From contig NZ_AP028070.1 of NCBI RefSeq assembly GCF_030297175.1, forward strand, positions 1,054,001-1,118,000: a stretch of 64,000 nt of DNA, written 5' to 3'. The DNA comes from Marinobacter sp. LA51 (GTDB lineage Bacteria > Pseudomonadota > Gammaproteobacteria > Pseudomonadales > Oleiphilaceae). Positions 1-64,000 of the stretch are shown here, in pieces (the first letter of the stretch is position 1; each line of letters begins with the position of its first letter). The notes below the pieces were generated by a model. It had not been told where the DNA came from and ran no database searches. It saw only the letters and a program-made list of their open reading frames with translations. The position numbers and the translations under genes were made by a program.

Positions 1-1801
1 CAAGGTCGTTCATGATCACATTTTCGGTGATCTCAATTTCGAGATTACCGGCGGGAAAATCATGTGCCTTAACCCGCTCCATCAAGGTTTCGACAAACTT
101 CGGGTGCTCAACCTGCACCGGTGAGAGGTTGACGGCCAAGCGCAGATCCGGGTAGCCGGAGCGAATCCACAGCCCCACGTCCTGGCAGGCCTGGTCGAGC
201 ACCCGTTCGCTGAGTTGGCCAATCAGTCGGGTTTCCTCGGCCAGCGGCAGGAAGTCCCGGGGGTAGAGCAGTCCCCGCTCGGGGTGCTGCCAGCGCACCA
301 GCGCCTCCAGGCCAACAATCCGGTTGGTGGTTGAGCAGACCTGGGGCTGATAGAACACTCGCAGTTCGTCCCGCTCCAGCGCCAGGCGCAGGTCGCGCTC
401 AAGGTTAAGGCGGTTGGCGGAATCGATGCTCATGGACTCGGAGAAGAAGCGGTAGCCGTCTTTGCCCTTGGCTTTGACGTGATACATGGCGATATCAGCG
501 TTCTGGATCAGTTGATCCATACTTTGGCCGGCGTCCGGGTAAATCGCAATGCCGATACTCACTCCCACGAAGACCTCGTGCTCACCAAGCTGAAACGGTG
601 CTCGCAGGGCATTGATCAGCTTCTTGGCAATAAGCCGGGCATCTTCATGGGTGTGGATCGACGGCAACAGCAAGGTAAATTCGTCGCCGCCAAAACGGGA
701 CAGTGTATCGCCCTTGCGCAAACAGCCTTCCAGCCGATGGGTCACAGCCTGCAGCAGTCGGTCGCCCATGGCGTGGCCGAGGGTATCGTTCACCACCTTG
801 AAGCGATCAAGATCGAGGAACATGACGGCCAACTTCTGGCCACTGCGTCGGGCTTGGGTTATTGCCAGCTCCAGCCGATCCTTGAACAGGGCTCGATTGG
901 GCAGGCGGGTCAGCAGGTCGTGGTAGGCCTGGAAATTGATGAATGCCTCGGCTTCCTTACGCTCGGTGACATCCCGCGCGGTGCCGTAATAACGCGCCGA
1001 TTTGCCGCTGCCGCCGCCGCGCGTGGCATCTGAGTGCGGCCAGGTTTGTGGGTCGATCGGGAACGCGGTGATTTCGAAGTGTCGGGTTGCGCGTCGGCTG
1101 CCCCGGGTCTTGAGCCGAACTTCGAGGGTTCTGGGGTTGTCGGCCGAGATGTTGGGGCCGTTCAGGGCGTACATGCCTCGGGCAATATCCCGATCATCCA
1201 GAATATGCCGGAAGTGCCGGTCACACAATTCCCCGGGCTGATAGCCCAGCAGACTCTCAACCTTGCTGTTCACAAAGCAGAAGCGGCCGTTATCGTCGAG
1301 CATGAACACGATGTCGGGTGAGCTGTTGACGATGTAGCGGTGCAGGGCTTCGGATTTTTCCAGTCGCAGTTGCACGTGTTCGTGCGCCTTGAGCAGGCTT
1401 TGCTTGCTGGTGACGCTGGCGACTGTGGTCAGCAGTTCATCGGGGTCAAAGGGTTTCCGGATGTAATCCAGGGCGCCGCGCCGGAGTGCGCGACTGACTG
1501 CGCTGAATGAGCTTTCACCACTGACCACAATGGCGCCACAATCGGGCTGCACATTGGTCAGGTGAGCCATGACATCGAATCCGTCCACCTCGGGCATCCG
1601 CAAATCGAGCAGTGCAAGATCAAACCTTTGCGCATCAATAAGAGCGCAGGCCCGTTTTCCGCCGTGGGCCTCAGTGACCTCGTAGCCGCGAGATCGCAGC
1701 AGCTTTGCGAGGGTATCAAGCAGGCGCGGTTCGTCATCCACCACCAGAATGCGGGCTGCTAACCCGTTACTGAAATGCTGTGCAGTGACTTCAGGTGCCA
1801 T
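1..1801 (-). CDS. Response regulator with PAS, GGDEF and EAL domains (3' end cut by window edge)
   Basis: Predicted cyclic-di-GMP signalling protein. The 600 residues visible read as a receiver domain (acidic pair D22/D23, phospho-acceptor D66, then a KPF motif), a PAS domain of roughly residues 150-280, a GGDEF domain with an intact GGDEF at 371-375, and an EAL domain with an intact EAL at 499-501. The EAL domain is incomplete because the gene runs off the left edge. Both enzymatic signatures being intact means it could act as cyclase, phosphodiesterase or both. I chose the ATG at 1801 because it immediately precedes the receiver domain. It lies only 24 bases downstream of the HDOD-histidine kinase gene on the same strand, so the two probably form a transcriptional unit and the kinase is the natural partner for this receiver (inference). 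Confidence 0.9.
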   Translation of the reverse strand, partial: MAPEVTAQHFSNGLAARILVVDDEPRLLDTLAKLLRSRGYEVTEAHGGKRACALIDAQRFDLALLDLRMPEVDGFDVMAHLTNVQPDCGAIVVSGESSFSAVSRALRRGALDYIRKPFDPDELLTTVASVTSKQSLLKAHEHVQLRLEKSEALHRYIVNSSPDIVFMLDDNGRFCFVNSKVESLLGYQPGELCDRHFRHILDDRDIARGMYALNGPNISADNPRTLEVRLKTRGSRRATRHFEITAFPIDPQTWPHSDATRGGGSGKSARYYGTARDVTERKEAEAFINFQAYHDLLTRLPNRALFKDRLELAITQARRSGQKLAVMFLDLDRFKVVNDTLGHAMGDRLLQAVTHRLEGCLRKGDTLSRFGGDEFTLLLPSIHTHEDARLIAKKLINALRAPFQLGEHEVFVGVSIGIAIYPDAGQSMDQLIQNADIAMYHVKAKGKDGYRFFSESMSIDSANRLNLERDLRLALERDELRVFYQPQVCSTTNRIVGLEALVRWQHPERGLLYPRDFLPLAEETRLIGQLSERVLDQACQDVGLWIRSGYPDLRLAVNLSPVQVEHPKFVETLMERVKAHDFPAGNLEIEITENVIMNDL

Positions 1802-1825
1802 CGGTCTGTGTCCGTTATTTCTACG

Positions 1826-3826
1826 TCAGTCGGTCTGGTTATTTTTATCGCAGGCCGCCGGTAACAATATCCTGAAGGTGGTGCCTTCGTGTCCCGTGCG
1901 ACAAGCTATGATGCCCTCCATGTCATCAATCAGCTGTTTTACTATGCTTAGGCCCAATCCACTGTGGCCCTTGCCTTTCGTTGTTGCTACCGGTGAAAAC
2001 AGGGAGTTCCGAACCTGGTCCGGGATTCCTGCGCCGGTGTCGGTAATCTCCAGCTCTACCCAGGCGCGATTATTCTGCCAGACCGGAGCGGCAGTGCGTA
2101 ATAGCACCTCGCCCCCCTGTTCGGTCAAGCTTTCGGCCGCATTACGAACCAGGTTTATGACAATCTGGCGAAGCGGTGCAGCGTCTGAGGCCAACGTGGT
2201 TGGATGGTCACAAAGTAGCACGTTGAGAGAGCTGCGCCCGTCAGAAAACAGGCTGTCTTCAAGAATGCGTGACAAATCCTTGATTTCGGCGTTGAGCTCG
2301 ATGCTGTCGGTCTCCTCCGATGCTTTGTCATTGCGGCTCATGTTCAGCAACAGGTCGCCAGCGCGATCCAGCTCGTCACGAATGATGTCCAGCTCCTGCT
2401 GAACCTCAGTGTCGTCCAGTCGGTTTCGAAGCTGGAAGATGTATTGCCGGATGATGGTCAGCGGGTTGCTGACTTCGTGAATCTGTGAGCGCAGGTGCTG
2501 TCGCGCCAGCTCTTGTTGAATCTCGTCTGGCTGGGTGGTGTCCTGGGGTTCTTGTGCTTGTTTAGCCAGGCTCGCTGATAGTTGGCGGGTGAATAGCAGT
2601 GCAAGCTCGGTGGTGATCTGTAGATTTGCGTTATCGGTACCCAGCGCAAACACCCCGGGGCATGCATTGCCGGTAACGACCGGCACAGCCAGTAGTGAGG
2701 GCGTGCGAAGCAGCGACAGCAGCTGTCGATCCAGTACGGTTGGTGTGCGAGTGCCCAGGCTTACCGGCTGGCCCGTTGTGAATGCTTCGGTAAGGACGCT
2801 GCCGCCGGGTTGTGCCGACAGGGCAAACTGCGGAGTGTCGCCGGCGGTGCCGGACAGCAGCACCAGGCTGTCGTCGCTGTGGCCGAAGCAGAGCGCCGGA
2901 AGACCGGTAGTCAGGGTCAGGCTGTTTACCGTTTCGGACAATACCTGATGCACGGGGCCCTGTAGATCGGCCAACCCCAAAGCCTGGCTGGCAATGGCTT
3001 GTTGCAAGATGGTCTGTTTGAGTTTCCGAGTGGCACTTTCGCCGTTATAGTCGTCATCCAGAGGGATGCCCATGGAGACCGCCATGCTGGAAACTTCGTT
3101 GGCGATTCGGCGATTGATTTCCCGGGTGAGTTCTTCGTTCAGGCCAAAAACCGTTGTTGCCGCAGCAATGCCGGCGGTATCAGAAAGGGCAAGACGAGTG
3201 GCCAGGCTGATCAGCTTGACCAGGTGACTGGCATCCCGGAGTTCATTTGGAAGTGCCTGCTGGTAGCGCATGGCATCGGCGGCCATGGCGCCCAGTCCCC
3301 AGGTGGTCACTAATTCAGCGGCTACCTCGGGTTGGTGACTGACGTAGTATTCCTGCGCTTCCGGGGCCGGTGTTTTCAGTGCGATCAGTTCGCCGATATT
3401 ATGCAGCATGCCGAGCATGAAGGCTTCGTCCGGCTCCTGGTATCGGGTCAGGGTAGCCAGCGCCCGAGCCGTCAGTGCGGTGGTCAGCGAGTGTCGCCAG
3501 AAGTCGCGGAGCTGCTGCCACTCGTCACCGCCCAGTTCGAACAGCAGCTGGCGCAGGGCGGCAGTCAAAAGCAGGGTATGGAAGCGGCGGATGCCGAGTC
3601 TGAGCAGGGCCTGCTCGACAGACTTGATGGGGGCTTCGGGTCGGTAAAGAGGGGAATTGACCAGGGCCAGGACCCGTGCAACCAGTGCAGTGTCGACAGA
3701 TACGATTTCGCTGATAGTGCGGTAGCTTTCTTCTTGCTGGCAGGCTTCGAGCGCCCGAAGGGTGACCTCAGGAATACTCGGTAACTGAAGATCAGGAGCT
3801 AAATCCATGAAGCCTGTCCGCCCCAT
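1826..3826 (-). CDS. HDOD-domain sensor histidine kinase
   Basis: About 666 residues. An HDOD domain fills roughly residues 15-215, a GAF-like region roughly 280-420, and the C-terminal 210 residues are a histidine kinase: H-box HEVSNPL, N-box NLVRNAAESL, G1 box DTGAGIP and G2 box GHSGLGLSIV. There is no membrane segment, so it is a cytoplasmic kinase. HDOD domains are usually found with signalling outputs and their ligand is mostly unknown. An internal ATG at 3808 (MDLAPDLQL) has a G-rich stretch in front of it and could be the true start. The gene is followed after 24 bases by a REC-PAS-GGDEF-EAL gene, its likely cognate regulator, and is divergent from the MinD-like ATPase gene. Confidence 0.88.
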   Translation of the reverse strand: MGRTGFMDLAPDLQLPSIPEVTLRALEACQQEESYRTISEIVSVDTALVARVLALVNSPLYRPEAPIKSVEQALLRLGIRRFHTLLLTAALRQLLFELGGDEWQQLRDFWRHSLTTALTARALATLTRYQEPDEAFMLGMLHNIGELIALKTPAPEAQEYYVSHQPEVAAELVTTWGLGAMAADAMRYQQALPNELRDASHLVKLISLATRLALSDTAGIAAATTVFGLNEELTREINRRIANEVSSMAVSMGIPLDDDYNGESATRKLKQTILQQAIASQALGLADLQGPVHQVLSETVNSLTLTTGLPALCFGHSDDSLVLLSGTAGDTPQFALSAQPGGSVLTEAFTTGQPVSLGTRTPTVLDRQLLSLLRTPSLLAVPVVTGNACPGVFALGTDNANLQITTELALLFTRQLSASLAKQAQEPQDTTQPDEIQQELARQHLRSQIHEVSNPLTIIRQYIFQLRNRLDDTEVQQELDIIRDELDRAGDLLLNMSRNDKASEETDSIELNAEIKDLSRILEDSLFSDGRSSLNVLLCDHPTTLASDAAPLRQIVINLVRNAAESLTEQGGEVLLRTAAPVWQNNRAWVELEITDTGAGIPDQVRNSLFSPVATTKGKGHSGLGLSIVKQLIDDMEGIIACRTGHEGTTFRILLPAACDKNNQTD

Positions 3827-4032
3827 TCATAATTAGTTTTTTGGTTATTCAATTGGTTGTCGACGGCATTTTTCGTTCTTGTTTTGAATTTGGAGCTTAG
3901 ACAATTATCCGTCGTTATTAAATACTTGTTGTCGTTTTTTTGAACAGAATATTATCTGTTGCGTGATATGTGTAGACTTTTTACAGGTTTCACTGCGCGA
4001 ATGCTAACATGTAGTCGAACAGATTTCCGGTC
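3827..4032. promoter_or_regulatory. AT-rich divergent promoter region
   Basis: This 206-base gap separates the divergent HDOD-kinase and MinD-like genes and is clearly richer in A+T than the flanking coding DNA, with runs such as GTCGTTTTTTTG. It must carry the promoters of both genes. I did not recognise a specific operator. Confidence 0.5.
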
Positions 4033-5337
4033 ATGCCTGTAAAAGAGCCAGCAAAGCAGATGCCGAACCAACACAGAACAATAGCGATTACCGGCGGCAA
4101 AGGCGGCGTGGGCAAAACGTCGGTTGCGCTCAATCTGGCGCTGACCCTGGCTCGCCAGGAAAAACGCGTGCTGCTGTTGGACGGCGATACCGATCTGGCC
4201 AACGTCAGCATCATGGTGGGCATGTACCCCAAGCAAACCCTGGCGAACGTGATTTCCGGCGAATGTCGGCTTCAGGATACGTTGCTGGAAGCGGATTACG
4301 GCCTGCACATTGTGCCGGGCGCCTCGGGTGTCCAGGAGTGCATGGACATGGGGCCGACGGAGAGCTTGCGAGTTCTGCGGGCGCTGTCTCAGCTTGAAAG
4401 TCAGTACGACTACGTCATCACGGATACTGCCGCCGGTCTGCAGGCGCCCAGCTTGCACATGATTGCGTCGGCGGAGCTTGCCTGTATTGTCGTTACCCCG
4501 GATCCAGCATCTCTGACCGATGCGTTCTCACTGATCAAGGTTATCCGGCGTCGGGGCTACAAGCGGGTACCCAGTGTGTTGGTAAACATGGCGCAGGGTG
4601 CCAGTCAGGCCCGCTCGGTTTTCCAGCGGCTAGATAGCGCGGCCCAGCGTCACCTGGGTTTGTCACTTCACAATATGGGCGGGATCTGGCGTGACGAAAC
4701 TCTCCGACAATCGGTGTTGAATCAGAAGCCGGTGGCATTATTGCCGGTGGCCGATCCGTCCTGTCGTCAATTCCATACCCTGGCTGACATGCTCAATGTT
4801 CGCCTGGCCCAGCTAACGCCAAGGAAGGCGGGCATAGCCGCCTACTGGCATCGGGTGTCGCGCCAGCAATCGGAAGCCAGGCAGGCGTCTGCAAAATCGA
4901 CCGGACCGGCCAGCCCGAAGGAGCGCTGTCTGCAGGCGGTGAGCGAGCTTGAGTCCGTGCTGGTTCAAACGCCCGATAACGCCATGCTGCGTTATGAAGC
5001 ATTTACCCGCCTTTTTGCACTGCTGGGGAGCGCGCCTGACGGTGACACCATCGAAATTATTCAGACCGGTCTCGGCTCGCTCGAATGGGAAAGGCTGAGC
5101 GAGCAGCATCGACAGCACCTGGCCACCCATCTCCGACATCTGGCCGACCAGATTGTGCCGACTGCCCCTCGCACTCCTGAGACGCCAGAAAAAACCGATC
5201 AGTCAGATCCTGTTTATGACCGTGTCAGTTTCGGCGAGCAGGAGCGCCTGGTGCGGGCTCTGCGGGAACAGCCCGCGGAAATCTCCCTCGATGAGCTGCT
5301 GCGCTCCCTGGCCGGAAACGGTCGCAGTCAGTCTTGA
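4033..5337 (+). CDS. Orphan MinD/ParA-family ATPase (FleN-like)
   Basis: A 434-residue P-loop ATPase with a deviant Walker A motif GGKGGVGKTS at residues 21-30 and the Mrp/MinD follow-up DGDTDLANV. The first 260 residues match the MinD/FleN (YlxH) type, which position or count polar structures. The last 150 residues are an extension without a recognised domain; it is Ser/Pro/Thr-rich in places. An alternative start is the ATG at 4060 (MPNQHRT); neither has a strong ribosome-binding site. No flagellar, Min or chromosome-partition genes are nearby, so a role in positioning a polar or chemosensory assembly is only inferred from the family. Confidence 0.82.
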   Translation: MPVKEPAKQMPNQHRTIAITGGKGGVGKTSVALNLALTLARQEKRVLLLDGDTDLANVSIMVGMYPKQTLANVISGECRLQDTLLEADYGLHIVPGASGVQECMDMGPTESLRVLRALSQLESQYDYVITDTAAGLQAPSLHMIASAELACIVVTPDPASLTDAFSLIKVIRRRGYKRVPSVLVNMAQGASQARSVFQRLDSAAQRHLGLSLHNMGGIWRDETLRQSVLNQKPVALLPVADPSCRQFHTLADMLNVRLAQLTPRKAGIAAYWHRVSRQQSEARQASAKSTGPASPKERCLQAVSELESVLVQTPDNAMLRYEAFTRLFALLGSAPDGDTIEIIQTGLGSLEWERLSEQHRQHLATHLRHLADQIVPTAPRTPETPEKTDQSDPVYDRVSFGEQERLVRALREQPAEISLDELLRSLAGNGRSQS

Positions 5338-5568
5338 AATCAGGATTAATACCTGCCCCTTTTTTAGTCATTTCTTTTACTTTTTTTGTAGAGTAATTTT
5401 GCAGTGTGTCACCGCACTGTAATCCTGGTTGTGTGAAAATCAATCACCGTAGACGATCGTGGCCCGCAATATGCAGTGGATATTTCCTGCGCATTTCATC
5501 AACAGAGTTTCCGCCGACAGGCTGTTAGAGCGGCTGTAGATATAGGTAATAGAGAAGGAGTTCTTCTA

Positions 5569-7107
5569 ATGGCAACATCGCAATTGAATACCGGAGAGTC
5601 GTCGTCCAAAGTTCTTGAACAGCTCCGTGGCAAGCATGTCCTGATTACCGGCACAACCGGGTTTCTGGGCAAGGTTGTGCTTGAAAAACTGATTCGGACA
5701 GTTCCAGATATCGGCGGTATTCATCTGCTGGTCCGCGGAAACAAGCGACACCCCGAAGCGAGGGCGCGATTCCTTGACGAAATTGCGACCTCGTCGGTGT
5801 TTGAGCGACTGCGCTCCGACGACAACGAGGCTTTCGAGGCCTTTGTGGAAGAGCGAGTGCACTGCGTGACCGGGGAGGTGACCGAGCCGATGTTTGGGCT
5901 GCCGGCTAACCAATTCCAGGTCCTGGCCAATGGCATTGACGCCGTGATCAACTCCGCCGCCAGCGTGAACTTCCGGGAAGAGCTGGATAAGGCCCTGGCG
6001 ATCAACACCCGTTGTCTCGATAACATTGCCGAGCTGGCTCGTCAGAACAGCCGGCTAGCGGTTCTTCAGGTCTCGACCTGCTACGTGAATGGCATGAACT
6101 CCGGGCAAGTGTCCGAAGAGGTGGTCAAGCCGGCGGGCGAGGCTCTGCCGCGCAGTGTCGATGGCCACTACGAGATTGACGAACTGGTGCGTTTGCTGGA
6201 CGACAAGATTGCTGACGTACGCTCACGCTACTCTGGCAAGGCACTGGAGAAGAAGCTGATAGACCTTGGTATCCGGGAAGCAAACCGATACGGCTGGAGC
6301 GACACATACACGTTCACCAAATGGCTCGGTGAGCAGCTTTTGATGAAGGCGCTGGCTGGCCGATCGTTGACTATTGTCCGTCCCTCCATTATCGAAAGTG
6401 CCCTGGAAGAGCCCGCACCTGGCTGGATTGAAGGGGTGAAAGTGGCCGATGCCATTATCCTCGCCTACGCGCGGGAAAAGGTAACCCTGTTCCCCGGCAA
6501 GCGCTCCGGTGTCATTGATGTGATTCCGGTGGATCTGGTGGCAAACAGTATCATTCTGTCATTGGCCGAGGCACTGTCAGAGCCTGCTGATCAACGCATT
6601 TACCAATGCTGCAGCGGTAGCAGTAATCCGATCTCGCTCGGGGAATTCATTGATCACCTGATGGTCGAAGCCAAGGCCAGTTACGCGGACTATGACCAGC
6701 TGTTCTATCGTCAGCCCACCAAGCCGTTCGTTGCCGTGAATCGAAAGCTGTTCGATGCCGTGGTTGGTGGTGTACGCATTCCGTTGAGTTTGACCAGCCG
6801 GATTCTCAAGATTCTGGGCCACAATCGTGAGCTGAAGGCGTTAAGAAACCTTGATACCACTCGCTCGCTGGCCACGATTTTCGGCTTCTACACGGCGCCG
6901 GATTATGTTTTTCAGAACGATGCTCTGTTGGCCCTGTCGTCCCGGATGGGCGGACTGGATCGCGTGTTGTTCCCGGTTGATGCCCGTCAGATCGATTGGA
7001 GTGTCTACCTGCGCAAGATTCATCTGGCCGGCCTGAACCGCTACGCGTTGAAAGAGCGCAAGTTGTACAGTCTACGCTCTGCTAAAACCCGCAAGAAAGC
7101 GGCGTAA
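5569..7107 (+). CDS. Alcohol-forming fatty acyl-CoA reductase
   Basis: Reduces fatty acyl-CoA (or acyl-ACP) to fatty alcohol with NADPH, the first committed step of wax-ester synthesis. The 512 residues carry the extended-SDR nucleotide motif GTTGFLG at 28-34, the catalytic YxxxK as YTFTK at 247-251, and the C-terminal sterile domain typical of FARs. Over long stretches it recalls the characterised 513-residue Marinobacter FAR (Maqu_2220 type; from memory). The start is the ATG at 5569, which has an AGAAGGAG ribosome-binding site; the reading frame stays open 31 codons further upstream without one. The gene stands alone: no wax-ester synthase is in the window. Confidence 0.93.
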   Translation: MATSQLNTGESSSKVLEQLRGKHVLITGTTGFLGKVVLEKLIRTVPDIGGIHLLVRGNKRHPEARARFLDEIATSSVFERLRSDDNEAFEAFVEERVHCVTGEVTEPMFGLPANQFQVLANGIDAVINSAASVNFREELDKALAINTRCLDNIAELARQNSRLAVLQVSTCYVNGMNSGQVSEEVVKPAGEALPRSVDGHYEIDELVRLLDDKIADVRSRYSGKALEKKLIDLGIREANRYGWSDTYTFTKWLGEQLLMKALAGRSLTIVRPSIIESALEEPAPGWIEGVKVADAIILAYAREKVTLFPGKRSGVIDVIPVDLVANSIILSLAEALSEPADQRIYQCCSGSSNPISLGEFIDHLMVEAKASYADYDQLFYRQPTKPFVAVNRKLFDAVVGGVRIPLSLTSRILKILGHNRELKALRNLDTTRSLATIFGFYTAPDYVFQNDALLALSSRMGGLDRVLFPVDARQIDWSVYLRKIHLAGLNRYALKERKLYSLRSAKTRKKAA

Positions 7108-7453
7108 TACCACTGCCATCGTGAGTTGGCCCGCCTGGGCCGGCTCGCGCATTTCTGCTTTTTTATTCTCGTTGTTGACTGGCTTCGGCTGGGGTTGCGA
7201 ACAGTCTCGTTCTGTCTATTCTTAAAGGTATTTCTCGTCCAGTGAGCCTGTCCGCTTCGTGCCTGTGGCGGCTCGCGACAGTTAATAGGTACCTGCATCA
7301 AAAGTTCAGACACATTAGGACGTTAGTCTAATTAATTGTTCAGTCGAACCCGTGTTGTACTACAGACATTCGTCTTACTTCAGGCCCGAGCTGGCCGCAC
7401 CGCTCTTTTTTCCATTTCGACAATGACAATAGACTCTGAAAAGGGGGAGCACC
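7108..7453. other. 346-base intergenic region upstream of acs
   Basis: No gene seen. It holds the 3' flank of the FAR gene (a weak GC-rich hairpin GGCCC/GGGCC near 7122-7140) and the promoter region of acs. Around 7314-7333 there is an imperfect dyad ATTAGGAC-GTT-AGTCTAAT followed by an AT-rich stretch, a possible regulator site. A strong ribosome-binding site AAGGGGGAG precedes the acs start. Confidence 0.4.
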
Positions 7454-9403
7454 ATGACTGAGAAACACGTCTTTCCAGTAGAGCCGGAGGTAGCCCAACG
7501 GGCTCTGGTAAATCGGGAGCAGTACAACGCAATGTACCGCGAGTCGATTGAGAATCCCGATGCGTTCTGGTCAGAGCACGGCAAGCGCCTGGAGTGGATC
7601 AAGCCCTACACCAAGGTAAAGAACACCACCTACGATTTCGATAATTTGTCCATCAAGTGGTTTGAAGACGGCGAGCTGAACGCCTCTGCCAACTGTCTTG
7701 ATCGTCACCTTGAGAAAAAAGGAGACCAGACCGCCATCATCTTCGAAGGTGATGATCCGGCAGATTCCCGCCATGTGACCTACCGTGAGCTTCACGAGGA
7801 AACCAGCAAGTTTGCCAACGTTCTCAAGGGGCTGGGTGTAAAGAAGGGCGATGTTGTCACCATCTACATGCCGATGATTGTTGAAACGGCGGTCGCCATG
7901 CTTGCCTGCGCTCGCATCGGTGCAATTCATTCTGTGGTTTTCGGCGGCTTCTCGCCCGAGGCCCTGGGTGCCCGCATTGTTAACGGCAACTCCCGGTTCG
8001 TGGTCACGGCCGATGAAGGGGTTCGTGGCGGCCGCAAGATTCCGCTGAAGAAAAACGTCAATGCGGCCCTGAAAATCGACGGCGCCGATGCGGTGGAAAA
8101 AGTGGTAGTGGTTACCCGCACCGGTAATTCCGAGGTGCCCTGGGGCGATAGCCGCGATGTGAAGTACGAAGATCTCATGCAGTCTGCCTCGGCAGATTGC
8201 CCGCCCGAGCCGATGAACGCGGAAGACCCGCTGTTCATGCTGTATACCTCGGGTTCCACCGGCGCGCCTAAGGGTGTGTTGCACACCACCGGTGGCTACA
8301 TGGTGTACGCGTCGATGACGCACGAGTACGTCTTCGACTATCACGACGGTGACGTTTACTGGTGCACCGCCGACTTTGGCTGGGTGACCGGTCATAGCTA
8401 CATTCTTTATGGCCCGCTGGCCAATGGTGCCATCACCGTGCTGTTCGAGGGTGTGCCCAACTACCCGGACAGCTCCCGGATGGGGCAGGTGGTCGACAAG
8501 CACCAGGTCAACATCCTGTACACGGCGCCCACTGCCATCCGGGCCCTGATGGCCGAAGGTGCGTCGTGCATGGACGGCACCAAGCGCGACAGTCTGAAGC
8601 TGCTGGGTTCCGTTGGTGAGCCGATCAACCCGGAAGCCTGGGAGTGGTACCACCGAGTTATTGGCAACAGCAAATGCCCGATTGTGGATACCTGGTGGCA
8701 GACCGAAACCGGTGGCATCCTGATTTCGCCGCTGCCGGGCGCTACCGATCTTAAGCCTGGTTCGGCGACGGTGCCGTTCTTCGGTGTTCAGCCGGCGCTG
8801 GTCGATAACGATGGCAACATCCTGGAAGGCAAGACCGAGGGCAACCTGGTGATCATGGATAGCTGGCCGGGGCAGATGCGCACCATTTACGGTGATCATG
8901 AGCGCTTCAAGCAGACTTACTTCAGCACGTACAAGGGCCGGTATTTCACCGGTGACGGCGCGCGCCGTGATGAAGACGGGTACTACTGGATTACAGGCCG
9001 TGTCGATGACGTTCTGAACGTGTCCGGTCACCGCTTGGGTACGGCGGAAGTCGAAAGTGCGCTGGTCGCCCATAACAAGGTTGCTGAGGCCGCCGTGGTT
9101 GGCTTCCCTCACGACATCAAGGGGCAGGGCATCTATGTCTATGTCACTCTGGTGCAGGGCGAAGAACCGTCCGATGAGCTGAAGAAAGAGTTGGTGCAAT
9201 GGGTGCGCAAGGAAATTGGTCCGATCGCCTCGCCGGATGTGATTCAATGGGCACCTGGACTGCCCAAGACTCGTTCAGGCAAGATTATGCGTCGGATTTT
9301 GCGTAAAATTGCTGCCAACGAGCACGATCAGCTTGGCGATACGTCCACCCTGGCAGACCCAGGTGTGGTTGATGAGCTGATCAGCAGTCGTGAATTTAAA
9401 TAA
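7454..9403 (+). CDS. acs: Acetyl-CoA synthetase
   Basis: AMP-forming acetate activation: acetate + ATP + CoA to acetyl-CoA, for growth on acetate or on ethanol-derived acetate. At 649 residues it has the standard length. The adenylation motif [11 protein letters not shown] starts at residue 264, and the C-terminal [12 protein letters not shown] places the regulatory lysine at K610, the residue acetylated by Pat-type acetyltransferases in well-studied Acs enzymes. The next gene, 41 bases downstream, is a LuxR-type response regulator, as in pseudomonads where ErdR controls acsA. Confidence 0.97.
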
Positions 9404-9444
9404 GGTCGCATCCAAGACCGTAACCCTGTTAAGGAATCTGTTGA

Positions 9445-10110
9445 ATGGCACAAACAATTATCGTCGCTGATGATCACCCGTTGTTTCGCGCAGCATTGAA
9501 GCAGGCGGTCAGTCAGGCGGTGCCCGATGCCGAGACGGTTGAAGTCGATAGCATCAAGGCTCTGCAGGCGGCGGTAGAGTCGCACCCGGATGCGGATCTG
9601 GTCTTGCTGGATCTGAACATGCCGGGTGCCCACGGCTTCTCCGGGCTGGTGTTCATGCGCGGACAGTACCCGGGATTGCCGGTGGTGGTTGTGTCAGGCT
9701 CGGAGGAGTTGCAGGTCATGCGCCGCTCGATCGACTACGGGGCGTCCGGGTTCATTCCCAAGTCGGCGCCACTGCCCACCATCACCGAGGCTATTCAGGA
9801 CGTTCTGGAAGGGGATGTCTGGCTGCCAGACGGCGTGGCAGACAAGATTGAGCGCATGCACTCAGACGCCACGGATTTTTCCGAGAAGTTGGCGTCGCTG
9901 ACACCGCAGCAGTTCCGGGTGTTGGGCATGTTGGCGGAAGGGCTTCTGAACAAGCAGATCGCTTACGATCTGGATGTGTCTGAGGCCACCATCAAGGCTC
10001 ACATCACCGCGGTATTCCGCAAGCTGGGGGTTCGTAACCGGACTCAGGCGGTCATTGCGATTCAGCAGATGGAGATCGATCCTTCGGATCAGTCACTGTC
10101 TGGCAGTTGA
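9445..10110 (+). CDS. LuxR-family response regulator, ErdR-like
   Basis: 221 residues: an N-terminal receiver domain (DD at 11-12, phospho-acceptor D56 in LLDLNMPG, conserved K in IPKSAP) followed by a LuxR/FixJ helix-turn-helix (roughly 150-212, LTPQQFRVLGMLAEGLLNKQ). Position directly behind acs matches the neighbourhood of ErdR in Pseudomonas, a regulator of acetate and ethanol oxidation genes, so control of acs is the likely role (inference from context). No partner kinase is adjacent. A strong intrinsic terminator follows. Confidence 0.88.
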   Translation: MAQTIIVADDHPLFRAALKQAVSQAVPDAETVEVDSIKALQAAVESHPDADLVLLDLNMPGAHGFSGLVFMRGQYPGLPVVVVSGSEELQVMRRSIDYGASGFIPKSAPLPTITEAIQDVLEGDVWLPDGVADKIERMHSDATDFSEKLASLTPQQFRVLGMLAEGLLNKQIAYDLDVSEATIKAHITAVFRKLGVRNRTQAVIAIQQMEIDPSDQSLSGS

Positions 10111-10137
10111 TAACAACTCTGTTCAGCGTATATGTGA

Positions 10138-10166
10138 AGCGGGAGCCCTTGGGCTCCCGTTTTTTA
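10138..10166 (+). terminator. Rho-independent terminator of the acs-regulator unit
   Basis: A stem of about 10 base pairs (CGGGAGCC paired with GGCTCCCG, four-base loop CTTG) is followed directly by TTTTTT, 28 bases after the regulator stop codon. Confidence 0.88.
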
Positions 10167-10220
10167 TGTTCTGAGTGGTTGTCCGGTCGCTGTGAACGTT
10201 CATCTCTTTTCTTTCTTTAA

Positions 10221-10240
10221 TCAGTACACGTGTACGCATT
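10221..10240. promoter_or_regulatory. FabR/DesT-like operator palindrome upstream of desaturase
   Basis: A perfect 12-base palindrome GTACACGTGTAC at 10224-10235; read on the minus strand it is TGCGTACACGTGTACT, close to the AGCGTACACGTGTT-type site bound by FabR in enterobacteria (from memory). It lies about 150 bases in front of the fatty-acid desaturase gene, a typical target of such unsaturated-fatty-acid sensing TetR regulators. No FabR or DesT gene is in the window. Confidence 0.55.
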
Positions 10241-10305
10241 TCTATCTGTTTTACATTGAAATTGATAGATAGGCATTGTTATCAGTATTTTCTTTCGGTA
10301 AATTC

Positions 10306-10352
10306 AGCGCACAGGTGTACCCTCAATATAAGATTTGAGTACACCAGTCTGA
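10306..10352. promoter_or_regulatory. Second FabR/DesT-like operator and GGTGTAC/GTACACC inverted repeat
   Basis: AGCGCACAGGTGTACC at 10306-10321 resembles the first operator; it is followed after 18 bases by the inverted counterpart GTACACC at 10339-10345. Two related sites in one leader support a real regulator rather than chance. Confidence 0.42.
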
Positions 10353-10377
10353 CTTCTTGAAAGAGTATAGGTGACGA

Positions 10378-11466
10378 ATGAACGCAGCCGTAAAGCCCGA
10401 GGCCATGGGCCAAGCCGTGTATGGGAAGCCCGATGAGCGTGAGCTCAGAGACCGAATGAAGAAAGATCTGCCGGCCGATACCTTCAAGACGCAAACCTGG
10501 CGGGTGATTTGGTTTGTGCCGCTGCAGTTGATGATTTGGGGTGGGATCGCGACGATTCTGCTGGCGGGTTTGCCCTGGTATGCCAATCTGATGCTGGGGT
10601 TGGCGGTTGGTCACAGCATTGGGTGCCAGGCCTTGCTGGCCCACGAGGTCTTGCACGGAGCTTTGGGGATGAGCCGGCGTTGGCAGAACTTCCTGGGCTG
10701 GCTCGGGTTTGGGCCCTTTGTGGTACCGCCGGAGTTCTGGCGCAAGTGGCATAACGTGATTCACCACGGCAACACCAACGCCGGCGATACCGATCCGGAC
10801 AGCTTTGGCACGCTGCGCCGCTACCGCGCCGATCCCAAGCAAAAGAAATTCACCAAGCTCGCTCCGGGGTCTGGCACCTGGTACAGCTATTTGTTCCTGA
10901 CGTATTCATTCACATTTCACGCCCAGCTGGTGCTCTGGTTCCAGGCTCGCAAGCGAAAGCAGTTCAAAGGCTTTGATCGGGCCCGCGCGATCCGCCAATC
11001 GGTGGTCTGTGTGGCTGCCTGGGCAGTGTTGGCCGTGGTGTCGGGTCCGCTGGCGGTGTTCACGGTGCTGATTCCATTCATGGTGGCGAACGCACTGGGG
11101 CAGGGGTATATCCTGACCAACCATTTCCTGCGGCCACAGACCGCCACCAATAACCCGTTGGACAATTCCATGAGCCTGCGCAGTCATCCGGTTCTTGACC
11201 GGCTGCACTTCCGTTTCAGTCACCATGTGGAGCACCATTTCTTCCCGAAGATGTCCTCCAACAAGGCGCCCCGGGTTCGGGCGTGGCTCGAGCAGCACCA
11301 TGGTGACCGCTATGTGGCGATGCCGCACGGCACGGCACTGAAGCTGTTATACACCACGCCTCGGGTCTACAAGTCGTCCACTGAACTGGTTGATCCGAAC
11401 CGCCCGGAGCGAGTGGTGGATCTGCTGCCTCTGCAGAAGCAGTATGCCGCCAGCAACCGCGGCTGA
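10378..11466 (+). CDS. Membrane fatty-acid desaturase
   Basis: 362-residue di-iron desaturase of the membrane-bound class. The three histidine boxes are clear: HEVLH at 89-93, HNVIHH at 125-130 and HHVEHH at 282-287. Hydrophobic segments around 42-75 and 185-240 give the usual transmembrane topology. It introduces a double bond into acyl chains of phospholipids or acyl-CoA; the sequence does not decide the position. The upstream region holds FabR/DesT-like palindromes, so expression probably follows membrane unsaturation. A ribosome-binding site (AGGTG) is close to the ATG. Confidence 0.9.
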   Translation: MNAAVKPEAMGQAVYGKPDERELRDRMKKDLPADTFKTQTWRVIWFVPLQLMIWGGIATILLAGLPWYANLMLGLAVGHSIGCQALLAHEVLHGALGMSRRWQNFLGWLGFGPFVVPPEFWRKWHNVIHHGNTNAGDTDPDSFGTLRRYRADPKQKKFTKLAPGSGTWYSYLFLTYSFTFHAQLVLWFQARKRKQFKGFDRARAIRQSVVCVAAWAVLAVVSGPLAVFTVLIPFMVANALGQGYILTNHFLRPQTATNNPLDNSMSLRSHPVLDRLHFRFSHHVEHHFFPKMSSNKAPRVRAWLEQHHGDRYVAMPHGTALKLLYTTPRVYKSSTELVDPNRPERVVDLLPLQKQYAASNRG

Positions 11467-11473
11467 CGGCATC

Positions 11474-11499
11474 CGCCGGCAGGTTATTTGCTGCCGGCG
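11474..11499. terminator. Hairpin between convergent genes
   Basis: Perfect 9-base stem CGCCGGCAG/CTGCCGGCG with an 8-base loop, just after the desaturase stop and overlapping the last codons of the convergent dehydrogenase gene. No U-tract, so it is only a probable bidirectional terminator. Confidence 0.4.
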
Positions 11500-12467
11500 T
11501 ACCCCAGCTCTTTATCGACCAGATTGAACAGCTCACCGCTGGCGTGCCAGTGGTCGAAGTTCTCCAGGAATTGATCGGTGAGCGCCCGCTTCCAGCCGAT
11601 AAAGTCACCGGCCATGTGAGCCGTCATGGTGACGTTCTCCATGTCCCAAAGAGGGTGATTTTCCGGCAGGGGTTCTTCTTCAAATACGTCCAGGCCTGCC
11701 CCGGCAATCTCGCCATCCCGCAGCGCGGCAATCAGATCGTCGGTTTTGACGATGGGGCCGCGGCCGATGTTGATCAGCCGGGCCGACGATTTCATGGCCT
11801 TGAACGCTTTCTCATCGAACAGGCCTTCGGTCTGCGGCGTTAGCGGTGCGGCTATTACGACGTAGTCGGCGTGCCCCAGCTGTTCGAACAGTTCGTCGTT
11901 GCCGTGCACGGCAACAAAATCCGGATCATCGTGGCGGGGTGTCCGGGCAATTCCGTGAGCATTCAGTCCGGCGGCACTGACCAGACGGCCGATCTGCCGG
12001 CCGATGGAGCCGGCGCCCACCACCAGTACCTGTTTGCCTTCGGCGCGTTCGGTATCCCGGTGTTTCCACTGATGCTTCATCTGCAAGCGGATGGAGCCCG
12101 GAAAATCCTTGGCGAACATCAGGATGGTGCAGAGCACGTACTCGGCAATGGTGCGGTCGAAAATGCCCCGGGCGTTGGTGACCACCACGTCGCTGTGTAT
12201 CAGGGCAGGAAACATCAGCGCATCAACCCCGGCGCTGGTGGCGTGAATCCACTGCAGTTTGTCGGCTGACTCCCAGGCCGCTTCCAGGGCCTCGGTGCGG
12301 AAGTCGGTGACCATCATCACGTCGGTGCCTGGCAAGGTGTCTCTCAGTGTCTGCTCGTCGCAGGCGAATCGCACCTCCGCACGCGCTCTGAGTGCGTCCA
12401 TGCCCGGTGGCTCCGGCTCGCCGGGGGCAGTGAGAACGGTTACCACGGGTGTGCTTGGCTGTGTCAT
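11484..12467 (-). CDS. D-2-hydroxyacid dehydrogenase
   Basis: 327 residues of the NAD(P)-dependent D-isomer 2-hydroxyacid dehydrogenase family (GhrA/GhrB, SerA-like). The nucleotide fold carries VVGAGSIGRQIG, followed by the NIGRGPIVKTDDL segment and the Asp/Glu-rich GLDVFEEEPLPENHPLW. The catalytic His is H284 in TAHMAGD. It interconverts 2-oxoacids and D-2-hydroxyacids such as glyoxylate/glycolate or hydroxypyruvate/glycerate; the substrate cannot be read from sequence. It is divergent from the aminotransferase gene across 229 bases and convergent with the desaturase gene. Confidence 0.87.
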   Translation of the reverse strand: MTQPSTPVVTVLTAPGEPEPPGMDALRARAEVRFACDEQTLRDTLPGTDVMMVTDFRTEALEAAWESADKLQWIHATSAGVDALMFPALIHSDVVVTNARGIFDRTIAEYVLCTILMFAKDFPGSIRLQMKHQWKHRDTERAEGKQVLVVGAGSIGRQIGRLVSAAGLNAHGIARTPRHDDPDFVAVHGNDELFEQLGHADYVVIAAPLTPQTEGLFDEKAFKAMKSSARLINIGRGPIVKTDDLIAALRDGEIAGAGLDVFEEEPLPENHPLWDMENVTMTAHMAGDFIGWKRALTDQFLENFDHWHASGELFNLVDKELGYAGSK

Positions 12468-12696
12468 TGAACCTCCGCCTTGTGAGCTAATGTGCGACCC
12501 CGAAGCCGGGTCTCACGACAGTCTGGTATCCCGCTGCGGTACGGTCAACTTGCGACTGCGAAAGTCGGCTTCTTGTGACTGTGAGTAGGGCAATTTTACC
12601 GTTGGAATCTTTCTGCGTTTATGTCTTGTGTGGCCTGTTCTTACTGGCTAACCTGCAGGGGTAGGTTATTTTTGCCCCGCTCGCAGGAGGTGTTTT

Positions 12697-13923
12697 ATGG
12701 CAGACTCTGCCAACTACGAGACTGGCCAGTCCAGACCACGTAAAGTGAAGTACCGGAAGAACAAGGCCAGCTGGAACCCTGCCATGCAGGCGATTCCTGT
12801 GCCGGGCATCCGCCGCATGGTAAATATGGCGGCCTCGATGAAAGATGTTATTCATCTTTCGATCGGTCAGCCTGATTTGCCGACGCCAAAGCATATTATT
12901 GATGCCTACGTTGAGGCGCTGAACGCCGGGCAAACCGGGTACACCATGGATGCCGGGTTGCCGGAGCTGTTGGTAGCTCTCAGGGATTACTACGGCAAGC
13001 GTTATAACCGGAAGCTGACCCGCGACAACATCCTGATCACCAGTGGCGCCACCGAGGCTATGTACCTGGCCATCTCGGCAACGTCGGCACCGGGCCGTCA
13101 GTTCATTGTGACCGATCCGTCATTCCTGCTCTACGCACCTCTGATCCGGATGAACGGTGGTGAGGTCAAGTTTGTACCTACCCACGCCGAAAACGATCAC
13201 CAGCTTGATCCGGACGAAGTCATCCGCGCCATGGGGCCGCGTACTTTTGCGCTGATCCTGAATAACCCCAATAACCCGACCGGAGCGGTGTATCCGCGCA
13301 GCACGGTGGAGACCATCCTGGAGGAGTGCGCGTACCGGGGAATCCAGGTCTACGCCGACGAAGTCTATGATCACCTGATCTTCGATGACGACGATTTCGC
13401 CAGCGTCCTGAACTGCTCCATGGACCTGGACAACATCATGTGCATCAGCAGTTTTTCCAAGACCTACAGTATGGCTGGGTTGCGGGTTGGCTGGGTGATC
13501 GCGAGTCAGGCGGCGATCAAATCCCTGCGCCGGTACCACATGTTCACCACTTCGGTGGCCAATACGCCGTCCCAGTTTGCCGGTGTGGCGGCGCTCACCG
13601 GTGATCAGCAGTGCGTGCAGGACATGGTCAGCATCTACAAGGAACGCCGTGACAAGGTGGTGGAGCTGATTGATCAGACGCCCTACATGACCGGCTACAA
13701 GCCAGGCGGTGCCTTCTTCGCGTTCCCGGGCCTGCCGCCCCATGTGGATGGTTCTGACCTGGCGCTGCGGATGTTGAAGGAAACCGGCGTGTGTATGGTG
13801 CCGGGGGATGCCTTTGGTGAGGAGTCAACCAACGCCGTGCGGATCAGTTTCTCGACGACCTGTGAGAAACTGGAAGAAGCCTTTGATCGCGTCATCCCTT
13901 GGATGGCGAAGCAACAGTTCTGA
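12697..13923 (+). CDS. PLP-dependent aminotransferase, class I/II
   Basis: 408 residues, fold-type I aminotransferase. The PLP lysine is K255 in SSFSKTYSMAGLRVGW, and NNPNNPTGAVY is the conserved substrate/PLP segment. This matches aspartate/aromatic/alanine-type enzymes that transfer an amino group to 2-oxoglutarate; the exact substrate is open. A strong AGGAGG ribosome-binding site sits 8 bases before the ATG. The small CPXCG protein gene follows after 9 bases. Confidence 0.9.
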   Translation: MADSANYETGQSRPRKVKYRKNKASWNPAMQAIPVPGIRRMVNMAASMKDVIHLSIGQPDLPTPKHIIDAYVEALNAGQTGYTMDAGLPELLVALRDYYGKRYNRKLTRDNILITSGATEAMYLAISATSAPGRQFIVTDPSFLLYAPLIRMNGGEVKFVPTHAENDHQLDPDEVIRAMGPRTFALILNNPNNPTGAVYPRSTVETILEECAYRGIQVYADEVYDHLIFDDDDFASVLNCSMDLDNIMCISSFSKTYSMAGLRVGWVIASQAAIKSLRRYHMFTTSVANTPSQFAGVAALTGDQQCVQDMVSIYKERRDKVVELIDQTPYMTGYKPGGAFFAFPGLPPHVDGSDLALRMLKETGVCMVPGDAFGEESTNAVRISFSTTCEKLEEAFDRVIPWMAKQQF

Positions 13924-13932
13924 GGAGTTGTG

Positions 13933-14124
13933 ATGTCGGCCCTGGAGTCTGTCCTCATACAATGCCCCTACTGCTGGGAGACGCTGGATGTTAGCGTCGA
14001 CCCGTCAGTGCAGGAGCAGGAGTATGTGGAAGACTGCCAGGTTTGCTGCCAGCCCATTCTCATACGCGTGTTGTTTGATGAAGATTTGACGCCCCATGTT
14101 GAAGCCCGCGCCGAGAACGAATAG
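13933..14124 (+). CDS. CPXCG-type small cysteine-rich protein
   Basis: 63 residues with two Cys pairs, CPYC near the N terminus and CQVC about 30 residues later, plus an acidic C terminus; this is the small zinc-ribbon-like CPXCG family of unknown function. I use the ATG at 13933, with GAGGAG six bases upstream; an in-frame GTG sits immediately before it. It is 9 bases behind the aminotransferase stop and is likely translationally coupled. Confidence 0.8.
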   Translation: MSALESVLIQCPYCWETLDVSVDPSVQEQEYVEDCQVCCQPILIRVLFDEDLTPHVEARAENE

Positions 14125-14221
14125 CAGCGCAGGGCAATTCTGACCGATCCTTAATCTTTCCGTCTTGCCCACCGTTGGCGCCTTGGCTCAGGATAGATGG
14201 GCAACTCATGGAGGCGATCGC

Positions 14222-14794
14222 ATGCACACTTTTTCCAAGTCTGGCCTTTGGGCCCTGATTCTTCTTACGCTAACCTTGACCAGTGGCTGTGCCAGCCTGT
14301 CGCCGTATTCAATATCCGAGGGCGAGCTGGAGCGCCACCTTCAGGATGTGGTGAGCGATTTTGATCGCCAGCAACTCAAGAGCGGGTCGCCGCTGAGCCT
14401 GAGCCTGAGTGACGCCGACATTACCTTGGGCCCTGATGGCCGCGACGTAGCGGTGATCGACGTCAAAGGGCAGGTGGCGGTCAATGCCATGCTGGCCCGT
14501 CTGCCGGTTGATATCTCATTGAAAGTAGAGGGCGCACCGGTTTATGACAGCACCGAGAAGGCCATTTTCATTCGGCGACTGCGGTTGCTGGATAGCAGTG
14601 TTGAGTCTCCGTTTTTTCGGGGTGACCTGAAACCAGTAACGGATAATGTTATGCGGGCGGTGGCCCAGATGCTGGAGACCATGCCGGTGTATCGTCTGGA
14701 TGAGACCAACTTTGCTCAGCGAATGTTCGGCGCCATGCCGGTGGATGTGCGGGTTGCCCCGGGGCGACTTGAATTCGTGATGGCGGATAAGTAG
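14222..14794 (+). CDS. DUF1439 (YceB-like) lipoprotein
   Basis: 190 residues. The first 23 form a lipoprotein signal peptide ending in the lipobox LTSGC. The rest is the beta-rich DUF1439 fold known from YceB, periplasmic, function unknown. The start is the ATG at 14222 with GGAGGC upstream; a longer frame back to 14165 would add an implausible leader. It may be transcribed with the aminotransferase and CPXCG genes. Confidence 0.8.
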   Translation: MHTFSKSGLWALILLTLTLTSGCASLSPYSISEGELERHLQDVVSDFDRQQLKSGSPLSLSLSDADITLGPDGRDVAVIDVKGQVAVNAMLARLPVDISLKVEGAPVYDSTEKAIFIRRLRLLDSSVESPFFRGDLKPVTDNVMRAVAQMLETMPVYRLDETNFAQRMFGAMPVDVRVAPGRLEFVMADK

Positions 14795-14834
14795 AAGAGA
14801 GCTATCGGATAGACGGAAGTTTTCGAGGAGAGGA

Positions 14835-14867
14835 CAACGGCAGCGCTGTGCAGATGCGCCGCCGTTG
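14835..14867. terminator. Hairpin between convergent genes
   Basis: Stem CAACGGCAGCGC/GCGCCGCCGTTG with one mismatch and a 9-base loop, placed between the lipoprotein gene and the convergent dehydrogenase gene. It lacks a U-tract. Confidence 0.4.
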
Positions 14868-14873
14868 GCGGAA

Positions 14874-16028
14874 TCAGCCGGTCAGGCGATTGCAAATAGC
14901 AACACCGATCTCATGGGTGCCACGTTGGCTGCCAGCGTTCTCGGCCAGGTCAGCAGCCACTGCATCGAACAATTCCTTTCCGGCCGCCGCCAGGGTCGGG
15001 TCTTTCCGGCCCAGCCATTCCAGCATACGCGCCGTGGTGAACAGCATGGCGGTTGGGTCAGCAAGTCCCTGGCTGGCAATGTCCGGCGCACTGCCGTGGG
15101 TCGGTTCGAACATGGAGGGCATGTTCGGATCGGTCGGATTCAGGTTGCACGACGGTGCCACCCCCATGCCGCCGGATAATACCGCGGCGAGGTCGGTCAG
15201 GATGTCACCTTGAAGGTTACTGGCAACCACCACATCAAACGCCCAGGGGCTTTGCACGAACTTCATGCAGGCGGCATCCACCAGCTCGTGGTGGACGGCC
15301 ACATCGGGATACTCTTCACTGATCGCCTCGAACGCCTCGGTATACATGTCGCCCCAGTGCCGAAGCGCATTGCGCTTGGTGACCAGGCATACCTGACTTT
15401 CACAGGTGCGGCCATCGAGTGTGCGAAAGGTTCGTGTCCGGCCCTCTTTCACTCGCTCAGCAGCCCGGTTCCTGGCCTGCTCGAAGCCATAGCGGATAAT
15501 CCGGTTAGTGGCTTTGCGGGTGAACACTTCCATCTGGGTAGCGACTTCATCCTCGGTGCCTTTACGCAGCCGGCCGCCCTGGCTGACGTACTCGCCTTCG
15601 GAGTTCTCGCGAATCACCAGCATGTCGATGTCTTTGGCTCGCTCGTCGGCCAGGTATTGACGGGCGCCTGGCAGGAGCCGGGCAGGGCGTTCACAGACCC
15701 ACTGGTCAAAGCCCTTGCGCATCTCCAGTAGGGGCGCCAGCGAGACGCTGTCAGAGAGCAGATAGCGCTCTGCATCGTCGATCGGGCCCGGGTCGCCCAG
15801 CGCTCCCAGCAAAATCGCGTCGTAAGCCTGGAGTTGTGCGAGGGCGTCTTCAGGCATGGATTCGCCGTGTTCCTCGTGCCAGGCATGGGACGGCCAGGGG
15901 AACCGGGTCCACTCTACCGCCAGGCCGTGTTTTGCGCGCAGAGTTTCCAGGCAACGGACGGCTTCACCCACTACTTCCGGACCAATGCCATCACCGGGGG
16001 TGACTGCGATGCGGGTTGTTTCAGCCAT
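14874..16028 (-). CDS. Tartrate/D-malate/isopropylmalate-family dehydrogenase
   Basis: 384 residues of the NAD-dependent beta-decarboxylating dehydrogenase family. The N terminus has TPGDGIGPE; RENSEGEY and the metal-site region (VVASNLQGDILTDLAAVLSG) are typical, and EPTHGSAPDIA is the adenosine-binding loop. RENSEGEY and the absence of a leucine operon favour the tartrate/D-malate dehydrogenase subgroup over LeuB, but this is not decided. No transporter or regulator for such acids is adjacent. Confidence 0.85.
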   Translation of the reverse strand: MAETTRIAVTPGDGIGPEVVGEAVRCLETLRAKHGLAVEWTRFPWPSHAWHEEHGESMPEDALAQLQAYDAILLGALGDPGPIDDAERYLLSDSVSLAPLLEMRKGFDQWVCERPARLLPGARQYLADERAKDIDMLVIRENSEGEYVSQGGRLRKGTEDEVATQMEVFTRKATNRIIRYGFEQARNRAAERVKEGRTRTFRTLDGRTCESQVCLVTKRNALRHWGDMYTEAFEAISEEYPDVAVHHELVDAACMKFVQSPWAFDVVVASNLQGDILTDLAAVLSGGMGVAPSCNLNPTDPNMPSMFEPTHGSAPDIASQGLADPTAMLFTTARMLEWLGRKDPTLAAAGKELFDAVAADLAENAGSQRGTHEIGVAICNRLTG

Positions 16029-16291
16029 TCAGGCGACTCCTTTTTTTAATCGGCTCGTATGTGCACCAGTCTCCCAGTTTAGACGTCCAAGAGCGGGATG
16101 CCACCGGATGGCTGGGAAAGTTCGGACGCTAGATCGTCCGGGCTCTGCAAGCGCTGGTGGCTTTGCCGGCACGTTTTTGCTAAAACAAACCCACCTTCGC
16201 ACGTTTGGGCAGGTTTCGTGAACCAGGCCGTGGTCTTATTGGATGGTCCTCATCCGAACTGAGCGCGGCATTAACAGGACAGGGTGCTTCT

Positions 16292-16648
16292 TTGCTGTAT
16301 CGCATTATTACGTTTATCGGTGGCCTCGTTTTCGTGGTGGCGCTTTTTGCTCTGCTGTGGTTCTTCTGCAAGAAATTTCTTGAGCGCCACGGAGTGACCG
16401 ATCAGGTTTCAGATCGTGCCACGGTGTTGGCCACGTGGACTTTTGCTGGTATCAGCGTGGGGCTGATTTTTGCGGTCGTTGGTGCCTTCGTACTGGGGCC
16501 TTGGGCGTTCTATCGGACGCTACGCGGCCACGACGTCAACATCTCTGATGGCGCCGCTATCTGGTGGGGGTTTGGCATTGTGGTGGCGGCGATGACCATA
16601 ACCGGGTTGGGCTTTTTCGGCTTTCTGATGGCCGTGGGCGCCTATTAG
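16292..16648 (+). CDS. Small three-helix membrane protein
   Basis: About 118 residues if translation begins at the TTG at 16292, with AGGACAGGG in front; an earlier in-frame TTG at 16205 would add 29 residues of unlikely leader. Three hydrophobic stretches (residues about 4-26, 48-71 and 90-116) are likely membrane spans. I do not recognise the family. Its stop overlaps by 4 bases the stop of the convergent amidase gene. Confidence 0.55.
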   Translation: MLYRIITFIGGLVFVVALFALLWFFCKKFLERHGVTDQVSDRATVLATWTFAGISVGLIFAVVGAFVLGPWAFYRTLRGHDVNISDGAAIWWGFGIVVAAMTITGLGFFGFLMAVGAY

Positions 16649-17490
16649 AGCGCCGGTCCATTAGTCCCGGTGCGATAAGTCAGCTGTTCGGCGTCCCGGT
16701 GGGTGGGGAGGTCGAAACGGGCCCTGGCAATCTCCTGGCGCGACAGCTCGGCGACAATCAGAGTTTGTTTGTCTTCGGCTTTTGCCAGCGTTTCTCCGCG
16801 TGGCCCCAGGATGCTGGATCCGCCCCAGAACCATCCGTCGCCCTCATGGCCGTAGCGGTTAGCCATGACCACGGGGGTGCCGTAGGTCATCGCATAAAAC
16901 TGCAGATTGACCAGCCAATTGTTCTCGTTCGAGAACGACTTGCTGACGATGCCAGATGCCGAATTGATGGGAGCGCACAGCACCGCGGGGCGGTTCATCA
17001 AGCCACTGTGCACTAGCCCCGGGTTCCAGAGGTCAGCGCAAATCAGGTAGTGAGCCGGCCAGCCCGGGCTGACGTCACGCTGGGTCAGGGATTGGCCGGG
17101 TGTGAACCACTTGCCTTCCTCCAGGCCACCGTAGGTGGGCAGATTCAGTTTGCGGTGAATGGCGATCACCCGACCGCCCTGCAGGATCGCAAGGGCGTTG
17201 TAATATTCCCCCGGACTGGCTTCCTCAACAAAGCCAACCACCACCTGCAAGCGCCCCGAGAGTTGTGCCAGCTCTTGCAGGGTTTCGTCGTCTGCCGGCA
17301 TGGCAACATCAGGAACCCCTCGGCCCAGGGCGTAGCCCGTCAGCGACAGTTCCGGGAATACCAGCAGATCCAGCGCCCGCTCTTGTGCCTCAGCGATCAT
17401 CTTGCGATGGGTTTCGAGATTGCTGGCCACCGCGCCGAGTTCACAATTAATTTGGGCCGCGCCGACACGTAGCTGATCTGTTGGACGCAT
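16645..17490 (-). CDS. Carbon-nitrogen hydrolase (nitrilase superfamily)
   Basis: 281 residues. The Glu-Lys-Cys triad of the superfamily is present as E47 (FPELSLTGY), K114 (HRKLNLP) and C151 (ICADLWNP). It hydrolyses an amide or carbamoyl group; the specific substrate is unknown. It ends 117 bases before the osmoprotectant transporter operon's 3' end, on the same strand, but the hairpin between them suggests it is transcribed separately. Confidence 0.85.
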   Translation of the reverse strand: MRPTDQLRVGAAQINCELGAVASNLETHRKMIAEAQERALDLLVFPELSLTGYALGRGVPDVAMPADDETLQELAQLSGRLQVVVGFVEEASPGEYYNALAILQGGRVIAIHRKLNLPTYGGLEEGKWFTPGQSLTQRDVSPGWPAHYLICADLWNPGLVHSGLMNRPAVLCAPINSASGIVSKSFSNENNWLVNLQFYAMTYGTPVVMANRYGHEGDGWFWGGSSILGPRGETLAKAEDKQTLIVAELSRQEIARARFDLPTHRDAEQLTYRTGTNGPAL

Positions 17491-17568
17491 GAGAGCTCCC
17501 GGACAGGAAAGTAATGGATAGGAAAATCAGGTGGGGGATTCTGCCATCGGGGAAATGGCTGGATCAAA

Positions 17569-17596
17569 TTGCGGGGGCAGCGATTTGCCCCCGCAA
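17569..17596 (-). terminator. Terminator of the osmoprotectant transporter operon
   Basis: An 11-base perfect stem (TTGCGGGGGCA/TGCCCCCGCAA) with a 6-base loop, 12 bases past the stop of the substrate-binding protein gene. On the minus strand it is followed only by a short T stretch (AATTTGATCC). Confidence 0.65.
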
Positions 17597-17607
17597 CGGT
17601 TTCGGCT

Positions 17608-18489
17608 TTAGATCAAGTTGTGTTCTTTCAGGAAGTTCCTGGCGACCTTTTCAATGGTCTGACGGTCAACGTCTACCCGGGCGTTCAGAGTGGCCATGGT
17701 TTGGTCATCCAGCAGGCTGGAAAGGGCATTCATCTGTTCGTCCAGCTTCTCATGCTTCTCCAGAGTTTCCTCACGCACAACCGGTGTCAGGGCGTAGGCC
17801 GGGAAATACTGCTTGTTGTCTTCCAGTACGACAAAATCGAAGGCCTTGATGCGGCCGTCGGTGGCAAATACCAGACCGACTTCAACCTGGCCGTCGCGCA
17901 GGGCGTTATAGACCAGCCCTGAATCCATCCGCTTGATGTTCTCGCGGCCAAACCGGAAGTCATAGGCTTGCTGCAGCGGGCGAAGGCCGTCTTCACGGGC
18001 GTAGAACTCGGCGTTGCTGGCGAAGCTGAGTTCTTTGCCGTCATTTACGGCTTGGGCCAGGTCTGAAAGCGTCTCAATGCCGCGCTCTTTTGCGTCCTTG
18101 GCACGCATGGCAAAGGCATAGGTGTTGTTGGCGTTCGATGGCTCAAGCCACACCAGTCCTTTCTCTTTATCCAATTCTTTGACGCGCTTGTAGGTAGCTT
18201 CTGGGCCGAGCTCCTCGGTGATGTCGTTGTAGTTGATCAGCGAGGTGCCAGTGTATTCCCAGTAGAGATCAATCTGGCCGTTCTCCTGTGCCTGGCGCAG
18301 GACCGCAGAGCCCATGCCGGATTTCTTTTCCACATCGTACTCGAGGGCTTCGAGATATTGAGCGGTCATGCTCGCCAGAATCTGCTGCTCGGTGAAGTTC
18401 TTGCCACCGACCACGATGGATTCGGCTTGAACCGTGGTGCTGACGGCAAGGGCCAACAGGCCCGTTAGCAAAGTGCGAATCTTGTTCAT
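17608..18489 (-). CDS. Osmoprotectant ABC transporter substrate-binding protein (OsmF/OpuCC type)
   Basis: 293 residues with a signal peptide (cut near TVQAES). The mature protein starts with VVGGKNFTEQQILA, the hallmark of the OpuAC/OsmF quaternary-amine-binding family, and WEYTGTSLINY is also typical. It binds glycine betaine, choline or a related zwitterion in the periplasm. It is the last gene of the four-gene operon, with 31 bases to the upstream permease. Confidence 0.9.
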   Translation of the reverse strand: MNKIRTLLTGLLALAVSTTVQAESIVVGGKNFTEQQILASMTAQYLEALEYDVEKKSGMGSAVLRQAQENGQIDLYWEYTGTSLINYNDITEELGPEATYKRVKELDKEKGLVWLEPSNANNTYAFAMRAKDAKERGIETLSDLAQAVNDGKELSFASNAEFYAREDGLRPLQQAYDFRFGRENIKRMDSGLVYNALRDGQVEVGLVFATDGRIKAFDFVVLEDNKQYFPAYALTPVVREETLEKHEKLDEQMNALSSLLDDQTMATLNARVDVDRQTIEKVARNFLKEHNLI

Positions 18490-18519
18490 AAATCTTCTCC
18501 TTCGTTAAATGACTGAGGA

Positions 18520-19251
18520 TCAGCCGCGTGAGGGGTTAACCTCACGTGGGACAACGACGAATGCCAGCGAGGCGATAAATGCGTCAACAACCACCGCAAG
18601 TACTGCGGTTGGTATGGCGCCTGCCAGCATCATCAGTGGGTCGTACAGGTCGATACCGGTGAATATCAGTTCGCCCAGTCCGCCGGCGCCAATCAGGAAG
18701 GCGAGGGGGACGGTACCGACGTTGATGGTCAGGGCGGTGCGCATGCCTGCAAAAATGACGTACAGCGCATTCGGCAGCTCCACCCGGATGAGTCTTTGGA
18801 ATGCCGACATGCCCAACCCCGAGGCAGCCTCCAGCAGGGCCGGAGACACGCCCTTGAGACCCGCATAGGTGTTGCGGGTGATTGGCAGCAGGGTCGCGAC
18901 GAACAGCCCGAACACCGCCGGCAGCGTACCAATTCCGAGCAGGCTCATGGACAGTGCGAGCACCGCCAGCGTTGGGATGGTCGTGCCCACGTTCAGCACT
19001 TGCATGAGGGGCTCGGCGTAGTTGGACATCGCGGGCCTGGACAAGAGAATGCCCAGGGGAATCGCTACGAGAATGGCCAGGCCGCCAGACACTGCAGTCA
19101 GCCATACATGCTGTCCCGTCAGGTAGCGGATGTCAGGCCAATAAAACAGGAAGTCGTCGACCAGCCCACTCGACTGACTCCAGACCCCAAGCGCAAACAC
19201 GCCCAGCAGAATCAGCCAGCGACTCATGGTGACCAGTTTCAGGTTCGCCAT
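18520..19251 (-). CDS. Osmoprotectant ABC transporter permease (OpuCB/YehY type)
   Basis: 243 residues, a BPD_transp_1 permease with an N-terminal membrane anchor and five further spans; the EAA-like loop ALLEAASGLGMSAFQRL is clear. Its start is 4 bases after the ATPase gene stop, so it is translationally coupled. It pairs with the second permease at 20453-21142. Confidence 0.9.
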   Translation of the reverse strand: MANLKLVTMSRWLILLGVFALGVWSQSSGLVDDFLFYWPDIRYLTGQHVWLTAVSGGLAILVAIPLGILLSRPAMSNYAEPLMQVLNVGTTIPTLAVLALSMSLLGIGTLPAVFGLFVATLLPITRNTYAGLKGVSPALLEAASGLGMSAFQRLIRVELPNALYVIFAGMRTALTINVGTVPLAFLIGAGGLGELIFTGIDLYDPLMMLAGAIPTAVLAVVVDAFIASLAFVVVPREVNPSRG

Positions 19252-19254
19252 GAA

Positions 19255-20412
19255 TTACTCCTTGTGACTCGCTTCAAGAGGTGTCGAATGGGTAGCCGCA
19301 CGGTATCGGGCTCCCAGATGATGGGTGATCGCGCGTTGTGTGATCTGCCCACGAAGGCTGCCGCTGTCATCGACGCAGGCAACCCAGGTCATGTCATGGG
19401 CAAACATCAGGGAAGCGACCTTCCTCAGGTCATCGTCCAGGCCGACCACCGTGGACAGGCTTTCGAAGTGATCCCGGCAGTAGCCTTTGGTGGTCTGGGC
19501 GACGGAGCGACGAACCTGCCCCACCGGCTGGCCTTCGGCATTCACCATGACAATGCAGTTCTGATAACCGTAATCGTCGATCTTCTGCTGGGCTGTCTGC
19601 AGGGTGTCATCCGGGCGAACAACGCCTATGTTGTCACTCGCCAGCTCTTTGACTTTCACCAGGTTGAGACGTTTCAGGGCGCGATCTTCACCCAGGAACG
19701 ATTCGACGAACGAGTTTTTCGGCGCCGCGAGCAGCTCATCCGGCGCAGAGTGCTGAACCAGCTTGCCCTCGCGGAAGATTGCGATGCGGTCGGCCATCTT
19801 GATGGCTTCATCAATGTCATGGCTGACGAAGAGAATGGTCTTCTTCAGTTCGGCCTGCATCTTCAGGAATTCCTCCTGGATGCTGGCGCGGTTGATCGGG
19901 TCGATCGCGCCGAAAGGCTCGTCCATCAGCATCACGGGGGGATCGGCCGCCAGGGCACGGGCGACACCAATGCGCTGCTGTTGACCTCCGGAAAGTTCGC
20001 TTGGATAACGCTTCAGGAAGGCGTCTGCGTCGAGGGAGACCATGTCCATCATTTCGCGGGCGCGCTTTTTGAACGCGGCTTTGTCCCATCCCAGCAGCTT
20101 GGGCACGACGGTGATGTTTTCCTCGATCGTCATGTTAGGAAACAGGCCAATCTGCTGGATGACGTAGCCAATATTCCGCCGCAGGTCCTGAGTGTTGAGC
20201 TGGGTGGTGTCTTCGCCATTGATGATCACCTTGCCGGATGTCGGCTGAACAATGCGGTTGATCATCTTCAGGGTTGTGGTCTTGCCGCAACCGGACGGAC
20301 CCAGAAGCACGCAGATTTCGCCTTCGGGTACCGACATGCTGATGTTGTCGGCGGCGGTAACCGCCCCTTTGGGCGTATCGAAGATTTTCGTAAGCTTATC
20401 CAGTTCGATCAT
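19255..20412 (-). CDS. Osmoprotectant ABC transporter ATPase with CBS pair (OpuCA/ProV type)
   Basis: 385 residues. The ABC domain has Walker A GPSGCGKTT, signature LSGGQQQR and Walker B VMLMDEPFGAID. The last 130 residues form two CBS domains, which in OpuA/OpuC sense ionic strength or cyclic-di-AMP. It powers uptake through the two permeases of this operon. Confidence 0.93.
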   Translation of the reverse strand: MIELDKLTKIFDTPKGAVTAADNISMSVPEGEICVLLGPSGCGKTTTLKMINRIVQPTSGKVIINGEDTTQLNTQDLRRNIGYVIQQIGLFPNMTIEENITVVPKLLGWDKAAFKKRAREMMDMVSLDADAFLKRYPSELSGGQQQRIGVARALAADPPVMLMDEPFGAIDPINRASIQEEFLKMQAELKKTILFVSHDIDEAIKMADRIAIFREGKLVQHSAPDELLAAPKNSFVESFLGEDRALKRLNLVKVKELASDNIGVVRPDDTLQTAQQKIDDYGYQNCIVMVNAEGQPVGQVRRSVAQTTKGYCRDHFESLSTVVGLDDDLRKVASLMFAHDMTWVACVDDSGSLRGQITQRAITHHLGARYRAATHSTPLEASHKE

Positions 20413-20452
20413 GAATCAGCCCTTGCAGTCATTGAATAGGTTAAATGAAGAA

Positions 20453-21142
20453 TCACGGGGTGTTGGCCGCGTCCAGATCCATGCCTTTGGGTGTCAGTCG
20501 CCGCTGAGCGATCAGCAGCCCGTAGTCGACGATGATGGCAAGCAGGCTCACGGCAATGGCGCCGATAATGAGCTGGCGAGGGTCAGACTGGGAAATGCCA
20601 CGGCTGATGAAGGTGCCCAGTCCGCCCGCTCCGATGTAGGCGGCAATAGCCATTACCCCAATGTTCAGCACCACGGCGGTGCGGACGCCGGCCATGATGA
20701 CAGGCACCGCGAGAGGTATTTCGACCAGCCGGAGCCGCTGGTTTCCGCTCATGCCAATGCCCCTCGCGGCTTCTCGCAATGCCGGATCAACATTGTTAAT
20801 GGCCGTGTAGGTGTTGCGGATGATGGGCAGTTGGGAATACAGCAGCACGGCGATCACGGCCGGAAAGTAGCCGATGCCCTGGCCAATTAACGACAGTACC
20901 GGAATCATCAGGCCGAACAGTGCGATCGACGGGATGGTGACAATAATGGACGCAACATACAGGACGATCCGGGCCATCCGTTCGTTCTTGGTGATCGCGA
21001 TCCCGATAGGTACGCCGGTGAGCGTCGCGAGACCGACAGCGACCCCTACCAGTGCTATGTGCTCCAGGGTGCGAGTGGTCAGTATGTCCAGATTGTCCAG
21101 GGCGTATTGGGCTAACTCCACGACACGGGGCTCCTCAATCAA
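20453..21142 (-). CDS. Osmoprotectant ABC transporter permease (OpuCD/YehW type)
   Basis: 229 residues, six predicted membrane spans, with the EAA-like loop ALREAARGIGMSGNQRL. It is the first gene of the transporter operon, preceded by a 235-base AT-rich promoter region and, beyond that, the LysR gene on the same strand. Confidence 0.9.
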   Translation of the reverse strand: MIEEPRVVELAQYALDNLDILTTRTLEHIALVGVAVGLATLTGVPIGIAITKNERMARIVLYVASIIVTIPSIALFGLMIPVLSLIGQGIGYFPAVIAVLLYSQLPIIRNTYTAINNVDPALREAARGIGMSGNQRLRLVEIPLAVPVIMAGVRTAVVLNIGVMAIAAYIGAGGLGTFISRGISQSDPRQLIIGAIAVSLLAIIVDYGLLIAQRRLTPKGMDLDAANTP

Positions 21143-21377
21143 GCTCTAGTCAGAAACGAAAGGCCATCGGCTGATGGGCGAAAAAAGCGGTGAGTGCAAA
21201 CTCAGGCGTAGGAACTTAGCAAATTTCGAGCAGGATTTAGTGGGTTTAACTATTAATAAATGAAATAGTTCTGATGAGGGTTTCTGGTTTGTTTTATCGC
21301 AAGTTCATTTAAAACAATGTGTTGCGATTATATTTCGGGTGCCAATAAATTCGGTCTGAATTTCTTATTGGCTTTCG
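21143..21377 (-). promoter_or_regulatory. AT-rich promoter region of the osmoprotectant operon with two dyads
   Basis: Two inverted repeats stand out: AACTATT/AATAGTT around 21248-21270, and ATCGCAA at 21296-21302 with TTGCGAT at 21322-21328. They could be operators for the transporter operon. Confidence 0.4.
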
Positions 21378-22286
21378 TTATGGTGATGGTGAAGCTTCCT
21401 CCTCGTACTTTTCCGCCAAATCCTCCAGTGACGCGAAGGATTCTGCGCCGGTAACCACGTCTTCCAGGTCGGCGCAAAATGCCTCGTAGGCTTCACTGGA
21501 GTAACTGGGTGAGCGGTGCAACTCGATTTCAACCTGACCCAGCGGCGGCAAGCCCTCGTGCTCCTCCACTATTCGGCAGCCTTCCGGGAGGCTGCGCGGC
21601 GTCTTGATGGTGAGTGCCAGGCCGGATTGAACAGGCAGATTCAGACCCGTTGGCGAGTAGCTGGTGAAGCGGACATTCCAGCGCAAGCCCGCGAGACCCA
21701 GTGCAGCAACAGCGTGGGCCCGGTACACGCAGCCTTCGGGGTTCAGCGCTAGGGGCAGGGGATTCCAGCCGGCTATGCTCACGCCTTTGCCGGCGGCCCA
21801 CACCAGGGATTCCACGCCGATCAATTGGCCGGTCTGTGTTGGCGTGTGGCGAATGGCGAGCACCACATCCAGCAGCCCTTCCTGAAACGAATCCACCATC
21901 CGTGAGCTGACGCCACAGGTGATCTCCAGGCGCACCTGCGGATACCGAGTACAGAACCGTTTCAGCAATTGCGGTAAATACGTGGTCGCCTGTTCCTCGG
22001 AAATTCCGAGCCGGATCAGCTCGCCCTGATGGTCGGCGCCCATCTCCTGTTTTGCTTCGTCTTCCAGCTTGAGGATATGGCGCGCGTAAGGCAGCAACCG
22101 TCGCCCCGCGTTAGTCAGGGTCACCGTCCTGCGAGTGCGCTCAAGCAGGGCGTCGCCCATCTGATCTTCCAGTCGTTTGACCTGAAGACTGACCGCCGAC
22201 TGGGTGCGGTGAAGTAGCTTGGCCGCGGCACTAAAGCCCTGGGCTTCGGCCACGGTGACAAAGGTGCGAAGAAGCTGAGTATCCAT
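21378..22286 (-). CDS. LysR-family regulator divergent from the oxygenase operon
   Basis: 302 residues. The winged helix-turn-helix occupies residues 1-60 (MDTQLLRTFVTVAEAQGFSA), followed by the effector-binding domain. I use the ATG at 22286; the frame is open 11 codons further without support. An acidic, Glu-rich tail closes the protein. Only 109 bases separate it from the divergent oxygenase operon, the classical LysR arrangement, so it most likely controls that operon, and perhaps the transporter on its other side. Confidence 0.88.
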   Translation of the reverse strand: MDTQLLRTFVTVAEAQGFSAAAKLLHRTQSAVSLQVKRLEDQMGDALLERTRRTVTLTNAGRRLLPYARHILKLEDEAKQEMGADHQGELIRLGISEEQATTYLPQLLKRFCTRYPQVRLEITCGVSSRMVDSFQEGLLDVVLAIRHTPTQTGQLIGVESLVWAAGKGVSIAGWNPLPLALNPEGCVYRAHAVAALGLAGLRWNVRFTSYSPTGLNLPVQSGLALTIKTPRSLPEGCRIVEEHEGLPPLGQVEIELHRSPSYSSEAYEAFCADLEDVVTGAESFASLEDLAEKYEEEASPSP

Positions 22287-22311
22287 ATGTATGAGAATCT
22301 GAAATCGAATG

Positions 22312-22342
22312 CATGGCAACTATTTATTTAACTCATGGTAAC
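22312..22342. promoter_or_regulatory. Direct repeats CATGGYAAC, candidate LysR site
   Basis: CATGGCAAC at 22312-22320 and CATGGTAAC at 22334-22342 are 22 bases apart, about two helical turns, inside the short divergent region between the LysR gene and the oxygenase gene. Confidence 0.38.
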
Positions 22343-22395
22343 AAGCTCTCTAGGATATGGCCATTCGCTCAACGCCACCAACAGGAGAGGTGACC

Positions 22396-23277
22396 ATGCA
22401 TACCCAGGATGCCGAAGCTATCCGCGAGGCGCTCGGAGGAGTCGTTAATCTGGAGCGCTATCCGATCGATCAGATCGATTCGACCACGGGGGAAGCCCTG
22501 ATTGAACGGTGCCGTGCACAGCTTGATGACGACGGCTGTGTCGTTCTCGATGGTTTTATCCGGGACGAAGCGCTGGCGCGTCTGGAGCCGGAAACCGAGC
22601 GTCTGTCGCCGGAAGCGCACTACAACCAGACCGAAACCAACCCCTACAACAATGCTGGCGATGACAGTCTGCCCGACAGCCATCCCATGAACCGGTTTGA
22701 TGACCGTACCAACGGTTTTGTCGCCGGTGACCGCATCGGTCAGGACACCATCATCCGGCAGGTCTATCAGAACCCGGCGTTCCAATCGTTCATTGCCCGC
22801 GTGGTGGGGATGGAGTCAATCCACCCTTACGCCGACCCGCTCGCCGATCTGGTGGTCAACGTCCTGCGCGATGGTTGTCAGCATCCATGGCATTACGACA
22901 CCAACGAATTCATCGTCACCCTGATGACTCGCAAGTCCGAGGGCGGCGGCCAGTTCCAGTACGTGCCGGGCATTCGCAGCGAAGCCGGTGAGAACTTTGA
23001 AGGGGTTCAGGAAGTACTGGACGGCAACCACGAGTCGGTGAAATCCCTGGAGTTGACACCGGGCGACCTGCAGATCTTTTTCGGTCGCTACTCCCTGCAC
23101 CGGGTCAAGCCGGTTGAAGGACCGCGCGAACGTCACACCGTGATCTTCGCTTACGCCAAGGAGCCGGGTTTTATCGGTCGCCCCGAGCGGGCCCAGCGGA
23201 TCTTTGGCCGTATGGCGCCGATCCACGAAGAGATTCTCAAGCACGGGCTTGAGCGCAACGACAACCTGGCCGACTAA
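22396..23277 (+). CDS. Fe(II)/2-oxoglutarate-dependent oxygenase (ArpA / HalD-BesD-like)
   Basis: 293 residues with a double-stranded beta-helix core. The iron facial triad can be read as H166 and D168 in HYDTNEF, with the distal His H235 in SLHRVKP and a probable 2-oxoglutarate Arg at R246. It resembles the family that also holds the free-amino-acid halogenases HalD/BesD, but those have Gly in place of the Asp; here Asp is retained, so hydroxylation or oxidative C-N or C-S cleavage is expected rather than chlorination. The start is the ATG at 22396 with AGGAGAGG upstream. It heads a three-gene operon. Confidence 0.8.
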   Translation: MHTQDAEAIREALGGVVNLERYPIDQIDSTTGEALIERCRAQLDDDGCVVLDGFIRDEALARLEPETERLSPEAHYNQTETNPYNNAGDDSLPDSHPMNRFDDRTNGFVAGDRIGQDTIIRQVYQNPAFQSFIARVVGMESIHPYADPLADLVVNVLRDGCQHPWHYDTNEFIVTLMTRKSEGGGQFQYVPGIRSEAGENFEGVQEVLDGNHESVKSLELTPGDLQIFFGRYSLHRVKPVEGPRERHTVIFAYAKEPGFIGRPERAQRIFGRMAPIHEEILKHGLERNDNLAD

Positions 23278-23300
23278 GCCATCCTGATAGGAGGAATTTT

Positions 23301-24584
23301 ATGAGCCTGGTAGAAACCCAGCCGCTTACCGACAATGAGCCGAACACCATACCGGTGGTTCCCTCGGCACCGATGGCTAACGGCGACAGCATTCCGACGG
23401 CATTCGATCCCAAGCAGCTCCGGGCTGGCCGTCTGGAACGCCTGCGCAACATGATGCGCGAACAGGGCTATGCCGCGGTCGTGCTGTTCGACCCGTACAA
23501 CCAGCGTTATGCCACTGGCTCGCGCAACATGTTCGGGTACTTCCTGCGCAACTCTTCCCGCTACATCTATGTGCCTCTTGAAGGCCCTGTGATTCTGTTT
23601 GAATACCCGGGCAGTGCCCACGTTTCCACCTGGCTTGAGACCATCGACGAGTCACGCACCTCGCAGGTGGTGTGGTCCGCGGTGAACCAGCGTGATGGCA
23701 TGTCCAGCGATCCGTTCGGTGTGGAAATTGCCGAACTGGTGGCGGAGCACGGTCGCGGTAACAAGAAAGTCGGTCTGGACCGGTGTGCATTGAACCTTGC
23801 CCGCTCTCTGGAAGCCCAAGACCTGGAAGTATTCGACTGCATGCAGGACATCCTGCATTGCCGCCGGATCAAGACCCCCGAAGAAATCGCCTGTCTGGCG
23901 CAGTCGATGGCGGGTAGTGAAGCGGCAGTCGCACGTGTTGAGCAGGCTATCCGCCCAGGGATCACCGAGAACGAATTGTTCGCCGAGCTTTATGGTGAGG
24001 TGATCCGTCAGGGCGGTGAGTTTATTGAAACCCGCCTGCTGTCGTCTGGCCCCCGCACCAACCCCTGGTTCAACGAAGCCAGTGACCGGGTGCTGCGCCC
24101 GGGCGAACTGGTGGCGCTGGATACCGACACCATCGGCGTGCACGGCTACTACTCGGACTTCTCCCGTACCTTCCACGTAGGGCCGGGCAAGCCGACGCCA
24201 TACCAGCAAAGCCTTTACCAGATGGCGTATGAGCAGGTTCATCACAACATGAGTCTGTTGGGGCCGGGCATCGAGTACCGGGAAATTGCCGAGAAGGCCT
24301 GGAAAATCCCCGAGCGTTTCCTGAACCGTCGTTACCCCTCGATCATCCACGGGGTTGGCATGCACGGTGAAACGCCGCTGGTCGCCCATCACATGGACTT
24401 CGATCGCTTTTCCAAAGACGGCGTACTGGAGCCGGGAATGGTGGTATCGGTCGAGAGCTACATCGGGGAAGAGGGCGCCGCTGACGGCGTCAAGCTCGAG
24501 GAAGAAGTGGTGATCACCGAGACCGGGGTCGAGAAGCTCTCCCGCTATCCATTCGATGCAGGCCTGCTTGGCCAGTCCAGCTAA
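23301..24584 (+). CDS. DddP-like M24 metallopeptidase-family protein, catalytic Asp missing
   Basis: 427 residues of the creatinase/aminopeptidase P fold, close to the DMSP lyase DddP. The ligands of the binuclear metal site can be placed with constant spacing relative to DddP (from memory D295, D297, D307, H371, E406, E421): D274, D276, D286, H350, E385, E400. The active-site Tyr366 has a counterpart Y345. The base Asp377 corresponds to G356, with E357 next to it. So the fold and metal site are kept but the lyase base is not; DMSP lyase activity is doubtful. A strong AGGAGGA ribosome-binding site precedes the ATG. It follows the oxygenase by 23 bases and precedes the semialdehyde dehydrogenase by 24. 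Confidence 0.82.
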   Translation: MSLVETQPLTDNEPNTIPVVPSAPMANGDSIPTAFDPKQLRAGRLERLRNMMREQGYAAVVLFDPYNQRYATGSRNMFGYFLRNSSRYIYVPLEGPVILFEYPGSAHVSTWLETIDESRTSQVVWSAVNQRDGMSSDPFGVEIAELVAEHGRGNKKVGLDRCALNLARSLEAQDLEVFDCMQDILHCRRIKTPEEIACLAQSMAGSEAAVARVEQAIRPGITENELFAELYGEVIRQGGEFIETRLLSSGPRTNPWFNEASDRVLRPGELVALDTDTIGVHGYYSDFSRTFHVGPGKPTPYQQSLYQMAYEQVHHNMSLLGPGIEYREIAEKAWKIPERFLNRRYPSIIHGVGMHGETPLVAHHMDFDRFSKDGVLEPGMVVSVESYIGEEGAADGVKLEEEVVITETGVEKLSRYPFDAGLLGQSS

Positions 24585-24608
24585 AGATCAACTAAGGATC
24601 AAGACATT

Positions 24609-26102
24609 ATGACACTGGTTGAACACCGTATCGCCGGCGAGAAAGTCGCCGGCCCGCGCACAATTGACGTTGAAAACCCCGCCACCGCCGAGGCTGTCCG
24701 ACAGGTCGGCCTGGCGGACCGTGCCCAGGTGCAGCGCACTATCGCGGCGGCGCAGGACGCGCTGCCAGCCTGGCGCGATACCCCGGCGGCCAAGCGTGCC
24801 CAGGTGATGTTCCGTTTTAAGATGTTGCTGGAACGCGACGCCGATGCGATCGTCGCGCTGCTCAGTGAGGAGCACGGCAAGACCCTTGAGGACGCCATGG
24901 GCGAGCTCAAGCGTGGTATCGAAAATGTGGAATACGCCTGTGGTGTGCCTGAGCTGTTGAAAGGGGAATACTCCCACAACGCCGGTCCCGGCATCGATAC
25001 CTTTTCAAACCACCAGCCGTTGGGCGTGGTTGCGGGTATTACCCCGTTTAACTTCCCAGCCATGGTTCCTTTGTGGATGTTTCCGATGGCGATTGCCTGC
25101 GGTAACGCGTTCATTCTGAAGCCTTCAGAGCAGACCCCTTCGGCGGCTGTAAAAATGGCGGACTTGCTGGAAGAGGCCGGCTTGCCAAAAGGCGTATTTA
25201 ACGTACTGCACGGTGACCCGGAAGCGGTTGAGGCATTGATCGAGGATCCGGCCGTTCGCGCTCTCAGCTTCGTCGGCTCTACCCCCGTGGCGCGCAAGAT
25301 CTACGAGGGCGGCGCCAATCACGGCAAGCGGGTACAGGCGCTTGGTGGCGCCAAGAACCACGCGGTTGTGATGCCCGACGCCGACCTGGAAAATGCCGCC
25401 AACACCCTGATAGGCGCGGCCTTTGGCAGTGCCGGTGAGCGCTGCATGGCAATCTCTGTGGCCGTCTGTGTTGGCGACGATACCGCGGATACCCTGGTGC
25501 AAAAGGTGGCCGAGAAGGCATCAAACCTGCGCGTTGGGCCGGGTACAGAACTCGGGCACGATATGGGTGCCCTGGTGAACGCCAGTCACCGGGACAAAGT
25601 GGCCGGGTACATTGATCTGGGTGAGCAGGCCGGCGCTGAGCTGTTGCTGGACGGGCGAAAGCATCCGCTGGTGCAAGAGTCTGCCGGCTATTACGTTGGG
25701 CCTACGCTGTTTGACCGGGTAACCGAAGACATGTCGATCTACCGCGATGAGATCTTCGGTCCGGTGCTGTGTGTGGTTCGGGTTAAAAACCTGGACGAGG
25801 CCATCGCCCTGATTAACCGCCACCAATATGGCAACGGCACCTGCGTGTTTACCTCCGGTGGTGAAGCCGCGCGTCGGTTTACCGACCGTATCGAAGTCGG
25901 CATGGTTGGCGTCAACGTACCCTTGCCGGTTCCGGTCGCGTTCCACAGCTTCGGCGGCTGGAAGGACTCGCTGTTCGGGGATCTGCACGCCTATGGTCCG
26001 GACGCGGTGCGTTTTTACACCCGCCGTAAGGCGATTTCCTATCGCTGGCCGGAATCTGGCAGCCAAGAGGGCTCACAGATGGCCTTCCCGTCAGGAAGCT
26101 AA
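24609..26102 (+). CDS. mmsA: CoA-acylating (methyl)malonate-semialdehyde dehydrogenase
   Basis: 497 residues, aldehyde dehydrogenase superfamily. The nucleophile is C279 in GERCMA; NHQPLGVVAGITPFNFPAM and GSTPVARKIYEGG are characteristic of the MmsA group, which converts malonate or methylmalonate semialdehyde to acetyl-CoA or propionyl-CoA. DddC of DMSP catabolism belongs to the same group. Being last in the operon, it probably finishes the pathway by turning a three-carbon semialdehyde into an acyl-CoA (inference). Confidence 0.9.
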   Translation: MTLVEHRIAGEKVAGPRTIDVENPATAEAVRQVGLADRAQVQRTIAAAQDALPAWRDTPAAKRAQVMFRFKMLLERDADAIVALLSEEHGKTLEDAMGELKRGIENVEYACGVPELLKGEYSHNAGPGIDTFSNHQPLGVVAGITPFNFPAMVPLWMFPMAIACGNAFILKPSEQTPSAAVKMADLLEEAGLPKGVFNVLHGDPEAVEALIEDPAVRALSFVGSTPVARKIYEGGANHGKRVQALGGAKNHAVVMPDADLENAANTLIGAAFGSAGERCMAISVAVCVGDDTADTLVQKVAEKASNLRVGPGTELGHDMGALVNASHRDKVAGYIDLGEQAGAELLLDGRKHPLVQESAGYYVGPTLFDRVTEDMSIYRDEIFGPVLCVVRVKNLDEAIALINRHQYGNGTCVFTSGGEAARRFTDRIEVGMVGVNVPLPVPVAFHSFGGWKDSLFGDLHAYGPDAVRFYTRRKAISYRWPESGSQEGSQMAFPSGS

Positions 26103-26124
26103 GCAGACGCTTCGCTTCACAGCG

Positions 26125-26158
26125 CCCGGTCACTGGTGCAAGCGCGCCCGTGACCGGG
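26125..26158. terminator. Hairpin between convergent genes
   Basis: A perfect 9-base stem CCCGGTCAC/GTGACCGGG with a 16-base loop lies between mmsA and the convergent LysR gene. It has no U-tract. Confidence 0.4.
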
Positions 26159-26172
26159 GTTGCTCCGGCAGC

Positions 26173-27066
26173 TCAGGCGATTTCTCGCAGCTGCTCCCGG
26201 AACCAGATCAGGGCCGGTTCCTTTTCATAGGCCCGGTGCCAGTAAAGGTGCACATCAATAGACGGCAACTCCGCCGGCGGATCCATCAGGGTCAGGCTGG
26301 CCCGCTCGGCGATAATCCGGGCGTAGGTTTCGGGCATGGTCAAAAGCAGGTCGGTTTCCTCAACCACCCGGCAGGCCGCGAAATAATGTTGGCAGCGCAA
26401 TCGGATATCCCGCTGCACCCCCAGGCGTGAAAGCTCGAAATCCTCAATGCCGGGTCCTTCCGTTCTCGACGACACCAGCACGTGCTTCGCCTTCAGATAT
26501 TCCTCCATCGTCAACTTGCCCTTAGTTAAAGGGTGGTCGCTACGGGCAATCAGCACCAATCGATCCCGCCGCAACAGCTGGTGCGAGGTCTGGTTGCTGA
26601 CCGGCAAAAGCACATCCACCGCAAAATCCAGCTTCCCGGCTGCCAGTTGGGTTTCCATTTCCCGCCGCGGAATCCGCTGACTGACAATCTCCAGCTCGGG
26701 GTAGGGCTCCAGTCGTTTCATTAACTGCGGCAGAAAGGTGGATTCGAGAATATCCCGCAGCCCCAGCGAGTAAGTTTTGCGCTGGCTGGCGGGATCAAAG
26801 GCGTGAAACTGGTTTACCGCACCCTGTATCTGGTTTAGGCCGGGCCGCATGGATTCGAGGAATCGGCGGGCCAGTGGGGTGGGCACCATCTGGTTTCCCT
26901 GCCGAGTGAACAGGGGGTCATCAAAGTGGTCTCGAAGCCGTGACAGGGAGTGGCTGACCGCCGGCTGGGTCAGGTGCAGGGCCCGGGCTGCGCGGGTGAG
27001 GCTTCCTTCGCGATAGATGGTGTCGAAGACGTGCAGCAGGTTCAGGTCGAGGCGATTCAGTGCCAT
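26173..27066 (-). CDS. LysR-family regulator divergent from acyl-CoA dehydrogenase operon
   Basis: 297 residues with an N-terminal helix-turn-helix (LNLLHVFDTIYREGSLTRAA, LHLTQPAVSHSLSRLR) and a NodD/LeuO-like effector domain. It is divergent from the acyl-CoA dehydrogenase gene across 145 bases and is therefore the likely regulator of that operon. Confidence 0.88.
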   Translation of the reverse strand: MALNRLDLNLLHVFDTIYREGSLTRAARALHLTQPAVSHSLSRLRDHFDDPLFTRQGNQMVPTPLARRFLESMRPGLNQIQGAVNQFHAFDPASQRKTYSLGLRDILESTFLPQLMKRLEPYPELEIVSQRIPRREMETQLAAGKLDFAVDVLLPVSNQTSHQLLRRDRLVLIARSDHPLTKGKLTMEEYLKAKHVLVSSRTEGPGIEDFELSRLGVQRDIRLRCQHYFAACRVVEETDLLLTMPETYARIIAERASLTLMDPPAELPSIDVHLYWHRAYEKEPALIWFREQLREIA

Positions 27067-27211
27067 GTCGAGATCCGTGTCTGTGAATAAGTACGGGTAA
27101 TGATAAAGGATAAGAATAATTCAGTCGCGTAATAGTTTGAGCGGTCCTAGACTGGCTTCATCGTGTTCATTTCAATGCACCAGCCGTCAGGATTTCAGCG
27201 AGGATAGGGCG

Positions 27212-28432
27212 ATGGATTTCAATATTTCCGAGAGAGGCCAGGATTATCTCAAGCGCGTGAAGGCGTTTATGGCCGACGAGATTTTTCCCATTGAGGCGCA
27301 GTACCACAAGGAGCTGGCGTCCCAGGACAACCGTTGGGTGGTTCTCCCGATCATCAAGGAGTTGAAGGAGAAGGCCAAGGCCCAGGGTCTGTGGAATATG
27401 TTCTTCCCGGACGAGAAGCATGGCTGTGGTCTGCTCAACTCCGACTACGCCCTGATTGCCGAGGAAACTGGCCGCAGCTTCATTGCTCCGGAGATCTTCA
27501 ACTGCAACGCGCCGGATACCGGCAACATGGAAGTGTTGATCCACTATGGGTCCGAGGAGCAGAAAGCCGAATGGCTGCCGCGTCTGATGAGCGGCGAGAT
27601 CCGGTCAGCGTTCTGCATGACCGAGCCGGGTGTGGCCTCTTCTGATGCCACCAATATGGAAGCCACCGCCGTGGTTGAGGGTGATGAGGTCGTGCTCAAT
27701 GGCCGTAAATGGTGGAGCACTGGTATCGGTCACCCGGACTGTAAGGTCGCCATCTTCATGGGCATGACCGATCCGGATGCCCAGAAGCACCGTCGTCACT
27801 CTATGGTTCTGGTGCCGCTGGATACGCCGGGCGTTCGCATTGAACGTATGCTTCCGGTGTTTGGCGAGTATGATGAACCTTATGGCCATGGTGAGGTGGT
27901 GTTCGACAATGTCCGCTTGCCCAAGAGTGCCTTTATTGCCGGACCGGGCCGCGGTTTTGAGATTGCCCAGGGGCGTTTGGGGCCAGGCCGGGTGCATCAC
28001 TGCATGCGTGCCATCGGTGCCGCGGAGCGTACGCTGGAGTTGTTGATTAAACGCGCCACTAGCCGTGAAGCGTTTGGCAGGCCGATTGCCAAGCTGGGTG
28101 GTAATCCGGACATCATCGCCAACGCCCGTATGTCTATTGAGCAGGCGCGGCTGCTGACTCTGAAATGCGCCTGGGCGCTGGATACCAAGGGTATTGCCGG
28201 TGCGCTGCAGGAGGTTTCGATGATCAAGGCGGTGATTCCGGCGATGCTGCAAACCATTGTTGATCAGGCTATTCAGATTCATGGTGGCGCTGGTGTTAGC
28301 GATGATGATTTCCCGCTGACTCAGTTGTTTGCTTACGCTCGGGTTCTGCGCTTGGCGGATGGGCCGGACGAGGTTCATCGGGCTATGGTGGCTCGTCTTG
28401 AGTTGGCTAAGTATAAGAGCCGGTCTGCTTAA
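27212..28432 (+). CDS. Acyl-CoA dehydrogenase
   Basis: 406 residues, FAD-dependent acyl-CoA dehydrogenase of the ACAD10/11-like branch. CMTEPGVASSDATNM and NGRKWWSTGIGHPDCK are the flavin-site signatures, and the C-terminal domain ends with the GGAGVSDDFPL-like loop (here GGAGVSDDDFPLTQ). The start is the ATG at 27212 with a GAGGATAGG ribosome-binding region. Together with the SDR, APH-type kinase and phosphatase downstream it looks like part of a dedicated acid-degradation pathway rather than general beta-oxidation. Confidence 0.9.
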   Translation: MDFNISERGQDYLKRVKAFMADEIFPIEAQYHKELASQDNRWVVLPIIKELKEKAKAQGLWNMFFPDEKHGCGLLNSDYALIAEETGRSFIAPEIFNCNAPDTGNMEVLIHYGSEEQKAEWLPRLMSGEIRSAFCMTEPGVASSDATNMEATAVVEGDEVVLNGRKWWSTGIGHPDCKVAIFMGMTDPDAQKHRRHSMVLVPLDTPGVRIERMLPVFGEYDEPYGHGEVVFDNVRLPKSAFIAGPGRGFEIAQGRLGPGRVHHCMRAIGAAERTLELLIKRATSREAFGRPIAKLGGNPDIIANARMSIEQARLLTLKCAWALDTKGIAGALQEVSMIKAVIPAMLQTIVDQAIQIHGGAGVSDDDFPLTQLFAYARVLRLADGPDEVHRAMVARLELAKYKSRSA

Positions 28433-28448
28433 AATCGAAACTTGGAGT

Positions 28449-28554
28449 GGGAGCCGGCGGCCCAGAGCCTCTGAAACTCGCTCCTTCGGCACATCCATGT
28501 GGCGCTTGAGCTTCGCCATCCATGGCTTCGCACAGTTTCAGAGGCTCTGCGCCA
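28449..28554. repeat. Structured intergenic repeat, copy 1
   Basis: Arms of 16 bases are perfectly complementary (CAGAGCCTCTGAAACT at 28463-28478 and its inverse at 28534-28549); the pairing extends outward with a few mismatches to about 30 bases. The 55-base loop contains GGCACATCCATGTGGCGCTT and ends with CATCCATGGCTTCGCAC. The loop matches the loop of the element at 49784-49891, while the arms differ completely. Confidence 0.7.
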
Positions 28555-28590
28555 CCGACTCCGACATGGTTCGGAGTCGGTTTCGCTTTT
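28555..28590 (+). terminator. Rho-independent terminator next to the structured repeat
   Basis: Perfect 10-base stem CCGACTCCGA/TCGGAGTCGG, loop CATGGT, followed by TTTCGCTTTT. It lies between the acyl-CoA dehydrogenase and the next SDR gene, so the downstream genes may depend on read-through or their own promoter. Confidence 0.65.
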
Positions 28591-28613
28591 AAAAACACGT
28601 GACGGAAATAATT

Positions 28614-29435
28614 ATGACTCAGAGAATCTTCATCACAGGCGGCGCCAGTGGCCTTGGTCGTGCAATTGCACTGCGCTATGCCAAAGAGGGCGCCAAAGTT
28701 TGCATCGGTGATATTAATCCGGAGCAGGGCGCCAGTGTCGAGCAGGAGATCAACAACGCCGGGGGCGAAGGCTACTACGTTGAATGTGATGTTCGGCGCC
28801 TGACGGATCTGGAAAAGATCTGTGACGATCTGACCGCCAAGTGGGGCGGTGTCGATGTGGTGGTGAACAACGCCGGTGTGGCTTCCGCCGGGTCGATTGA
28901 AGACACCACCATGGCGGACTGGGAATGGATTCTGGATATCAACGTGCTGGGCGTGGTTCGTGGCTGCAAGGCATTTACGCCGCAGTTCAAGAAGCAGGGT
29001 TCGGGTGCGTTTGTGAACATCGCGTCTATGGCTGGCCTGATGCTGGCACCGCTGATGGATAGCTACAATGTCTCCAAGGCGGGTGTTATCGCTCTGTCCG
29101 AAACCCTGAGCCAGGAGCTGCGGGATGACGGTATCCACGTAAGCTGTGTCTGCCCGGCGTTTTTCCAGACCAATCTGGCCAGCAGCATGCGTTCCGATCT
29201 GCCAGGTGTTCAGCAGAATGTGAACAAGCTGATGAAGCGTTCGAACATTACCGCGGATAATGTCGCTGAAGATATCGTGCGGTCGGTACAAGACAAGAGT
29301 TTCTGGGTGCTGCCCCACGCCAAGGAGCGCCGCATGTGGATGGTTAAGCGCCATGCGCCCAAGGCGTTTGACTGGTTGATGCACCAGGAAAGCAAGCGCT
29401 GGATGAACAAGATGGGCGGTAAGGCCAAAGCCTGA
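28614..29435 (+). CDS. Short-chain dehydrogenase/reductase (SDR)
   Basis: 273 residues, classical SDR with TGGASGLGRA at residues 8-17 (NAD(P) binding), NNAG, and the active-site YNVSKAG. The C terminus is basic and longer than in most classical SDRs. I use the ATG at 28614; a GTG five codons earlier is also in frame. The substrate is unknown; it belongs to the acid-catabolic operon. Confidence 0.87.
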   Translation: MTQRIFITGGASGLGRAIALRYAKEGAKVCIGDINPEQGASVEQEINNAGGEGYYVECDVRRLTDLEKICDDLTAKWGGVDVVVNNAGVASAGSIEDTTMADWEWILDINVLGVVRGCKAFTPQFKKQGSGAFVNIASMAGLMLAPLMDSYNVSKAGVIALSETLSQELRDDGIHVSCVCPAFFQTNLASSMRSDLPGVQQNVNKLMKRSNITADNVAEDIVRSVQDKSFWVLPHAKERRMWMVKRHAPKAFDWLMHQESKRWMNKMGGKAKA

Positions 29436-29465
29436 ACGATTGGAAAGACGAGAGGAGAGTCCTGA

Positions 29466-30530
29466 ATGACCCAGATTGATCAGGCAAAGGATGTCCGCGA
29501 AGGCGAAGAGCTGGATGTGGCGGTGGTCGACCGGTTTATGAAGCAGGCGATTCCCGATCTGAGCGGTGAACCTGAAATCCGGCAGTACCCGGGCGGCGCC
29601 TCCAACCTGACCTATCAGGTGGATTATGGTGAGCGCTCGTTCGTGCTGCGCCGGCCGCCGTTTGGCAAGATCGCCAAGTCCGCACACGACATGCTGCGCG
29701 AAGCCAAGGTTATGCAGGCATTGAAGCCGGTTTATCCCTACGTGCCCAACATCATTGCCATTTGTGACGACCACGATGTTCTCGGTTGTGATTTCTACGT
29801 GATGGAGCGCCTGAAGGGCATCATTCTGCGTCAGGATTTCCCGGATGGTTTCGACCTGAGCGAAGCGGACACCCGCAAGCTGTGCCTGAATGTGATCGAC
29901 AAGCTGGTGGACCTGCACCGGGTGGATGCCCAGGCAACTGGCCTGGACAAGCTGGGCAAGGGCGCCGGCTACGTGCAGCGTCAGATTGGCGGCTGGAGTG
30001 ACCGGTTCCGCAAGGCGCGCACCGAGGATGTCGGCGATTTTGAAGAAGTCATGTCATGGCTCAACGACAAGATGCCGGACGACATTGCCCAGGTGGTGAT
30101 TCACAACGACTACCGGTTCGACAACGTGGTGCTGAATCCAGACAACCCGTTTGAAGTGGTGGGTGTGCTCGATTGGGAAATGGCGACTATCGGCGATCCG
30201 CTCATGGATCTGGGCAACAGCCTGGCGTACTGGATTGAAGCTGACGACGAAGGCCCATTTCAGATGCTGCGGCGCCAGCCCACCCATCGCCCGGGCATGC
30301 TGAGCCGCAATGAGGTGGTGGAGTACTACATGGAAAAGTCCGGTTTCCGGGTCGATAACTTCGATTTCTATGAGATCTACGGGCTGTTCCGGCTGGCGGT
30401 TATCGTCCAGCAGATTTACTACCGCTTCTACCACGGCCAGACCAAGGACAAGCGTTTTGCAGCATTTGGCCACGCGGCTAATTACCTGGAGAAGCGGTGT
30501 CAGCGTCTGATTGCAGAGAGTTCCCTGTAA
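29466..30530 (+). CDS. APH-type phosphotransferase (acyl-CoA/hydroxyacid kinase-like)
   Basis: 354 residues of the aminoglycoside-phosphotransferase-like kinase family. The catalytic loop is HNDYRFDN (HxDxxxxN pattern) and the metal-binding motif is VLDWEMATIGDP. Kinases of this branch are found with or fused to acyl-CoA dehydrogenases (ACAD10/ACAD11) and, as LvaA, in levulinate degradation, where they phosphorylate 4-hydroxyacyl-CoA. That is the most likely role here (inference from family and neighbours). The stop overlaps the start of the phosphatase gene (TAATG). Confidence 0.85.
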   Translation: MTQIDQAKDVREGEELDVAVVDRFMKQAIPDLSGEPEIRQYPGGASNLTYQVDYGERSFVLRRPPFGKIAKSAHDMLREAKVMQALKPVYPYVPNIIAICDDHDVLGCDFYVMERLKGIILRQDFPDGFDLSEADTRKLCLNVIDKLVDLHRVDAQATGLDKLGKGAGYVQRQIGGWSDRFRKARTEDVGDFEEVMSWLNDKMPDDIAQVVIHNDYRFDNVVLNPDNPFEVVGVLDWEMATIGDPLMDLGNSLAYWIEADDEGPFQMLRRQPTHRPGMLSRNEVVEYYMEKSGFRVDNFDFYEIYGLFRLAVIVQQIYYRFYHGQTKDKRFAAFGHAANYLEKRCQRLIAESSL

Positions 30531-31219
30531 TGGCGACTGTCTATCTGGTGCGCCATGGCCAAGCCAGTTTTGGCAAGGCCAACTACGATCAGCTCTCGCC
30601 GACGGGCTGGGAGCAGGGCCGGGTGCTGGGGCGTTGGCTGGCCAATCGGTTAACCCCGGGTGCGGTCTTTGGCGGTAATCTGGAGCGCCACCGGGAAACG
30701 GTTGAGGCCATTACCACCGGCTTTGGCAGTCAGCTGCCTGATATGCAGGTCACCCCGGGCTTCAACGAGTTTGACCACAACGAGGTGGTTACGCGCTATC
30801 GGCCGGAATGGGAAGATCGCGAGATCATGACCCGCGACCTCAGGGCGTTTCCGAAACCTGCCAAGGCCTTCCAGGAAGCCTTTGTTCAAGCGGTTCGGCG
30901 CTGGGCCTCGGGGCAGCACGACAGCGACTATTCGGAAACCTGGCCCGGGTTCAAAGCCAGGGTGGTACAGGCGTTCGAGGAGATGGTCGAGTATGCCGAT
31001 GGCAGTGACGTTCTGGTGGCTACCTCCGGTGGCCCGATCTCGGTGATCTGTCAGGAGCTCCTGGAGCTGGATGATGCCCGGGCACTGGGGCTGAACGAGG
31101 TAATTGCCAACACCAGCGTTACCCGTGTGCTTTACTCCGGCCCCCGTCGCAGCCTGTCCGTTTTTAACAACTACAGTCACCTGGAAGCGGAAGACCCCGC
31201 CCTGGTGACCTACCGATAA
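30530..31219 (+). CDS. Histidine phosphatase family protein
   Basis: 229 residues with the phosphoglycerate-mutase-like signature LVRHGQASFG near the N terminus (catalytic His in RHG) and the later NLERHRET and SGGPIS segments, the latter lacking the usual second catalytic His at the classical place. The ATG at 30530 overlaps the kinase stop by one base, so the two are co-translated. A phosphatase paired with a kinase in one operon is unusual and may reset or proofread a phosphorylated intermediate (inference). Confidence 0.82.
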   Translation: MATVYLVRHGQASFGKANYDQLSPTGWEQGRVLGRWLANRLTPGAVFGGNLERHRETVEAITTGFGSQLPDMQVTPGFNEFDHNEVVTRYRPEWEDREIMTRDLRAFPKPAKAFQEAFVQAVRRWASGQHDSDYSETWPGFKARVVQAFEEMVEYADGSDVLVATSGGPISVICQELLELDDARALGLNEVIANTSVTRVLYSGPRRSLSVFNNYSHLEAEDPALVTYR

Positions 31220-31235
31220 CGATTGAGGTAAACGA

Positions 31236-32006
31236 ATGAGCAGCAAAGACCTGTTTGATCTGACTGGCAAGGTGGCGCTGATTACCGGTGCCAGCCGTGG
31301 CATTGGTGAAAGCATTGCGCGCACCCTGGCCAACTATGGCGCCCACGTGATTGTCAGCAGTCGCAAGATTGATGGTTGTGAGGCCGTAGCGGGCAGCATC
31401 CGCGAAGCCGGTGGCAGCGCCGAAGCCTATGCCTGCCACATTGGTGAGATGGATCAGATCGAGGGTATCTGGGCGCACATTGAGAAAACCCACGGCAAGC
31501 TGGATATTCTGGTCAACAACGCGGCCGCCAACCCTTACTTCGGGCCGATTGAAGATACGGATCTGGGTGCGTTTGATAAGACCGTGGATGTGAACATCCG
31601 GGGTTATTTCTTCATGTGCGCCCGGGGCGCGCAGATGATGAAGAAAGCTGGCGGCGGCGCGATCGTGAACGTGGCGTCGGTGAATGGGGTGAATCCCGGT
31701 CATTATCAGGGCATTTACTCGATCACCAAGGCGGCGGTTATCTCCATGACCAAGTCGTTTGCCATGGAACTGGGCCAGCAGAACATTCGAGTGAACGCGC
31801 TGCTGCCGGGGCTGACCGACACCAAGTTCGCCAGTGCCCTGACCACCAACGAAGCCATCAAGAAGCAGGCCATGGCTCACATCCCCATGAAGCGGGTGGC
31901 TGATCCTGACGAGATGGCTGGCACGGTGCTGTATCTGGTGTCTGGCGCTTCAAGCTACACAACGGGTGCCTGCATCAACGCCGACGGTGGTTACCTGACT
32001 ATCTAA
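31236..32006 (+). CDS. Short-chain dehydrogenase/reductase (SDR)
   Basis: 256 residues, classical SDR with TGASRGIGES near residue 17, NNAAANPYFG and YSITKAA active site. It resembles DHRS4/FabG-like oxidoreductases. It is 16 bases behind the phosphatase gene and is the last gene of the operon; its stop is only 4 bases from the convergent lipoprotein gene. Confidence 0.88.
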   Translation: MSSKDLFDLTGKVALITGASRGIGESIARTLANYGAHVIVSSRKIDGCEAVAGSIREAGGSAEAYACHIGEMDQIEGIWAHIEKTHGKLDILVNNAAANPYFGPIEDTDLGAFDKTVDVNIRGYFFMCARGAQMMKKAGGGAIVNVASVNGVNPGHYQGIYSITKAAVISMTKSFAMELGQQNIRVNALLPGLTDTKFASALTTNEAIKKQAMAHIPMKRVADPDEMAGTVLYLVSGASSYTTGACINADGGYLTI

Positions 32007-32010
32007 ACGG

Positions 32011-32907
32011 TTAGCGTTCAGCGATTTCGGGCCCGGGCGAGCAGGTCAGGGCTTCGAAATCGCGGTTAAGTTCAGCGGTCCGGTTTTCCAGATGGGCCAG
32101 TTGAGCCGTGTCGCCTGCTGCCACCACATCATGGATCAGGGTGTTCAGGGCGACTCTGCTGCGCTCCATCATGGCCTCGTATTCGTCTCCCCGTATCGAT
32201 GTAGACTCGTTCAGCAGTCGTGCAATCTCCTGTTCAAATCCCGGTTTCTGGCGCTGTTCCAGCGCATCAAGGAAGGCTAGCTGCCAGTTGCGACGGCCCT
32301 CCAGCCAGATTTCGGTCTGGCGATCGCGTTGTTCCGACCAGCGGGTAACGATAGCTTGCTGGTCGTTGTTTAAATTGCCCAGCCAACGCTCCAGTCTCTC
32401 CGAGGTGCGCTCAGCGCGGGCTGCCGCGGTGGTTTCGGGATCCTCGCCTAAATACTCCTGCTCCATTTCGCGCTGGCGTTCTGCCATATTATTGGTTAGC
32501 TCGCGCACCTGGGTATCGTTCAAGCTGGCAAGTAGTCTGCTCGCGATCGGGGTGGCCCTGGAGAGCAATGGAGGGAAGAACCCCAGAAGCTCGTCTTGGT
32601 GTTCTGAGAGGACTTCAGGCGTGATGTTTTGCTGGCGGACATCGGTTTCCAGTGTGTCCAACCACACCTGATATTTGGGCAGTTCCGTGGCGCAGTGCCA
32701 GCCCCGGAGGTCGTCCAGGTCGTCGTACAATTGTGTTTTCTGGGCATCAGTCAGGGTTACGTAATCCTCTACCCACCAGACAACACCCCAGTCCGCGTAG
32801 CGGTAGGCCATGCGCGTTGAGCTGCAACCGGACAACACGATTAGTGCGGCGAGTAGCAGTGTGCTCCAGAGAAGGGATTTGTTCGGTGCGACGGTCTGCC
32901 TGTTCAT
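32011..32907 (-). CDS. DUF6279 lipoprotein
   Basis: 298 residues. A signal peptide with lipobox VLSGC is followed by the DUF6279 pattern: YRYADWGVVWWVEDYVTLT near the mature N terminus, then long charged helices. Probably an outer-membrane or periplasmic lipoprotein of unknown function. Confidence 0.82.
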   Translation of the reverse strand: MNRQTVAPNKSLLWSTLLLAALIVLSGCSSTRMAYRYADWGVVWWVEDYVTLTDAQKTQLYDDLDDLRGWHCATELPKYQVWLDTLETDVRQQNITPEVLSEHQDELLGFFPPLLSRATPIASRLLASLNDTQVRELTNNMAERQREMEQEYLGEDPETTAAARAERTSERLERWLGNLNNDQQAIVTRWSEQRDRQTEIWLEGRRNWQLAFLDALEQRQKPGFEQEIARLLNESTSIRGDEYEAMMERSRVALNTLIHDVVAAGDTAQLAHLENRTAELNRDFEALTCSPGPEIAER

Positions 32908-33097
32908 GGTTCGTCCAGTGTGGCCAGGGGGAGCGAGTGCTCGGCACGATTACTCGCTCAAAACAGTTGCTAAAAAGAGCGCTCGTAAAAAGACCGCAGG
33001 CTTACTAGCATGCTCAGTTCCTATCCTGTCAGTGTACGGTATTTAGTCCAATTCAGATGCGGCTCCATATCGGTTTGGGGCCCCAACGGGAGATAGT

Positions 33098-33340
33098 ATG
33101 AGTAAGCTCAAGCCTGCGCGGGTCCGACAGCTGGTTTTCGGTATTTATATGTCCGGCATCATGTCGTTTCTGATGTCTGGCGTTATCACCTGGCTCAACA
33201 CCGGCATCGATTCCGGATACCTCGCCCGTTGGGCCGCAGCCTGGCTGGTTGCGTGGGCGGTGGCTTTTCCCCTGGTAACTTTCATAGCGCCGCTGGCGGC
33301 AAAATTAACCGAGTTCACCCTCCGGCGCTTTGAGTTCTGA
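33098..33340 (+). CDS. DUF2798 small membrane protein
   Basis: 80 residues, two membrane spans (about 12-32 and 45-68). The composition and the VITWLNTG motif fit DUF2798, a small membrane family of unknown function. A GGGAG ribosome-binding site precedes the ATG. Confidence 0.78.
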   Translation: MSKLKPARVRQLVFGIYMSGIMSFLMSGVITWLNTGIDSGYLARWAAAWLVAWAVAFPLVTFIAPLAAKLTEFTLRRFEF

Positions 33341-33364
33341 AGCTCGGCCATTTCGCCATGAACC

Positions 33365-33396
33365 AAACAGCCCCGGCTTGACCGGGGCTGTTTTAT
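33365..33396. terminator. Bidirectional Rho-independent terminator
   Basis: A 12-base stem AAACAGCCCCGG/CCGGGGCTGTTT with loop CTTGA and TTTT on the plus strand; the minus strand also gives a T-rich flank. It separates the convergent DUF2798 and PBP4 genes and overlaps the last codons of the latter. Confidence 0.85.
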
Positions 33397-34955
33397 TGAA
33401 TCGAGGTTTTTGGCTTACCGTTACCGGACTCGGCCCGCGAGAATGCAGTGCCAGTCGGTGGGCGGTAGTGCAGAGAGTACAAAACCCGGTCCAGAACCGC
33501 CTGGCCGTTCCAGGCAGGATCGTTGTTGACCATGCCAACTACAGCCCAAGTTGTGTTGTGTTCATCCCGGGTGAAGCCGGCGATGGAACGAACATCTTCC
33601 AGGTAACCGGTTTTGATCCGGCCGCTGCCGTCCATGCCGGTGTTACGTAACCGGCGGGCCATGGTGCCATCCATCGCGATGATGGGCATGGAGGCCATCA
33701 GATCAGCGGAAAACGGGCTGTTCCAAGCGTGTTGCAGCAGTTGAGCACCCTGGCGCGCGGTGATGCGGCCATGGCGGGTAAGGCCAGCGCCGTTATCAAT
33801 CACCATGCCAGCGGTGTTGATGCCTTTCTTTTCCAGCCAGTCGTAAATCACCCGAATGCCGGCAACCCGATCATCATCCTCATCGTCCTGCCGGTTCTCG
33901 GCCCCGATATTCAGCAGCATCTGGCGCGCCATCACGTTGCTGCTCCATTTGTTGATATCGCGCACCATGGCGACCAGATCGGGAGAGGTGGTCTTCATGA
34001 CCAGGCGAGCGTCTTCAGGTGTTTCTCCAGTGCTGTTAGCGCCCATGACTGCAACGCCGGTTTCCGCAAGCATCGACCGGATCAGGGCAGCGCTGTATTG
34101 GTCATGAGGCATCAATGACAGGTAACGGGTGGTTCGACAGCCCTGGGGCAGGGAGCCGATCACCCGAACGGTCACCTTGTTGTCATCGTGGAAAATGGGT
34201 TCCCACTCGAAGCTTCGGCGGCTGGGGCAGGCGCCTTCTGCAGTTGTAGTGACGCGGTTATCAATCATTACATCGGTCAATGCCGGCACACTCCAGGCTT
34301 GGGTGCCGCGTTCGTCGGCACGCACCTGGAAATGCAGTAGGTTCAGGTTGGTCAGGTAGGGTGACGGTTCTACCAGAAATGGCGCGTGAGGATTGTCGCC
34401 ATTGTCCTCGAATTGAGGGAAGCCGCCGTCTATTCTGAAATAGCTGCCATCCAGAATCAGGTTGCCTTTGATGGTGGTAATCCCCATGCTGCGCAGTTCC
34501 CGCAGGGTGCTCCACAGCCGTTCAATGGTGAGCTTGGGGTCGCCGCCAAAGCGAACGTAAAGGTTGCCGTTCAGGGTGTCGCCGACCATATCACCGTCGG
34601 TCAGGAAATCGGTATCCCAGTGGTGGCTGGGGCCGAGGATTTCCAGGGCGGCGTAGGTGGTGACCAGCTTCATGATGGAGCCGGGGCTCATCAGCTCGTC
34701 GGCATTGATGTACTGCTCGATGCCCGGTCCATTCAGGGGAATAGCGGCAACACTCAGGGCGTTCTCGGCGTCCAGGGACTTGGCAGCGTAATCACGAACC
34801 TGATTGCTCCAGACCCGGGCCGAAGAAAAACCGGCATCGTCTTTGTCGAGGGCCAGCAGGGCAGGGCTGACGGCCAATGCAAGCGCAGAACCTGCGGCGA
34901 TGACCGAACGTTTGAAAAACGAGCTCTTGTCTCTTGCCTTGTGAGCGCGCTGCAT
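33393..34955 (-). CDS. dacB: D-alanyl-D-alanine carboxypeptidase/endopeptidase (PBP4)
   Basis: 520 residues with an N-terminal signal segment (about residues 14-36). The three penicillin-binding motifs are visible: SxxK as S93-I-M-K96, SxN as SSN in NKWSSNVMAR, and KTG in GRIKTGYLEDV. The large insert between the first two motifs is typical of class C PBP4. It trims or cleaves peptidoglycan cross-links in the periplasm. It is divergent from the GST-fold gene. Confidence 0.93.
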   Translation of the reverse strand: MQRAHKARDKSSFFKRSVIAAGSALALAVSPALLALDKDDAGFSSARVWSNQVRDYAAKSLDAENALSVAAIPLNGPGIEQYINADELMSPGSIMKLVTTYAALEILGPSHHWDTDFLTDGDMVGDTLNGNLYVRFGGDPKLTIERLWSTLRELRSMGITTIKGNLILDGSYFRIDGGFPQFEDNGDNPHAPFLVEPSPYLTNLNLLHFQVRADERGTQAWSVPALTDVMIDNRVTTTAEGACPSRRSFEWEPIFHDDNKVTVRVIGSLPQGCRTTRYLSLMPHDQYSAALIRSMLAETGVAVMGANSTGETPEDARLVMKTTSPDLVAMVRDINKWSSNVMARQMLLNIGAENRQDDEDDDRVAGIRVIYDWLEKKGINTAGMVIDNGAGLTRHGRITARQGAQLLQHAWNSPFSADLMASMPIIAMDGTMARRLRNTGMDGSGRIKTGYLEDVRSIAGFTRDEHNTTWAVVGMVNNDPAWNGQAVLDRVLYSLHYRPPTGTAFSRAESGNGKPKTSIQ

Positions 34956-35214
34956 ACCCGGGTTACCCTGATGAAGATGGTTGGATTCTTATCTTTCAAC
35001 AATAGCCCATCTTTGCTGCGCGTACTATGCAGAAAACCTATACATGACGTTAAAAAATGGCAGTAGAGTCATTGTTTGTATTGATTTTTTGTGACTTCCT
35101 GTAAGTGCCCTTTTGAATCATGAAGTTGCTGACTGCGATAAGCGCCGGCGGGCCAATGGAAAACCGGTCGATGGCATGATATTTAAGAGAATCACTAACT
35201 GAAGGTTTCTTGCT

Positions 35215-35985
35215 ATGCCCAATTTACTTGCTCATAACGTCAACGTGCTCGGGTCAGTAACAACCTCGTCTCTGTCGGCCTGGCGGGGCTGCATGGTGGT
35301 AAAGAAGTGCGTACAGCCCGAGCTGCCTATCATTCTTTATGACATGGAAGCCTGCCCGTTTTGTCGGCGTGTCCGTGAGGCATTCACGGCGTTGCACCTG
35401 GATGTCGAAATCCGTCCGTGCCCTAAGGGCGGCCAACGTTTTCGGGAGGAAGCCGCCGAGATCGGGGGCAAACAGCAATTCCCTTTGCTGGTGGATAAAA
35501 ACACCGACACCGTCATGTATGAATCCAGCGACATTGTGGCCTACCTGTTCCGGGAATACGCCGGACGTCCGGTCCCGAAGTTTTATCGGGGCAAGCCCTG
35601 GCAGCCGGCGGTGGGTTCAGTCGCGTCGGCTGTCAGTGCCTTGCGGGGTTTGAGAGCCAGGGCCAGTAGCCAGCCAGTGCAACCGTTGCACCTGTGGAGT
35701 TTTGAGGGCAGCCCTTTTTCGCGCCTGGTTCGGGAACGGCTGTGTGAGCTCGAGATCCCTTACACGCTGCATAACCTGGGCAAGGAGCACTGGACCGAGG
35801 TCGGACCCGCAACGCAGCGCCTGAAGCCGGGGCCGTATACACCGATTCCAGGCGGCAAACGGGATGTCTTCTTCCAGCAACACAGGCGGGTACAGGTGCC
35901 CTACCTGGAAGATCCGAATACGGACGAAGGACTGTTCGAGTCAGCACGGATTCTGAAGTATCTGGAGACCCACTACGGGGCCTGA
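35215..35985 (+). CDS. Tandem glutathione S-transferase N-domain (thioredoxin-fold) protein
   Basis: 256 residues. Two thioredoxin-like GST N-terminal domains follow each other: the first has CPFC (redox pair) at about residues 47-50 and QQFPLLVD...YESSDIVAYL; the second starts at LWSFEGSPFSRLVRERL and ends with VPYLEDPNTDEGLFESARILKYL. There is no helical GST C domain. In the second repeat the CPFC Cys is replaced by Ser (SPFS). Probably a glutathione-dependent oxidoreductase or stress protein; function unknown. Confidence 0.83.
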   Translation: MPNLLAHNVNVLGSVTTSSLSAWRGCMVVKKCVQPELPIILYDMEACPFCRRVREAFTALHLDVEIRPCPKGGQRFREEAAEIGGKQQFPLLVDKNTDTVMYESSDIVAYLFREYAGRPVPKFYRGKPWQPAVGSVASAVSALRGLRARASSQPVQPLHLWSFEGSPFSRLVRERLCELEIPYTLHNLGKEHWTEVGPATQRLKPGPYTPIPGGKRDVFFQQHRRVQVPYLEDPNTDEGLFESARILKYLETHYGA

Positions 35986-36038
35986 CGCCCGTCCATTAGG
36001 TCGATACTGTGCGCAAGGGCAAGGAAGGAGGGCGAGAC

Positions 36039-36974
36039 ATGGCGGTGCGTCTAACACGAAGACAGCTCCTGATTGGCGCCGGTGTCACCGGGCTTGCGCT
36101 GAAATCCCCGGGTTTGTTTGCGGATCTGGCGGACGGCACTGCGGCTTCTCCCATCTCGCGCACCATCCCCTCCACCGGCGAATTGGTGCCCGCCCTGGGC
36201 ATGGGCACCTGGATTACCTTCAACGTGGGCAACGATCCCTATCTCGTTGAGAACCGAACAGAGGTACTCAAAACGTTCCTGGATCGCGGTGGAAGCGTGG
36301 TCGACTGTTCGCCCATGTATGGAACTTCAGCCGATGTTCTGGGTAAGGCGCTGAATGCGCTACAGGCGCATGATCAGGTTTTTGCCGCAACGAAGATCTG
36401 GACGGCTGATGAATCCGCTACCCGTGCGCAGGCTGACTCGTCCCGTAACAGGTGGGGGGTAGCCCGCTTTGACCTGCTACAGGTGCACAATCTGTTGGGT
36501 TGGCGGGGGCACCTTGAGACCCTCAAGGAGATGAAGGCCCGTGGCGAGATCCGTTACCTTGGAATCACTACTTCCCATGGCCGGCGTCACGATGACCTTG
36601 CTCGGATCATGAATACCGAACCACTGGATTTCGTGCAGCTAACCTACAACGTCCTGGATCGGGAGGCGGAATCGACGCTACTGGGCCTGGCCCGTGACCG
36701 GGGAATTGCCGTGATAGTGAACCGGCCGTTCCAGGGAGGCGCGTTGTTTCGGCGGGTGCAGTCGGAATCTTTGCCACCCTGGTCGGCGGAAGCTGGAGTC
36801 AGCAGCTGGGCGGAGTTTTTCCTGAAGTTCGTGATCTCCCATCCGGCGGTCACTTGCGCTATTCCGGCAACCTCGCAAGTGGCCCATATGCAGCAGAATA
36901 TGGCGGCGATGTACGGCCAGCTGCCCAGCGAATCGCAACGGCAGCGGATGGCGGCATTTGTGAGGTCGCTGTGA
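36039..36974 (+). CDS. Exported (Tat) aldo/keto reductase
   Basis: 311 residues. The N terminus has a twin-arginine signal (LTRRQLLIGAG). The rest is an aldo/keto reductase barrel with the catalytic tetrad recognisable: Asp and Tyr in VVDCSPMYGTS, Lys in AATKIW and His in LLQVHNLLGW. The ATG at 36039 has an AAGGAGG site in front. Periplasmic AKRs need an exported cofactor or bind it before export, so this is less common than cytoplasmic members. Its stop overlaps the next gene's GTG by 4 bases. Confidence 0.85.
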   Translation: MAVRLTRRQLLIGAGVTGLALKSPGLFADLADGTAASPISRTIPSTGELVPALGMGTWITFNVGNDPYLVENRTEVLKTFLDRGGSVVDCSPMYGTSADVLGKALNALQAHDQVFAATKIWTADESATRAQADSSRNRWGVARFDLLQVHNLLGWRGHLETLKEMKARGEIRYLGITTSHGRRHDDLARIMNTEPLDFVQLTYNVLDREAESTLLGLARDRGIAVIVNRPFQGGALFRRVQSESLPPWSAEAGVSSWAEFFLKFVISHPAVTCAIPATSQVAHMQQNMAAMYGQLPSESQRQRMAAFVRSL

Positions 36975-37684
36975 CGGAGGTCGACTGGCTGAGCTATTCC
37001 TTGCAGGATTTTCTGATGTTTGGGCCGCAGGTATTTCTTCGGTTGTTCATCCGGCTCAATCAGGATGTCTGGCCCTGGCAACTGCTAATCGTGCCGCTGA
37101 CGTTGGTTGTGCCCTGGTTGATTTGCCGGCCAGCGCCTGCATTGCGTCGTTTGGCAGTGTGGTTGGTTGCTGCCGCCTGGATTGTCAGTGGGGCCGTTTT
37201 TCTGATCCGCTATTTTGGCGAAATAAACTGGCCGGCGGCATGGTTTGGCTGGGCTTTCGTGGCTCAAGGATTGGTAATGGTAGCTGTGGCCACCGTCTGC
37301 CACCTGGAGCCGATTCCGAAGCGCAGAACCGGGGTGTTTACAGGGCTTTGGCTGACCGGCGTTGTGGCGCTGCCCTGGGTGACGGTGCTGCAGTCCGGAG
37401 AGCTGGGGGCCATGGCGGTGTTTGGGTTAACGCCGGACGTCACCCTGGCCGCCAGTTCGCTGGTATTGGCGATAATGCCCAGGGCGTTGCTCTGGTCATT
37501 GCTGCCAATCCCCTTGCTCTGGGTGCTGTTCAGCGCGGCCACCTATTGGGCATTACAGATGGATTGGCTCCTGCTGCTGCCGGCGGCCACGCTCATTTTT
37601 TTGGCCCTGAGCTGCTGGCTCAGTCCCAGTTCGGCGCAAAGCCGGGATCCGCAATCCGTTCACCGCGATCCAGTTCGTCGATAG
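36971..37684 (+). CDS. Multi-span membrane protein, DUF6064-like
   Basis: About 237 residues from the GTG at 36971, which overlaps the stop of the aldo/keto reductase gene (GTGA). At least six hydrophobic spans follow. The beginning, YSLQDFLMFGPQVFLRLF, resembles the DUF6064 family (from memory), whose function is unknown. Translational coupling to the Tat-exported reductase suggests a shared role at the membrane. The 3' end overlaps the convergent DkgB-like gene by 65 bases. Confidence 0.72.
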   Translation: MTEVDWLSYSLQDFLMFGPQVFLRLFIRLNQDVWPWQLLIVPLTLVVPWLICRPAPALRRLAVWLVAAAWIVSGAVFLIRYFGEINWPAAWFGWAFVAQGLVMVAVATVCHLEPIPKRRTGVFTGLWLTGVVALPWVTVLQSGELGAMAVFGLTPDVTLAASSLVLAIMPRALLWSLLPIPLLWVLFSAATYWALQMDWLLLLPAATLIFLALSCWLSPSSAQSRDPQSVHRDPVRR

Positions 37685-38429
37685 CGCGAATCTCTTCCTC
37701 GCTCAGCGTGATGTTCAACGCATCGAGGTTGGCTTTCTGGTGCGCGGGACGGGTGGATGACGGAATCGGCACTATGCCTCTGGACGCAACCCAGGCAATG
37801 GCAACCTGAGCCGGCGTTGCGTTGTGAGCCTGGCCGATGCGCTGGAGCGTTTCATCCTCCATTACCTTGCCAACGGCCAGCGGCATGTAACCGGTTACGG
37901 TGATGCCAAGCTTCTGGGCGTGCTCAACCACCTTATGGTTGGCCAGGAACGGATGCACTTCCACCTGGTTGGTGAGCAGCGCGCCTTCGCCCAGAATCTC
38001 TACAGCTTTATCCATTTGGGCGCAGGTGAAGTTCGAAAGACCAATGTGCGTGGTCAGGCCTTCCCGCTGGGCATCCCGCAGGGCGTTGAGATACTCCACC
38101 ATGGGGACCTCGTCGTCCGGTGACGGCCAATGGATCAGCGTCAGATCGACGTGGTCAGTCTTCAGGCGAGCCAGGCTGTCGTGCAGGCTGTTGATCAGGT
38201 CGCTGGCGCGTAGCTGATCATGCCAGATTTTGGTGGTCAGGAAGATTTCACGACGGGGAATGCCACTGGAGGTAATGCCATCGCCAACTTCCGCCTCGTT
38301 CTCGTACATCTGGGCGGTATCGATGTGTCGATAACCCAGAGACAGGGCACTTTTGACGGCATCCCGTGCATCATTGCCTTTCAGCCGGAAAGTTCCCATG
38401 CCGATATTCGGAAGTGTGCTGAATGACAT
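37620..38429 (-). CDS. Aldo/keto reductase, DkgB-like
   Basis: 269 residues. The AKR tetrad is present: Asp and Tyr in HIDTAQMYENE, Lys in LTTKIW, and His in TLIHWPSP. The C-terminal NADPH site includes IPSSTRPAHQKANL. This is the 2,5-diketo-gluconate reductase B branch, which reduces methylglyoxal and related dicarbonyls. The ATG at 38429 has an AGGAGG site. The frame is open much further upstream without support. Confidence 0.87.
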   Translation of the reverse strand: MSFSTLPNIGMGTFRLKGNDARDAVKSALSLGYRHIDTAQMYENEAEVGDGITSSGIPRREIFLTTKIWHDQLRASDLINSLHDSLARLKTDHVDLTLIHWPSPDDEVPMVEYLNALRDAQREGLTTHIGLSNFTCAQMDKAVEILGEGALLTNQVEVHPFLANHKVVEHAQKLGITVTGYMPLAVGKVMEDETLQRIGQAHNATPAQVAIAWVASRGIVPIPSSTRPAHQKANLDALNITLSEEEIRAIDELDRGERIADPGFAPNWD

Positions 38430-38549
38430 ACGTTCCTCCTGTTCGTTCTGTGTGATCTTTAGATGGTGCCGGCGCGCTGGTTCTTCAAGTGGCCGCCGGG
38501 TATCATCGGCGCTGATTTGATTCGACCCGCTGAACCGAGAGAGATTCCC

Positions 38550-38963
38550 ATGTTTACCGGCCAATGCCTGTGCGGCGACATTACCTTTGAATACGACGGC
38601 CCGCTCGGACCGATTTCTTTGTGTCACTGCAGTCAGTGTCGCCGGGCTCATGGCAGCGCTTTTTCGGCGAGTTCACCGGTCCGGAAAGTCCACTTCCAGT
38701 ACCTGACCGGTGAAGAGCGGGTTACCGAATTCGAATCCCGCCCCGGCAAATACCGGGCTTTCTGCAATCGGTGCGGCAGTCACCTGTACAGCCGCCTGGA
38801 TGCCATTCCGGGTATCCTGCGCCTGCGGATAGGTGTCATCAACGAGCCGCTGGAAAAAAGTCCGTCCCGGCACATTTACGTCGGTTCCAAGTCAGACTGG
38901 TTCGAGATAACTGACGATTTGCCCCAGTTCGACAAAACAGAGCGCACCAACGACCCTCACTGA
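38550..38963 (+). CDS. GFA family (glutathione-dependent formaldehyde-activating-like) protein
   Basis: 137 residues. The zinc-binding cysteines of the GFA fold are seen as CLCGD, CHCSQC and CNRCGSHL. Members occur as glutathione adduct-related enzymes, mostly of unknown function. The start is the ATG at 38550 with GAGAGA upstream. Its stop overlaps the convergent sugar dehydrogenase gene by 7 bases. Confidence 0.85.
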   Translation: MFTGQCLCGDITFEYDGPLGPISLCHCSQCRRAHGSAFSASSPVRKVHFQYLTGEERVTEFESRPGKYRAFCNRCGSHLYSRLDAIPGILRLRIGVINEPLEKSPSRHIYVGSKSDWFEITDDLPQFDKTERTNDPH

Positions 38964-40078
38964 GCGGGAACCAGGCGGTAAACCTTGCCTTCGGGCGCAT
39001 CGGTGAGTAGCCAAAGCGCGCCTTCCGGTCCCATCCGAACATCCCGGATGCGCGCTCCCAGGTCTGTCAGCAAATCCTCCTCTTCAACGACTTCGCCCTC
39101 ATTTATTTTTAGCCGTACCAATTTCCGCATCTTCAGTGCGCCAACAAACAGGTCGCCGCGCCACTCCGGTATCTGCGATCCGGTGTAAAACGCCATACCT
39201 GACGGCGCAATGGAGGGGTCCCAGAAGTGCAGGGGCTGGGCCATACCGTCCTTTTCCGTATCCATGGTGATCGGTAGTCCGGAATAGTCGATTCCGTAGG
39301 TGATCTCCGGCCAGCCGTAGTTTGTGCCAGCACTCAGAATGTTGATCTCGTCGCCACCCCGTGGGCCATGCTCATGGGTCCAGACGGCTCCTGTGTCCGG
39401 GTGTATCGTCATGCCCTGAATGTTGCGGTTGCCCCAGGTGAAGAAGGTGTCGTTGATGCGAGGGTTGTCGAGCTCGGGGTTGTCCGGCGCGGGTTCACCA
39501 TCAATGGTGATCCGGTGCACGCCGCCGGCGTCGTCCGACATATCCTGGGCACGATCCATTTCCCCCCGATCCCCGACCGCAATGTAGAGATGTCCGGTTT
39601 CATCGAACGCCATGCGCCCTGCGAAGTGGCGGCTTTTCCCAGACCGGGGCATGGCCTCGAAGATCACTTCAACGTTGTTCAAACGCTTTTCTTCCAGCGT
39701 TGCCCGGGCAACCTGGGTAGTCATGCCATCCCGATTCCGGTGCGAGTAACTCAGGAACAGCGTTCGGTTATCGGCGAACTCGGGATGAAGCAACACGTCC
39801 AGAAGGCCACCCTGGCCAGACACCACCAGATCAGGTACGCCGGCAACTGGCTCCGAAAGCAGTTTGTCATTGCGGATCAGCCGAAGCCTGCCGGCACGCT
39901 CGGTCACCAGCAGTGAGCCGTCGGGAAGGAAAGCCAGGCTCCAGGGGTGTTCCAGTCCGGTGGCAACTGTGTCCAGTCGGAAGGTTGCGCCATCCGATGA
40001 AAAGGTCTGGCCAAACGCACAGGGCAGGGCCGCAAGGTAAACGCAGCAGGCCGTTGCCAGAGATCTTATTGAGGGCAT
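38957..40078 (-). CDS. Soluble PQQ-dependent aldose sugar dehydrogenase (YliI type)
   Basis: 373 residues with a signal peptide ending near CAFGQT. The six-bladed propeller signatures are LEHPWSLAFLPDGSLLVTER, WTHEHGPRGGDEIN and APSGMAFYTGS. This is the Asd/YliI type of PQQ enzyme that oxidises aldoses in the periplasm. I use the ATG at 40078, which has GGGAGA upstream. No PQQ synthesis genes are in the window. Confidence 0.9.
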   Translation of the reverse strand: MPSIRSLATACCVYLAALPCAFGQTFSSDGATFRLDTVATGLEHPWSLAFLPDGSLLVTERAGRLRLIRNDKLLSEPVAGVPDLVVSGQGGLLDVLLHPEFADNRTLFLSYSHRNRDGMTTQVARATLEEKRLNNVEVIFEAMPRSGKSRHFAGRMAFDETGHLYIAVGDRGEMDRAQDMSDDAGGVHRITIDGEPAPDNPELDNPRINDTFFTWGNRNIQGMTIHPDTGAVWTHEHGPRGGDEINILSAGTNYGWPEITYGIDYSGLPITMDTEKDGMAQPLHFWDPSIAPSGMAFYTGSQIPEWRGDLFVGALKMRKLVRLKINEGEVVEEEDLLTDLGARIRDVRMGPEGALWLLTDAPEGKVYRLVPAQ

Positions 40079-40221
40079 CGGGATCTCCCTTGGGTGTTGT
40101 GGTTGGGGCATCAAAATGCGGTACGGCGGAGCTCTCAGAATAGCACTTGTCACACTTTACTGCCGTTACCGCATCTGTTTTCAAGGTCCGAAATTTGCTG
40201 CAACTCAAATTAATTATTTTA

Positions 40222-40240
40222 AATCATAATGATTCGCATT
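40222..40240. promoter_or_regulatory. Fur box upstream of the TonB-dependent receptor
   Basis: AATCATAATGATTCGCATT, inverse AATGCGAATCATTATGATT, fits the Fur 19-base consensus well and lies 48 bases before the receptor start. Iron limitation should derepress the gene. Confidence 0.8.
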
Positions 40241-40287
40241 AAGATGTGCAGATTAAACCTGAGTGACTTAAAAAAACGGAGAAAACG

Positions 40288-42462
40288 ATGTCCCGAATGT
40301 CCGAAACCGGCTTTCGCCGCAAGGCGCTGTTTACTGCAATCATGGCGGCTTCGATGCCAGGTCTGACGGTAGCCCAGGGCCAGCAGCCGGTGGCTCTGGA
40401 GCCGCTTGAAGTGTCCGCGAAGCGAGAAGCGGCAAGTTCTGAGCAAACCCGAAGCTACGTGGCTGAAACCACTACCACCACCATGAAGATGGGGCTGACC
40501 CACCGGGAAACCCCGCAGTCGGTCACGGTGGTTACCCGCGAGCAGATGGACGACTTCGCCCAGAACGACATCAACGATGTTCTTGAAGGCACCACTGGCG
40601 TGACTGTGGAATCGGTGGAAACTGACCGTACCTATTACACCGCCCGCGGTTTCGACATTAACAACTTCCAATATGACGGTGTGGGCCTGCCGGCGGTATA
40701 CGACAACGTACAGGGCGAGCTGGACACCGCCTTTTTTGACCGGGTTGAAGTGGTGCGTGGCGCCAACGGTCTGATGACCGGGTCGGGCAATCCTTCGGCC
40801 ACCGTTAACTTTATTCGTAAACGCCCAACCGCAGATACTCAGGGCTCCATCGCCGTGACCGGCGGTTCCTGGGACAAAAAGCGCATCGTTGGCGATGTGT
40901 CCGGTGCAGTATCAGAATCCGGCGCGGTTCGGGGCCGGATAGTGGCGGGTTATGAAGACAAGGACTCCTACCTCGACCGTTACAGCAACGAGAAGCAGAT
41001 GTTCTACGGCGTGATCGAGGCAGATCTCACCGCCACCACGCTGTTGACACTGGGACACTCCATCCAGACTTCCGATACCGACAGCCCGATGTGGGGTGCC
41101 TTACCGCTGTTCTATACCGATGGCACCGCGACCGATTACGCGCGGTCGACCAGCACCTCGTCAGACTGGTCCTATTGGGATAACACCCAGCACAACAGTT
41201 TTGTGGAACTCCAGCAGCAGCTAGGGAATGGCTGGCGAGCCCAGGGCTCGGTGCTGAGGCTGGAGAGCGAAAGTGAATCCGAGCTGTTCTACCAGTTTGG
41301 CACGCCCGATCCCGATACAGGGGAAGGGCTGGCCGCCTATCCCAGCCAATACGATCTGGATGTTGAGCAGTGGGTGGTTGATGCCTACGCCACCGGCCCG
41401 TTCAAGATGGCAAAACGCACCCACGAACTGGTGTTGGGCGCCACCTGGTCACGCTCGGAAACCGTGGACGAATCCCGCTATGGCCAGGGTATAGGTGACC
41501 CGCTGCCGCCGCTCGATGAGTGGCAGGGCAATTACCCCAGGCCCACTTTTGATAACGGCGTTGGCGGTTCCGACTGGACCGACAAAGAAGTCGCTACCTA
41601 CGCCGCTGCGCGCTGGTCGCTGACCGACCGGCTGACCGCCATCACCGGTCTGCGCCTTACCTGGCTCGATAGCGACGGTGAAAGCTACGGCAGCAGCAAG
41701 TCCACCAGCTACGATGCAGTGGAGACACCCTACGCCGGCCTGATTTACGACCTCACTGATGATCACTCGGTTTATGCCAGTTACACGGAAATCTTCACAC
41801 CGCAGACCGAGGAAGACATCAACCGGGACCGTCTTGATCCGATTGATGGCGTTAACTACGAGATTGGCCTGAAGAGCGAATTTGCTGACGACCGTGTGAA
41901 CACCACCGTGGCACTGTTCCAGACCAGACAAGAAAACGTGGCAGAAGCGGCTGGTACCTATTCGGGGACTCAGGACCCTTACTACAGGGGGCAGGACGGG
42001 CTTGAGAGCCAGGGTGTCGAGCTGGAGTTTGTAGGTGATGTGACTGATCGCATTCAACTGTTTGCCGGCTACACCTATGTCGACATTGAGGATGCCGACG
42101 GCAACCCGGAAAAATCCTTTTTGCCGGAGCACCTGGCTCAACTGCGTGGAACCTGGCAAGTGCCCGGTGTTGAAGGCCTGAAGCTGGGCAGTGCAATTCG
42201 CTGGCAATCAGAGATCACGCAAGAACAGATCTATCGTCCGGATGCCAGCACCGCGATTTCCTACGAAACCAAGCAGGAGAGCTATGCGGTGGTTGATCTG
42301 ATGGCCAGTTACGACTTCGCCCGCGACTGGAACGCGACACTGAACGTCAACAACGTGACCGATGAAAAGTACATCGAAAGCTTGAAAAAGTTTGGCGATG
42401 CCGCCCAGGGCTTCTACGGCGATCCGGCCAATGCCAGCCTGACCGTTTCCCGGGTGTTCTAG
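40288..42462 (+). CDS. TonB-dependent siderophore receptor
   Basis: 724 residues: signal peptide (about 1-29), plug domain (about 65-170, with TPQSVTVVTREQM and RVEVVRGANGLM), and a beta-barrel ending in the terminal Phe (RVF) typical of outer-membrane proteins. It belongs to the FhuE/FpvA-type siderophore receptors. It imports a ferric siderophore across the outer membrane with TonB energy. The FhuF, FhuB, FhuD and FhuC genes on the opposite strand complete the uptake route. Confidence 0.93.
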   Translation: MSRMSETGFRRKALFTAIMAASMPGLTVAQGQQPVALEPLEVSAKREAASSEQTRSYVAETTTTTMKMGLTHRETPQSVTVVTREQMDDFAQNDINDVLEGTTGVTVESVETDRTYYTARGFDINNFQYDGVGLPAVYDNVQGELDTAFFDRVEVVRGANGLMTGSGNPSATVNFIRKRPTADTQGSIAVTGGSWDKKRIVGDVSGAVSESGAVRGRIVAGYEDKDSYLDRYSNEKQMFYGVIEADLTATTLLTLGHSIQTSDTDSPMWGALPLFYTDGTATDYARSTSTSSDWSYWDNTQHNSFVELQQQLGNGWRAQGSVLRLESESESELFYQFGTPDPDTGEGLAAYPSQYDLDVEQWVVDAYATGPFKMAKRTHELVLGATWSRSETVDESRYGQGIGDPLPPLDEWQGNYPRPTFDNGVGGSDWTDKEVATYAAARWSLTDRLTAITGLRLTWLDSDGESYGSSKSTSYDAVETPYAGLIYDLTDDHSVYASYTEIFTPQTEEDINRDRLDPIDGVNYEIGLKSEFADDRVNTTVALFQTRQENVAEAAGTYSGTQDPYYRGQDGLESQGVELEFVGDVTDRIQLFAGYTYVDIEDADGNPEKSFLPEHLAQLRGTWQVPGVEGLKLGSAIRWQSEITQEQIYRPDASTAISYETKQESYAVVDLMASYDFARDWNATLNVNNVTDEKYIESLKKFGDAAQGFYGDPANASLTVSRVF

Positions 42463-42481
42463 AACTCGGAATGGACTTGGA

Positions 42482-42508
42482 ACCGGAGTGGGTATAGCCC
42501 ACTCCGGT
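42482..42508 (+). terminator. Terminator hairpin after the TonB receptor
   Basis: A perfect 11-base stem ACCGGAGTGGG/CCCACTCCGGT with a 5-base loop 20 bases past the receptor stop. No U-tract follows, so termination may be incomplete or serve as an attenuator for the small downstream frame. Confidence 0.5.
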
Positions 42509-42545
42509 AGTCTCTTCCACGCATTGGATGCAGGGAGTAAAAGCG

Positions 42546-42656
42546 ATGACACCGGAACAGGAAATGATCGAAGGATTGAAAATCGCCGCAGGCGCAGGAC
42601 TGTTTATTGTCCTGGTTGCCACTGGCCTGGTGATAGGTGCTGGGCTGGGCGGTTGA
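42546..42656 (+). CDS. Candidate 36-residue single-span membrane protein
   Basis: A short frame with a GCAGGGAG ribosome-binding site and the product MTPEQEMIEGLKIAAGAGLF followed by a hydrophobic span and GAGLGG. One membrane helix, short charged N terminus. It lies between the siderophore receptor and the convergent FhuF-like gene, overlapping the latter's 3' end by 53 bases. Could be real or chance; the ribosome-binding site and clean membrane helix favour real. Confidence 0.4.
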   Translation: MTPEQEMIEGLKIAAGAGLFIVLVATGLVIGAGLGG

Positions 42657-43446
42657 GCTCTGCCAATCGCGCCTTGCGATGCACGCCACAGGTGCCGCAG
42701 TAACCACCTTCCGGCAGCAGGTACTTCAGGCAGCACCCCTTGCGCTGGGGTATGGCGCGGGTTTGGCCGTTGAATGTCGCCGGAATCCAACCCACGAACC
42801 GACTGCCGTCGCAGTCAAAATTGTCCAGCCACGCCTGAGCCAGCGCGCACACCGACTGCGCATCCGCTTGATTCCACACCGCTGAAAACGGCGCGCCCAG
42901 GCCAAGCCCGATACTGCTCCAGAAAGCGCCGGGGCTGACGCCCAGTGCCTTCCGAAATACCGGGTACCAGGCGTTAAACTGGTCAGCCAGATCATTCACG
43001 AAGTCAGCGACACCGAGCGATGGCCCGGTCGGCCTATGAAACCAGCGCGAACTGGCTATGGCTCCAGTGGCTGGTCCTAGAAATACCTCGTTTTCATTCA
43101 GCACCGGTGCCTCACCGTCCCGAAACAGCCTCAGCGTCAGCGGTGCAATCACCGACAGCGCCAGGTCCTGTTGCACGACAGACACATGCGCCCGCATCAG
43201 GCGGGCGTCTGAGGTTTCCGAATGATCCTTTCTGAGCTGGTGTCGCAGGCGTTCCGGCTCAGCCAGGCACTGCGCCAGGGACATAGGTACTGTTTGTCCG
43301 GAGGCAGAAGGCCATTGAGCCTGCCTTGAAGAACCCGTCAGGGCCAGAGCCTGGCTCAACACCGTATCGGTGTTGAGGTCTGAGCCGGCCAGCAACCGGC
43401 GATAGTGCTCACGCCAGTCTGTGTAATGAAACTCAGGCACGGCCAT
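42604..43446 (-). CDS. FhuF-like ferric-siderophore reductase
   Basis: 280 residues. The C terminus carries the FhuF iron-sulphur motif C-C-x10-C-x2-C at C238, C239, C250 and C253, coordinating a [2Fe-2S] cluster. FhuF-type proteins reduce ferric hydroxamate siderophores in the cytoplasm to release iron. It has a 27-residue tail behind the last Cys. Its start overlaps the FhuB stop by 14 bases, so it is in the same operon as fhuC, fhuD and fhuB. Confidence 0.87.
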   Translation of the reverse strand: MAVPEFHYTDWREHYRRLLAGSDLNTDTVLSQALALTGSSRQAQWPSASGQTVPMSLAQCLAEPERLRHQLRKDHSETSDARLMRAHVSVVQQDLALSVIAPLTLRLFRDGEAPVLNENEVFLGPATGAIASSRWFHRPTGPSLGVADFVNDLADQFNAWYPVFRKALGVSPGAFWSSIGLGLGAPFSAVWNQADAQSVCALAQAWLDNFDCDGSRFVGWIPATFNGQTRAIPQRKGCCLKYLLPEGGYCGTCGVHRKARLAELNRPAQHLSPGQWQPGQ

Positions 43447-45469
43447 GACGGCTCAGCCCCCACAGGAAGTAAATACCTCCGACCAGCGCGGCCAGAAGGC
43501 CTGCCGGTAATTGCGACGGGAATATCACGATCCGGGACAGGTAATCGGCCAGTGCCAACAACAAGCCCCCGGCCAGGGCAGAGACAATCATCTGCCGGCC
43601 AACCGTCTGCTGCCCCAGTACCCGTGCCAGGTGGGGTGCAATCAGGCCGACGAAACTGAGCGGGCCGATGACCACCGTGGCGGCAGCGGTCAGAATGGCC
43701 GCAAGAATGAGTAGCCCCAGGCGGGCCCGGGTGACCGGCAGACCCAGCGACGAGGCCGAGGTGTCGCCCAGCGCCAGCAGCGCCAGCGGCCGGACCGCGA
43801 TGAACAGACCGAGGCAAATCACCAGGGTTAGACCAAGAAGACTCAGGGCCTCGGTTTCCGAAATCAGCCAGGTGGCCCCGTACATCCAGTTCAACAGCTT
43901 GGCGGCAACGGTTCCGCCGGAGGCCATGACCAGGCGCAGCCCGGAATCCATGAAGACGTACAGCGCCAGGCCGCCTAGCAACAGCTGGTTTCCGGCAAAG
44001 CGATGGCGCCGGGCCAGCAGGATCAGCAGGCCGAGGGCGGCGGCCGCGCCCAGGGTCGCCGCGCCCAACTGGCCAGCGCGGCCGATCTCGGTGCCGGTGA
44101 GCACAATCAGCACCATGACCAAAGCAGCGCCGCCGCTGATGCCGAGCAATTCCGGGCTGGCCATCACGTTGCCGGTCATGCGCTGGATCAAGCTGCCGGC
44201 CAGGCCCAGGCAGATACCCGCGAGAATGGCGGCGAGCAGCCGCGGGCCACGCCAGACCCAGGCTTCGCCCCAGTCGGCGATGGGTGTCCAGCTCCATTCC
44301 TGCAAGCCCGGTGACCAGCCCATGGAGACAAAAAAGGTGGCCAGCAGCAGGCACAGTAGAACCGCGCCAGTGACCAGAACCGAGCGTCGTTTCGGCAGGA
44401 AAGCACCGGGGTTGGATTCTTGGCCGGGCATGTGGTGAGTGTTCTTGAAGCCCTGCAGTGCCAGCAGAATAATGGGGCCGCCAATCAGCGCCGTTGTGGT
44501 GCCGGTCGGGACCAGAGAGCCATCACCCCAGGAGGACGCCCAGTGCGCCAAGGTATCCGCTAATAGCAGTAGCCCTCCACCGAGCAGGGTGCTCCAGATC
44601 AAACGCTCCTGCAGCGTTCTAGCACCTAGTAGGCGTGCCAGAACCGGTGCCGCCAGGCCCACGAAGGCGACTACGCCCACCCGGCTGACCACGGTGGCGC
44701 TCATTAGCACCACCAGGAACAGCGCCAGCATTCGAAGCAGGCCGACCCGTGCTCCGAGGGAGCTGGCGGAAGCCTGTCCGAGTTGCAGCAGTTGCAAGGG
44801 GCGCATCAGCAACACCAGGGCGGCGCCCAGTATCAAAACCCGCGGCCAAAGATCCGTAAACGGCTGCCAGCTGTTCTGGACCAGGGAGCCGGCGCCCCAG
44901 ATAAACAGATTGCCCAGCCATTCGCCCTTGATCAGCATGAACGCCATGTTCAAAGCGCCCATGAAAAACGTAATCACCAGCCCGGCAAGAATGACGGTTA
45001 CTGGCGAGAATCCCAGCCGCCAGGTCAGCGCGATAACCATCCCGATCGCCAGCAGGCCACCGGCAACCGCCACCAGGTCCTGGCTGAAGGCCAGCAAGGC
45101 CGGTGCGAACAGGGTGGCCATAGTAACGCCGAATTGCCCGCCGGCTTCCACGCCCAGGGTGGTCGGAGAAGCCAGCGGGTTACCCAGCACCTGCTGGGTT
45201 ACGGCGCCGGCCAGGCCCAGGCCGCAGCCAATGAGCAGGGCAATGGACACCCGGGGAGCCCAGCTGAAGTGAGCCAGCACCGAGGTGTAATCAGTGCCGT
45301 CGTAAGACCAGAACGCCGATACGACTGAGATTGGGGCCAGCTCAAGGAACCAAGGCGCGGCGCTGGCCACCAGTGCTCCCAGCCAGAGCAAAAGGGCGGC
45401 CAGTGGTAGCTTGCCCGGCAGCCGTGGTGCGGTGGTGGCAACGCGAGACTCAGCGAACATTGTCTGCAC
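43433..45469 (-). CDS. fhuB: Iron-hydroxamate ABC permease, FhuB-type double-length
   Basis: 678 residues: two FecCD-type permease halves in one chain, each about 330 residues and about ten spans, with repeats of the GxAxxQxxTxNPLASPxxLG-like segment (GNPLASPTTLGVEAG in the first half, GNVMASPELLGISGG in the second). FhuB of hydroxamate uptake has the same layout. It overlaps the FhuD gene stop by 20 bases. Confidence 0.93.
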   Translation of the reverse strand: MQTMFAESRVATTAPRLPGKLPLAALLLWLGALVASAAPWFLELAPISVVSAFWSYDGTDYTSVLAHFSWAPRVSIALLIGCGLGLAGAVTQQVLGNPLASPTTLGVEAGGQFGVTMATLFAPALLAFSQDLVAVAGGLLAIGMVIALTWRLGFSPVTVILAGLVITFFMGALNMAFMLIKGEWLGNLFIWGAGSLVQNSWQPFTDLWPRVLILGAALVLLMRPLQLLQLGQASASSLGARVGLLRMLALFLVVLMSATVVSRVGVVAFVGLAAPVLARLLGARTLQERLIWSTLLGGGLLLLADTLAHWASSWGDGSLVPTGTTTALIGGPIILLALQGFKNTHHMPGQESNPGAFLPKRRSVLVTGAVLLCLLLATFFVSMGWSPGLQEWSWTPIADWGEAWVWRGPRLLAAILAGICLGLAGSLIQRMTGNVMASPELLGISGGAALVMVLIVLTGTEIGRAGQLGAATLGAAAALGLLILLARRHRFAGNQLLLGGLALYVFMDSGLRLVMASGGTVAAKLLNWMYGATWLISETEALSLLGLTLVICLGLFIAVRPLALLALGDTSASSLGLPVTRARLGLLILAAILTAAATVVIGPLSFVGLIAPHLARVLGQQTVGRQMIVSALAGGLLLALADYLSRIVIFPSQLPAGLLAALVGGIYFLWGLSRHGRA

Positions 45470-46409
45470 CTCCCCGGATCAGCGCGTCCGTTAACTGAAT
45501 GGCCAATCGCTTGACCGGAAACACCGCGCCGAAGGGCCACACTGGCTCAATCTGATACACCTGGTTGCGTTGTACGGCGGGCAGGTAGGTCCAGAATGGG
45601 CTCTGTGCGAGCTTTTCTGATAAGCCCGGCTGGGTAGGTTTAATCACTACAATCCGGCCGTCCGGGTAGGGCGCAATGGCTTCCAGGCCTACTGTGGAAA
45701 AACCCCAGTAGTTGCCGTCGTGGGGCCAGACATTGTCCAGTCCAAGACCGTCCAGGGTGGTCTGGTACAGGCCATTGGGCGCAAAGATGCGAACGTGGCG
45801 ATCATCCAGGAAACTGACCAGCGCCACTGGCCGCTCATGGGCGCCGTGCGCTTCCAGGCGACGGCGCTGGTCCGCGAGGGTGGTGTCGATATCAGTCAGT
45901 ATCTCCCGGGCCCGATCTTCCCGGTCGAGCATCTCACCCAGGGTAATGAGCATCTGCCGGGCTTTGGCAAAGGGTTGGGAGCCTTTTTTGTAGACGCTGC
46001 TGACATAGGTGGGCGCGATTTGTTGTAGCAGGTTGGCCGCCGGTGCCATTTCCGAGCTGGTGACGATCAGGTCTGGCTCAAGTTCGGCAATGGCTTCAAG
46101 ACTTGGAGCTACACGGGTACCAATGTTGGGCACGTGGTCCGGCAGTACCGGTTCACGAACCCACGTGGCGTAGCCGGATTTGTCCGCTACTCCCACCGGG
46201 GTGACCCCTAACAGCAGCAACGCTTCGGTGGCGGCCCAGTTCAGGGCGACAATGCGTTGCGGCGGTCCATCCAGGCTCAGGTGGCCCTGTTCGTGCTGCC
46301 AGGTTTGCGTCGCGGCCGTTGCGGACAACAGCAGCAGGCACAGGCCGGCCACGATCCGTGCCAGGGGTTTAGTGAACAGGAGGTTAGTGAACAGGCGGTT
46401 AGTGAACAT
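45450..46409 (-). CDS. fhuD: Siderophore-binding periplasmic protein, FhuD-type
   Basis: About 319 residues with a signal peptide. The N terminus MFTNRLFTNLLFTKPLARIV is built of three imperfect 15-base tandem repeats (46362-46406). The mature part follows the cluster A SBP pattern: QRIVALNWAATEALLLLGVTP, NIGTRVAPSLEAIAELEPDLIV. The start is the ATG at 46409, inside the last codons of the FhuC gene, whose stop lies in the first repeat unit. It delivers ferric siderophore to FhuB. Confidence 0.88.
   Translation of the reverse strand: MFTNRLFTNLLFTKPLARIVAGLCLLLLSATAATQTWQHEQGHLSLDGPPQRIVALNWAATEALLLLGVTPVGVADKSGYATWVREPVLPDHVPNIGTRVAPSLEAIAELEPDLIVTSSEMAPAANLLQQIAPTYVSSVYKKGSQPFAKARQMLITLGEMLDREDRAREILTDIDTTLADQRRRLEAHGAHERPVALVSFLDDRHVRIFAPNGLYQTTLDGLGLDNVWPHDGNYWGFSTVGLEAIAPYPDGRIVVIKPTQPGLSEKLAQSPFWTYLPAVQRNQVYQIEPVWPFGAVFPVKRLAIQLTDALIRGGADNVR
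46362..46406 (-). repeat. Three tandem 15-base repeats in the FhuD signal peptide
   Basis: TTCACTAACCGCCTG, TTCACTAACCTCCTG and TTCACTAAACCCCTG in succession. The first unit contains the FhuC stop TAA, and each unit would recreate it in the FhuC frame. Confidence 0.85.
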
Positions 46410-47172
46410 AGGACACCCACTGGCCCGGGGCACGTTCCATGACCCCCATGGGCACGCCATAAATGGTTTCCAGGGTGTCGCTGTTCATGATCGCCTGCGG
46501 AGTGCCATCGGCGATCAATTGGCCGCCACGAAGCGCCACCAGGCGATCACAGAACCGGGCGGCCAGATCCACATCGTGCAGAACCACCACCACGGTCAGA
46601 TCCCGTTCCTCGGCCAGTCGATGCACCAGGCGTAGGGTTTCGACCTGGTGCTTTACATCCAGGGCGGAAATGGGTTCATCCAGCAGCAGGCAACGGGTTT
46701 GCTGGGCCAGCAGCATGGCAATCCAGGCCCGTTGGCGCTCGCCACCGGACAGGGTGTCCACCGAGCGATGAAGGAACGGGGTCAAACCGGTGTCGGCAAT
46801 TGCCTGGTCAATTAACGCGTAGTCGTCAGTTGTGTAACGTCCCAGAGGTCCGCGCCAGGGATAGCGACCCAGAGCCACCAGCTCGCGGACCGTCAGGCCG
46901 TCGGTGCCGGGCGGGTGTTGGGGCAGGTAACCTACGGTACGGGCGAATTCACGGGCATCGGTGCGATGGTTGCGATTGCCCAGAAGGCGAACTTCTCCCT
47001 TGGCTGGCGAAAGTTGCCGGGCCAACACCTTGAGCAGGGTTGATTTGCCGGAGCCGTTGTGGCCGAGCAGGGCAGTTACTTCACCTTCCCGGAAGTCGAG
47101 GTTGATGTCTTTAACGATGGTGGTGTCGCCGATGCGAACACCGAGGCTGGATACTTCGAAAAACGCAGACAT
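46399..47172 (-). CDS. fhuC: Siderophore ABC ATPase, FhuC-type
   Basis: 257 residues with Walker A GHNGSGKSTL, signature LSGGERQR and Walker B CLLLDEPISALD. It is the first gene of the fhuC-fhuD-fhuB-fhuF operon, with a Fur box 43-60 bases in front of its start. It energises import of ferric hydroxamates through FhuB. Confidence 0.93.
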   Translation of the reverse strand: MSAFFEVSSLGVRIGDTTIVKDINLDFREGEVTALLGHNGSGKSTLLKVLARQLSPAKGEVRLLGNRNHRTDAREFARTVGYLPQHPPGTDGLTVRELVALGRYPWRGPLGRYTTDDYALIDQAIADTGLTPFLHRSVDTLSGGERQRAWIAMLLAQQTRCLLLDEPISALDVKHQVETLRLVHRLAEERDLTVVVVLHDVDLAARFCDRLVALRGGQLIADGTPQAIMNSDTLETIYGVPMGVMERAPGQWVSYVH

Positions 47173-47214
47173 GCGGACTCCCGGTTCTCAGAAGCTCCGC
47201 AGCATAATCTAAAC

Positions 47215-47233
47215 GCGAATCACTATCAATAAT
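47215..47233. promoter_or_regulatory. Fur box upstream of fhuC
   Basis: GCGAATCACTATCAATAAT resembles the Fur consensus with a few mismatches. It lies in the 123-base gap between the exporter-type ABC gene and fhuC on the minus strand. Confidence 0.65.
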
Positions 47234-47295
47234 GTTATTGAGTGCGACTGACTGGTTCCGGCCAGGCTCGGTCGTAGTTTCGGGCTGGGGCTTTC

Positions 47296-49113
47296 TTAGG
47301 CAGGCACTGTCGGCATCGCCTGCCCGGTCTGCACCTGCCATTGGGCGTGGTAGGCGCCCTGCTGTTCAAGCAGTTCATCATGAGTGCCGGCTTCCACAAC
47401 CTTGCCTGACTCAACTACGGCAATGGTGTCGGCGTCGACAATGGTCGACAGGCGATGGGCGATCATGATCACTGTCCGATTGTGGCCAATGCGCCTCAGG
47501 GAGCGCTGAATGGCCGCCTCGGTCTCGTTGTCCACCGCACTGGTGGCTTCATCCAGCACCAGGATGGGTGGATCTTTTAGCAGTGCGCGTGCCAGGGACA
47601 GGCGTTGGCGTTGGCCGCCGGACAACCGTATGCCACGCTCGCCAACCGCCGTGTCCAAGCCATCGGGCAGGGCTTCAATAAAGGACCAGGCCTCGGCTGT
47701 TTTGGCGGCATCGATGATGTCGGCCTCGGTAGCGTCAGGCTTGCCGTAGGCGAGGTTGTCCCGAATGCTGCCCTCGAACAGATAGACGTCCTGGCTCACC
47801 AGGCCAATGGCGCTACGCAGGGATTTCAGGCTGACGCTCTGAATAGGCTGGTCGTCGATCAGGATGCGACCGTGGCTGGGGTCGTAAAACCTCAGCAGCA
47901 GTTTGATCAGGGTGGATTTGCCAGACCCGGTAGCGCCGACCAGGGCGAGGGTGTTGCCAGCAGGCACGGTCAGATCGATGTCCCGTATGCCAGCGCCACT
48001 GGAAGGATAGTGAAAGCTTACTTGCTCGAAGCGGACATGGCCTTTAACCGGCTCGGCCATGGGTTGGCTAGCCTGGTCGCGTACGTGTACCGGCTCGGCC
48101 AGTAGATCCAGGATGCGACGAGTGCTGGCCATGGCCCGCTCGAACAGGTCGATCACTTCAGCCAGGCCGGTTAGCGGCCAGAGCAGGCGCTGGGTAAGGA
48201 ACACCAGCACGCCGTACGCGCCGACGTTCAGCGAGCCCTCCAGGGCCATCATGCCACCCACGGTAAAGGTGGCCAGGAACCCAGCCAGAATCGCCATACG
48301 GATCACCGGGATGAACGCAGAACTGATGCGAATGGCCCGGCGGTTGGCCTCCACATAGGCTTCGCTGCTGGCTTTCAGGCGCTCGGCTTCGCGCTGCTCC
48401 GAGGTGAAACTTTTGATGGTGGCAATGCCGCCCAGGTTGTTTGCCAGGCGGCTGGAGAGATCGCCAACCTTTTCCCGCACGTCCGCGTACAGCGGGCCGG
48501 CTTTGCGCTGGAAATAGAATGCACCCCAGATGATCAGCGGGATGGGGGTGAACGCCAGCAGGGCAATCAGTGGGGATAGCACGAAGAATACGGCGCCAAC
48601 TGCCACCACGGTCACCAGCACCTGGATCATGGCGTTGGCGCCGCCGTCCAGGAAGCGTTCCAGCTGGTTAACGTCGTCGTTCATGGTGGCGACTAGCTGC
48701 CCGGAGCTGCGGGCCTCAAAGAAGCTCATATCCAGGCGTTGGGCATGCTCATAGGCATCTTGCCGTAAGTCTGATTGCAGGCGCTGGGCCAGGTTGCGCC
48801 ACAGGATCTGGAACAGGTACTCGAACAGGGATTCACCGGCCCAGATGAAGAAGGTCAGCACCGCCAGAATGGTGATCTGCTCCTGGGCGGTTTCAAAGCC
48901 CAGGCCGGCGACAAAGCTCTCTTCCTGGTTGACCACCACGTCGATGGCGACGCCAATCAGGATCTCCGGAGCAATGTCGAACAGCTTGTTGATAATGGAG
49001 CAGATGCTGGCCGTGATGATCTGGCGCCGATAGCCCCGGGCGTATCTCAGCAGGCGGGCAAGGGCGGCGAAGCTGCTGTTGGACGGGCTGGAGGCACTGG
49101 AAGGGCCGGACAT
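47296..49113 (-). CDS. ABC transporter, fused membrane and ATPase domains (siderophore-locus exporter type)
   Basis: 605 residues: an ABC exporter membrane domain (about 20-330, six spans, with the intracellular loop MNDDVNQLERFLDGGANAM) followed by an ATPase domain (Walker A GATGSGKSTL, signature LSGGQRQRL, Walker B ILVLDEATSAVD). Exporters of this kind in siderophore loci export or process siderophores, or in some cases import them. A Fur box precedes the gene, so it belongs to the iron regulon. The transported substrate is not decided. Confidence 0.88.
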   Translation of the reverse strand: MSGPSSASSPSNSSFAALARLLRYARGYRRQIITASICSIINKLFDIAPEILIGVAIDVVVNQEESFVAGLGFETAQEQITILAVLTFFIWAGESLFEYLFQILWRNLAQRLQSDLRQDAYEHAQRLDMSFFEARSSGQLVATMNDDVNQLERFLDGGANAMIQVLVTVVAVGAVFFVLSPLIALLAFTPIPLIIWGAFYFQRKAGPLYADVREKVGDLSSRLANNLGGIATIKSFTSEQREAERLKASSEAYVEANRRAIRISSAFIPVIRMAILAGFLATFTVGGMMALEGSLNVGAYGVLVFLTQRLLWPLTGLAEVIDLFERAMASTRRILDLLAEPVHVRDQASQPMAEPVKGHVRFEQVSFHYPSSGAGIRDIDLTVPAGNTLALVGATGSGKSTLIKLLLRFYDPSHGRILIDDQPIQSVSLKSLRSAIGLVSQDVYLFEGSIRDNLAYGKPDATEADIIDAAKTAEAWSFIEALPDGLDTAVGERGIRLSGGQRQRLSLARALLKDPPILVLDEATSAVDNETEAAIQRSLRRIGHNRTVIMIAHRLSTIVDADTIAVVESGKVVEAGTHDELLEQQGAYHAQWQVQTGQAMPTVPA

Positions 49114-49173
49114 GTCTTCACTCCATGGGCAATTTGAAAGCGGGAAGGGTAGCGGGTTACTCCTAAAAATTAA

Positions 49174-49192
49174 AGAGAATCATTATCAACAA
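49174..49192. promoter_or_regulatory. Fur box upstream of the ABC exporter gene
   Basis: AGAGAATCATTATCAACAA, inverse TTGTTGATAATGATTCTCT, is a good match to the Fur consensus, 61 bases in front of the exporter start. Confidence 0.82.
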
Positions 49193-49219
49193 ATGTCTGT
49201 GCTCTCGATCAGAGCATAG

Positions 49220-49672
49220 TTAACTCTGGCGATTACGCTGCAGCCAGCGGTCCAGTTTGTCGGCGAATTCCTTGCGATCGGTCTGGCTGAACGGAGCCGG
49301 GCCACCGGTAACCTGGCCGGCGTTGCGCATTTCTTCCATGAAGTTGCGCATGGCGAGGCGTTGGCGAATATTTTCTTTAGTAAAGGCCTGGCCTCTCGGG
49401 TTGAACACGTCGGCGCCTTTTTCGATGGCTTCGGCAGCCAGCGGAATATCCTGGGTGATCACCAGGTCGCCCTGCGTCATCTGATCCATGATTTCGTTGT
49501 CAGCCACGTCGAAGCCGTGGGCTACTTGCTTGCGCTGGATGTAGGGGCTCGGTGGCAGGTTGATGGCGTGGTTGGCAATGAAGGTGGTCTGGATCTGCCA
49601 GCGGGTGGCGGCCCGGCAGAGGATTTCCCGAATGGGGACAGGGCAGGCGTCGGCGTCGACCCAGATTGGCAT
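49220..49672 (-). CDS. YaiI/YqxD family (DUF188) protein
   Basis: 150 residues with the family opening IWVDADACPVPIREIL and the segment DNEIMDQMTQGDLVITQDIPLA. A PIN-like fold; function unproven. Not obviously linked to the iron genes on its left. Confidence 0.88.
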   Translation of the reverse strand: MPIWVDADACPVPIREILCRAATRWQIQTTFIANHAINLPPSPYIQRKQVAHGFDVADNEIMDQMTQGDLVITQDIPLAAEAIEKGADVFNPRGQAFTKENIRQRLAMRNFMEEMRNAGQVTGGPAPFSQTDRKEFADKLDRWLQRNRQS

Positions 49673-49783
49673 GGTTTGGTCCTTCGTTGGTTTGGTGTCT
49701 TTTGGGGAGTTTAACGGGTGTTGGTGTGGGCTTGGTAGTCGTTAGCTGCGTATTGCCTATGGTGGAGTACGTGAAAGGTGACT

Positions 49784-49891
49784 GAGGCATTGAGACAGTC
49801 CTTCCAAAAACCGCTACGGGCACATCCATGTGCGCTTGTCTTCGGCCTTCCCTGGCCTACGACATTTTTGGAAGGACTGTCTCAATGCCTC
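49784..49891. repeat. Structured intergenic repeat, copy 2
   Basis: Perfect 27-base inverted arms (49784-49810 and 49865-49891; GAGGCATTGAGACAGTCC... and its inverse) around a 54-base loop. The loop holds GGGCACATCCATGTGCGCTT and aligns along most of its length with the loop of the element at 28449-28554, but the arm sequences are unrelated. Confidence 0.75.
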
Positions 49892-49938
49892 GATCTGACC
49901 ATGCAGGTGGGCCCGCGCTTGGATATGGAGGGATTGAG

Positions 49939-50511
49939 ATGACTTTTAGAGCATTATTTTTCGCGCTGTTTTCTTTCGCATTGTCGCTCCCGTTGGTTGC
50001 AGCGGAAGACAATGCTGAGGCCTGGGAAGCCCTCCGAAGTGGCGAGGCTATTCTGATGATGCGCCACGCCCTTGCGCCAGGCATGGGCGACCCGGCTCGA
50101 TTCGAGCTGGGTGACTGTAGCACCCAGCGCAATCTGAATGACGAAGGGCGGGCGCAAGCACGTTCCTGGAAACCCTTTCTTGCCAAGCATGGCATTGATG
50201 AGGCCCGGGTGTATTCCAGCCAGTGGTGTCGTTGCATGGACACGGCGACGGAGATGAATATGGGGGACGTGACTGATTGGCCGCCGTTGAATTCGTTTTT
50301 TCAGAATCGGAGTGAAGGGCAAAGACAAACCCGGGAGATTATTGAGGGCGTAAATGAGATGGGTGAGGGCGCGCCGATTATTCTGGTCTCCCATCAGGTG
50401 AATACCACGGCGTTGACCGGGGTTTATCCGGCCTCGAATGAGGGCGTGATCATTGCGCTCCCGCTGTCGGATGCGCCGGAGATTCTGGCCCGGGTGTCGC
50501 CGGCGCAGTAA
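49939..50511 (+). CDS. Exported histidine phosphatase family protein
   Basis: 190 residues with a signal peptide (MTFRALFFALFSFALSLPLV, cut after VAA). The catalytic signature is MMRHALAPG, with a second His in VSHQVNTTALTG. The CSTQRNLNDEGRAQAR segment is typical of small periplasmic histidine phosphatases. The start is the ATG at 49939 with GGAGGG in front; the structured repeat lies just upstream. Confidence 0.82.
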   Translation: MTFRALFFALFSFALSLPLVAAEDNAEAWEALRSGEAILMMRHALAPGMGDPARFELGDCSTQRNLNDEGRAQARSWKPFLAKHGIDEARVYSSQWCRCMDTATEMNMGDVTDWPPLNSFFQNRSEGQRQTREIIEGVNEMGEGAPIILVSHQVNTTALTGVYPASNEGVIIALPLSDAPEILARVSPAQ

Positions 50512-50879
50512 TTCGTGAAAAAAGTCTAGAATTCGGAGCTGCTCCTCAAAGGGCAGCAGTCCGAGCGTTGGGATGGCTGAGCTGTTTGCTGTCCGGAGCG
50601 CGAGCGGCGTTGATCATTCTTTCTGAATCGACTAATTTTTAATCAGTGTCCCTGCCTTCGCACAGCGCAACTTTCTCAGCTGCGTGCGATTTGGCGCGAC
50701 TTCGAAGCGTCCGGAACCCAGATAGTGGACATTCTTCGTCGGTCGAAGGGAGCGCTTTCGCTGACGTTCGATCATCGTATGCCGACCGGCGCTGTAATGA
50801 TTGACCGATTAACTAATCGTAAATTCGACGGAGGTGGACTCGGCCTATAATAGGCTTGGCATGTTGTCCGTGCACTTAC
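50512..50879. other. 368-base intergenic region with palindrome and promoter-like -10
   Basis: No gene seen. It contains the palindrome CGATTA-AC-TAATCG at 50806-50819 and a consensus -10 TATAAT at 50846-50851, about 30 bases before the GGDEF-EAL gene. The -35 match is weak (TTCGAC at 50824-50829). No recognisable gene remnant. Confidence 0.45.
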
Positions 50880-53177
50880 ATGGGCATGCCCCGGGGGGGA
50901 CGTTTGACGACACGCAAGCGAAATATCTGGACGCTTTTCTGGCTCGTGTATGCCGGCGGCCTCGTATTGCTGGCGGCTCTGGTGTCGTCATCCTGGAATG
51001 ACACCGTTGATCGCTATGAGCGTCATCACCAATCCCGCGCCGAGTTTTTTGCACAATCTGTCTTCAGTATTCTCAGTACTCAGGAGCTGGTACTGGACGT
51101 TGTTGGCCGCGAGCTGTTGCGCCGGGGTGAGTTTCCTCAGGTGCCCTATGCGCTGCCACTGCTCGACAGCATTCTGGCCTCCAATCCTTCCATTGCTGGC
51201 ATCGGGCTGGTGCGGCCAGATGGCCAATTCATTGCATTGAGTTCCAACGTCAATCTGGAACAATTACCCAATCTCCGGGGCTCGGAAATAACGGGCCCCA
51301 GTTTTGAACTGACACTCACGGAAGACAAGCTGATCCTGGGTCGGACCTACTTTTTCGAGGCGCTCGAGAAATGGATTATTCCGGTTCGCAAAGCCTTGAG
51401 GGACGACAGTGGCGAAGTGGTAATGGTGGTGACCGCCGGTCTCGAAATTGAGAGTGACCGAGGAATCTTTCGCAAGGATCACCACAGCCGCGCGGCCGAC
51501 AGTTTGATGCTGTTCCGTGAGCGCGATGGTTATCTCCAGTACCTGGACCGGGAAGGGGTTGGCCCGGCGGACTATGCCGCGATTCGACGCACAGAAGAGC
51601 AGGCACGTGAGGAAGTGGTACGGCTGGAAAAGCAGACTGGTCGAACCATTGAGGCTATCAAGGCTGATGACGATGCAGTGGTCTTCTATTCCCAGCGTGA
51701 CAGTGGCAATTACATGGGAGCTGCGGTCTACGATTCCCGCTTCGAGCTGTGGATCATTTCCGAATCCGATATGGCCGGCATTCTCCGGGACTTCTTCGAA
51801 GAGTTGGCGATTTATCTGGGTCTGTTCTTCATAGTCTCCGTGTTGCTTTACTTCCTGTTCAATCGCATCGACAAGGTTGAAAAAAAACGTCTGGAGGAAC
51901 TGTTTCATCAGTCCCGGCACGATGACCTGACAGGTCTGCTCAACCGGGCCGGATTGATCGACCAGATTCACACCCGCATTAACAGTCACCAGCCGTTCAG
52001 CATGGCGCTGGTGGACATAGATAATTTCCGTGGCATCAATGATCGGTTCGGTCAGGACTTTGGCGACCGGGTGTTGGCGGAATGGTCTCGCTGCTTGCGG
52101 AAGAACGCCGGAGAAGAAGCGGTTGTGGCGAGTCTCGGTGGTGATGAATTTGCTGTTGTCACCCATCTGGGTGAGCCGGAGCAGGTGTCCAACTACTGCT
52201 GGCGACTGCTGGCCGACACCAGCCACTGCATCCAGGGCGGTACGCTCGAACTTCAGCTGGGCGCCAGCATTGGCGCAGCCATTTTCCCGGAGAACGGGCA
52301 TTCGTTCAGCAGCATCGTGCGCAGCGCCCACCTCGCTCTGCACAAGGCGAAACGAAATCGGAATGAGGTGTGCCTGTTCCGAAACGATATCGAAACCGGG
52401 TATTTGCGCCGTGTGCACATTGAACAGCGACTTCGGGGGGCAATGGAACCGAACCTGATTTCCATGGCCTATCAGACCCAGGTGGACGCCAACGGACAGG
52501 TGATCGGTATGGAAGCCCTGGCCCGATGGTACGACAAGGAACTGGGATACGTGCCGCCTAATGAATTTGTGTCGGTGGCCGAGGCCTCCGGTCTGATGGT
52601 TCAGCTGGGCGATTATGTGCTGGATCACAGCCTGGCTGATTTCAGTTTTCTGCCCCGCTCGGAAGAAGCACCGCTGGAGCTGTCCGTAAACATTTCAGTG
52701 CTGCAGATCATGCAGCCGGGGTTTGCCGAATCGGTCCTGGGCAAGCTCGACTACCATCAGGTGGCGCCCAGCGAACTGACCCTGGAAATCACCGAAACCC
52801 TGTTCATGTCCGGTCACACCAAGATCTTGCCGGTGTTGAACCAACTGCGTAAGGCCGGCATTCGGCTGTCCATGGATGACTTTGGTACCGGTTATTCGTC
52901 CTTGAGCTTGTTGCGTACCCTGCCCATCGACGAGCTGAAGATCGATAAATCCTTTATCGATCACATCAGCGCTGATCAGCAATCCCGGAATATGGTCGAG
53001 AGTATTGTTGCCATCGCAAGCAACCATGGCCTGGAGCTGGTGGCTGAGGGCGTCGAGCATAAATCCCAGGCTGATGCGCTGATCGCCATGGGATGCCGGC
53101 GTTTCCAGGGCTTCTACTTCAGCCGGCCAGTGCCGATTGAGCGGGTTCGGGAGCAGGTCGCCGCTTCTGTGAGCTGA
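50880..53177 (+). CDS. Membrane sensor with GGDEF and EAL domains
   Basis: About 765 residues: an N-terminal membrane span, a periplasmic Cache/PDC-like sensor (about 40-300), a second span (IYLGLFFIVSVLLYFLFN), a GGDEF domain with GGDEF at 420-424 and an EAL domain with EAL at 545-547; MDDFGTGYSSL follows later. Both enzymatic signatures are intact. The true start may be the TTG at 50904, which is the only candidate with a purine-rich site (GGGGGGA) in front; the ATG at 50880 has none. Confidence 0.9.
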   Translation: MGMPRGGRLTTRKRNIWTLFWLVYAGGLVLLAALVSSSWNDTVDRYERHHQSRAEFFAQSVFSILSTQELVLDVVGRELLRRGEFPQVPYALPLLDSILASNPSIAGIGLVRPDGQFIALSSNVNLEQLPNLRGSEITGPSFELTLTEDKLILGRTYFFEALEKWIIPVRKALRDDSGEVVMVVTAGLEIESDRGIFRKDHHSRAADSLMLFRERDGYLQYLDREGVGPADYAAIRRTEEQAREEVVRLEKQTGRTIEAIKADDDAVVFYSQRDSGNYMGAAVYDSRFELWIISESDMAGILRDFFEELAIYLGLFFIVSVLLYFLFNRIDKVEKKRLEELFHQSRHDDLTGLLNRAGLIDQIHTRINSHQPFSMALVDIDNFRGINDRFGQDFGDRVLAEWSRCLRKNAGEEAVVASLGGDEFAVVTHLGEPEQVSNYCWRLLADTSHCIQGGTLELQLGASIGAAIFPENGHSFSSIVRSAHLALHKAKRNRNEVCLFRNDIETGYLRRVHIEQRLRGAMEPNLISMAYQTQVDANGQVIGMEALARWYDKELGYVPPNEFVSVAEASGLMVQLGDYVLDHSLADFSFLPRSEEAPLELSVNISVLQIMQPGFAESVLGKLDYHQVAPSELTLEITETLFMSGHTKILPVLNQLRKAGIRLSMDDFGTGYSSLSLLRTLPIDELKIDKSFIDHISADQQSRNMVESIVAIASNHGLELVAEGVEHKSQADALIAMGCRRFQGFYFSRPVPIERVREQVAASVS

Positions 53178-53285
53178 ATTTTTTCTGACCTTTTCTGCAC
53201 TGGGCCGCATGAATATGTTTGTGCCAGCCCTAACCTTCGTTAAGCTCTATCCCCTATAAACCTTAGGACAAGGAATTGCCGAGTA

Positions 53286-53783
53286 ATGAAAGTAAAAGCC
53301 CTGCTTGCCGCTGCGCTGATCGCCCTGACTCCGGCTTGGGCAGCAGCCCATGAATTCGTTTCAGAAGCGGTGCACATTGACCATCCATGGAGCCGGCCGA
53401 CGCCACCGGGCACACCAATGGGGGTAGGCTACCTGGTGATCAAGAACATCAGCGATGCCGACATAACCCTGGTCGGTGCGCAAACCCCGCGTGCGGCAAG
53501 TGTCTCGATCCACGAATCCATGATGAATGACGGCATGATGAGCATGCAGCCGCTCAAGAATGGCCTGACCATCCCCTCCGGCGAAACCGTCGAATTAAAG
53601 CCTCATGGGTACCACCTGATGCTGGAAAAGCTGAACGGTTCGCTGCAGGAGGGTGAAAGCATTCCGTTGACCCTGAAGTTCATCGGCACTGGCTCGATGG
53701 ACGTAGAACTCAAGGTAATGAGCCTCGATGGCGATGCCATGAAAATGGAGATGGATCACGCCGGTCATGATATGAAGCAATGA
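53286..53783 (+). CDS. PCu(A)C-type copper chaperone
   Basis: 165 residues with signal peptide (cut near AWAAAHE). The copper ligands follow the family pattern H-M...H-M: HESMMNDGMMSM and HGYHLM. It carries Cu(I) in the periplasm, often for cytochrome oxidase maturation, and has a His/Met-rich tail (MKMEMDHAGHDMK) that may bind further metal. No oxidase genes are adjacent. Confidence 0.88.
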   Translation: MKVKALLAAALIALTPAWAAAHEFVSEAVHIDHPWSRPTPPGTPMGVGYLVIKNISDADITLVGAQTPRAASVSIHESMMNDGMMSMQPLKNGLTIPSGETVELKPHGYHLMLEKLNGSLQEGESIPLTLKFIGTGSMDVELKVMSLDGDAMKMEMDHAGHDMKQ

Positions 53784-53891
53784 TCGTTGCTGCTGGCTGA
53801 AGTTCAATCAGTTCTGGTAATGCACTGTTTTTGTGCTAAGCCTTACAAGTGCTCGAAAAATATACATAACAGCATCTTGTGAGGGATCGCC

Positions 53892-56123
53892 ATGTCAGTC
53901 AGGGATCGATTGTTGTTGACGTTATTTCTGGTGGGGATTTCGCCGGTTATTGTGATGGCGTCGTTTAGTCTGATTGAGGCCAGCGGCGCCATAGAGAAAC
54001 AGGCGTTCTCCAAGCTGGAAATGTTGCGCACTCTCGAAAAAGAGGCTGTCGACAGATACCTGGGCGTGATTCGCGACCAGGCAAGTTCGATGGCCAGAAG
54101 TGAGATGACCCAGAACGCGCTTCGGGATTTCTCGGAGGGTTTTCGGCTTTACCAGACAGGACGTGGAGGAACCGGCCCGGATTCTGCGCTACGCAACTAC
54201 TATGAACGCGAATTCCTGCCGAATTACAGAGAACAGACAGACGGCAGTCAAACCGATGTAAATGCCATCTTGTCGGCAATCGACCCGGCCGGCCTGGCTC
54301 TGCAGGCTGATTACATCGCCAATAACCCGCACCCACTTGGCCAAAAAGACAAGCTCGGAGCCGCCGACAACGGCGGGGCGTATAACCAGGCGCACGACGC
54401 CTGGCATCCGTTCTATCGCGATTACATCCAGCGCTTTGGCTACTATGACCTGTTCCTGATCAGTCCGGACCAGGGCCAGGTCGTGTACTCCGTGTTCAAG
54501 GAAATAGACTATGCGACGTCCCTGACTAAGGGGCCGTTTCGCACCTCCCCCTTGGCTACAGCCTATCGGAGGGCTTTGCAACAAGGGCCCGAAGCTGAGC
54601 CGGTTGTCGTAGATTTCACCCCCTACCTCCCATCCTATGAGGCGCCGGCCGGTTTTATTGCCACGCCGGTTTTTAACGGCGATGAGCTGATCGGTGTTCT
54701 CGCGTTTCAATTTCCATTGGGCCGAATCAACGAGCTGATGAGTAAAAAAACCGGCCTGGGCGAGACCGGCGAGACCTACCTTGTGGGCCCGGACTACCTG
54801 ATGCGTTCTGATTCTCACCGCACGCCGGACACCCACAGTGTGGTGGCATCGTTCCGGCAACCCAAGCTCGGGGCGATCAAGACTGAGCCCGTGAAAAAAG
54901 CGCTTGGGGGCGAGGAAGGCAGCGGGGTCTTCGAGGGGCGCCACGGTGAAAGTATGCTGGTAGCCTACGCGCCGATTGATGCTGCTGGAATTGATTGGGC
55001 CGTTGTTGCCGAGGTGGATAAAGCTGCTGCCTTTGCGCCAGTGACTGCGTTGATCTGGAAGGCCATTGGGATTGTGGTGGTGCTGGTGCTCCTGGTGCTT
55101 GCTGTCACCCTCTACACAACGCGCAAGATCGTTCGGCCATTGGGTGGCGAGCCTTCAATGTTGGCAGAGATTGCGCAGAAGATTGCCGAGGGTGACCTTC
55201 GACAAAAGCTCGACGATGGCAAGGCCAAAACGGGGGTTCTTGATGCCATGCGCCGGATGTCGGGGAGCTTGAGCCGCATTATTGACCAGATTACCAACGC
55301 CTCTGAACATCAGGCTTCGTCGGCCCAGGAATTGGCTGCCGTGACAACGCAAACCAAAAGAAATGTCCAGCTGCAGAACGAACAAACGGAACAGGTGGCT
55401 GCGGCAGTTGAGGAGATGACGGCGGCCGTTGCCGAAGTCTCGCGGAATACCAGCGAAACGGCAGAGGCGGCAAAGACGACCCAGGTGGTCGTTAACCGGG
55501 GCACCCAGCAGATGGAAGTCGCCCAGAATCAGATGCGAGAAATGGCAGCAGACCTCGAGGAGGCTGACCGGACCATCCAGACCCTGCGGCAGGACATGGA
55601 GGGCATCACCAAGATTCTCGATACCATTACGGGTATTGCAGAGCAGACCAACCTGCTGGCGCTCAACGCAGCCATCGAGGCTGCACGGGCAGGGGAGCAA
55701 GGCCGTGGATTTGCGGTAGTGGCTGATGAAGTGCGGAACCTGGCGAGCAATACCCGTAACGCAACCGATGAGATCAGCCAGACGATTCATTCACTGGTGA
55801 CGTCTTCGGAATCGGCGTCTTCGACGACCGCGCGCTGCAGTGGTCAGGCCCAGGCTATTTGCCTGAAAGCCAGCGAATCCATGAACGAGCTTCGCGAGGC
55901 CCTGGCGTCAGTGGATCGGATAGTCGAGATGACCACTCAGGTGGCGAGCGCGTCCGAGCAGCAGTCGCTGACGGCGGAACAGATCACGGAGAGCGTGGGG
56001 ACGATATCGAGCATGTCCGCAGAAACCGAATCGGCCATTGCTCAGATATCCCAGGCCAGTGAGGAATTGGCGAATCTGTCGGAACAGATGAAGGCCAATG
56101 TCGCGACATTTAAAACCCGCTAG
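53892..56123 (+). CDS. Methyl-accepting chemotaxis protein
   Basis: 743 residues: span 1 (about 9-31), a large periplasmic sensor with a double-Cache-like layout (about 35-385), span 2 (about 390-415), HAMP and the signalling domain with the conserved tip [20 protein letters not shown] Cys pair ([11 protein letters not shown]) in the second arm of the signalling coiled coil is unusual. Ligand unknown. No che genes adjoin. Confidence 0.93.
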
Positions 56124-56223
56124 GCGTATGCTTATTCATCGAGCTGCACCATCTTTTGATTGGAGACGCAGACGCACTGGAATCCCAAGAGGGGCGAGCG
56201 CCAGCGGAGATTAGGTAAGGGCT

Positions 56224-56616
56224 ATGGTTCCAGAAGCAATGTACCTCGTTCTCGCGGACTCGCTTCTGGTCCTGCATGTGGCCTTTGTTGCTTATGTGGT
56301 GCTCGGCCTGCTACTGATCTACCTGGGCCATTTTCTGAGCTGGTCCTGGGTGCGCAACCTCTGGTTTCGGACCACCCACCTGATTGCCATTGGTATCGTT
56401 GTTGTCCAGTCCTGGCTGGGCGTTATCTGCCCGTTAACCACGTGGGAGATGGCGCTGCGCAGCCGGGCTGGCGATGCCAGCTATGAAGGATCATTCGTCC
56501 AGCATTGGCTCCATGCCATTCTTTATTTCAGCGCGCCCGAGTGGGTGTTCATACTGAGTTACAGTGTGTTCGGCGCTCTGGTCATACTGAGCTGGTTTGT
56601 CATCCGGCCCCGTTAA
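56224..56616 (+). CDS. DUF2784 membrane protein
   Basis: 130 residues, four hydrophobic spans, with the family features LADSLLVLHVAFVAYVVLG and WLGVICPLTTWE. Function unknown. It overlaps the convergent peptidase gene by 4 bases. Confidence 0.85.
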   Translation: MVPEAMYLVLADSLLVLHVAFVAYVVLGLLLIYLGHFLSWSWVRNLWFRTTHLIAIGIVVVQSWLGVICPLTTWEMALRSRAGDASYEGSFVQHWLHAILYFSAPEWVFILSYSVFGALVILSWFVIRPR

Positions 56617-57485
56617 TCGGATTTCGAGTAAAACGCAATCATCGGGTCGATCCGGTAGAAATCGCAGAGCACGCCATACACTGCCGGCTGAGTGTCCTTG
56701 AGGTGCGCGGGTTGCTGGAAGAAGGCCTCAGTGAGCACTGCAAAGAATTCAGCTGGCTGGGTGGCGCCGTAAGGGTCGAGCCAGCTTTGATGGTGATGCC
56801 GGAGGGAGCGGCGCAGGTGCTCGTAGGCTTCGGTCATGGTGTGGAGCCACTGCTCGGCTTGCTGCCCACTGAGTGGCGGGGCGCCGTCGGCGGTGCCGTC
56901 GAGGTAGTCGAGCTGATGGGCAAATTCATGCAGAACAACGTTGTGGGGCTCGTCTGGGTGCCGGGCACCGTCCTCGCACTCTGACCACGCCAGTACCACC
57001 TGGCCCCGGGAGGATGCTTCGCCGGCCCGGACCTGTTCGTCTTCACTCACCACCATCCCGTCGCTTTCCGTAGCCTGCACCCGGTAGATGTTCGGGTAGA
57101 CCAGAATGCTGCGTACTTCATCGTAGTCACTGAATGAACGGGCAAGGATCAGCAGGCAGGCATGTCCGGCGATGGTTACTCGAACCTCGTCGTCTACCTC
57201 AAATCCGTCGCAGCCGTAAAATTCCTTTTCAGCCAGAAACAGTTGAACATGTTGCTCGAGGCGCTGTTGCTGTTCTGACGCCAGTCGCCGGTAAAGCGGA
57301 ACGTTGGTGTGCAGCAGGGCGCGCCAGGAAGTAGGGAAGGGCTGCTCCAGCTCCCGCTGCCGGCGCCAGCCGCGGTAGAAGAACAGGTAAAAGACGGACA
57401 GTGAAATGAGTGTTACTGCAAACAGCGCAAATACAAACAGGGCTGACATTCCGTATGATTCCAGTCCGGGTGGGCGTTTCGCCAT
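56613..57485 (-). CDS. MtfA-like zinc metallopeptidase (M90 family)
   Basis: 290 residues. An N-terminal membrane anchor (about 14-37) is followed by the MtfA fold with HEFAHQLD at 186-193 (HExxH zinc site). MtfA of E. coli is a peptidase that binds Mlc and links sugar transport to gene regulation. No Mlc gene is visible here. Confidence 0.86.
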   Translation of the reverse strand: MAKRPPGLESYGMSALFVFALFAVTLISLSVFYLFFYRGWRRQRELEQPFPTSWRALLHTNVPLYRRLASEQQQRLEQHVQLFLAEKEFYGCDGFEVDDEVRVTIAGHACLLILARSFSDYDEVRSILVYPNIYRVQATESDGMVVSEDEQVRAGEASSRGQVVLAWSECEDGARHPDEPHNVVLHEFAHQLDYLDGTADGAPPLSGQQAEQWLHTMTEAYEHLRRSLRHHHQSWLDPYGATQPAEFFAVLTEAFFQQPAHLKDTQPAVYGVLCDFYRIDPMIAFYSKSD

Positions 57486-57515
57486 CTTACCTTATACAAA
57501 CCTTTGGAGGTTGCT

Positions 57516-58187
57516 ATGTCTGAGAAACGGACCGTTGTAATCACCGGCGCCAACCGCGGCATTGGCCTTGAGCTGACCCGGTACTATGCCGGTGAAGGTT
57601 GTGACGTGATCGGTGTGTGCCGCGAGGCGTCGGCCGAGCTGACCGCGGCAGCTGCAAGAGTGATTGAGGGCATTGATGTGACCAAGGATGCCGGGGTCGA
57701 CAAGCTCATGGATGCCCTGGCAGGCGAGCGCATTGACCTGCTAATCAACAACGCCGGCCTGTTGCAGGATGAAAAGCTCGGTAGCATCGATTTCGACTCA
57801 ATTCGCATCCAGATGGAAATCAACGCCTACGCACCGCTGCGAGTCACCGAGGCCCTGGTGTCGCAGATTCCGTCCGGCGGCAAGATCGCCAACATCACCA
57901 GTCGCATGGGCTCAATCGCCGATAATGATTCTGGCGGCCGTTACGGTTACCGCGCCTCAAAGGCAGCACTAAACGCCTTTGGCAAATCCCTGGCCATGGA
58001 CCTGAAGCCTCGGGGCATTGCTGTTGCCCAGCTGCACCCGGGCTATGTCCAGACACGGATGGTGAATTTTGGTGGCCTGATTACGCCCGAGGAGTCGGCC
58101 AAGGGGCTGGCGGCGCGTATCGAAGGCCTGAACCTGGAGAATACGGGATCGTTCTGGCACAGCAACGGCGAAGCACTGCCATGGTAA
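57516..58187 (+). CDS. Short-chain dehydrogenase/reductase (SDR)
   Basis: 223 residues, compact SDR with TGANRGIGLE and the active-site YGYRASKAALN. It belongs to the C-factor/csgA-like or sniffer-like group of small SDRs. The ATG at 57516 has GGAGG in front. Function unknown. Confidence 0.87.
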   Translation: MSEKRTVVITGANRGIGLELTRYYAGEGCDVIGVCREASAELTAAAARVIEGIDVTKDAGVDKLMDALAGERIDLLINNAGLLQDEKLGSIDFDSIRIQMEINAYAPLRVTEALVSQIPSGGKIANITSRMGSIADNDSGGRYGYRASKAALNAFGKSLAMDLKPRGIAVAQLHPGYVQTRMVNFGGLITPEESAKGLAARIEGLNLENTGSFWHSNGEALPW

Positions 58188-58232
58188 AGTGTCGCGGCAC
58201 CTTTCCCCTCCCTATCCGCCACTGAGGTTTTT

Positions 58233-58907
58233 ATGGCCCGTTTCGAGCTGCTAGGCACAGCAACCATTCCCGGCAAGGGAACCCAGCTGCGTTTGTTGCA
58301 GCGTAACGATGAGTTTTCCATCAAGATTGCGGGCAGTACCGGCGAGTTGATGAACAGCCGTTTACACGGCTCCGAAGATGCGCTGGCAACGCTACCGTGC
58401 GAACGCATTGCTGACCACCCGGCACCGCGAGTGCTGATAGGCGGGCTGGGCATGGGGTATACCCTGGCGGCGGCGCTGCAATCCCTGGGTGAGACCGCCG
58501 AGGTGACCGTCGCTGAGCTGGTGCCCGAGGTGAAAGATTGGAACCTGGGGCCTCTTGGTGGGGCGGCGGGTTACCCGCTGAAAGACCCCAGGGCTCGGGT
58601 TCATATTGGCGATGTGGTGCAGTTGATCAAGGAGTCGCCGGCCAGCTACGATGCCATTCTGCTGGATATTGATAACGGCCCCGAAGGTCTCACCCGCAAG
58701 GAAAACGACTGGCTCTACACCACGGCAGGTATTGCCGCAGCCCAGGCTGCACTGCGGCCGGATGGCGTTCTGGCGTATTGGTCAGCGGGGCAGGATCCGG
58801 CGTTCACGGAGCGTCTAAAGCGGGCAGGGTTGTCGGTTGAGCCGATTACGGTGCGGGCGCATCGCCCCGGAAAAGGGGCGAAGCACGTTATCTGGCTGGC
58901 TTGGTAA
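58233..58907 (+). CDS. Spermidine synthase-like protein
   Basis: 224 residues, Rossmann methyltransferase-like fold of the spermidine/spermine synthase family: VLIGGLGMGYTLAAAL, VTVAELVPEV and AILLDIDNGPEGL. It lacks the N-terminal beta-strand domain of true SpeE, so polyamine synthesis is not certain. It is 45 bases behind the SDR gene and convergent with the RIO kinase gene. Confidence 0.78.
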   Translation: MARFELLGTATIPGKGTQLRLLQRNDEFSIKIAGSTGELMNSRLHGSEDALATLPCERIADHPAPRVLIGGLGMGYTLAAALQSLGETAEVTVAELVPEVKDWNLGPLGGAAGYPLKDPRARVHIGDVVQLIKESPASYDAILLDIDNGPEGLTRKENDWLYTTAGIAAAQAALRPDGVLAYWSAGQDPAFTERLKRAGLSVEPITVRAHRPGKGAKHVIWLAW

Positions 58908-58913
58908 AGCCGG

Positions 58914-59771
58914 TCAGGTGTCTTCCTCTTCCATCTGCTGGCGTTCCAAGCGCTCCTGCTCTTCCAGCTTTGCCGCGTCGATCACGGCCATGAGTTCGTC
59001 GACATCGGCGCTGTGGGTGTCGTGTTCGAAGCAGCCGGTCAGCTTGCTGTCCGGGCGCAGGTCGCCGCTTTCATAAAGGGCCCAGATTTCCTTGGCATAA
59101 TCGGTCAGGAGCAGGTCCGGGGCATAGCGGCCAAAATGGCGGCGCATGTTGTCGACATCCCGTTCCAGCATGCGCTCGGCATTGTTGTTGCCCGCGGCAT
59201 TGACGGCCTGAGGCAAGTCAATGATGACCGGGCCCTGGGCATCAACCAACACATTGAACTCAGACAGGTCGCCGTGGATCAGGCCAGCGTCGAGCATGCG
59301 GACAATCTCGGCGATGACTTGCTCGTGATACTCCCGGGCAACTTCTGGCGTCAGGGTGACATCGTCCAGCCTGGGCGCAGCTTGACCGTCCTCATCGGCA
59401 ATCATTTCCATCAGTAGCACGCCATCCACGAACCCCAGGGGTTGCGGCACCCGCACGCCGGCAGACGCAAGGCGATAGAGGGCGTCCACCTCGGCGTTCA
59501 GCCAGGCATCTTCCTGCTCTTTCTGGCCATACCGGGTTTTCTTGCTCATGGCTCGGGCGCGGCGGCTGTTGCGTACTTTGCGACCTTCCTGGTATTCCAC
59601 TGCTTGCTTGAAACTGCGTTTCTGGGCTTCCTTGAATACCTTGGCACAACGCAACTGGTCGCCACAGCGAACCACGTATACCTGGGCTTCCTTCCCGCTC
59701 ATAAGCTGGTACATCACTTCATCCACCATGCCGTCGTCGACAAGGGGCTGTAATCTCTTCGGTACTTTCAT
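58914..59771 (-). CDS. PA4780-type RIO1-like protein kinase
   Basis: 285 residues. The RIO catalytic core is visible: KEAQVYVVRCGDQLRCAKVF, catalytic loop LIHGDLSEFNVLV and metal-binding VIIDLPQAV. RIO kinases in bacteria are poorly known; this PA4780 group is widespread in gammaproteobacteria. The C-terminal tail is acidic (RQQMEEEDT). Confidence 0.87.
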   Translation of the reverse strand: MKVPKRLQPLVDDGMVDEVMYQLMSGKEAQVYVVRCGDQLRCAKVFKEAQKRSFKQAVEYQEGRKVRNSRRARAMSKKTRYGQKEQEDAWLNAEVDALYRLASAGVRVPQPLGFVDGVLLMEMIADEDGQAAPRLDDVTLTPEVAREYHEQVIAEIVRMLDAGLIHGDLSEFNVLVDAQGPVIIDLPQAVNAAGNNNAERMLERDVDNMRRHFGRYAPDLLLTDYAKEIWALYESGDLRPDSKLTGCFEHDTHSADVDELMAVIDAAKLEEQERLERQQMEEEDT

Positions 59772-59875
59772 AGCGCCTTTCTGATTAACAGTATGCAGGC
59801 CCGCCGCGCGCTTGGGCCCTTGGCAGGGTCAAGTTGAGGCAGGGGATAACTGGATTGAAGCATAGCTTACTTGAG

Positions 59876-60295
59876 TCAGCGCACCACAAACACTGAAATA
59901 TCGCTGTGCTTCACAATGTTGCCAGCGTTGGAATGGAGGATATGCAGGCGGTCTCCCACTCCGGGGGCGTGTGAGGCCATAACGATGAGATCGGCGCCGG
60001 TATCCTTGATGGCGTCAAGGAGTTTGTGGTCGAGCTCTACGGCGGTGTCGGGTGTCGCCAGCACTTCACTGCTGGTGCGCAGGCCATGGGATTTACCCTG
60101 TTCTTCGGCAAAAACCTGAAGTTTATCGGCGAGTTCCTTGGGATTGTGCGCCGCGGCACCGGGAGTAGTGTTGGTTACGGTGACGTAGCAGACGGCGGCA
60201 TTGTAGTGCTTGGCAATATCGACGGCTGTGTTCAATGCTTTCGAGAGCTTCTCGGTATGTGCCAGATCAACGGGCACCAGAATCTTGCTGTACAT
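59876..60295 (-). CDS. Universal stress protein family
   Basis: 139 residues, Usp fold with MYSKILVPVDLAHTE and the nucleotide motif VMASHAPGVGDRLHILHSNAGNI-like segment (positions about 110-132, G-x2-G-x9-G/S type). The start is the ATG at 60295 with GGGAGGG in front. Stress-related role, ligand probably ATP. Confidence 0.88.
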   Translation of the reverse strand: MYSKILVPVDLAHTEKLSKALNTAVDIAKHYNAAVCYVTVTNTTPGAAAHNPKELADKLQVFAEEQGKSHGLRTSSEVLATPDTAVELDHKLLDAIKDTGADLIVMASHAPGVGDRLHILHSNAGNIVKHSDISVFVVR

Positions 60296-60390
60296 GATCC
60301 CTCCCTGCATTGCGTGTCGTGCAATCATTCATGTTACGAGCTTACTCTAAGCATGGCACGGGCTAGGGGATCTGCAAAAAAAGGGCATAA

Positions 60391-60417
60391 AAAAAGGCAG
60401 CCGAAGCTGCCTTTTTT
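60391..60417. terminator. Rho-independent terminator of the cold-shock gene
   Basis: An 11-base stem AAAAAGGCAGC/GCTGCCTTTTT with loop CGAA and a run of T on both strands; 28 bases past the cold-shock gene stop. Confidence 0.88.
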
Positions 60418-60444
60418 CGCGGTTATTGCTTAATCCGTTAAGGA

Positions 60445-60651
60445 TTACAGAGCAACAACGTTCTCCGCCTGAGGACCTTTCTGGCCCTGAGTCACGGTGA
60501 ACTCAACTTCTTGGCCTTCGGCCAGAGTCTTGAAACCACCGCCTTGAATAGCGCTGTAGTGAACGAATACGTCCGGGCCGCCTTCACGAGTGATGAAACC
60601 AAAACCTTTCGCTTCGTTGAAGAACTTAACGTTGCCGGTAACTGTAGACAT
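60445..60651 (-). CDS. Cold-shock protein (CspA family)
   Basis: 68 residues with the RNA-binding motifs [13 protein letters not shown] (RNP1) and [10 protein letters not shown] (RNP2). Single-stranded nucleic-acid chaperone. The 210 bases in front of it contain no gene and probably carry a long 5' untranslated leader, as usual for csp genes. Confidence 0.95.
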
Positions 60652-60865
60652 ATTAAACTTTCCTGAATTTGATCTTTTAAATGTGCCGTCAGACTATCGT
60701 TGTGATATCCGATCAGCATTGTGCGGGAAACAAAAAACTGGCGTGATCAAAAACAGGACGTACGACTTATTACAGCTACAATGCGTCTTATTGATGAAAT
60801 GCTTTGCTAAATCTTTCCAACGGCAGCTACATTACCTTACAAGTTTCCAAATGCAAAGGACTTTC
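60652..60865 (-). promoter_or_regulatory. Long leader/promoter region of the cold-shock gene
   Basis: 214 bases of AT-rich non-coding DNA between the cold-shock gene and the DUF1631 gene stop. Cold-shock genes usually have a structured, temperature-sensitive leader; I infer this by context only. Confidence 0.4.
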
Positions 60866-63800
60866 TCATAAGCATAAACCCGTGGACGTGCGAATCTCCG
60901 CGGTCAGGCTGTCCAGCCGGCAGGGTCTGGCGATACCAAAGCCCTGGGCGTAATCCACCTGTACCTCCCGCAGGGTTTCCATGATCTCCATGTTTTCCAC
61001 GTATTCGGCGATTGTTTTCAGATCGAGAAAATGACAAAGCTCGTTAATCGACCGCACCATGGCGTAGTTGGTGAGATTGGTCGCCATGTCCTTCACAAAG
61101 ATGCCGTCGATCTTCACGTAATCAACCGGCAGCTTCTGCAGGTAGGCATAGGATGAAAGGCCGGTGCCAAAATCATCCAATGCAAACCGACAGTCCAGGC
61201 GCTTCAGTTCGCGCATGAAGTCGGCGGCGTAGTGCAGGTTGGCGACAGCAGAAGTCTCCGTCACTTCAAAGCAGATTTTCGGGGTCAGGTTTCGATTGGC
61301 CCTCAGTAGTGCTTCCAGGTCCAGCATGAACCGGTCGTCACTGAGCGACGCGCCGGACAGGTTGACGTTGAGCGTATCAATCCCTTCCAGAATGTCTGGG
61401 TTGCCGTTCATCCAAGCGAGTACTTCCTGCACCACCCACAGATCCACCCGGGTACTGCGCCGGAATTTCTCGGCCGCTTCGATATACGCCTGCGGCGAGA
61501 TCTGGTTTCCGGCTGAGTCCGTGAGCCCAAGGAGAAGCTCGTAGGATTTGCCGCCCGTTACCGTATCAATCAACGGCACAATCGGCTGGGCGCGAATGAA
61601 CAGGCTGCCGTCGTTGATGCTGCGATCGATTTCGGATACCCATTGCGGTGTCTCCGGTTTGGCCAGCGTACTCGAGCTCTTGACCAGTTCCACTCGGTTT
61701 CCACCCAACCGTTTCACTGATTTCAGTGACAGACTGGCTGAGTTCAGCAGGTCTCCAGCCGACGACTCTGCGGTATCTGTAATAGGGCACACGCTCACAC
61801 TCAGGGTTGCCTTATACGCAGCGTCGTCATGGGTGAATTCCTGATCCTCGAACGCCTGGCGTAGGTGCTCGGCAAAATCCAGGCTCTCCTCAATGGCCGT
61901 GCCATCGATCAGGATGGCAAATTCGTTGCCGCTGATTCGGCCAGCATGGGGCTCCGGTTGATGCGACGCACAGTGTTTCTGTACCAACGCGCCTGTGGCC
62001 TCAAGCAGTTTGTCACCGGCCTTGGCGCCGTAGGTAGAGTTAATGACGCTGAACTCGTCGATATCGAGAACCACAAGTGCCCCGTTACCATCAGCGATCG
62101 CACCTCGGGCTAGCACCGCGGACACCAGTTTTTCGAAGTCATGGCGACGCATGCATTTAGTCAGGGCGTCGTGCGTTGCCTCGAAATTGAGCCGGCGATA
62201 AACGTCCTGAACCATGTTGAACAGGCTCTGGTCGACAAAGGGAATATCGCCTTCTTCAATCAGGGACGCGGTTCCCAGGCGCAGCTTTTGCACAAACTCC
62301 TGAAAATCAAAGCTGATTTCACTCATGCCCGTGGGCGACAGGAAAACAAAGCGCAGCACATCTTCACCGCCCCACACCAGTCGTAGTTTGCGGGTTTCGC
62401 CGGAGTCCAGTGTGATCTCGACCCAGTCGCCGACGGTCAGTTCACGAGCCCGTTTGGCCCAGCGGTCAGTCTTTGCTTCGGACGGCTCCGGCTCGGGTTT
62501 CGGCTTTTCGCCATAAACCTCCAGGTATGCGGTGGTGATGCTTTTCTGTCGCTGAAGTTGTCCGGTTAGCTCAGTCATCAATGACTGGAAACGCGCAATG
62601 TCGCCAACGGTACGAAGCTCTCGGTCAATGAACCTCAGAACATTGGCGCTCTCCAGCTCCCGCTCGAATGCCAGCTCATCATCTGGTGCATCCAGAGAGT
62701 CCGGGGTGAGCCAGCTCTTCAGGAGCTTCACAACTTCCAGCAACTCACCGTAGTAATGACTGCCCGGGCCCTCCCGCAGGAGTGCGAGCACCATCAGCTG
62801 TTCCCACCCGGCCGCAAGTAATGTCAGCAGTACCGTTGGAATCTCCTGGCCGCCGACAATGGTATTGAGTTCCTGCTGTACCAGATTGCGGGTCTTTTTG
62901 AGCCGCTCTTTACCTTCCAGTGTCTTGGCGAGCCGTTCGGAATTCCTCACGAAGGACTGGTCCTGCCGCTCAACCAGGGTTTTGAGCTTGCCGTTAAGAA
63001 GCTGGAGCTGTTCGGAATCCAGGTTCTCGGCGTTGATGAGGTCTTCAATGATGCCGGAGACGGTGGTCTCCAGATTTTTGGTGGACGCGCGTTCAGCCAG
63101 ACACAGTCGCATGAGGTCGTTCAGGATTTCGCGCGCGGGATGGTCCTCGTCATTGAGGAACTCGGGGGTATCGAGCAATGCCTCAAAAACCGGGAGCTTC
63201 AACTGCTCCAACTTGTCCCGCAATCCGCCCGAAATTCGCTGCTGGGTTTGCAGTGGCGCGAACAGCTGATCCACAAGGCTGGCCTTTGCCAGCGTCGGCT
63301 CATCAACCGAGTTGCCAAAATCCGGATCCGCCTCTGCCAGCTCCCTTAGGGCCTGGCTGAGCTCTGGTTGTGAGGTCTGCAGTTTCTCAAGCAAGTCAGA
63401 CCGTCTCGGTTTTAGGTCGGCGCAGAACTGAGGGCTTGATTGCTGCCAGCCGACCAGATCGGCATCGCCTCCGTGTGCAAGTCCCATCAGCCGGAACAGC
63501 GACTGGTCCGGGGTGTGGGCTTGATGGTGATCGGGTTGCGAGGGGGCAAAATGTTCGTCGGTATCAAACTCGGTGTCGTCTTCGGCCGTGTCCGCCGCCC
63601 GTTCGGTCTCGACACTGCTGGCTCCCCGTGCCGACCAGTTTGGTGGCAGTTGTGCAAAGCCGATGGTATTTAATCCGTTGTGGGCGCAGTCATCTATGAG
63701 GGCTCTCATAGAGGGCGCCCACACCTCCCGCAGCGACGATTCGAATGCGGAATAGATGGTGTGGCGGTGTTCGTTGGCGATGCCCAGACGATCGATTGCG

Positions 63801-64000
63801 TACTGCAGGCACGTGCACAGGGCGCCAGGAGTAAGTGGATTGTTGGACTCGGTAATGTCCTTACGGAAGATCTGATTCAGTAGTTGGTGCAGAGCAAACA
63901 GGATGTCGGATTGCTCGCCCGCCAGTCGCGCGGCAACGGTCTGAAGGTCCAGCCAGTCCTCGAATGCTTGCTGTTGAAGGACGTGAAGTTCCGCCCCTTG
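60866..64000 (-). CDS. DUF1631 protein with degenerate GGDEF and EAL domains (5' end cut by window edge)
   Basis: 1044 residues are visible and the frame stays open to the right edge, so the start is outside. The N-terminal half is DUF1631 (FALHQLLNQIF, NPLTPGALC near the edge). In the middle lies a PilZ-like barrel (VGDWVEITLDSGETRKL). The C-terminal half has a GGDEF domain with SGNEF in place of GGDEF and an EAL domain with ELL in place of EAL, though DDFGTGLSSYAYLQKLPVDY is kept. Both enzymatic sites look inactive, so it more likely binds c-di-GMP or acts as a scaffold (inference). Confidence 0.87.
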   Translation of the reverse strand, partial: QGAELHVLQQQAFEDWLDLQTVAARLAGEQSDILFALHQLLNQIFRKDITESNNPLTPGALCTCLQYAIDRLGIANEHRHTIYSAFESSLREVWAPSMRALIDDCAHNGLNTIGFAQLPPNWSARGASSVETERAADTAEDDTEFDTDEHFAPSQPDHHQAHTPDQSLFRLMGLAHGGDADLVGWQQSSPQFCADLKPRRSDLLEKLQTSQPELSQALRELAEADPDFGNSVDEPTLAKASLVDQLFAPLQTQQRISGGLRDKLEQLKLPVFEALLDTPEFLNDEDHPAREILNDLMRLCLAERASTKNLETTVSGIIEDLINAENLDSEQLQLLNGKLKTLVERQDQSFVRNSERLAKTLEGKERLKKTRNLVQQELNTIVGGQEIPTVLLTLLAAGWEQLMVLALLREGPGSHYYGELLEVVKLLKSWLTPDSLDAPDDELAFERELESANVLRFIDRELRTVGDIARFQSLMTELTGQLQRQKSITTAYLEVYGEKPKPEPEPSEAKTDRWAKRARELTVGDWVEITLDSGETRKLRLVWGGEDVLRFVFLSPTGMSEISFDFQEFVQKLRLGTASLIEEGDIPFVDQSLFNMVQDVYRRLNFEATHDALTKCMRRHDFEKLVSAVLARGAIADGNGALVVLDIDEFSVINSTYGAKAGDKLLEATGALVQKHCASHQPEPHAGRISGNEFAILIDGTAIEESLDFAEHLRQAFEDQEFTHDDAAYKATLSVSVCPITDTAESSAGDLLNSASLSLKSVKRLGGNRVELVKSSSTLAKPETPQWVSEIDRSINDGSLFIRAQPIVPLIDTVTGGKSYELLLGLTDSAGNQISPQAYIEAAEKFRRSTRVDLWVVQEVLAWMNGNPDILEGIDTLNVNLSGASLSDDRFMLDLEALLRANRNLTPKICFEVTETSAVANLHYAADFMRELKRLDCRFALDDFGTGLSSYAYLQKLPVDYVKIDGIFVKDMATNLTNYAMVRSINELCHFLDLKTIAEYVENMEIMETLREVQVDYAQGFGIARPCRLDSLTAEIRTSTGLCL

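Follow-up and report, generated by a model that had tools for sequence, protein, structure and literature searches.

We propose that a three-gene operon of Marinobacter sp. LA51, a neighboring OpuC-type importer, and a nitrilase-superfamily amidase work together as a single accessory module for the catabolism of a zwitterionic, betaine-like compound taken up by the cell. The existence of the module and the class of its substrate are very probably right, and the explanation in full is somewhat better than an even bet. The exact order of the reactions, predicted from sequence, is offered only tentatively. The window analyzed is the whole stretch of 64,000 nucleotides (NZ_AP028070.1, 1,054,001 to 1,118,000), and all coordinates refer to it. 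No published description of the cluster or its function was found in the openly licensed PMC literature.

The operon is on the forward strand and consists of OXY, an Fe(II)/2-oxoglutarate (2OG) oxygenase of the HalD fold family (22396..23277), M24, a DddP-like but non-DddP M24 metalloenzyme (23301..24584), and MMSA, a CoA-acylating (methyl)malonate-semialdehyde dehydrogenase (24609..26102). The OXY-M24 and M24-MMSA spacers are 23 and 24 bp. The remaining genes are on the reverse strand: LysR1, a divergent LysR regulator (21378..22319; Pfam HTH_1 and LysR_substrate); permease 1 (20453..21142; Pfam BPD_transp_1); the ATPase (19255..20412), which has Walker and LSGGQ motifs in its translation and is conserved with the permeases; permease 2 (18520..19251), which clusters with permease 1 and is kept in related loci; SBP, an OpuAC-family periplasmic binding protein (17608..18489; Pfam OpuAC, 225 bits); and, 117 bp beyond SBP, the amidase CNH (16645..17490; Pfam CN_hydrolase, 117 bits). 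A sequence-only reading of the locus had described a tightly spaced oxygenase, M24, and dehydrogenase trio divergent from a LysR gene, with a complete OpuC-type transporter on its other side. Both descriptions were confirmed; the open reading frames lie as placed, and Pfam and TIGR01722 agreed on the families. That reading had overlooked the CN-hydrolase amidase, as well as the MmgE/PrpD gene (PrpD) of relatives. Position 22396 was preferred to the upstream ATG at 22357 as the OXY start, because AGGAG immediately precedes it and two homologs (L030 and L043) have Met at the equivalent place. In LysR1, an internal ATG at approximately 22286 is a possible alternative start. The LysR1-OXY intergenic region (22287..22395) contains a looser form of the AT-rich element ATTCATTTnnATTATG, whose exact copy was seen in 6 of the 11 relatives compared by eye. 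LysR1 probably controls the divergent operons.

The neighborhoods of 80 named OXY loci were compared, 32 of them close (at least 60% identity) and 48 below 60%. M24 was adjacent to OXY in all 32 close loci vs 16 of the 48 others, and a divergent LysR gene was found in 31 vs 15. A dehydrogenase was nearby in 19 vs none, and the importer or CNH lay within 10 kb of OXY in 18 vs none. Judged from gene order, M24 always accompanies OXY in the close relatives examined, and the whole cluster recurs in another genome (L160) of the family to which the window belongs. Conservation of the trio elsewhere was borne out for OXY and M24, but only in 19 of 32 close loci for the dehydrogenase. Co-occurrence was then counted in 151 Halomonadaceae-type genomes (a deduced family name; the counts ignore kinship), 52 of which, about one-third, contain OXY. 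SBP (E ≤ 1e-100) was present in 51/52 OXY-positive and 2/99 OXY-negative genomes, and the figures for CNH were the same. PrpD (at least 64% identity) was present in 32/52 and 0/99, respectively. In 43 of 51 genomes, the best SBP was on the same contig as OXY, no more than 50 kb away. The discordant genomes were G955, with OXY but neither SBP nor CNH, and G876 and G975, with SBP and CNH (partial in G876) but no OXY; four more had weaker SBP matches without OXY. By gene content, the importer and CNH are inherited together with OXY. This co-occurrence and the adjacency of OXY and M24 argue well for importer, amidase, OXY, and M24 as one accessory catabolic unit.

The importer resembles the OpuB/OpuC/OsmF ABC importers in its gene content, which is complete (a single operon encodes both permeases, the ATPase, and the OpuAC-family SBP), and in its binding-protein family. 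It differs from them in that SBP scores 193 bits against an OsmF equivalog cut-off of 400 and in its linkage to a degradation module. The PDB relatives of SBP are named as binders of choline, betaine, carnitine, or ergothioneine, or as sensors built on such binders. A predicted betaine-class ligand would suit its conserved aromatic residues, K30, and R165; the comparison, made with the ProX residues, singled out no substrate. CNH has three PDB relatives at E ≤ 1e-15, including NAD synthetase and N-carbamoylputrescine amidohydrolase. CNH and, in relatives, the MmgE/PrpD gene co-occur with OXY; they suggest an amide-type step, which we infer from the enzyme families.

OXY scored 66.2 bits against Pfam HalD (PF23169; gathering cut-off, 26). 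The best 41 Foldseek matches of its AF2 model (pLDDT 90.7) were HalD, HalB, HalA, BesD, or Hydrox structures; the match to 7u6h had an E value of 2e-16, and TM scores were 0.60-0.64 by query length. By score and nearest fold, OXY is a member of the HalD fold family, which comprises lysine/ornithine halogenases and a hydroxylase and whose solved members have lysine, ornithine, or glycine ligands according to the structure titles. The facial triad H179, D181, and H248 (numbered from the ATG at 22357) is invariant in 100/100 homologs. In HalD-type radical halogenases, Gly or Ala replaces the Asp iron ligand. Loss of the carboxylate iron ligand in radical halogenases is stated in the abstract of PMC10187165. 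A HalD-type radical halogenase was rejected for OXY, as all 100 homologs keep D181 and hence an HxD hydroxylase-type site. An excerpt of PMC13244439 gives D143 of BesD as the lysine amine ligand; acidic D239 and E123 take part in binding the amine. At the D143 place, the one compared and located on the OXY motif by our own mapping, OXY has Thr, and the homologs have Thr (92), Ser (4), Asn (3), or Gly (1), and never Asp. A BesD-type lysine hydroxylase/halogenase was rejected on this one binding residue and the HxD site. We infer that OXY is a hydroxylase, not a halogenase. It also differs from the HalD/BesD/Hydrox proteins in its low identity to those of closest fold (only 15-19%) and in its partners, a betaine-type importer and an amidase.

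M24 has the Pfam domains Peptidase_M24 and Creatinase_N. It shares with DddP the fold, the RTNPW motif, Tyr366 (Y345 in M24), and the metal ligands (D274/D276, D286, H350, E385, and E400), which are kept in 103/103 sequences. The peptidase assignment is disfavored because of this DddP-type motif and a Met in place of the second His that peptidases have in the HGxGH motif. M24 was also rejected as the ectoine hydrolase DoeA, far below the cut-offs of both models (46.4 of 575 bits for NF038259 and 33.4 of 613 for TIGR02993). Identity to five DddP proteins is 37-40%; however, M24 scored only 310.5 bits on the DddP model NF043017, about half the cut-off of 600, vs 706-818 for five relatives used as positive controls and 569 for L128. 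According to an excerpt of PMC4108388, Tyr366 and Asp377 are invariant in DddP lyases and Asp377 is the base proposed for DMSP cleavage. M24 has HG in place of the C376-D377 pair, and Gly occupies the Asp377 place in 63/63 sequences at 60% identity or more. A branch with an SH-aLRT of 98 separates M24 from DddP. Plasmid records label the non-DddP branch of DddP-like enzymes 'Xaa-Pro peptidase family'. On score, the Gly for Asp377, and the tree, M24 was rejected as a DddP DMSP lyase, from which it further differs by its oxygenase and amidase partners. The earlier placement of M24 close to DddP is correct at the superfamily level only. Since M24 is distinct from DddP and has no Asp377 base, the sulphonium substrate once suggested has no special support; what survives of the imported-osmolyte pathway is one conserved catabolic unit tied to a betaine-type importer.

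MMSA belongs to Pfam Aldedh and passed the TIGR01722 cut-off (665.7 vs 448.5 bits), in which it resembles the CoA-acylating semialdehyde dehydrogenases MmsA, DddC, and IolA. Its PDB relatives are 5tjr and 4zz7, the latter presumably DddC of a DMSP degrader. Distinct from these systems, MMSA is one of three TIGR01722 proteins over the cut-off in the genome, and its operon contains no alcohol dehydrogenase gene. The three-carbon-semialdehyde end proposed from the sequence alone is plausible but not general, since 13 of the 32 close loci have no dehydrogenase nearby.

Related clusters occur in other bacteria. OXY, M24, the importer, and PrpD form a single run in Roseibium (L059), and L057 and L058 have OXY-M24-CNH runs. 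Permeases 67-72% identical to permease 1 occur in the Roseibium, Sinorhizobium, Shinella, and Paracoccus clusters. In Sinorhizobium and Shinella, the importer subfamily (SBP identity, 51-65%) adjoins M24, an isochorismatase-fold hydrolase, an MttB-family gene, and a GbdR-like regulator; in Paracoccus (SBP likewise 51-65%), it adjoins CNH together with either PrpD or a GbcA-like Rieske gene. The related modules of these three genera are next to genes of a predicted betaine-demethylation type. At the three rhizobial plasmid loci tested, no OXY was found within approximately 9 kb, though M24 was present, and no dehydrogenase was noted next to the clusters of the rhizobia and Paracoccus. In the genome of the window, no MttB-family protein was found and no GbcA passed the cut-off; hence, neither route would be available here to demethylate released glycine betaine, and glycine betaine as a product subsequently degraded in this organism is unsupported.

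In the proposed pathway, the OpuC system would import the zwitterionic compound, and OXY would hydroxylate the carbon beside a heteroatom (N, possibly O). The two-metal M24 would then split the hydroxylated product at its carbon-heteroatom bond, and the OXY-M24 pair would thereby carry out an oxidative dealkylation. CNH would hydrolyze the released amide. In clusters that include the dehydrogenase, this enzyme would convert malonate or methylmalonate semialdehyde to acetyl- or propionyl-CoA. Ectoine degradation (EctD, DoeA, DoeB, DoeC, and an importer) follows the same logic of importer, 2OG hydroxylase, M24 hydrolase, amide hydrolysis, and semialdehyde dehydrogenase. The window's M24 is far under both ectoine-hydrolase cut-offs, and the other enzymes of the ectoine pathway are not known to belong to the families found in the module. 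A more specific idea, drawn by analogy and rather doubtful, is a bacterial pathway, so far undescribed, for a betaine-type osmolyte that bears an amide: OXY and M24 would cooperate as the two steps of peptide amidation do, with hydroxylation beside nitrogen and then cleavage to an amide and an aldehyde, and CNH and the CoA-acylating dehydrogenase would use both fragments.

Several other explanations were weighed against the betaine-like module. It is unlikely that the substrate is a guanidino, ureido, or cyclic-amidine zwitterion, creatine- or ectoine-like, from which M24 and the amidohydrolase remove an amidine or carbamoyl group. Creatinase and DoeA are indeed among the M24 matches as M24-type proteins, N-carbamoylputrescine amidohydrolase is one of the three PDB relatives of CNH, the rhizobial isochorismatase-fold counterpart has N-carbamoylsarcosine amidohydrolase among its weak PDB matches, and on one Pantoea vagans plasmid an OXY homolog adjoins a gene set annotated as urea carboxylase. 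However, the metal ligands are lost in creatinase and DoeA and retained in M24, and the ectoine-hydrolase scores are very low (46 of 575 and 33 of 613 bits). A carnitine-family pathway, with OXY as a gamma-butyrobetaine- or trimethyllysine-type hydroxylase and M24 acting on its product, is about equally unlikely. It would suit the seven actinomycete loci in which a 44-48% OXY homolog lies within one gene of a carnitine/choline O-acyltransferase-type gene (assigned by protein clusters, one representative scanned), and the BCCT transporters beside several group-B OXY-M24 pairs, but it leaves the amidase without a role, and known carnitine-degradation genes were not recognized in the close clusters, which were not searched gene by gene. 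Betaine-lipid head groups (glyceryl-trimethylhomoserine or the hydroxymethyl-trimethyl-beta-alanine of DGTA) are a still less likely source. Halophiles live alongside algae rich in betaine lipids, and ether opening by OXY, followed by elimination of trimethylamine by a DddP-like M24 to give methylmalonate semialdehyde for the dehydrogenase, fits on paper; no sequence evidence points to these head groups, though, and CNH and PrpD would have no role.

The importer could be an unrelated osmoprotectant system that merely neighbors the trio, and the distances allow this to some extent: among 51 OXY-positive Halomonadaceae-type genomes, the best SBP lies 10-30 kb from OXY in 21 and farther off or on another contig in 11. 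Against the co-occurrence (51/52 vs 2/99) and the linkage seen independently in Roseibium, as well as in Sinorhizobium and Shinella (there with M24), it is very unlikely. Much the same applies to OXY as a genuine lysine/ornithine halogenase-hydroxylase that supplies a natural product with a hydroxy amino acid. The closest folds (HalD, HalB, HalA, BesD, and a lysine hydroxylase) suggest it, but identity is 15-19%, the place of BesD D143 (excerpt of PMC13244439) is Thr in 92/100 and Asp in 0/100, the neighbors are catabolic, and the importer is of the betaine type. Cleavage of DMSP or another sulphonium by M24 as a DddP-type lyase, with MMSA in the DddC role, is highly improbable, despite the 37-40% identity, the common RTNPW and metal-site motifs, and the dehydrogenase's likeness to 4zz7, presumably DddC. 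The DddP score is 310 of 600 bits against 706-818 for five controls, the two enzymes lie on opposite sides of the SH-aLRT 98 branch, and DMSP requires no OXY step. Moreover, the Asp377 that is invariant in DddP lyases (excerpt of PMC4108388) is Gly in 63/63.

About one-third of the searched genomes of the Halomonadaceae type have the module, and it has a scattered occurrence in other bacteria. If the proposal is true, a catabolic role would be added to the 2OG fold family of OXY, and the non-DddP branch of DddP-like enzymes would gain a function. It may also reveal an organic-nitrogen compound that has been overlooked as a substrate of halophilic, marine, and plant-associated bacteria.

The trio lies on the forward strand of the 3.77-Mb single-contig genome and comprises genes for an Fe(II)/2-oxoglutarate oxygenase (OXY; 22396-23277), a member of the M24 family (M24; 23301-24584), and a (methyl)malonate-semialdehyde dehydrogenase of the CoA-acylating type (MMSA; 24609-26102), separated by spacers of 23 bp (OXY-M24) and 24 bp (M24-MMSA). 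The OXY start at 22396 was favoured over an upstream ATG at 22357 because AGGAG directly precedes it, in agreement with the sequence-only reading. A LysR gene (21378-22319, reverse strand) is divergent from the trio. Beyond it on the same strand are the importer genes in the order permease, ATPase, permease, and OpuAC-family binding protein (SBP), and then a CN_hydrolase gene (CNH; 16645-17490, reverse strand). Open reading frames and families thus bore out the closely spaced trio, the divergent LysR gene, and the complete OpuC-type transporter on its far side; CNH was absent from that earlier description. No MmgE/PrpD gene (PrpD) lies between CNH and SBP in the window. The gene after CNH (14874-16028) resembles tartrate/isopropylmalate dehydrogenases (341/470 bits for tartrate dehydrogenase) and did not cluster with genes of related loci. 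By eye and without statistics, ATTCATTTnnATTATG was exact in the LysR-OXY intergenic region (window 22287-22395) of 6 of 11 printed relatives and CTGTCCAG was present in 7 of 11; the window's own region has a looser version of the element.

OXY matched Pfam HalD (66 bits) and had no match in NCBIfam. For its predicted model (mean pLDDT 90.7), the top 41 Foldseek rows were HalD, HalB, HalA, BesD, and lysine hydroxylase (E 2e-16 to 9e-12, 15-19% identity); the following row was at E 1e-9. A halogenase was considered and rejected, as the iron ligand D181 is kept in 100/100 homologues; PMC10187165 describes loss of the carboxylate ligand in HalD-type halogenases. H179 and H248 are likewise invariant (100/100), and R259 is present in 99/100. 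Given the invariant H179/D181/H248, OXY should be a hydroxylase rather than a halogenase. According to PMC13244439, Asp D143 binds the lysine amine in BesD; the corresponding position is Thr in OXY and Asp in 0/100 homologues.

The M24 protein had been placed close to the DMSP lyase DddP. Likeness at the superfamily level stood, but membership in DddP was rejected. M24 scored 310 bits on the NCBIfam DddP model (cut-off, 600), and five relatives from one other family scored 706-818 bits in the same test. In DddP lyases, Tyr366 and Asp377 are called invariant (PMC4108388). The metal ligands were present in 103/103 sequences of the M24 alignment, in which a few loci are present twice. The Asp377 equivalent was Gly in 63/63 sequences at ≥60% identity, Gly in 22 and Asp in 12 at 40-59%, and Asp in 6/6 at <40%. 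In a rapid tree built from 43 of the alignment's 103 rows, with long-branch warnings on other rows, a branch with SH-aLRT 98 split DddP from the window-type M24.

Conservation was assessed in the top 80 among the 576 OXY relatives confirmed in a scan of genome contigs. M24 directly followed OXY in all 32 loci with OXY at ≥60% identity (gaps, 13-296 bp), and the divergent LysR gene was present in 31. MMSA was found ≤6 kb from OXY in 19 and was missing near 13. CNH, SBP, or permease occurred inside the 10-kb flank in 18/32, some contigs being shorter. Among the 48 loci with OXY <60%, M24 was next in 16 and LysR present in 15; MMSA (at the required score), CNH, and importer were each found in 0/48. 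The complete order CNH-PrpD-SBP-permease-ATPase-permease-LysR/OXY-M24-MMSA was seen at L160 (genome G778, a member of the window's own family; OXY 73%). In the LysR exception (L040, Litchfieldella), LysR and OXY are separated by an ABC operon that looks branched-chain-type by eye (5038-10000); this is apparently another kind of importer tied to OXY-M24.

Co-occurrence was evaluated across a Halomonadaceae-type family of 151 genomes: 52 were positive for OXY (E≤1e-100), 53 for CNH (E≤1e-60), and 57 for SBP (E≤1e-70). CNH and a strong SBP (E≤1e-100) were each present in 51/52 OXY genomes vs 2/99 others (Fisher's exact p = 1e-36, kinship ignored). The exceptions were G955, with OXY and neither SBP nor CNH, and G876 (partial CNH match) and G975, with SBP and CNH and no OXY; G856, G857, G872, and G873 had weaker SBP matches without OXY. 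The best SBP was on the contig of OXY in 44/51 (≤10 kb, 19; ≤30 kb, 40; ≤50 kb, 43). An MmgE/PrpD gene (≥64%) occurred in 32/52 OXY genomes and 0/99 others, G657 having a 47% match. These counts show that importer, amidase, and OXY form one co-inherited module, and they tie PrpD to OXY as well, even when the genes are not adjacent. A second CNH (54-59%) was present in 19/151 genomes; in seven regions (L169, L170, L172, L173, L175, L176, and L177) it accompanied a second SBP (~60%) and a 650-739 aa protein, CocE/NonD-type hydrolase-like by eye, with PrpD in four.

Related clusters occur in other bacteria. Roseibium L059 carries OXY-M24-SBP-permease-ATPase-permease-PrpD on a single strand, and L057 and L058 carry the run OXY-M24-CNH. 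M24 (63-65% identity) is also encoded on pSymA of Sinorhizobium meliloti and on a plasmid of Shinella, in both cases with no OXY nearby; next come genes for an isochorismatase-fold hydrolase and an importer of the same subfamily (SBP 54-56%, second Shinella SBP 51%, permease 70-72%). Sinorhizobium K101 is a third locus with this run. The first two clusters adjoin genes for an MttB-family methyltransferase, a GlxA-family regulator (291/480 bits for GbdR in S. meliloti), and an FAD oxidoreductase, with sarcosine oxidase genes additionally in Shinella. CNH (43-45%) comes after the importer on two plasmids of Paracoccus; one of them also has genes for acyl-CoA dehydrogenase, CoA ligase, and MmgE/PrpD, and the other has a GbcA-like Rieske oxygenase gene (527/670 bits). 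By annotation, the importer-CNH run of Shinella HZN7 lacked neighbours of this type out to 9 kb. Betaine-class compounds were proposed as the substrate because of the neighbours in Sinorhizobium, Shinella, and Paracoccus. The window's genome encodes three OpuAC proteins; it lacks MttB, and no GbcA scored above the cut-off.

More distant OXY homologues have other neighbours. In a second OXY-M24 clade (L082, L083, L091, L095, L097, and L098; OXY 44-46%), M24 has TG or NG in place of HG. Its neighbours differ between loci and include, according to scans of representatives, BCCT transporters, OpuAC binding proteins, enolase-superfamily proteins, and aldehyde dehydrogenases. Both clades are present in two Chromohalobacter assemblies. 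At seven actinomycete loci, two nearly alike (L071, L073, L088, L089, L096, L101, and L106), the OXY homologue (44-48%) is ≤1 gene from a Carn_acyltransf-clustering gene (L089 copy scanned). In 3/7, a 276-281 aa protein lies in between, the L088 copy having no Pfam match at 1e-5. Conceivably, these homologues are bacterial hydroxylases acting on a carnitine-type compound. Homologues at 36-37% on a Klebsiella and a Pantoea plasmid (L028, L029) adjoin a DUF2817 gene and the gene of an amino-acid-type binding protein; the Pantoea record also shows, next to them, genes annotated as a urea carboxylase set with an ABC importer.

CNH had three PDB relatives (E≤1e-15), a NAD synthetase and N-carbamoylputrescine amidohydrolases, and the 12 weak PDB matches of the Sinorhizobium isochorismatase-fold gene included N-carbamoylsarcosine amidohydrolase and biuret hydrolase. 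Both sets of relatives suggest that an amide or carbamoyl group is hydrolysed. PDB relatives of PrpD were IRG1/cis-aconitate decarboxylase and IDS epimerase. As the genome has three MMSDH copies above the family cut-off, MMSA is probably dedicated to the operon. The literature search, with most subscription papers outside its reach, found no published account of the cluster. In the proposed pathway, the compound would be imported and hydroxylated beside a heteroatom, the two-metal M24 would cleave the bond, an amide would be hydrolysed, and the semialdehyde would be converted to acyl-CoA. Neither of the two gene runs in the window includes an alcohol dehydrogenase gene, consistent with an aldehyde arising directly from cleavage. 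With the own genome included, OXY was found in 12/369 genomes of the class (E≤1e-20) and 3/101 of the window's own family (E≤1e-30; the other two, 73% and 45%). Therefore, the module is accessory, and it would serve the catabolism of an imported betaine-like compound.
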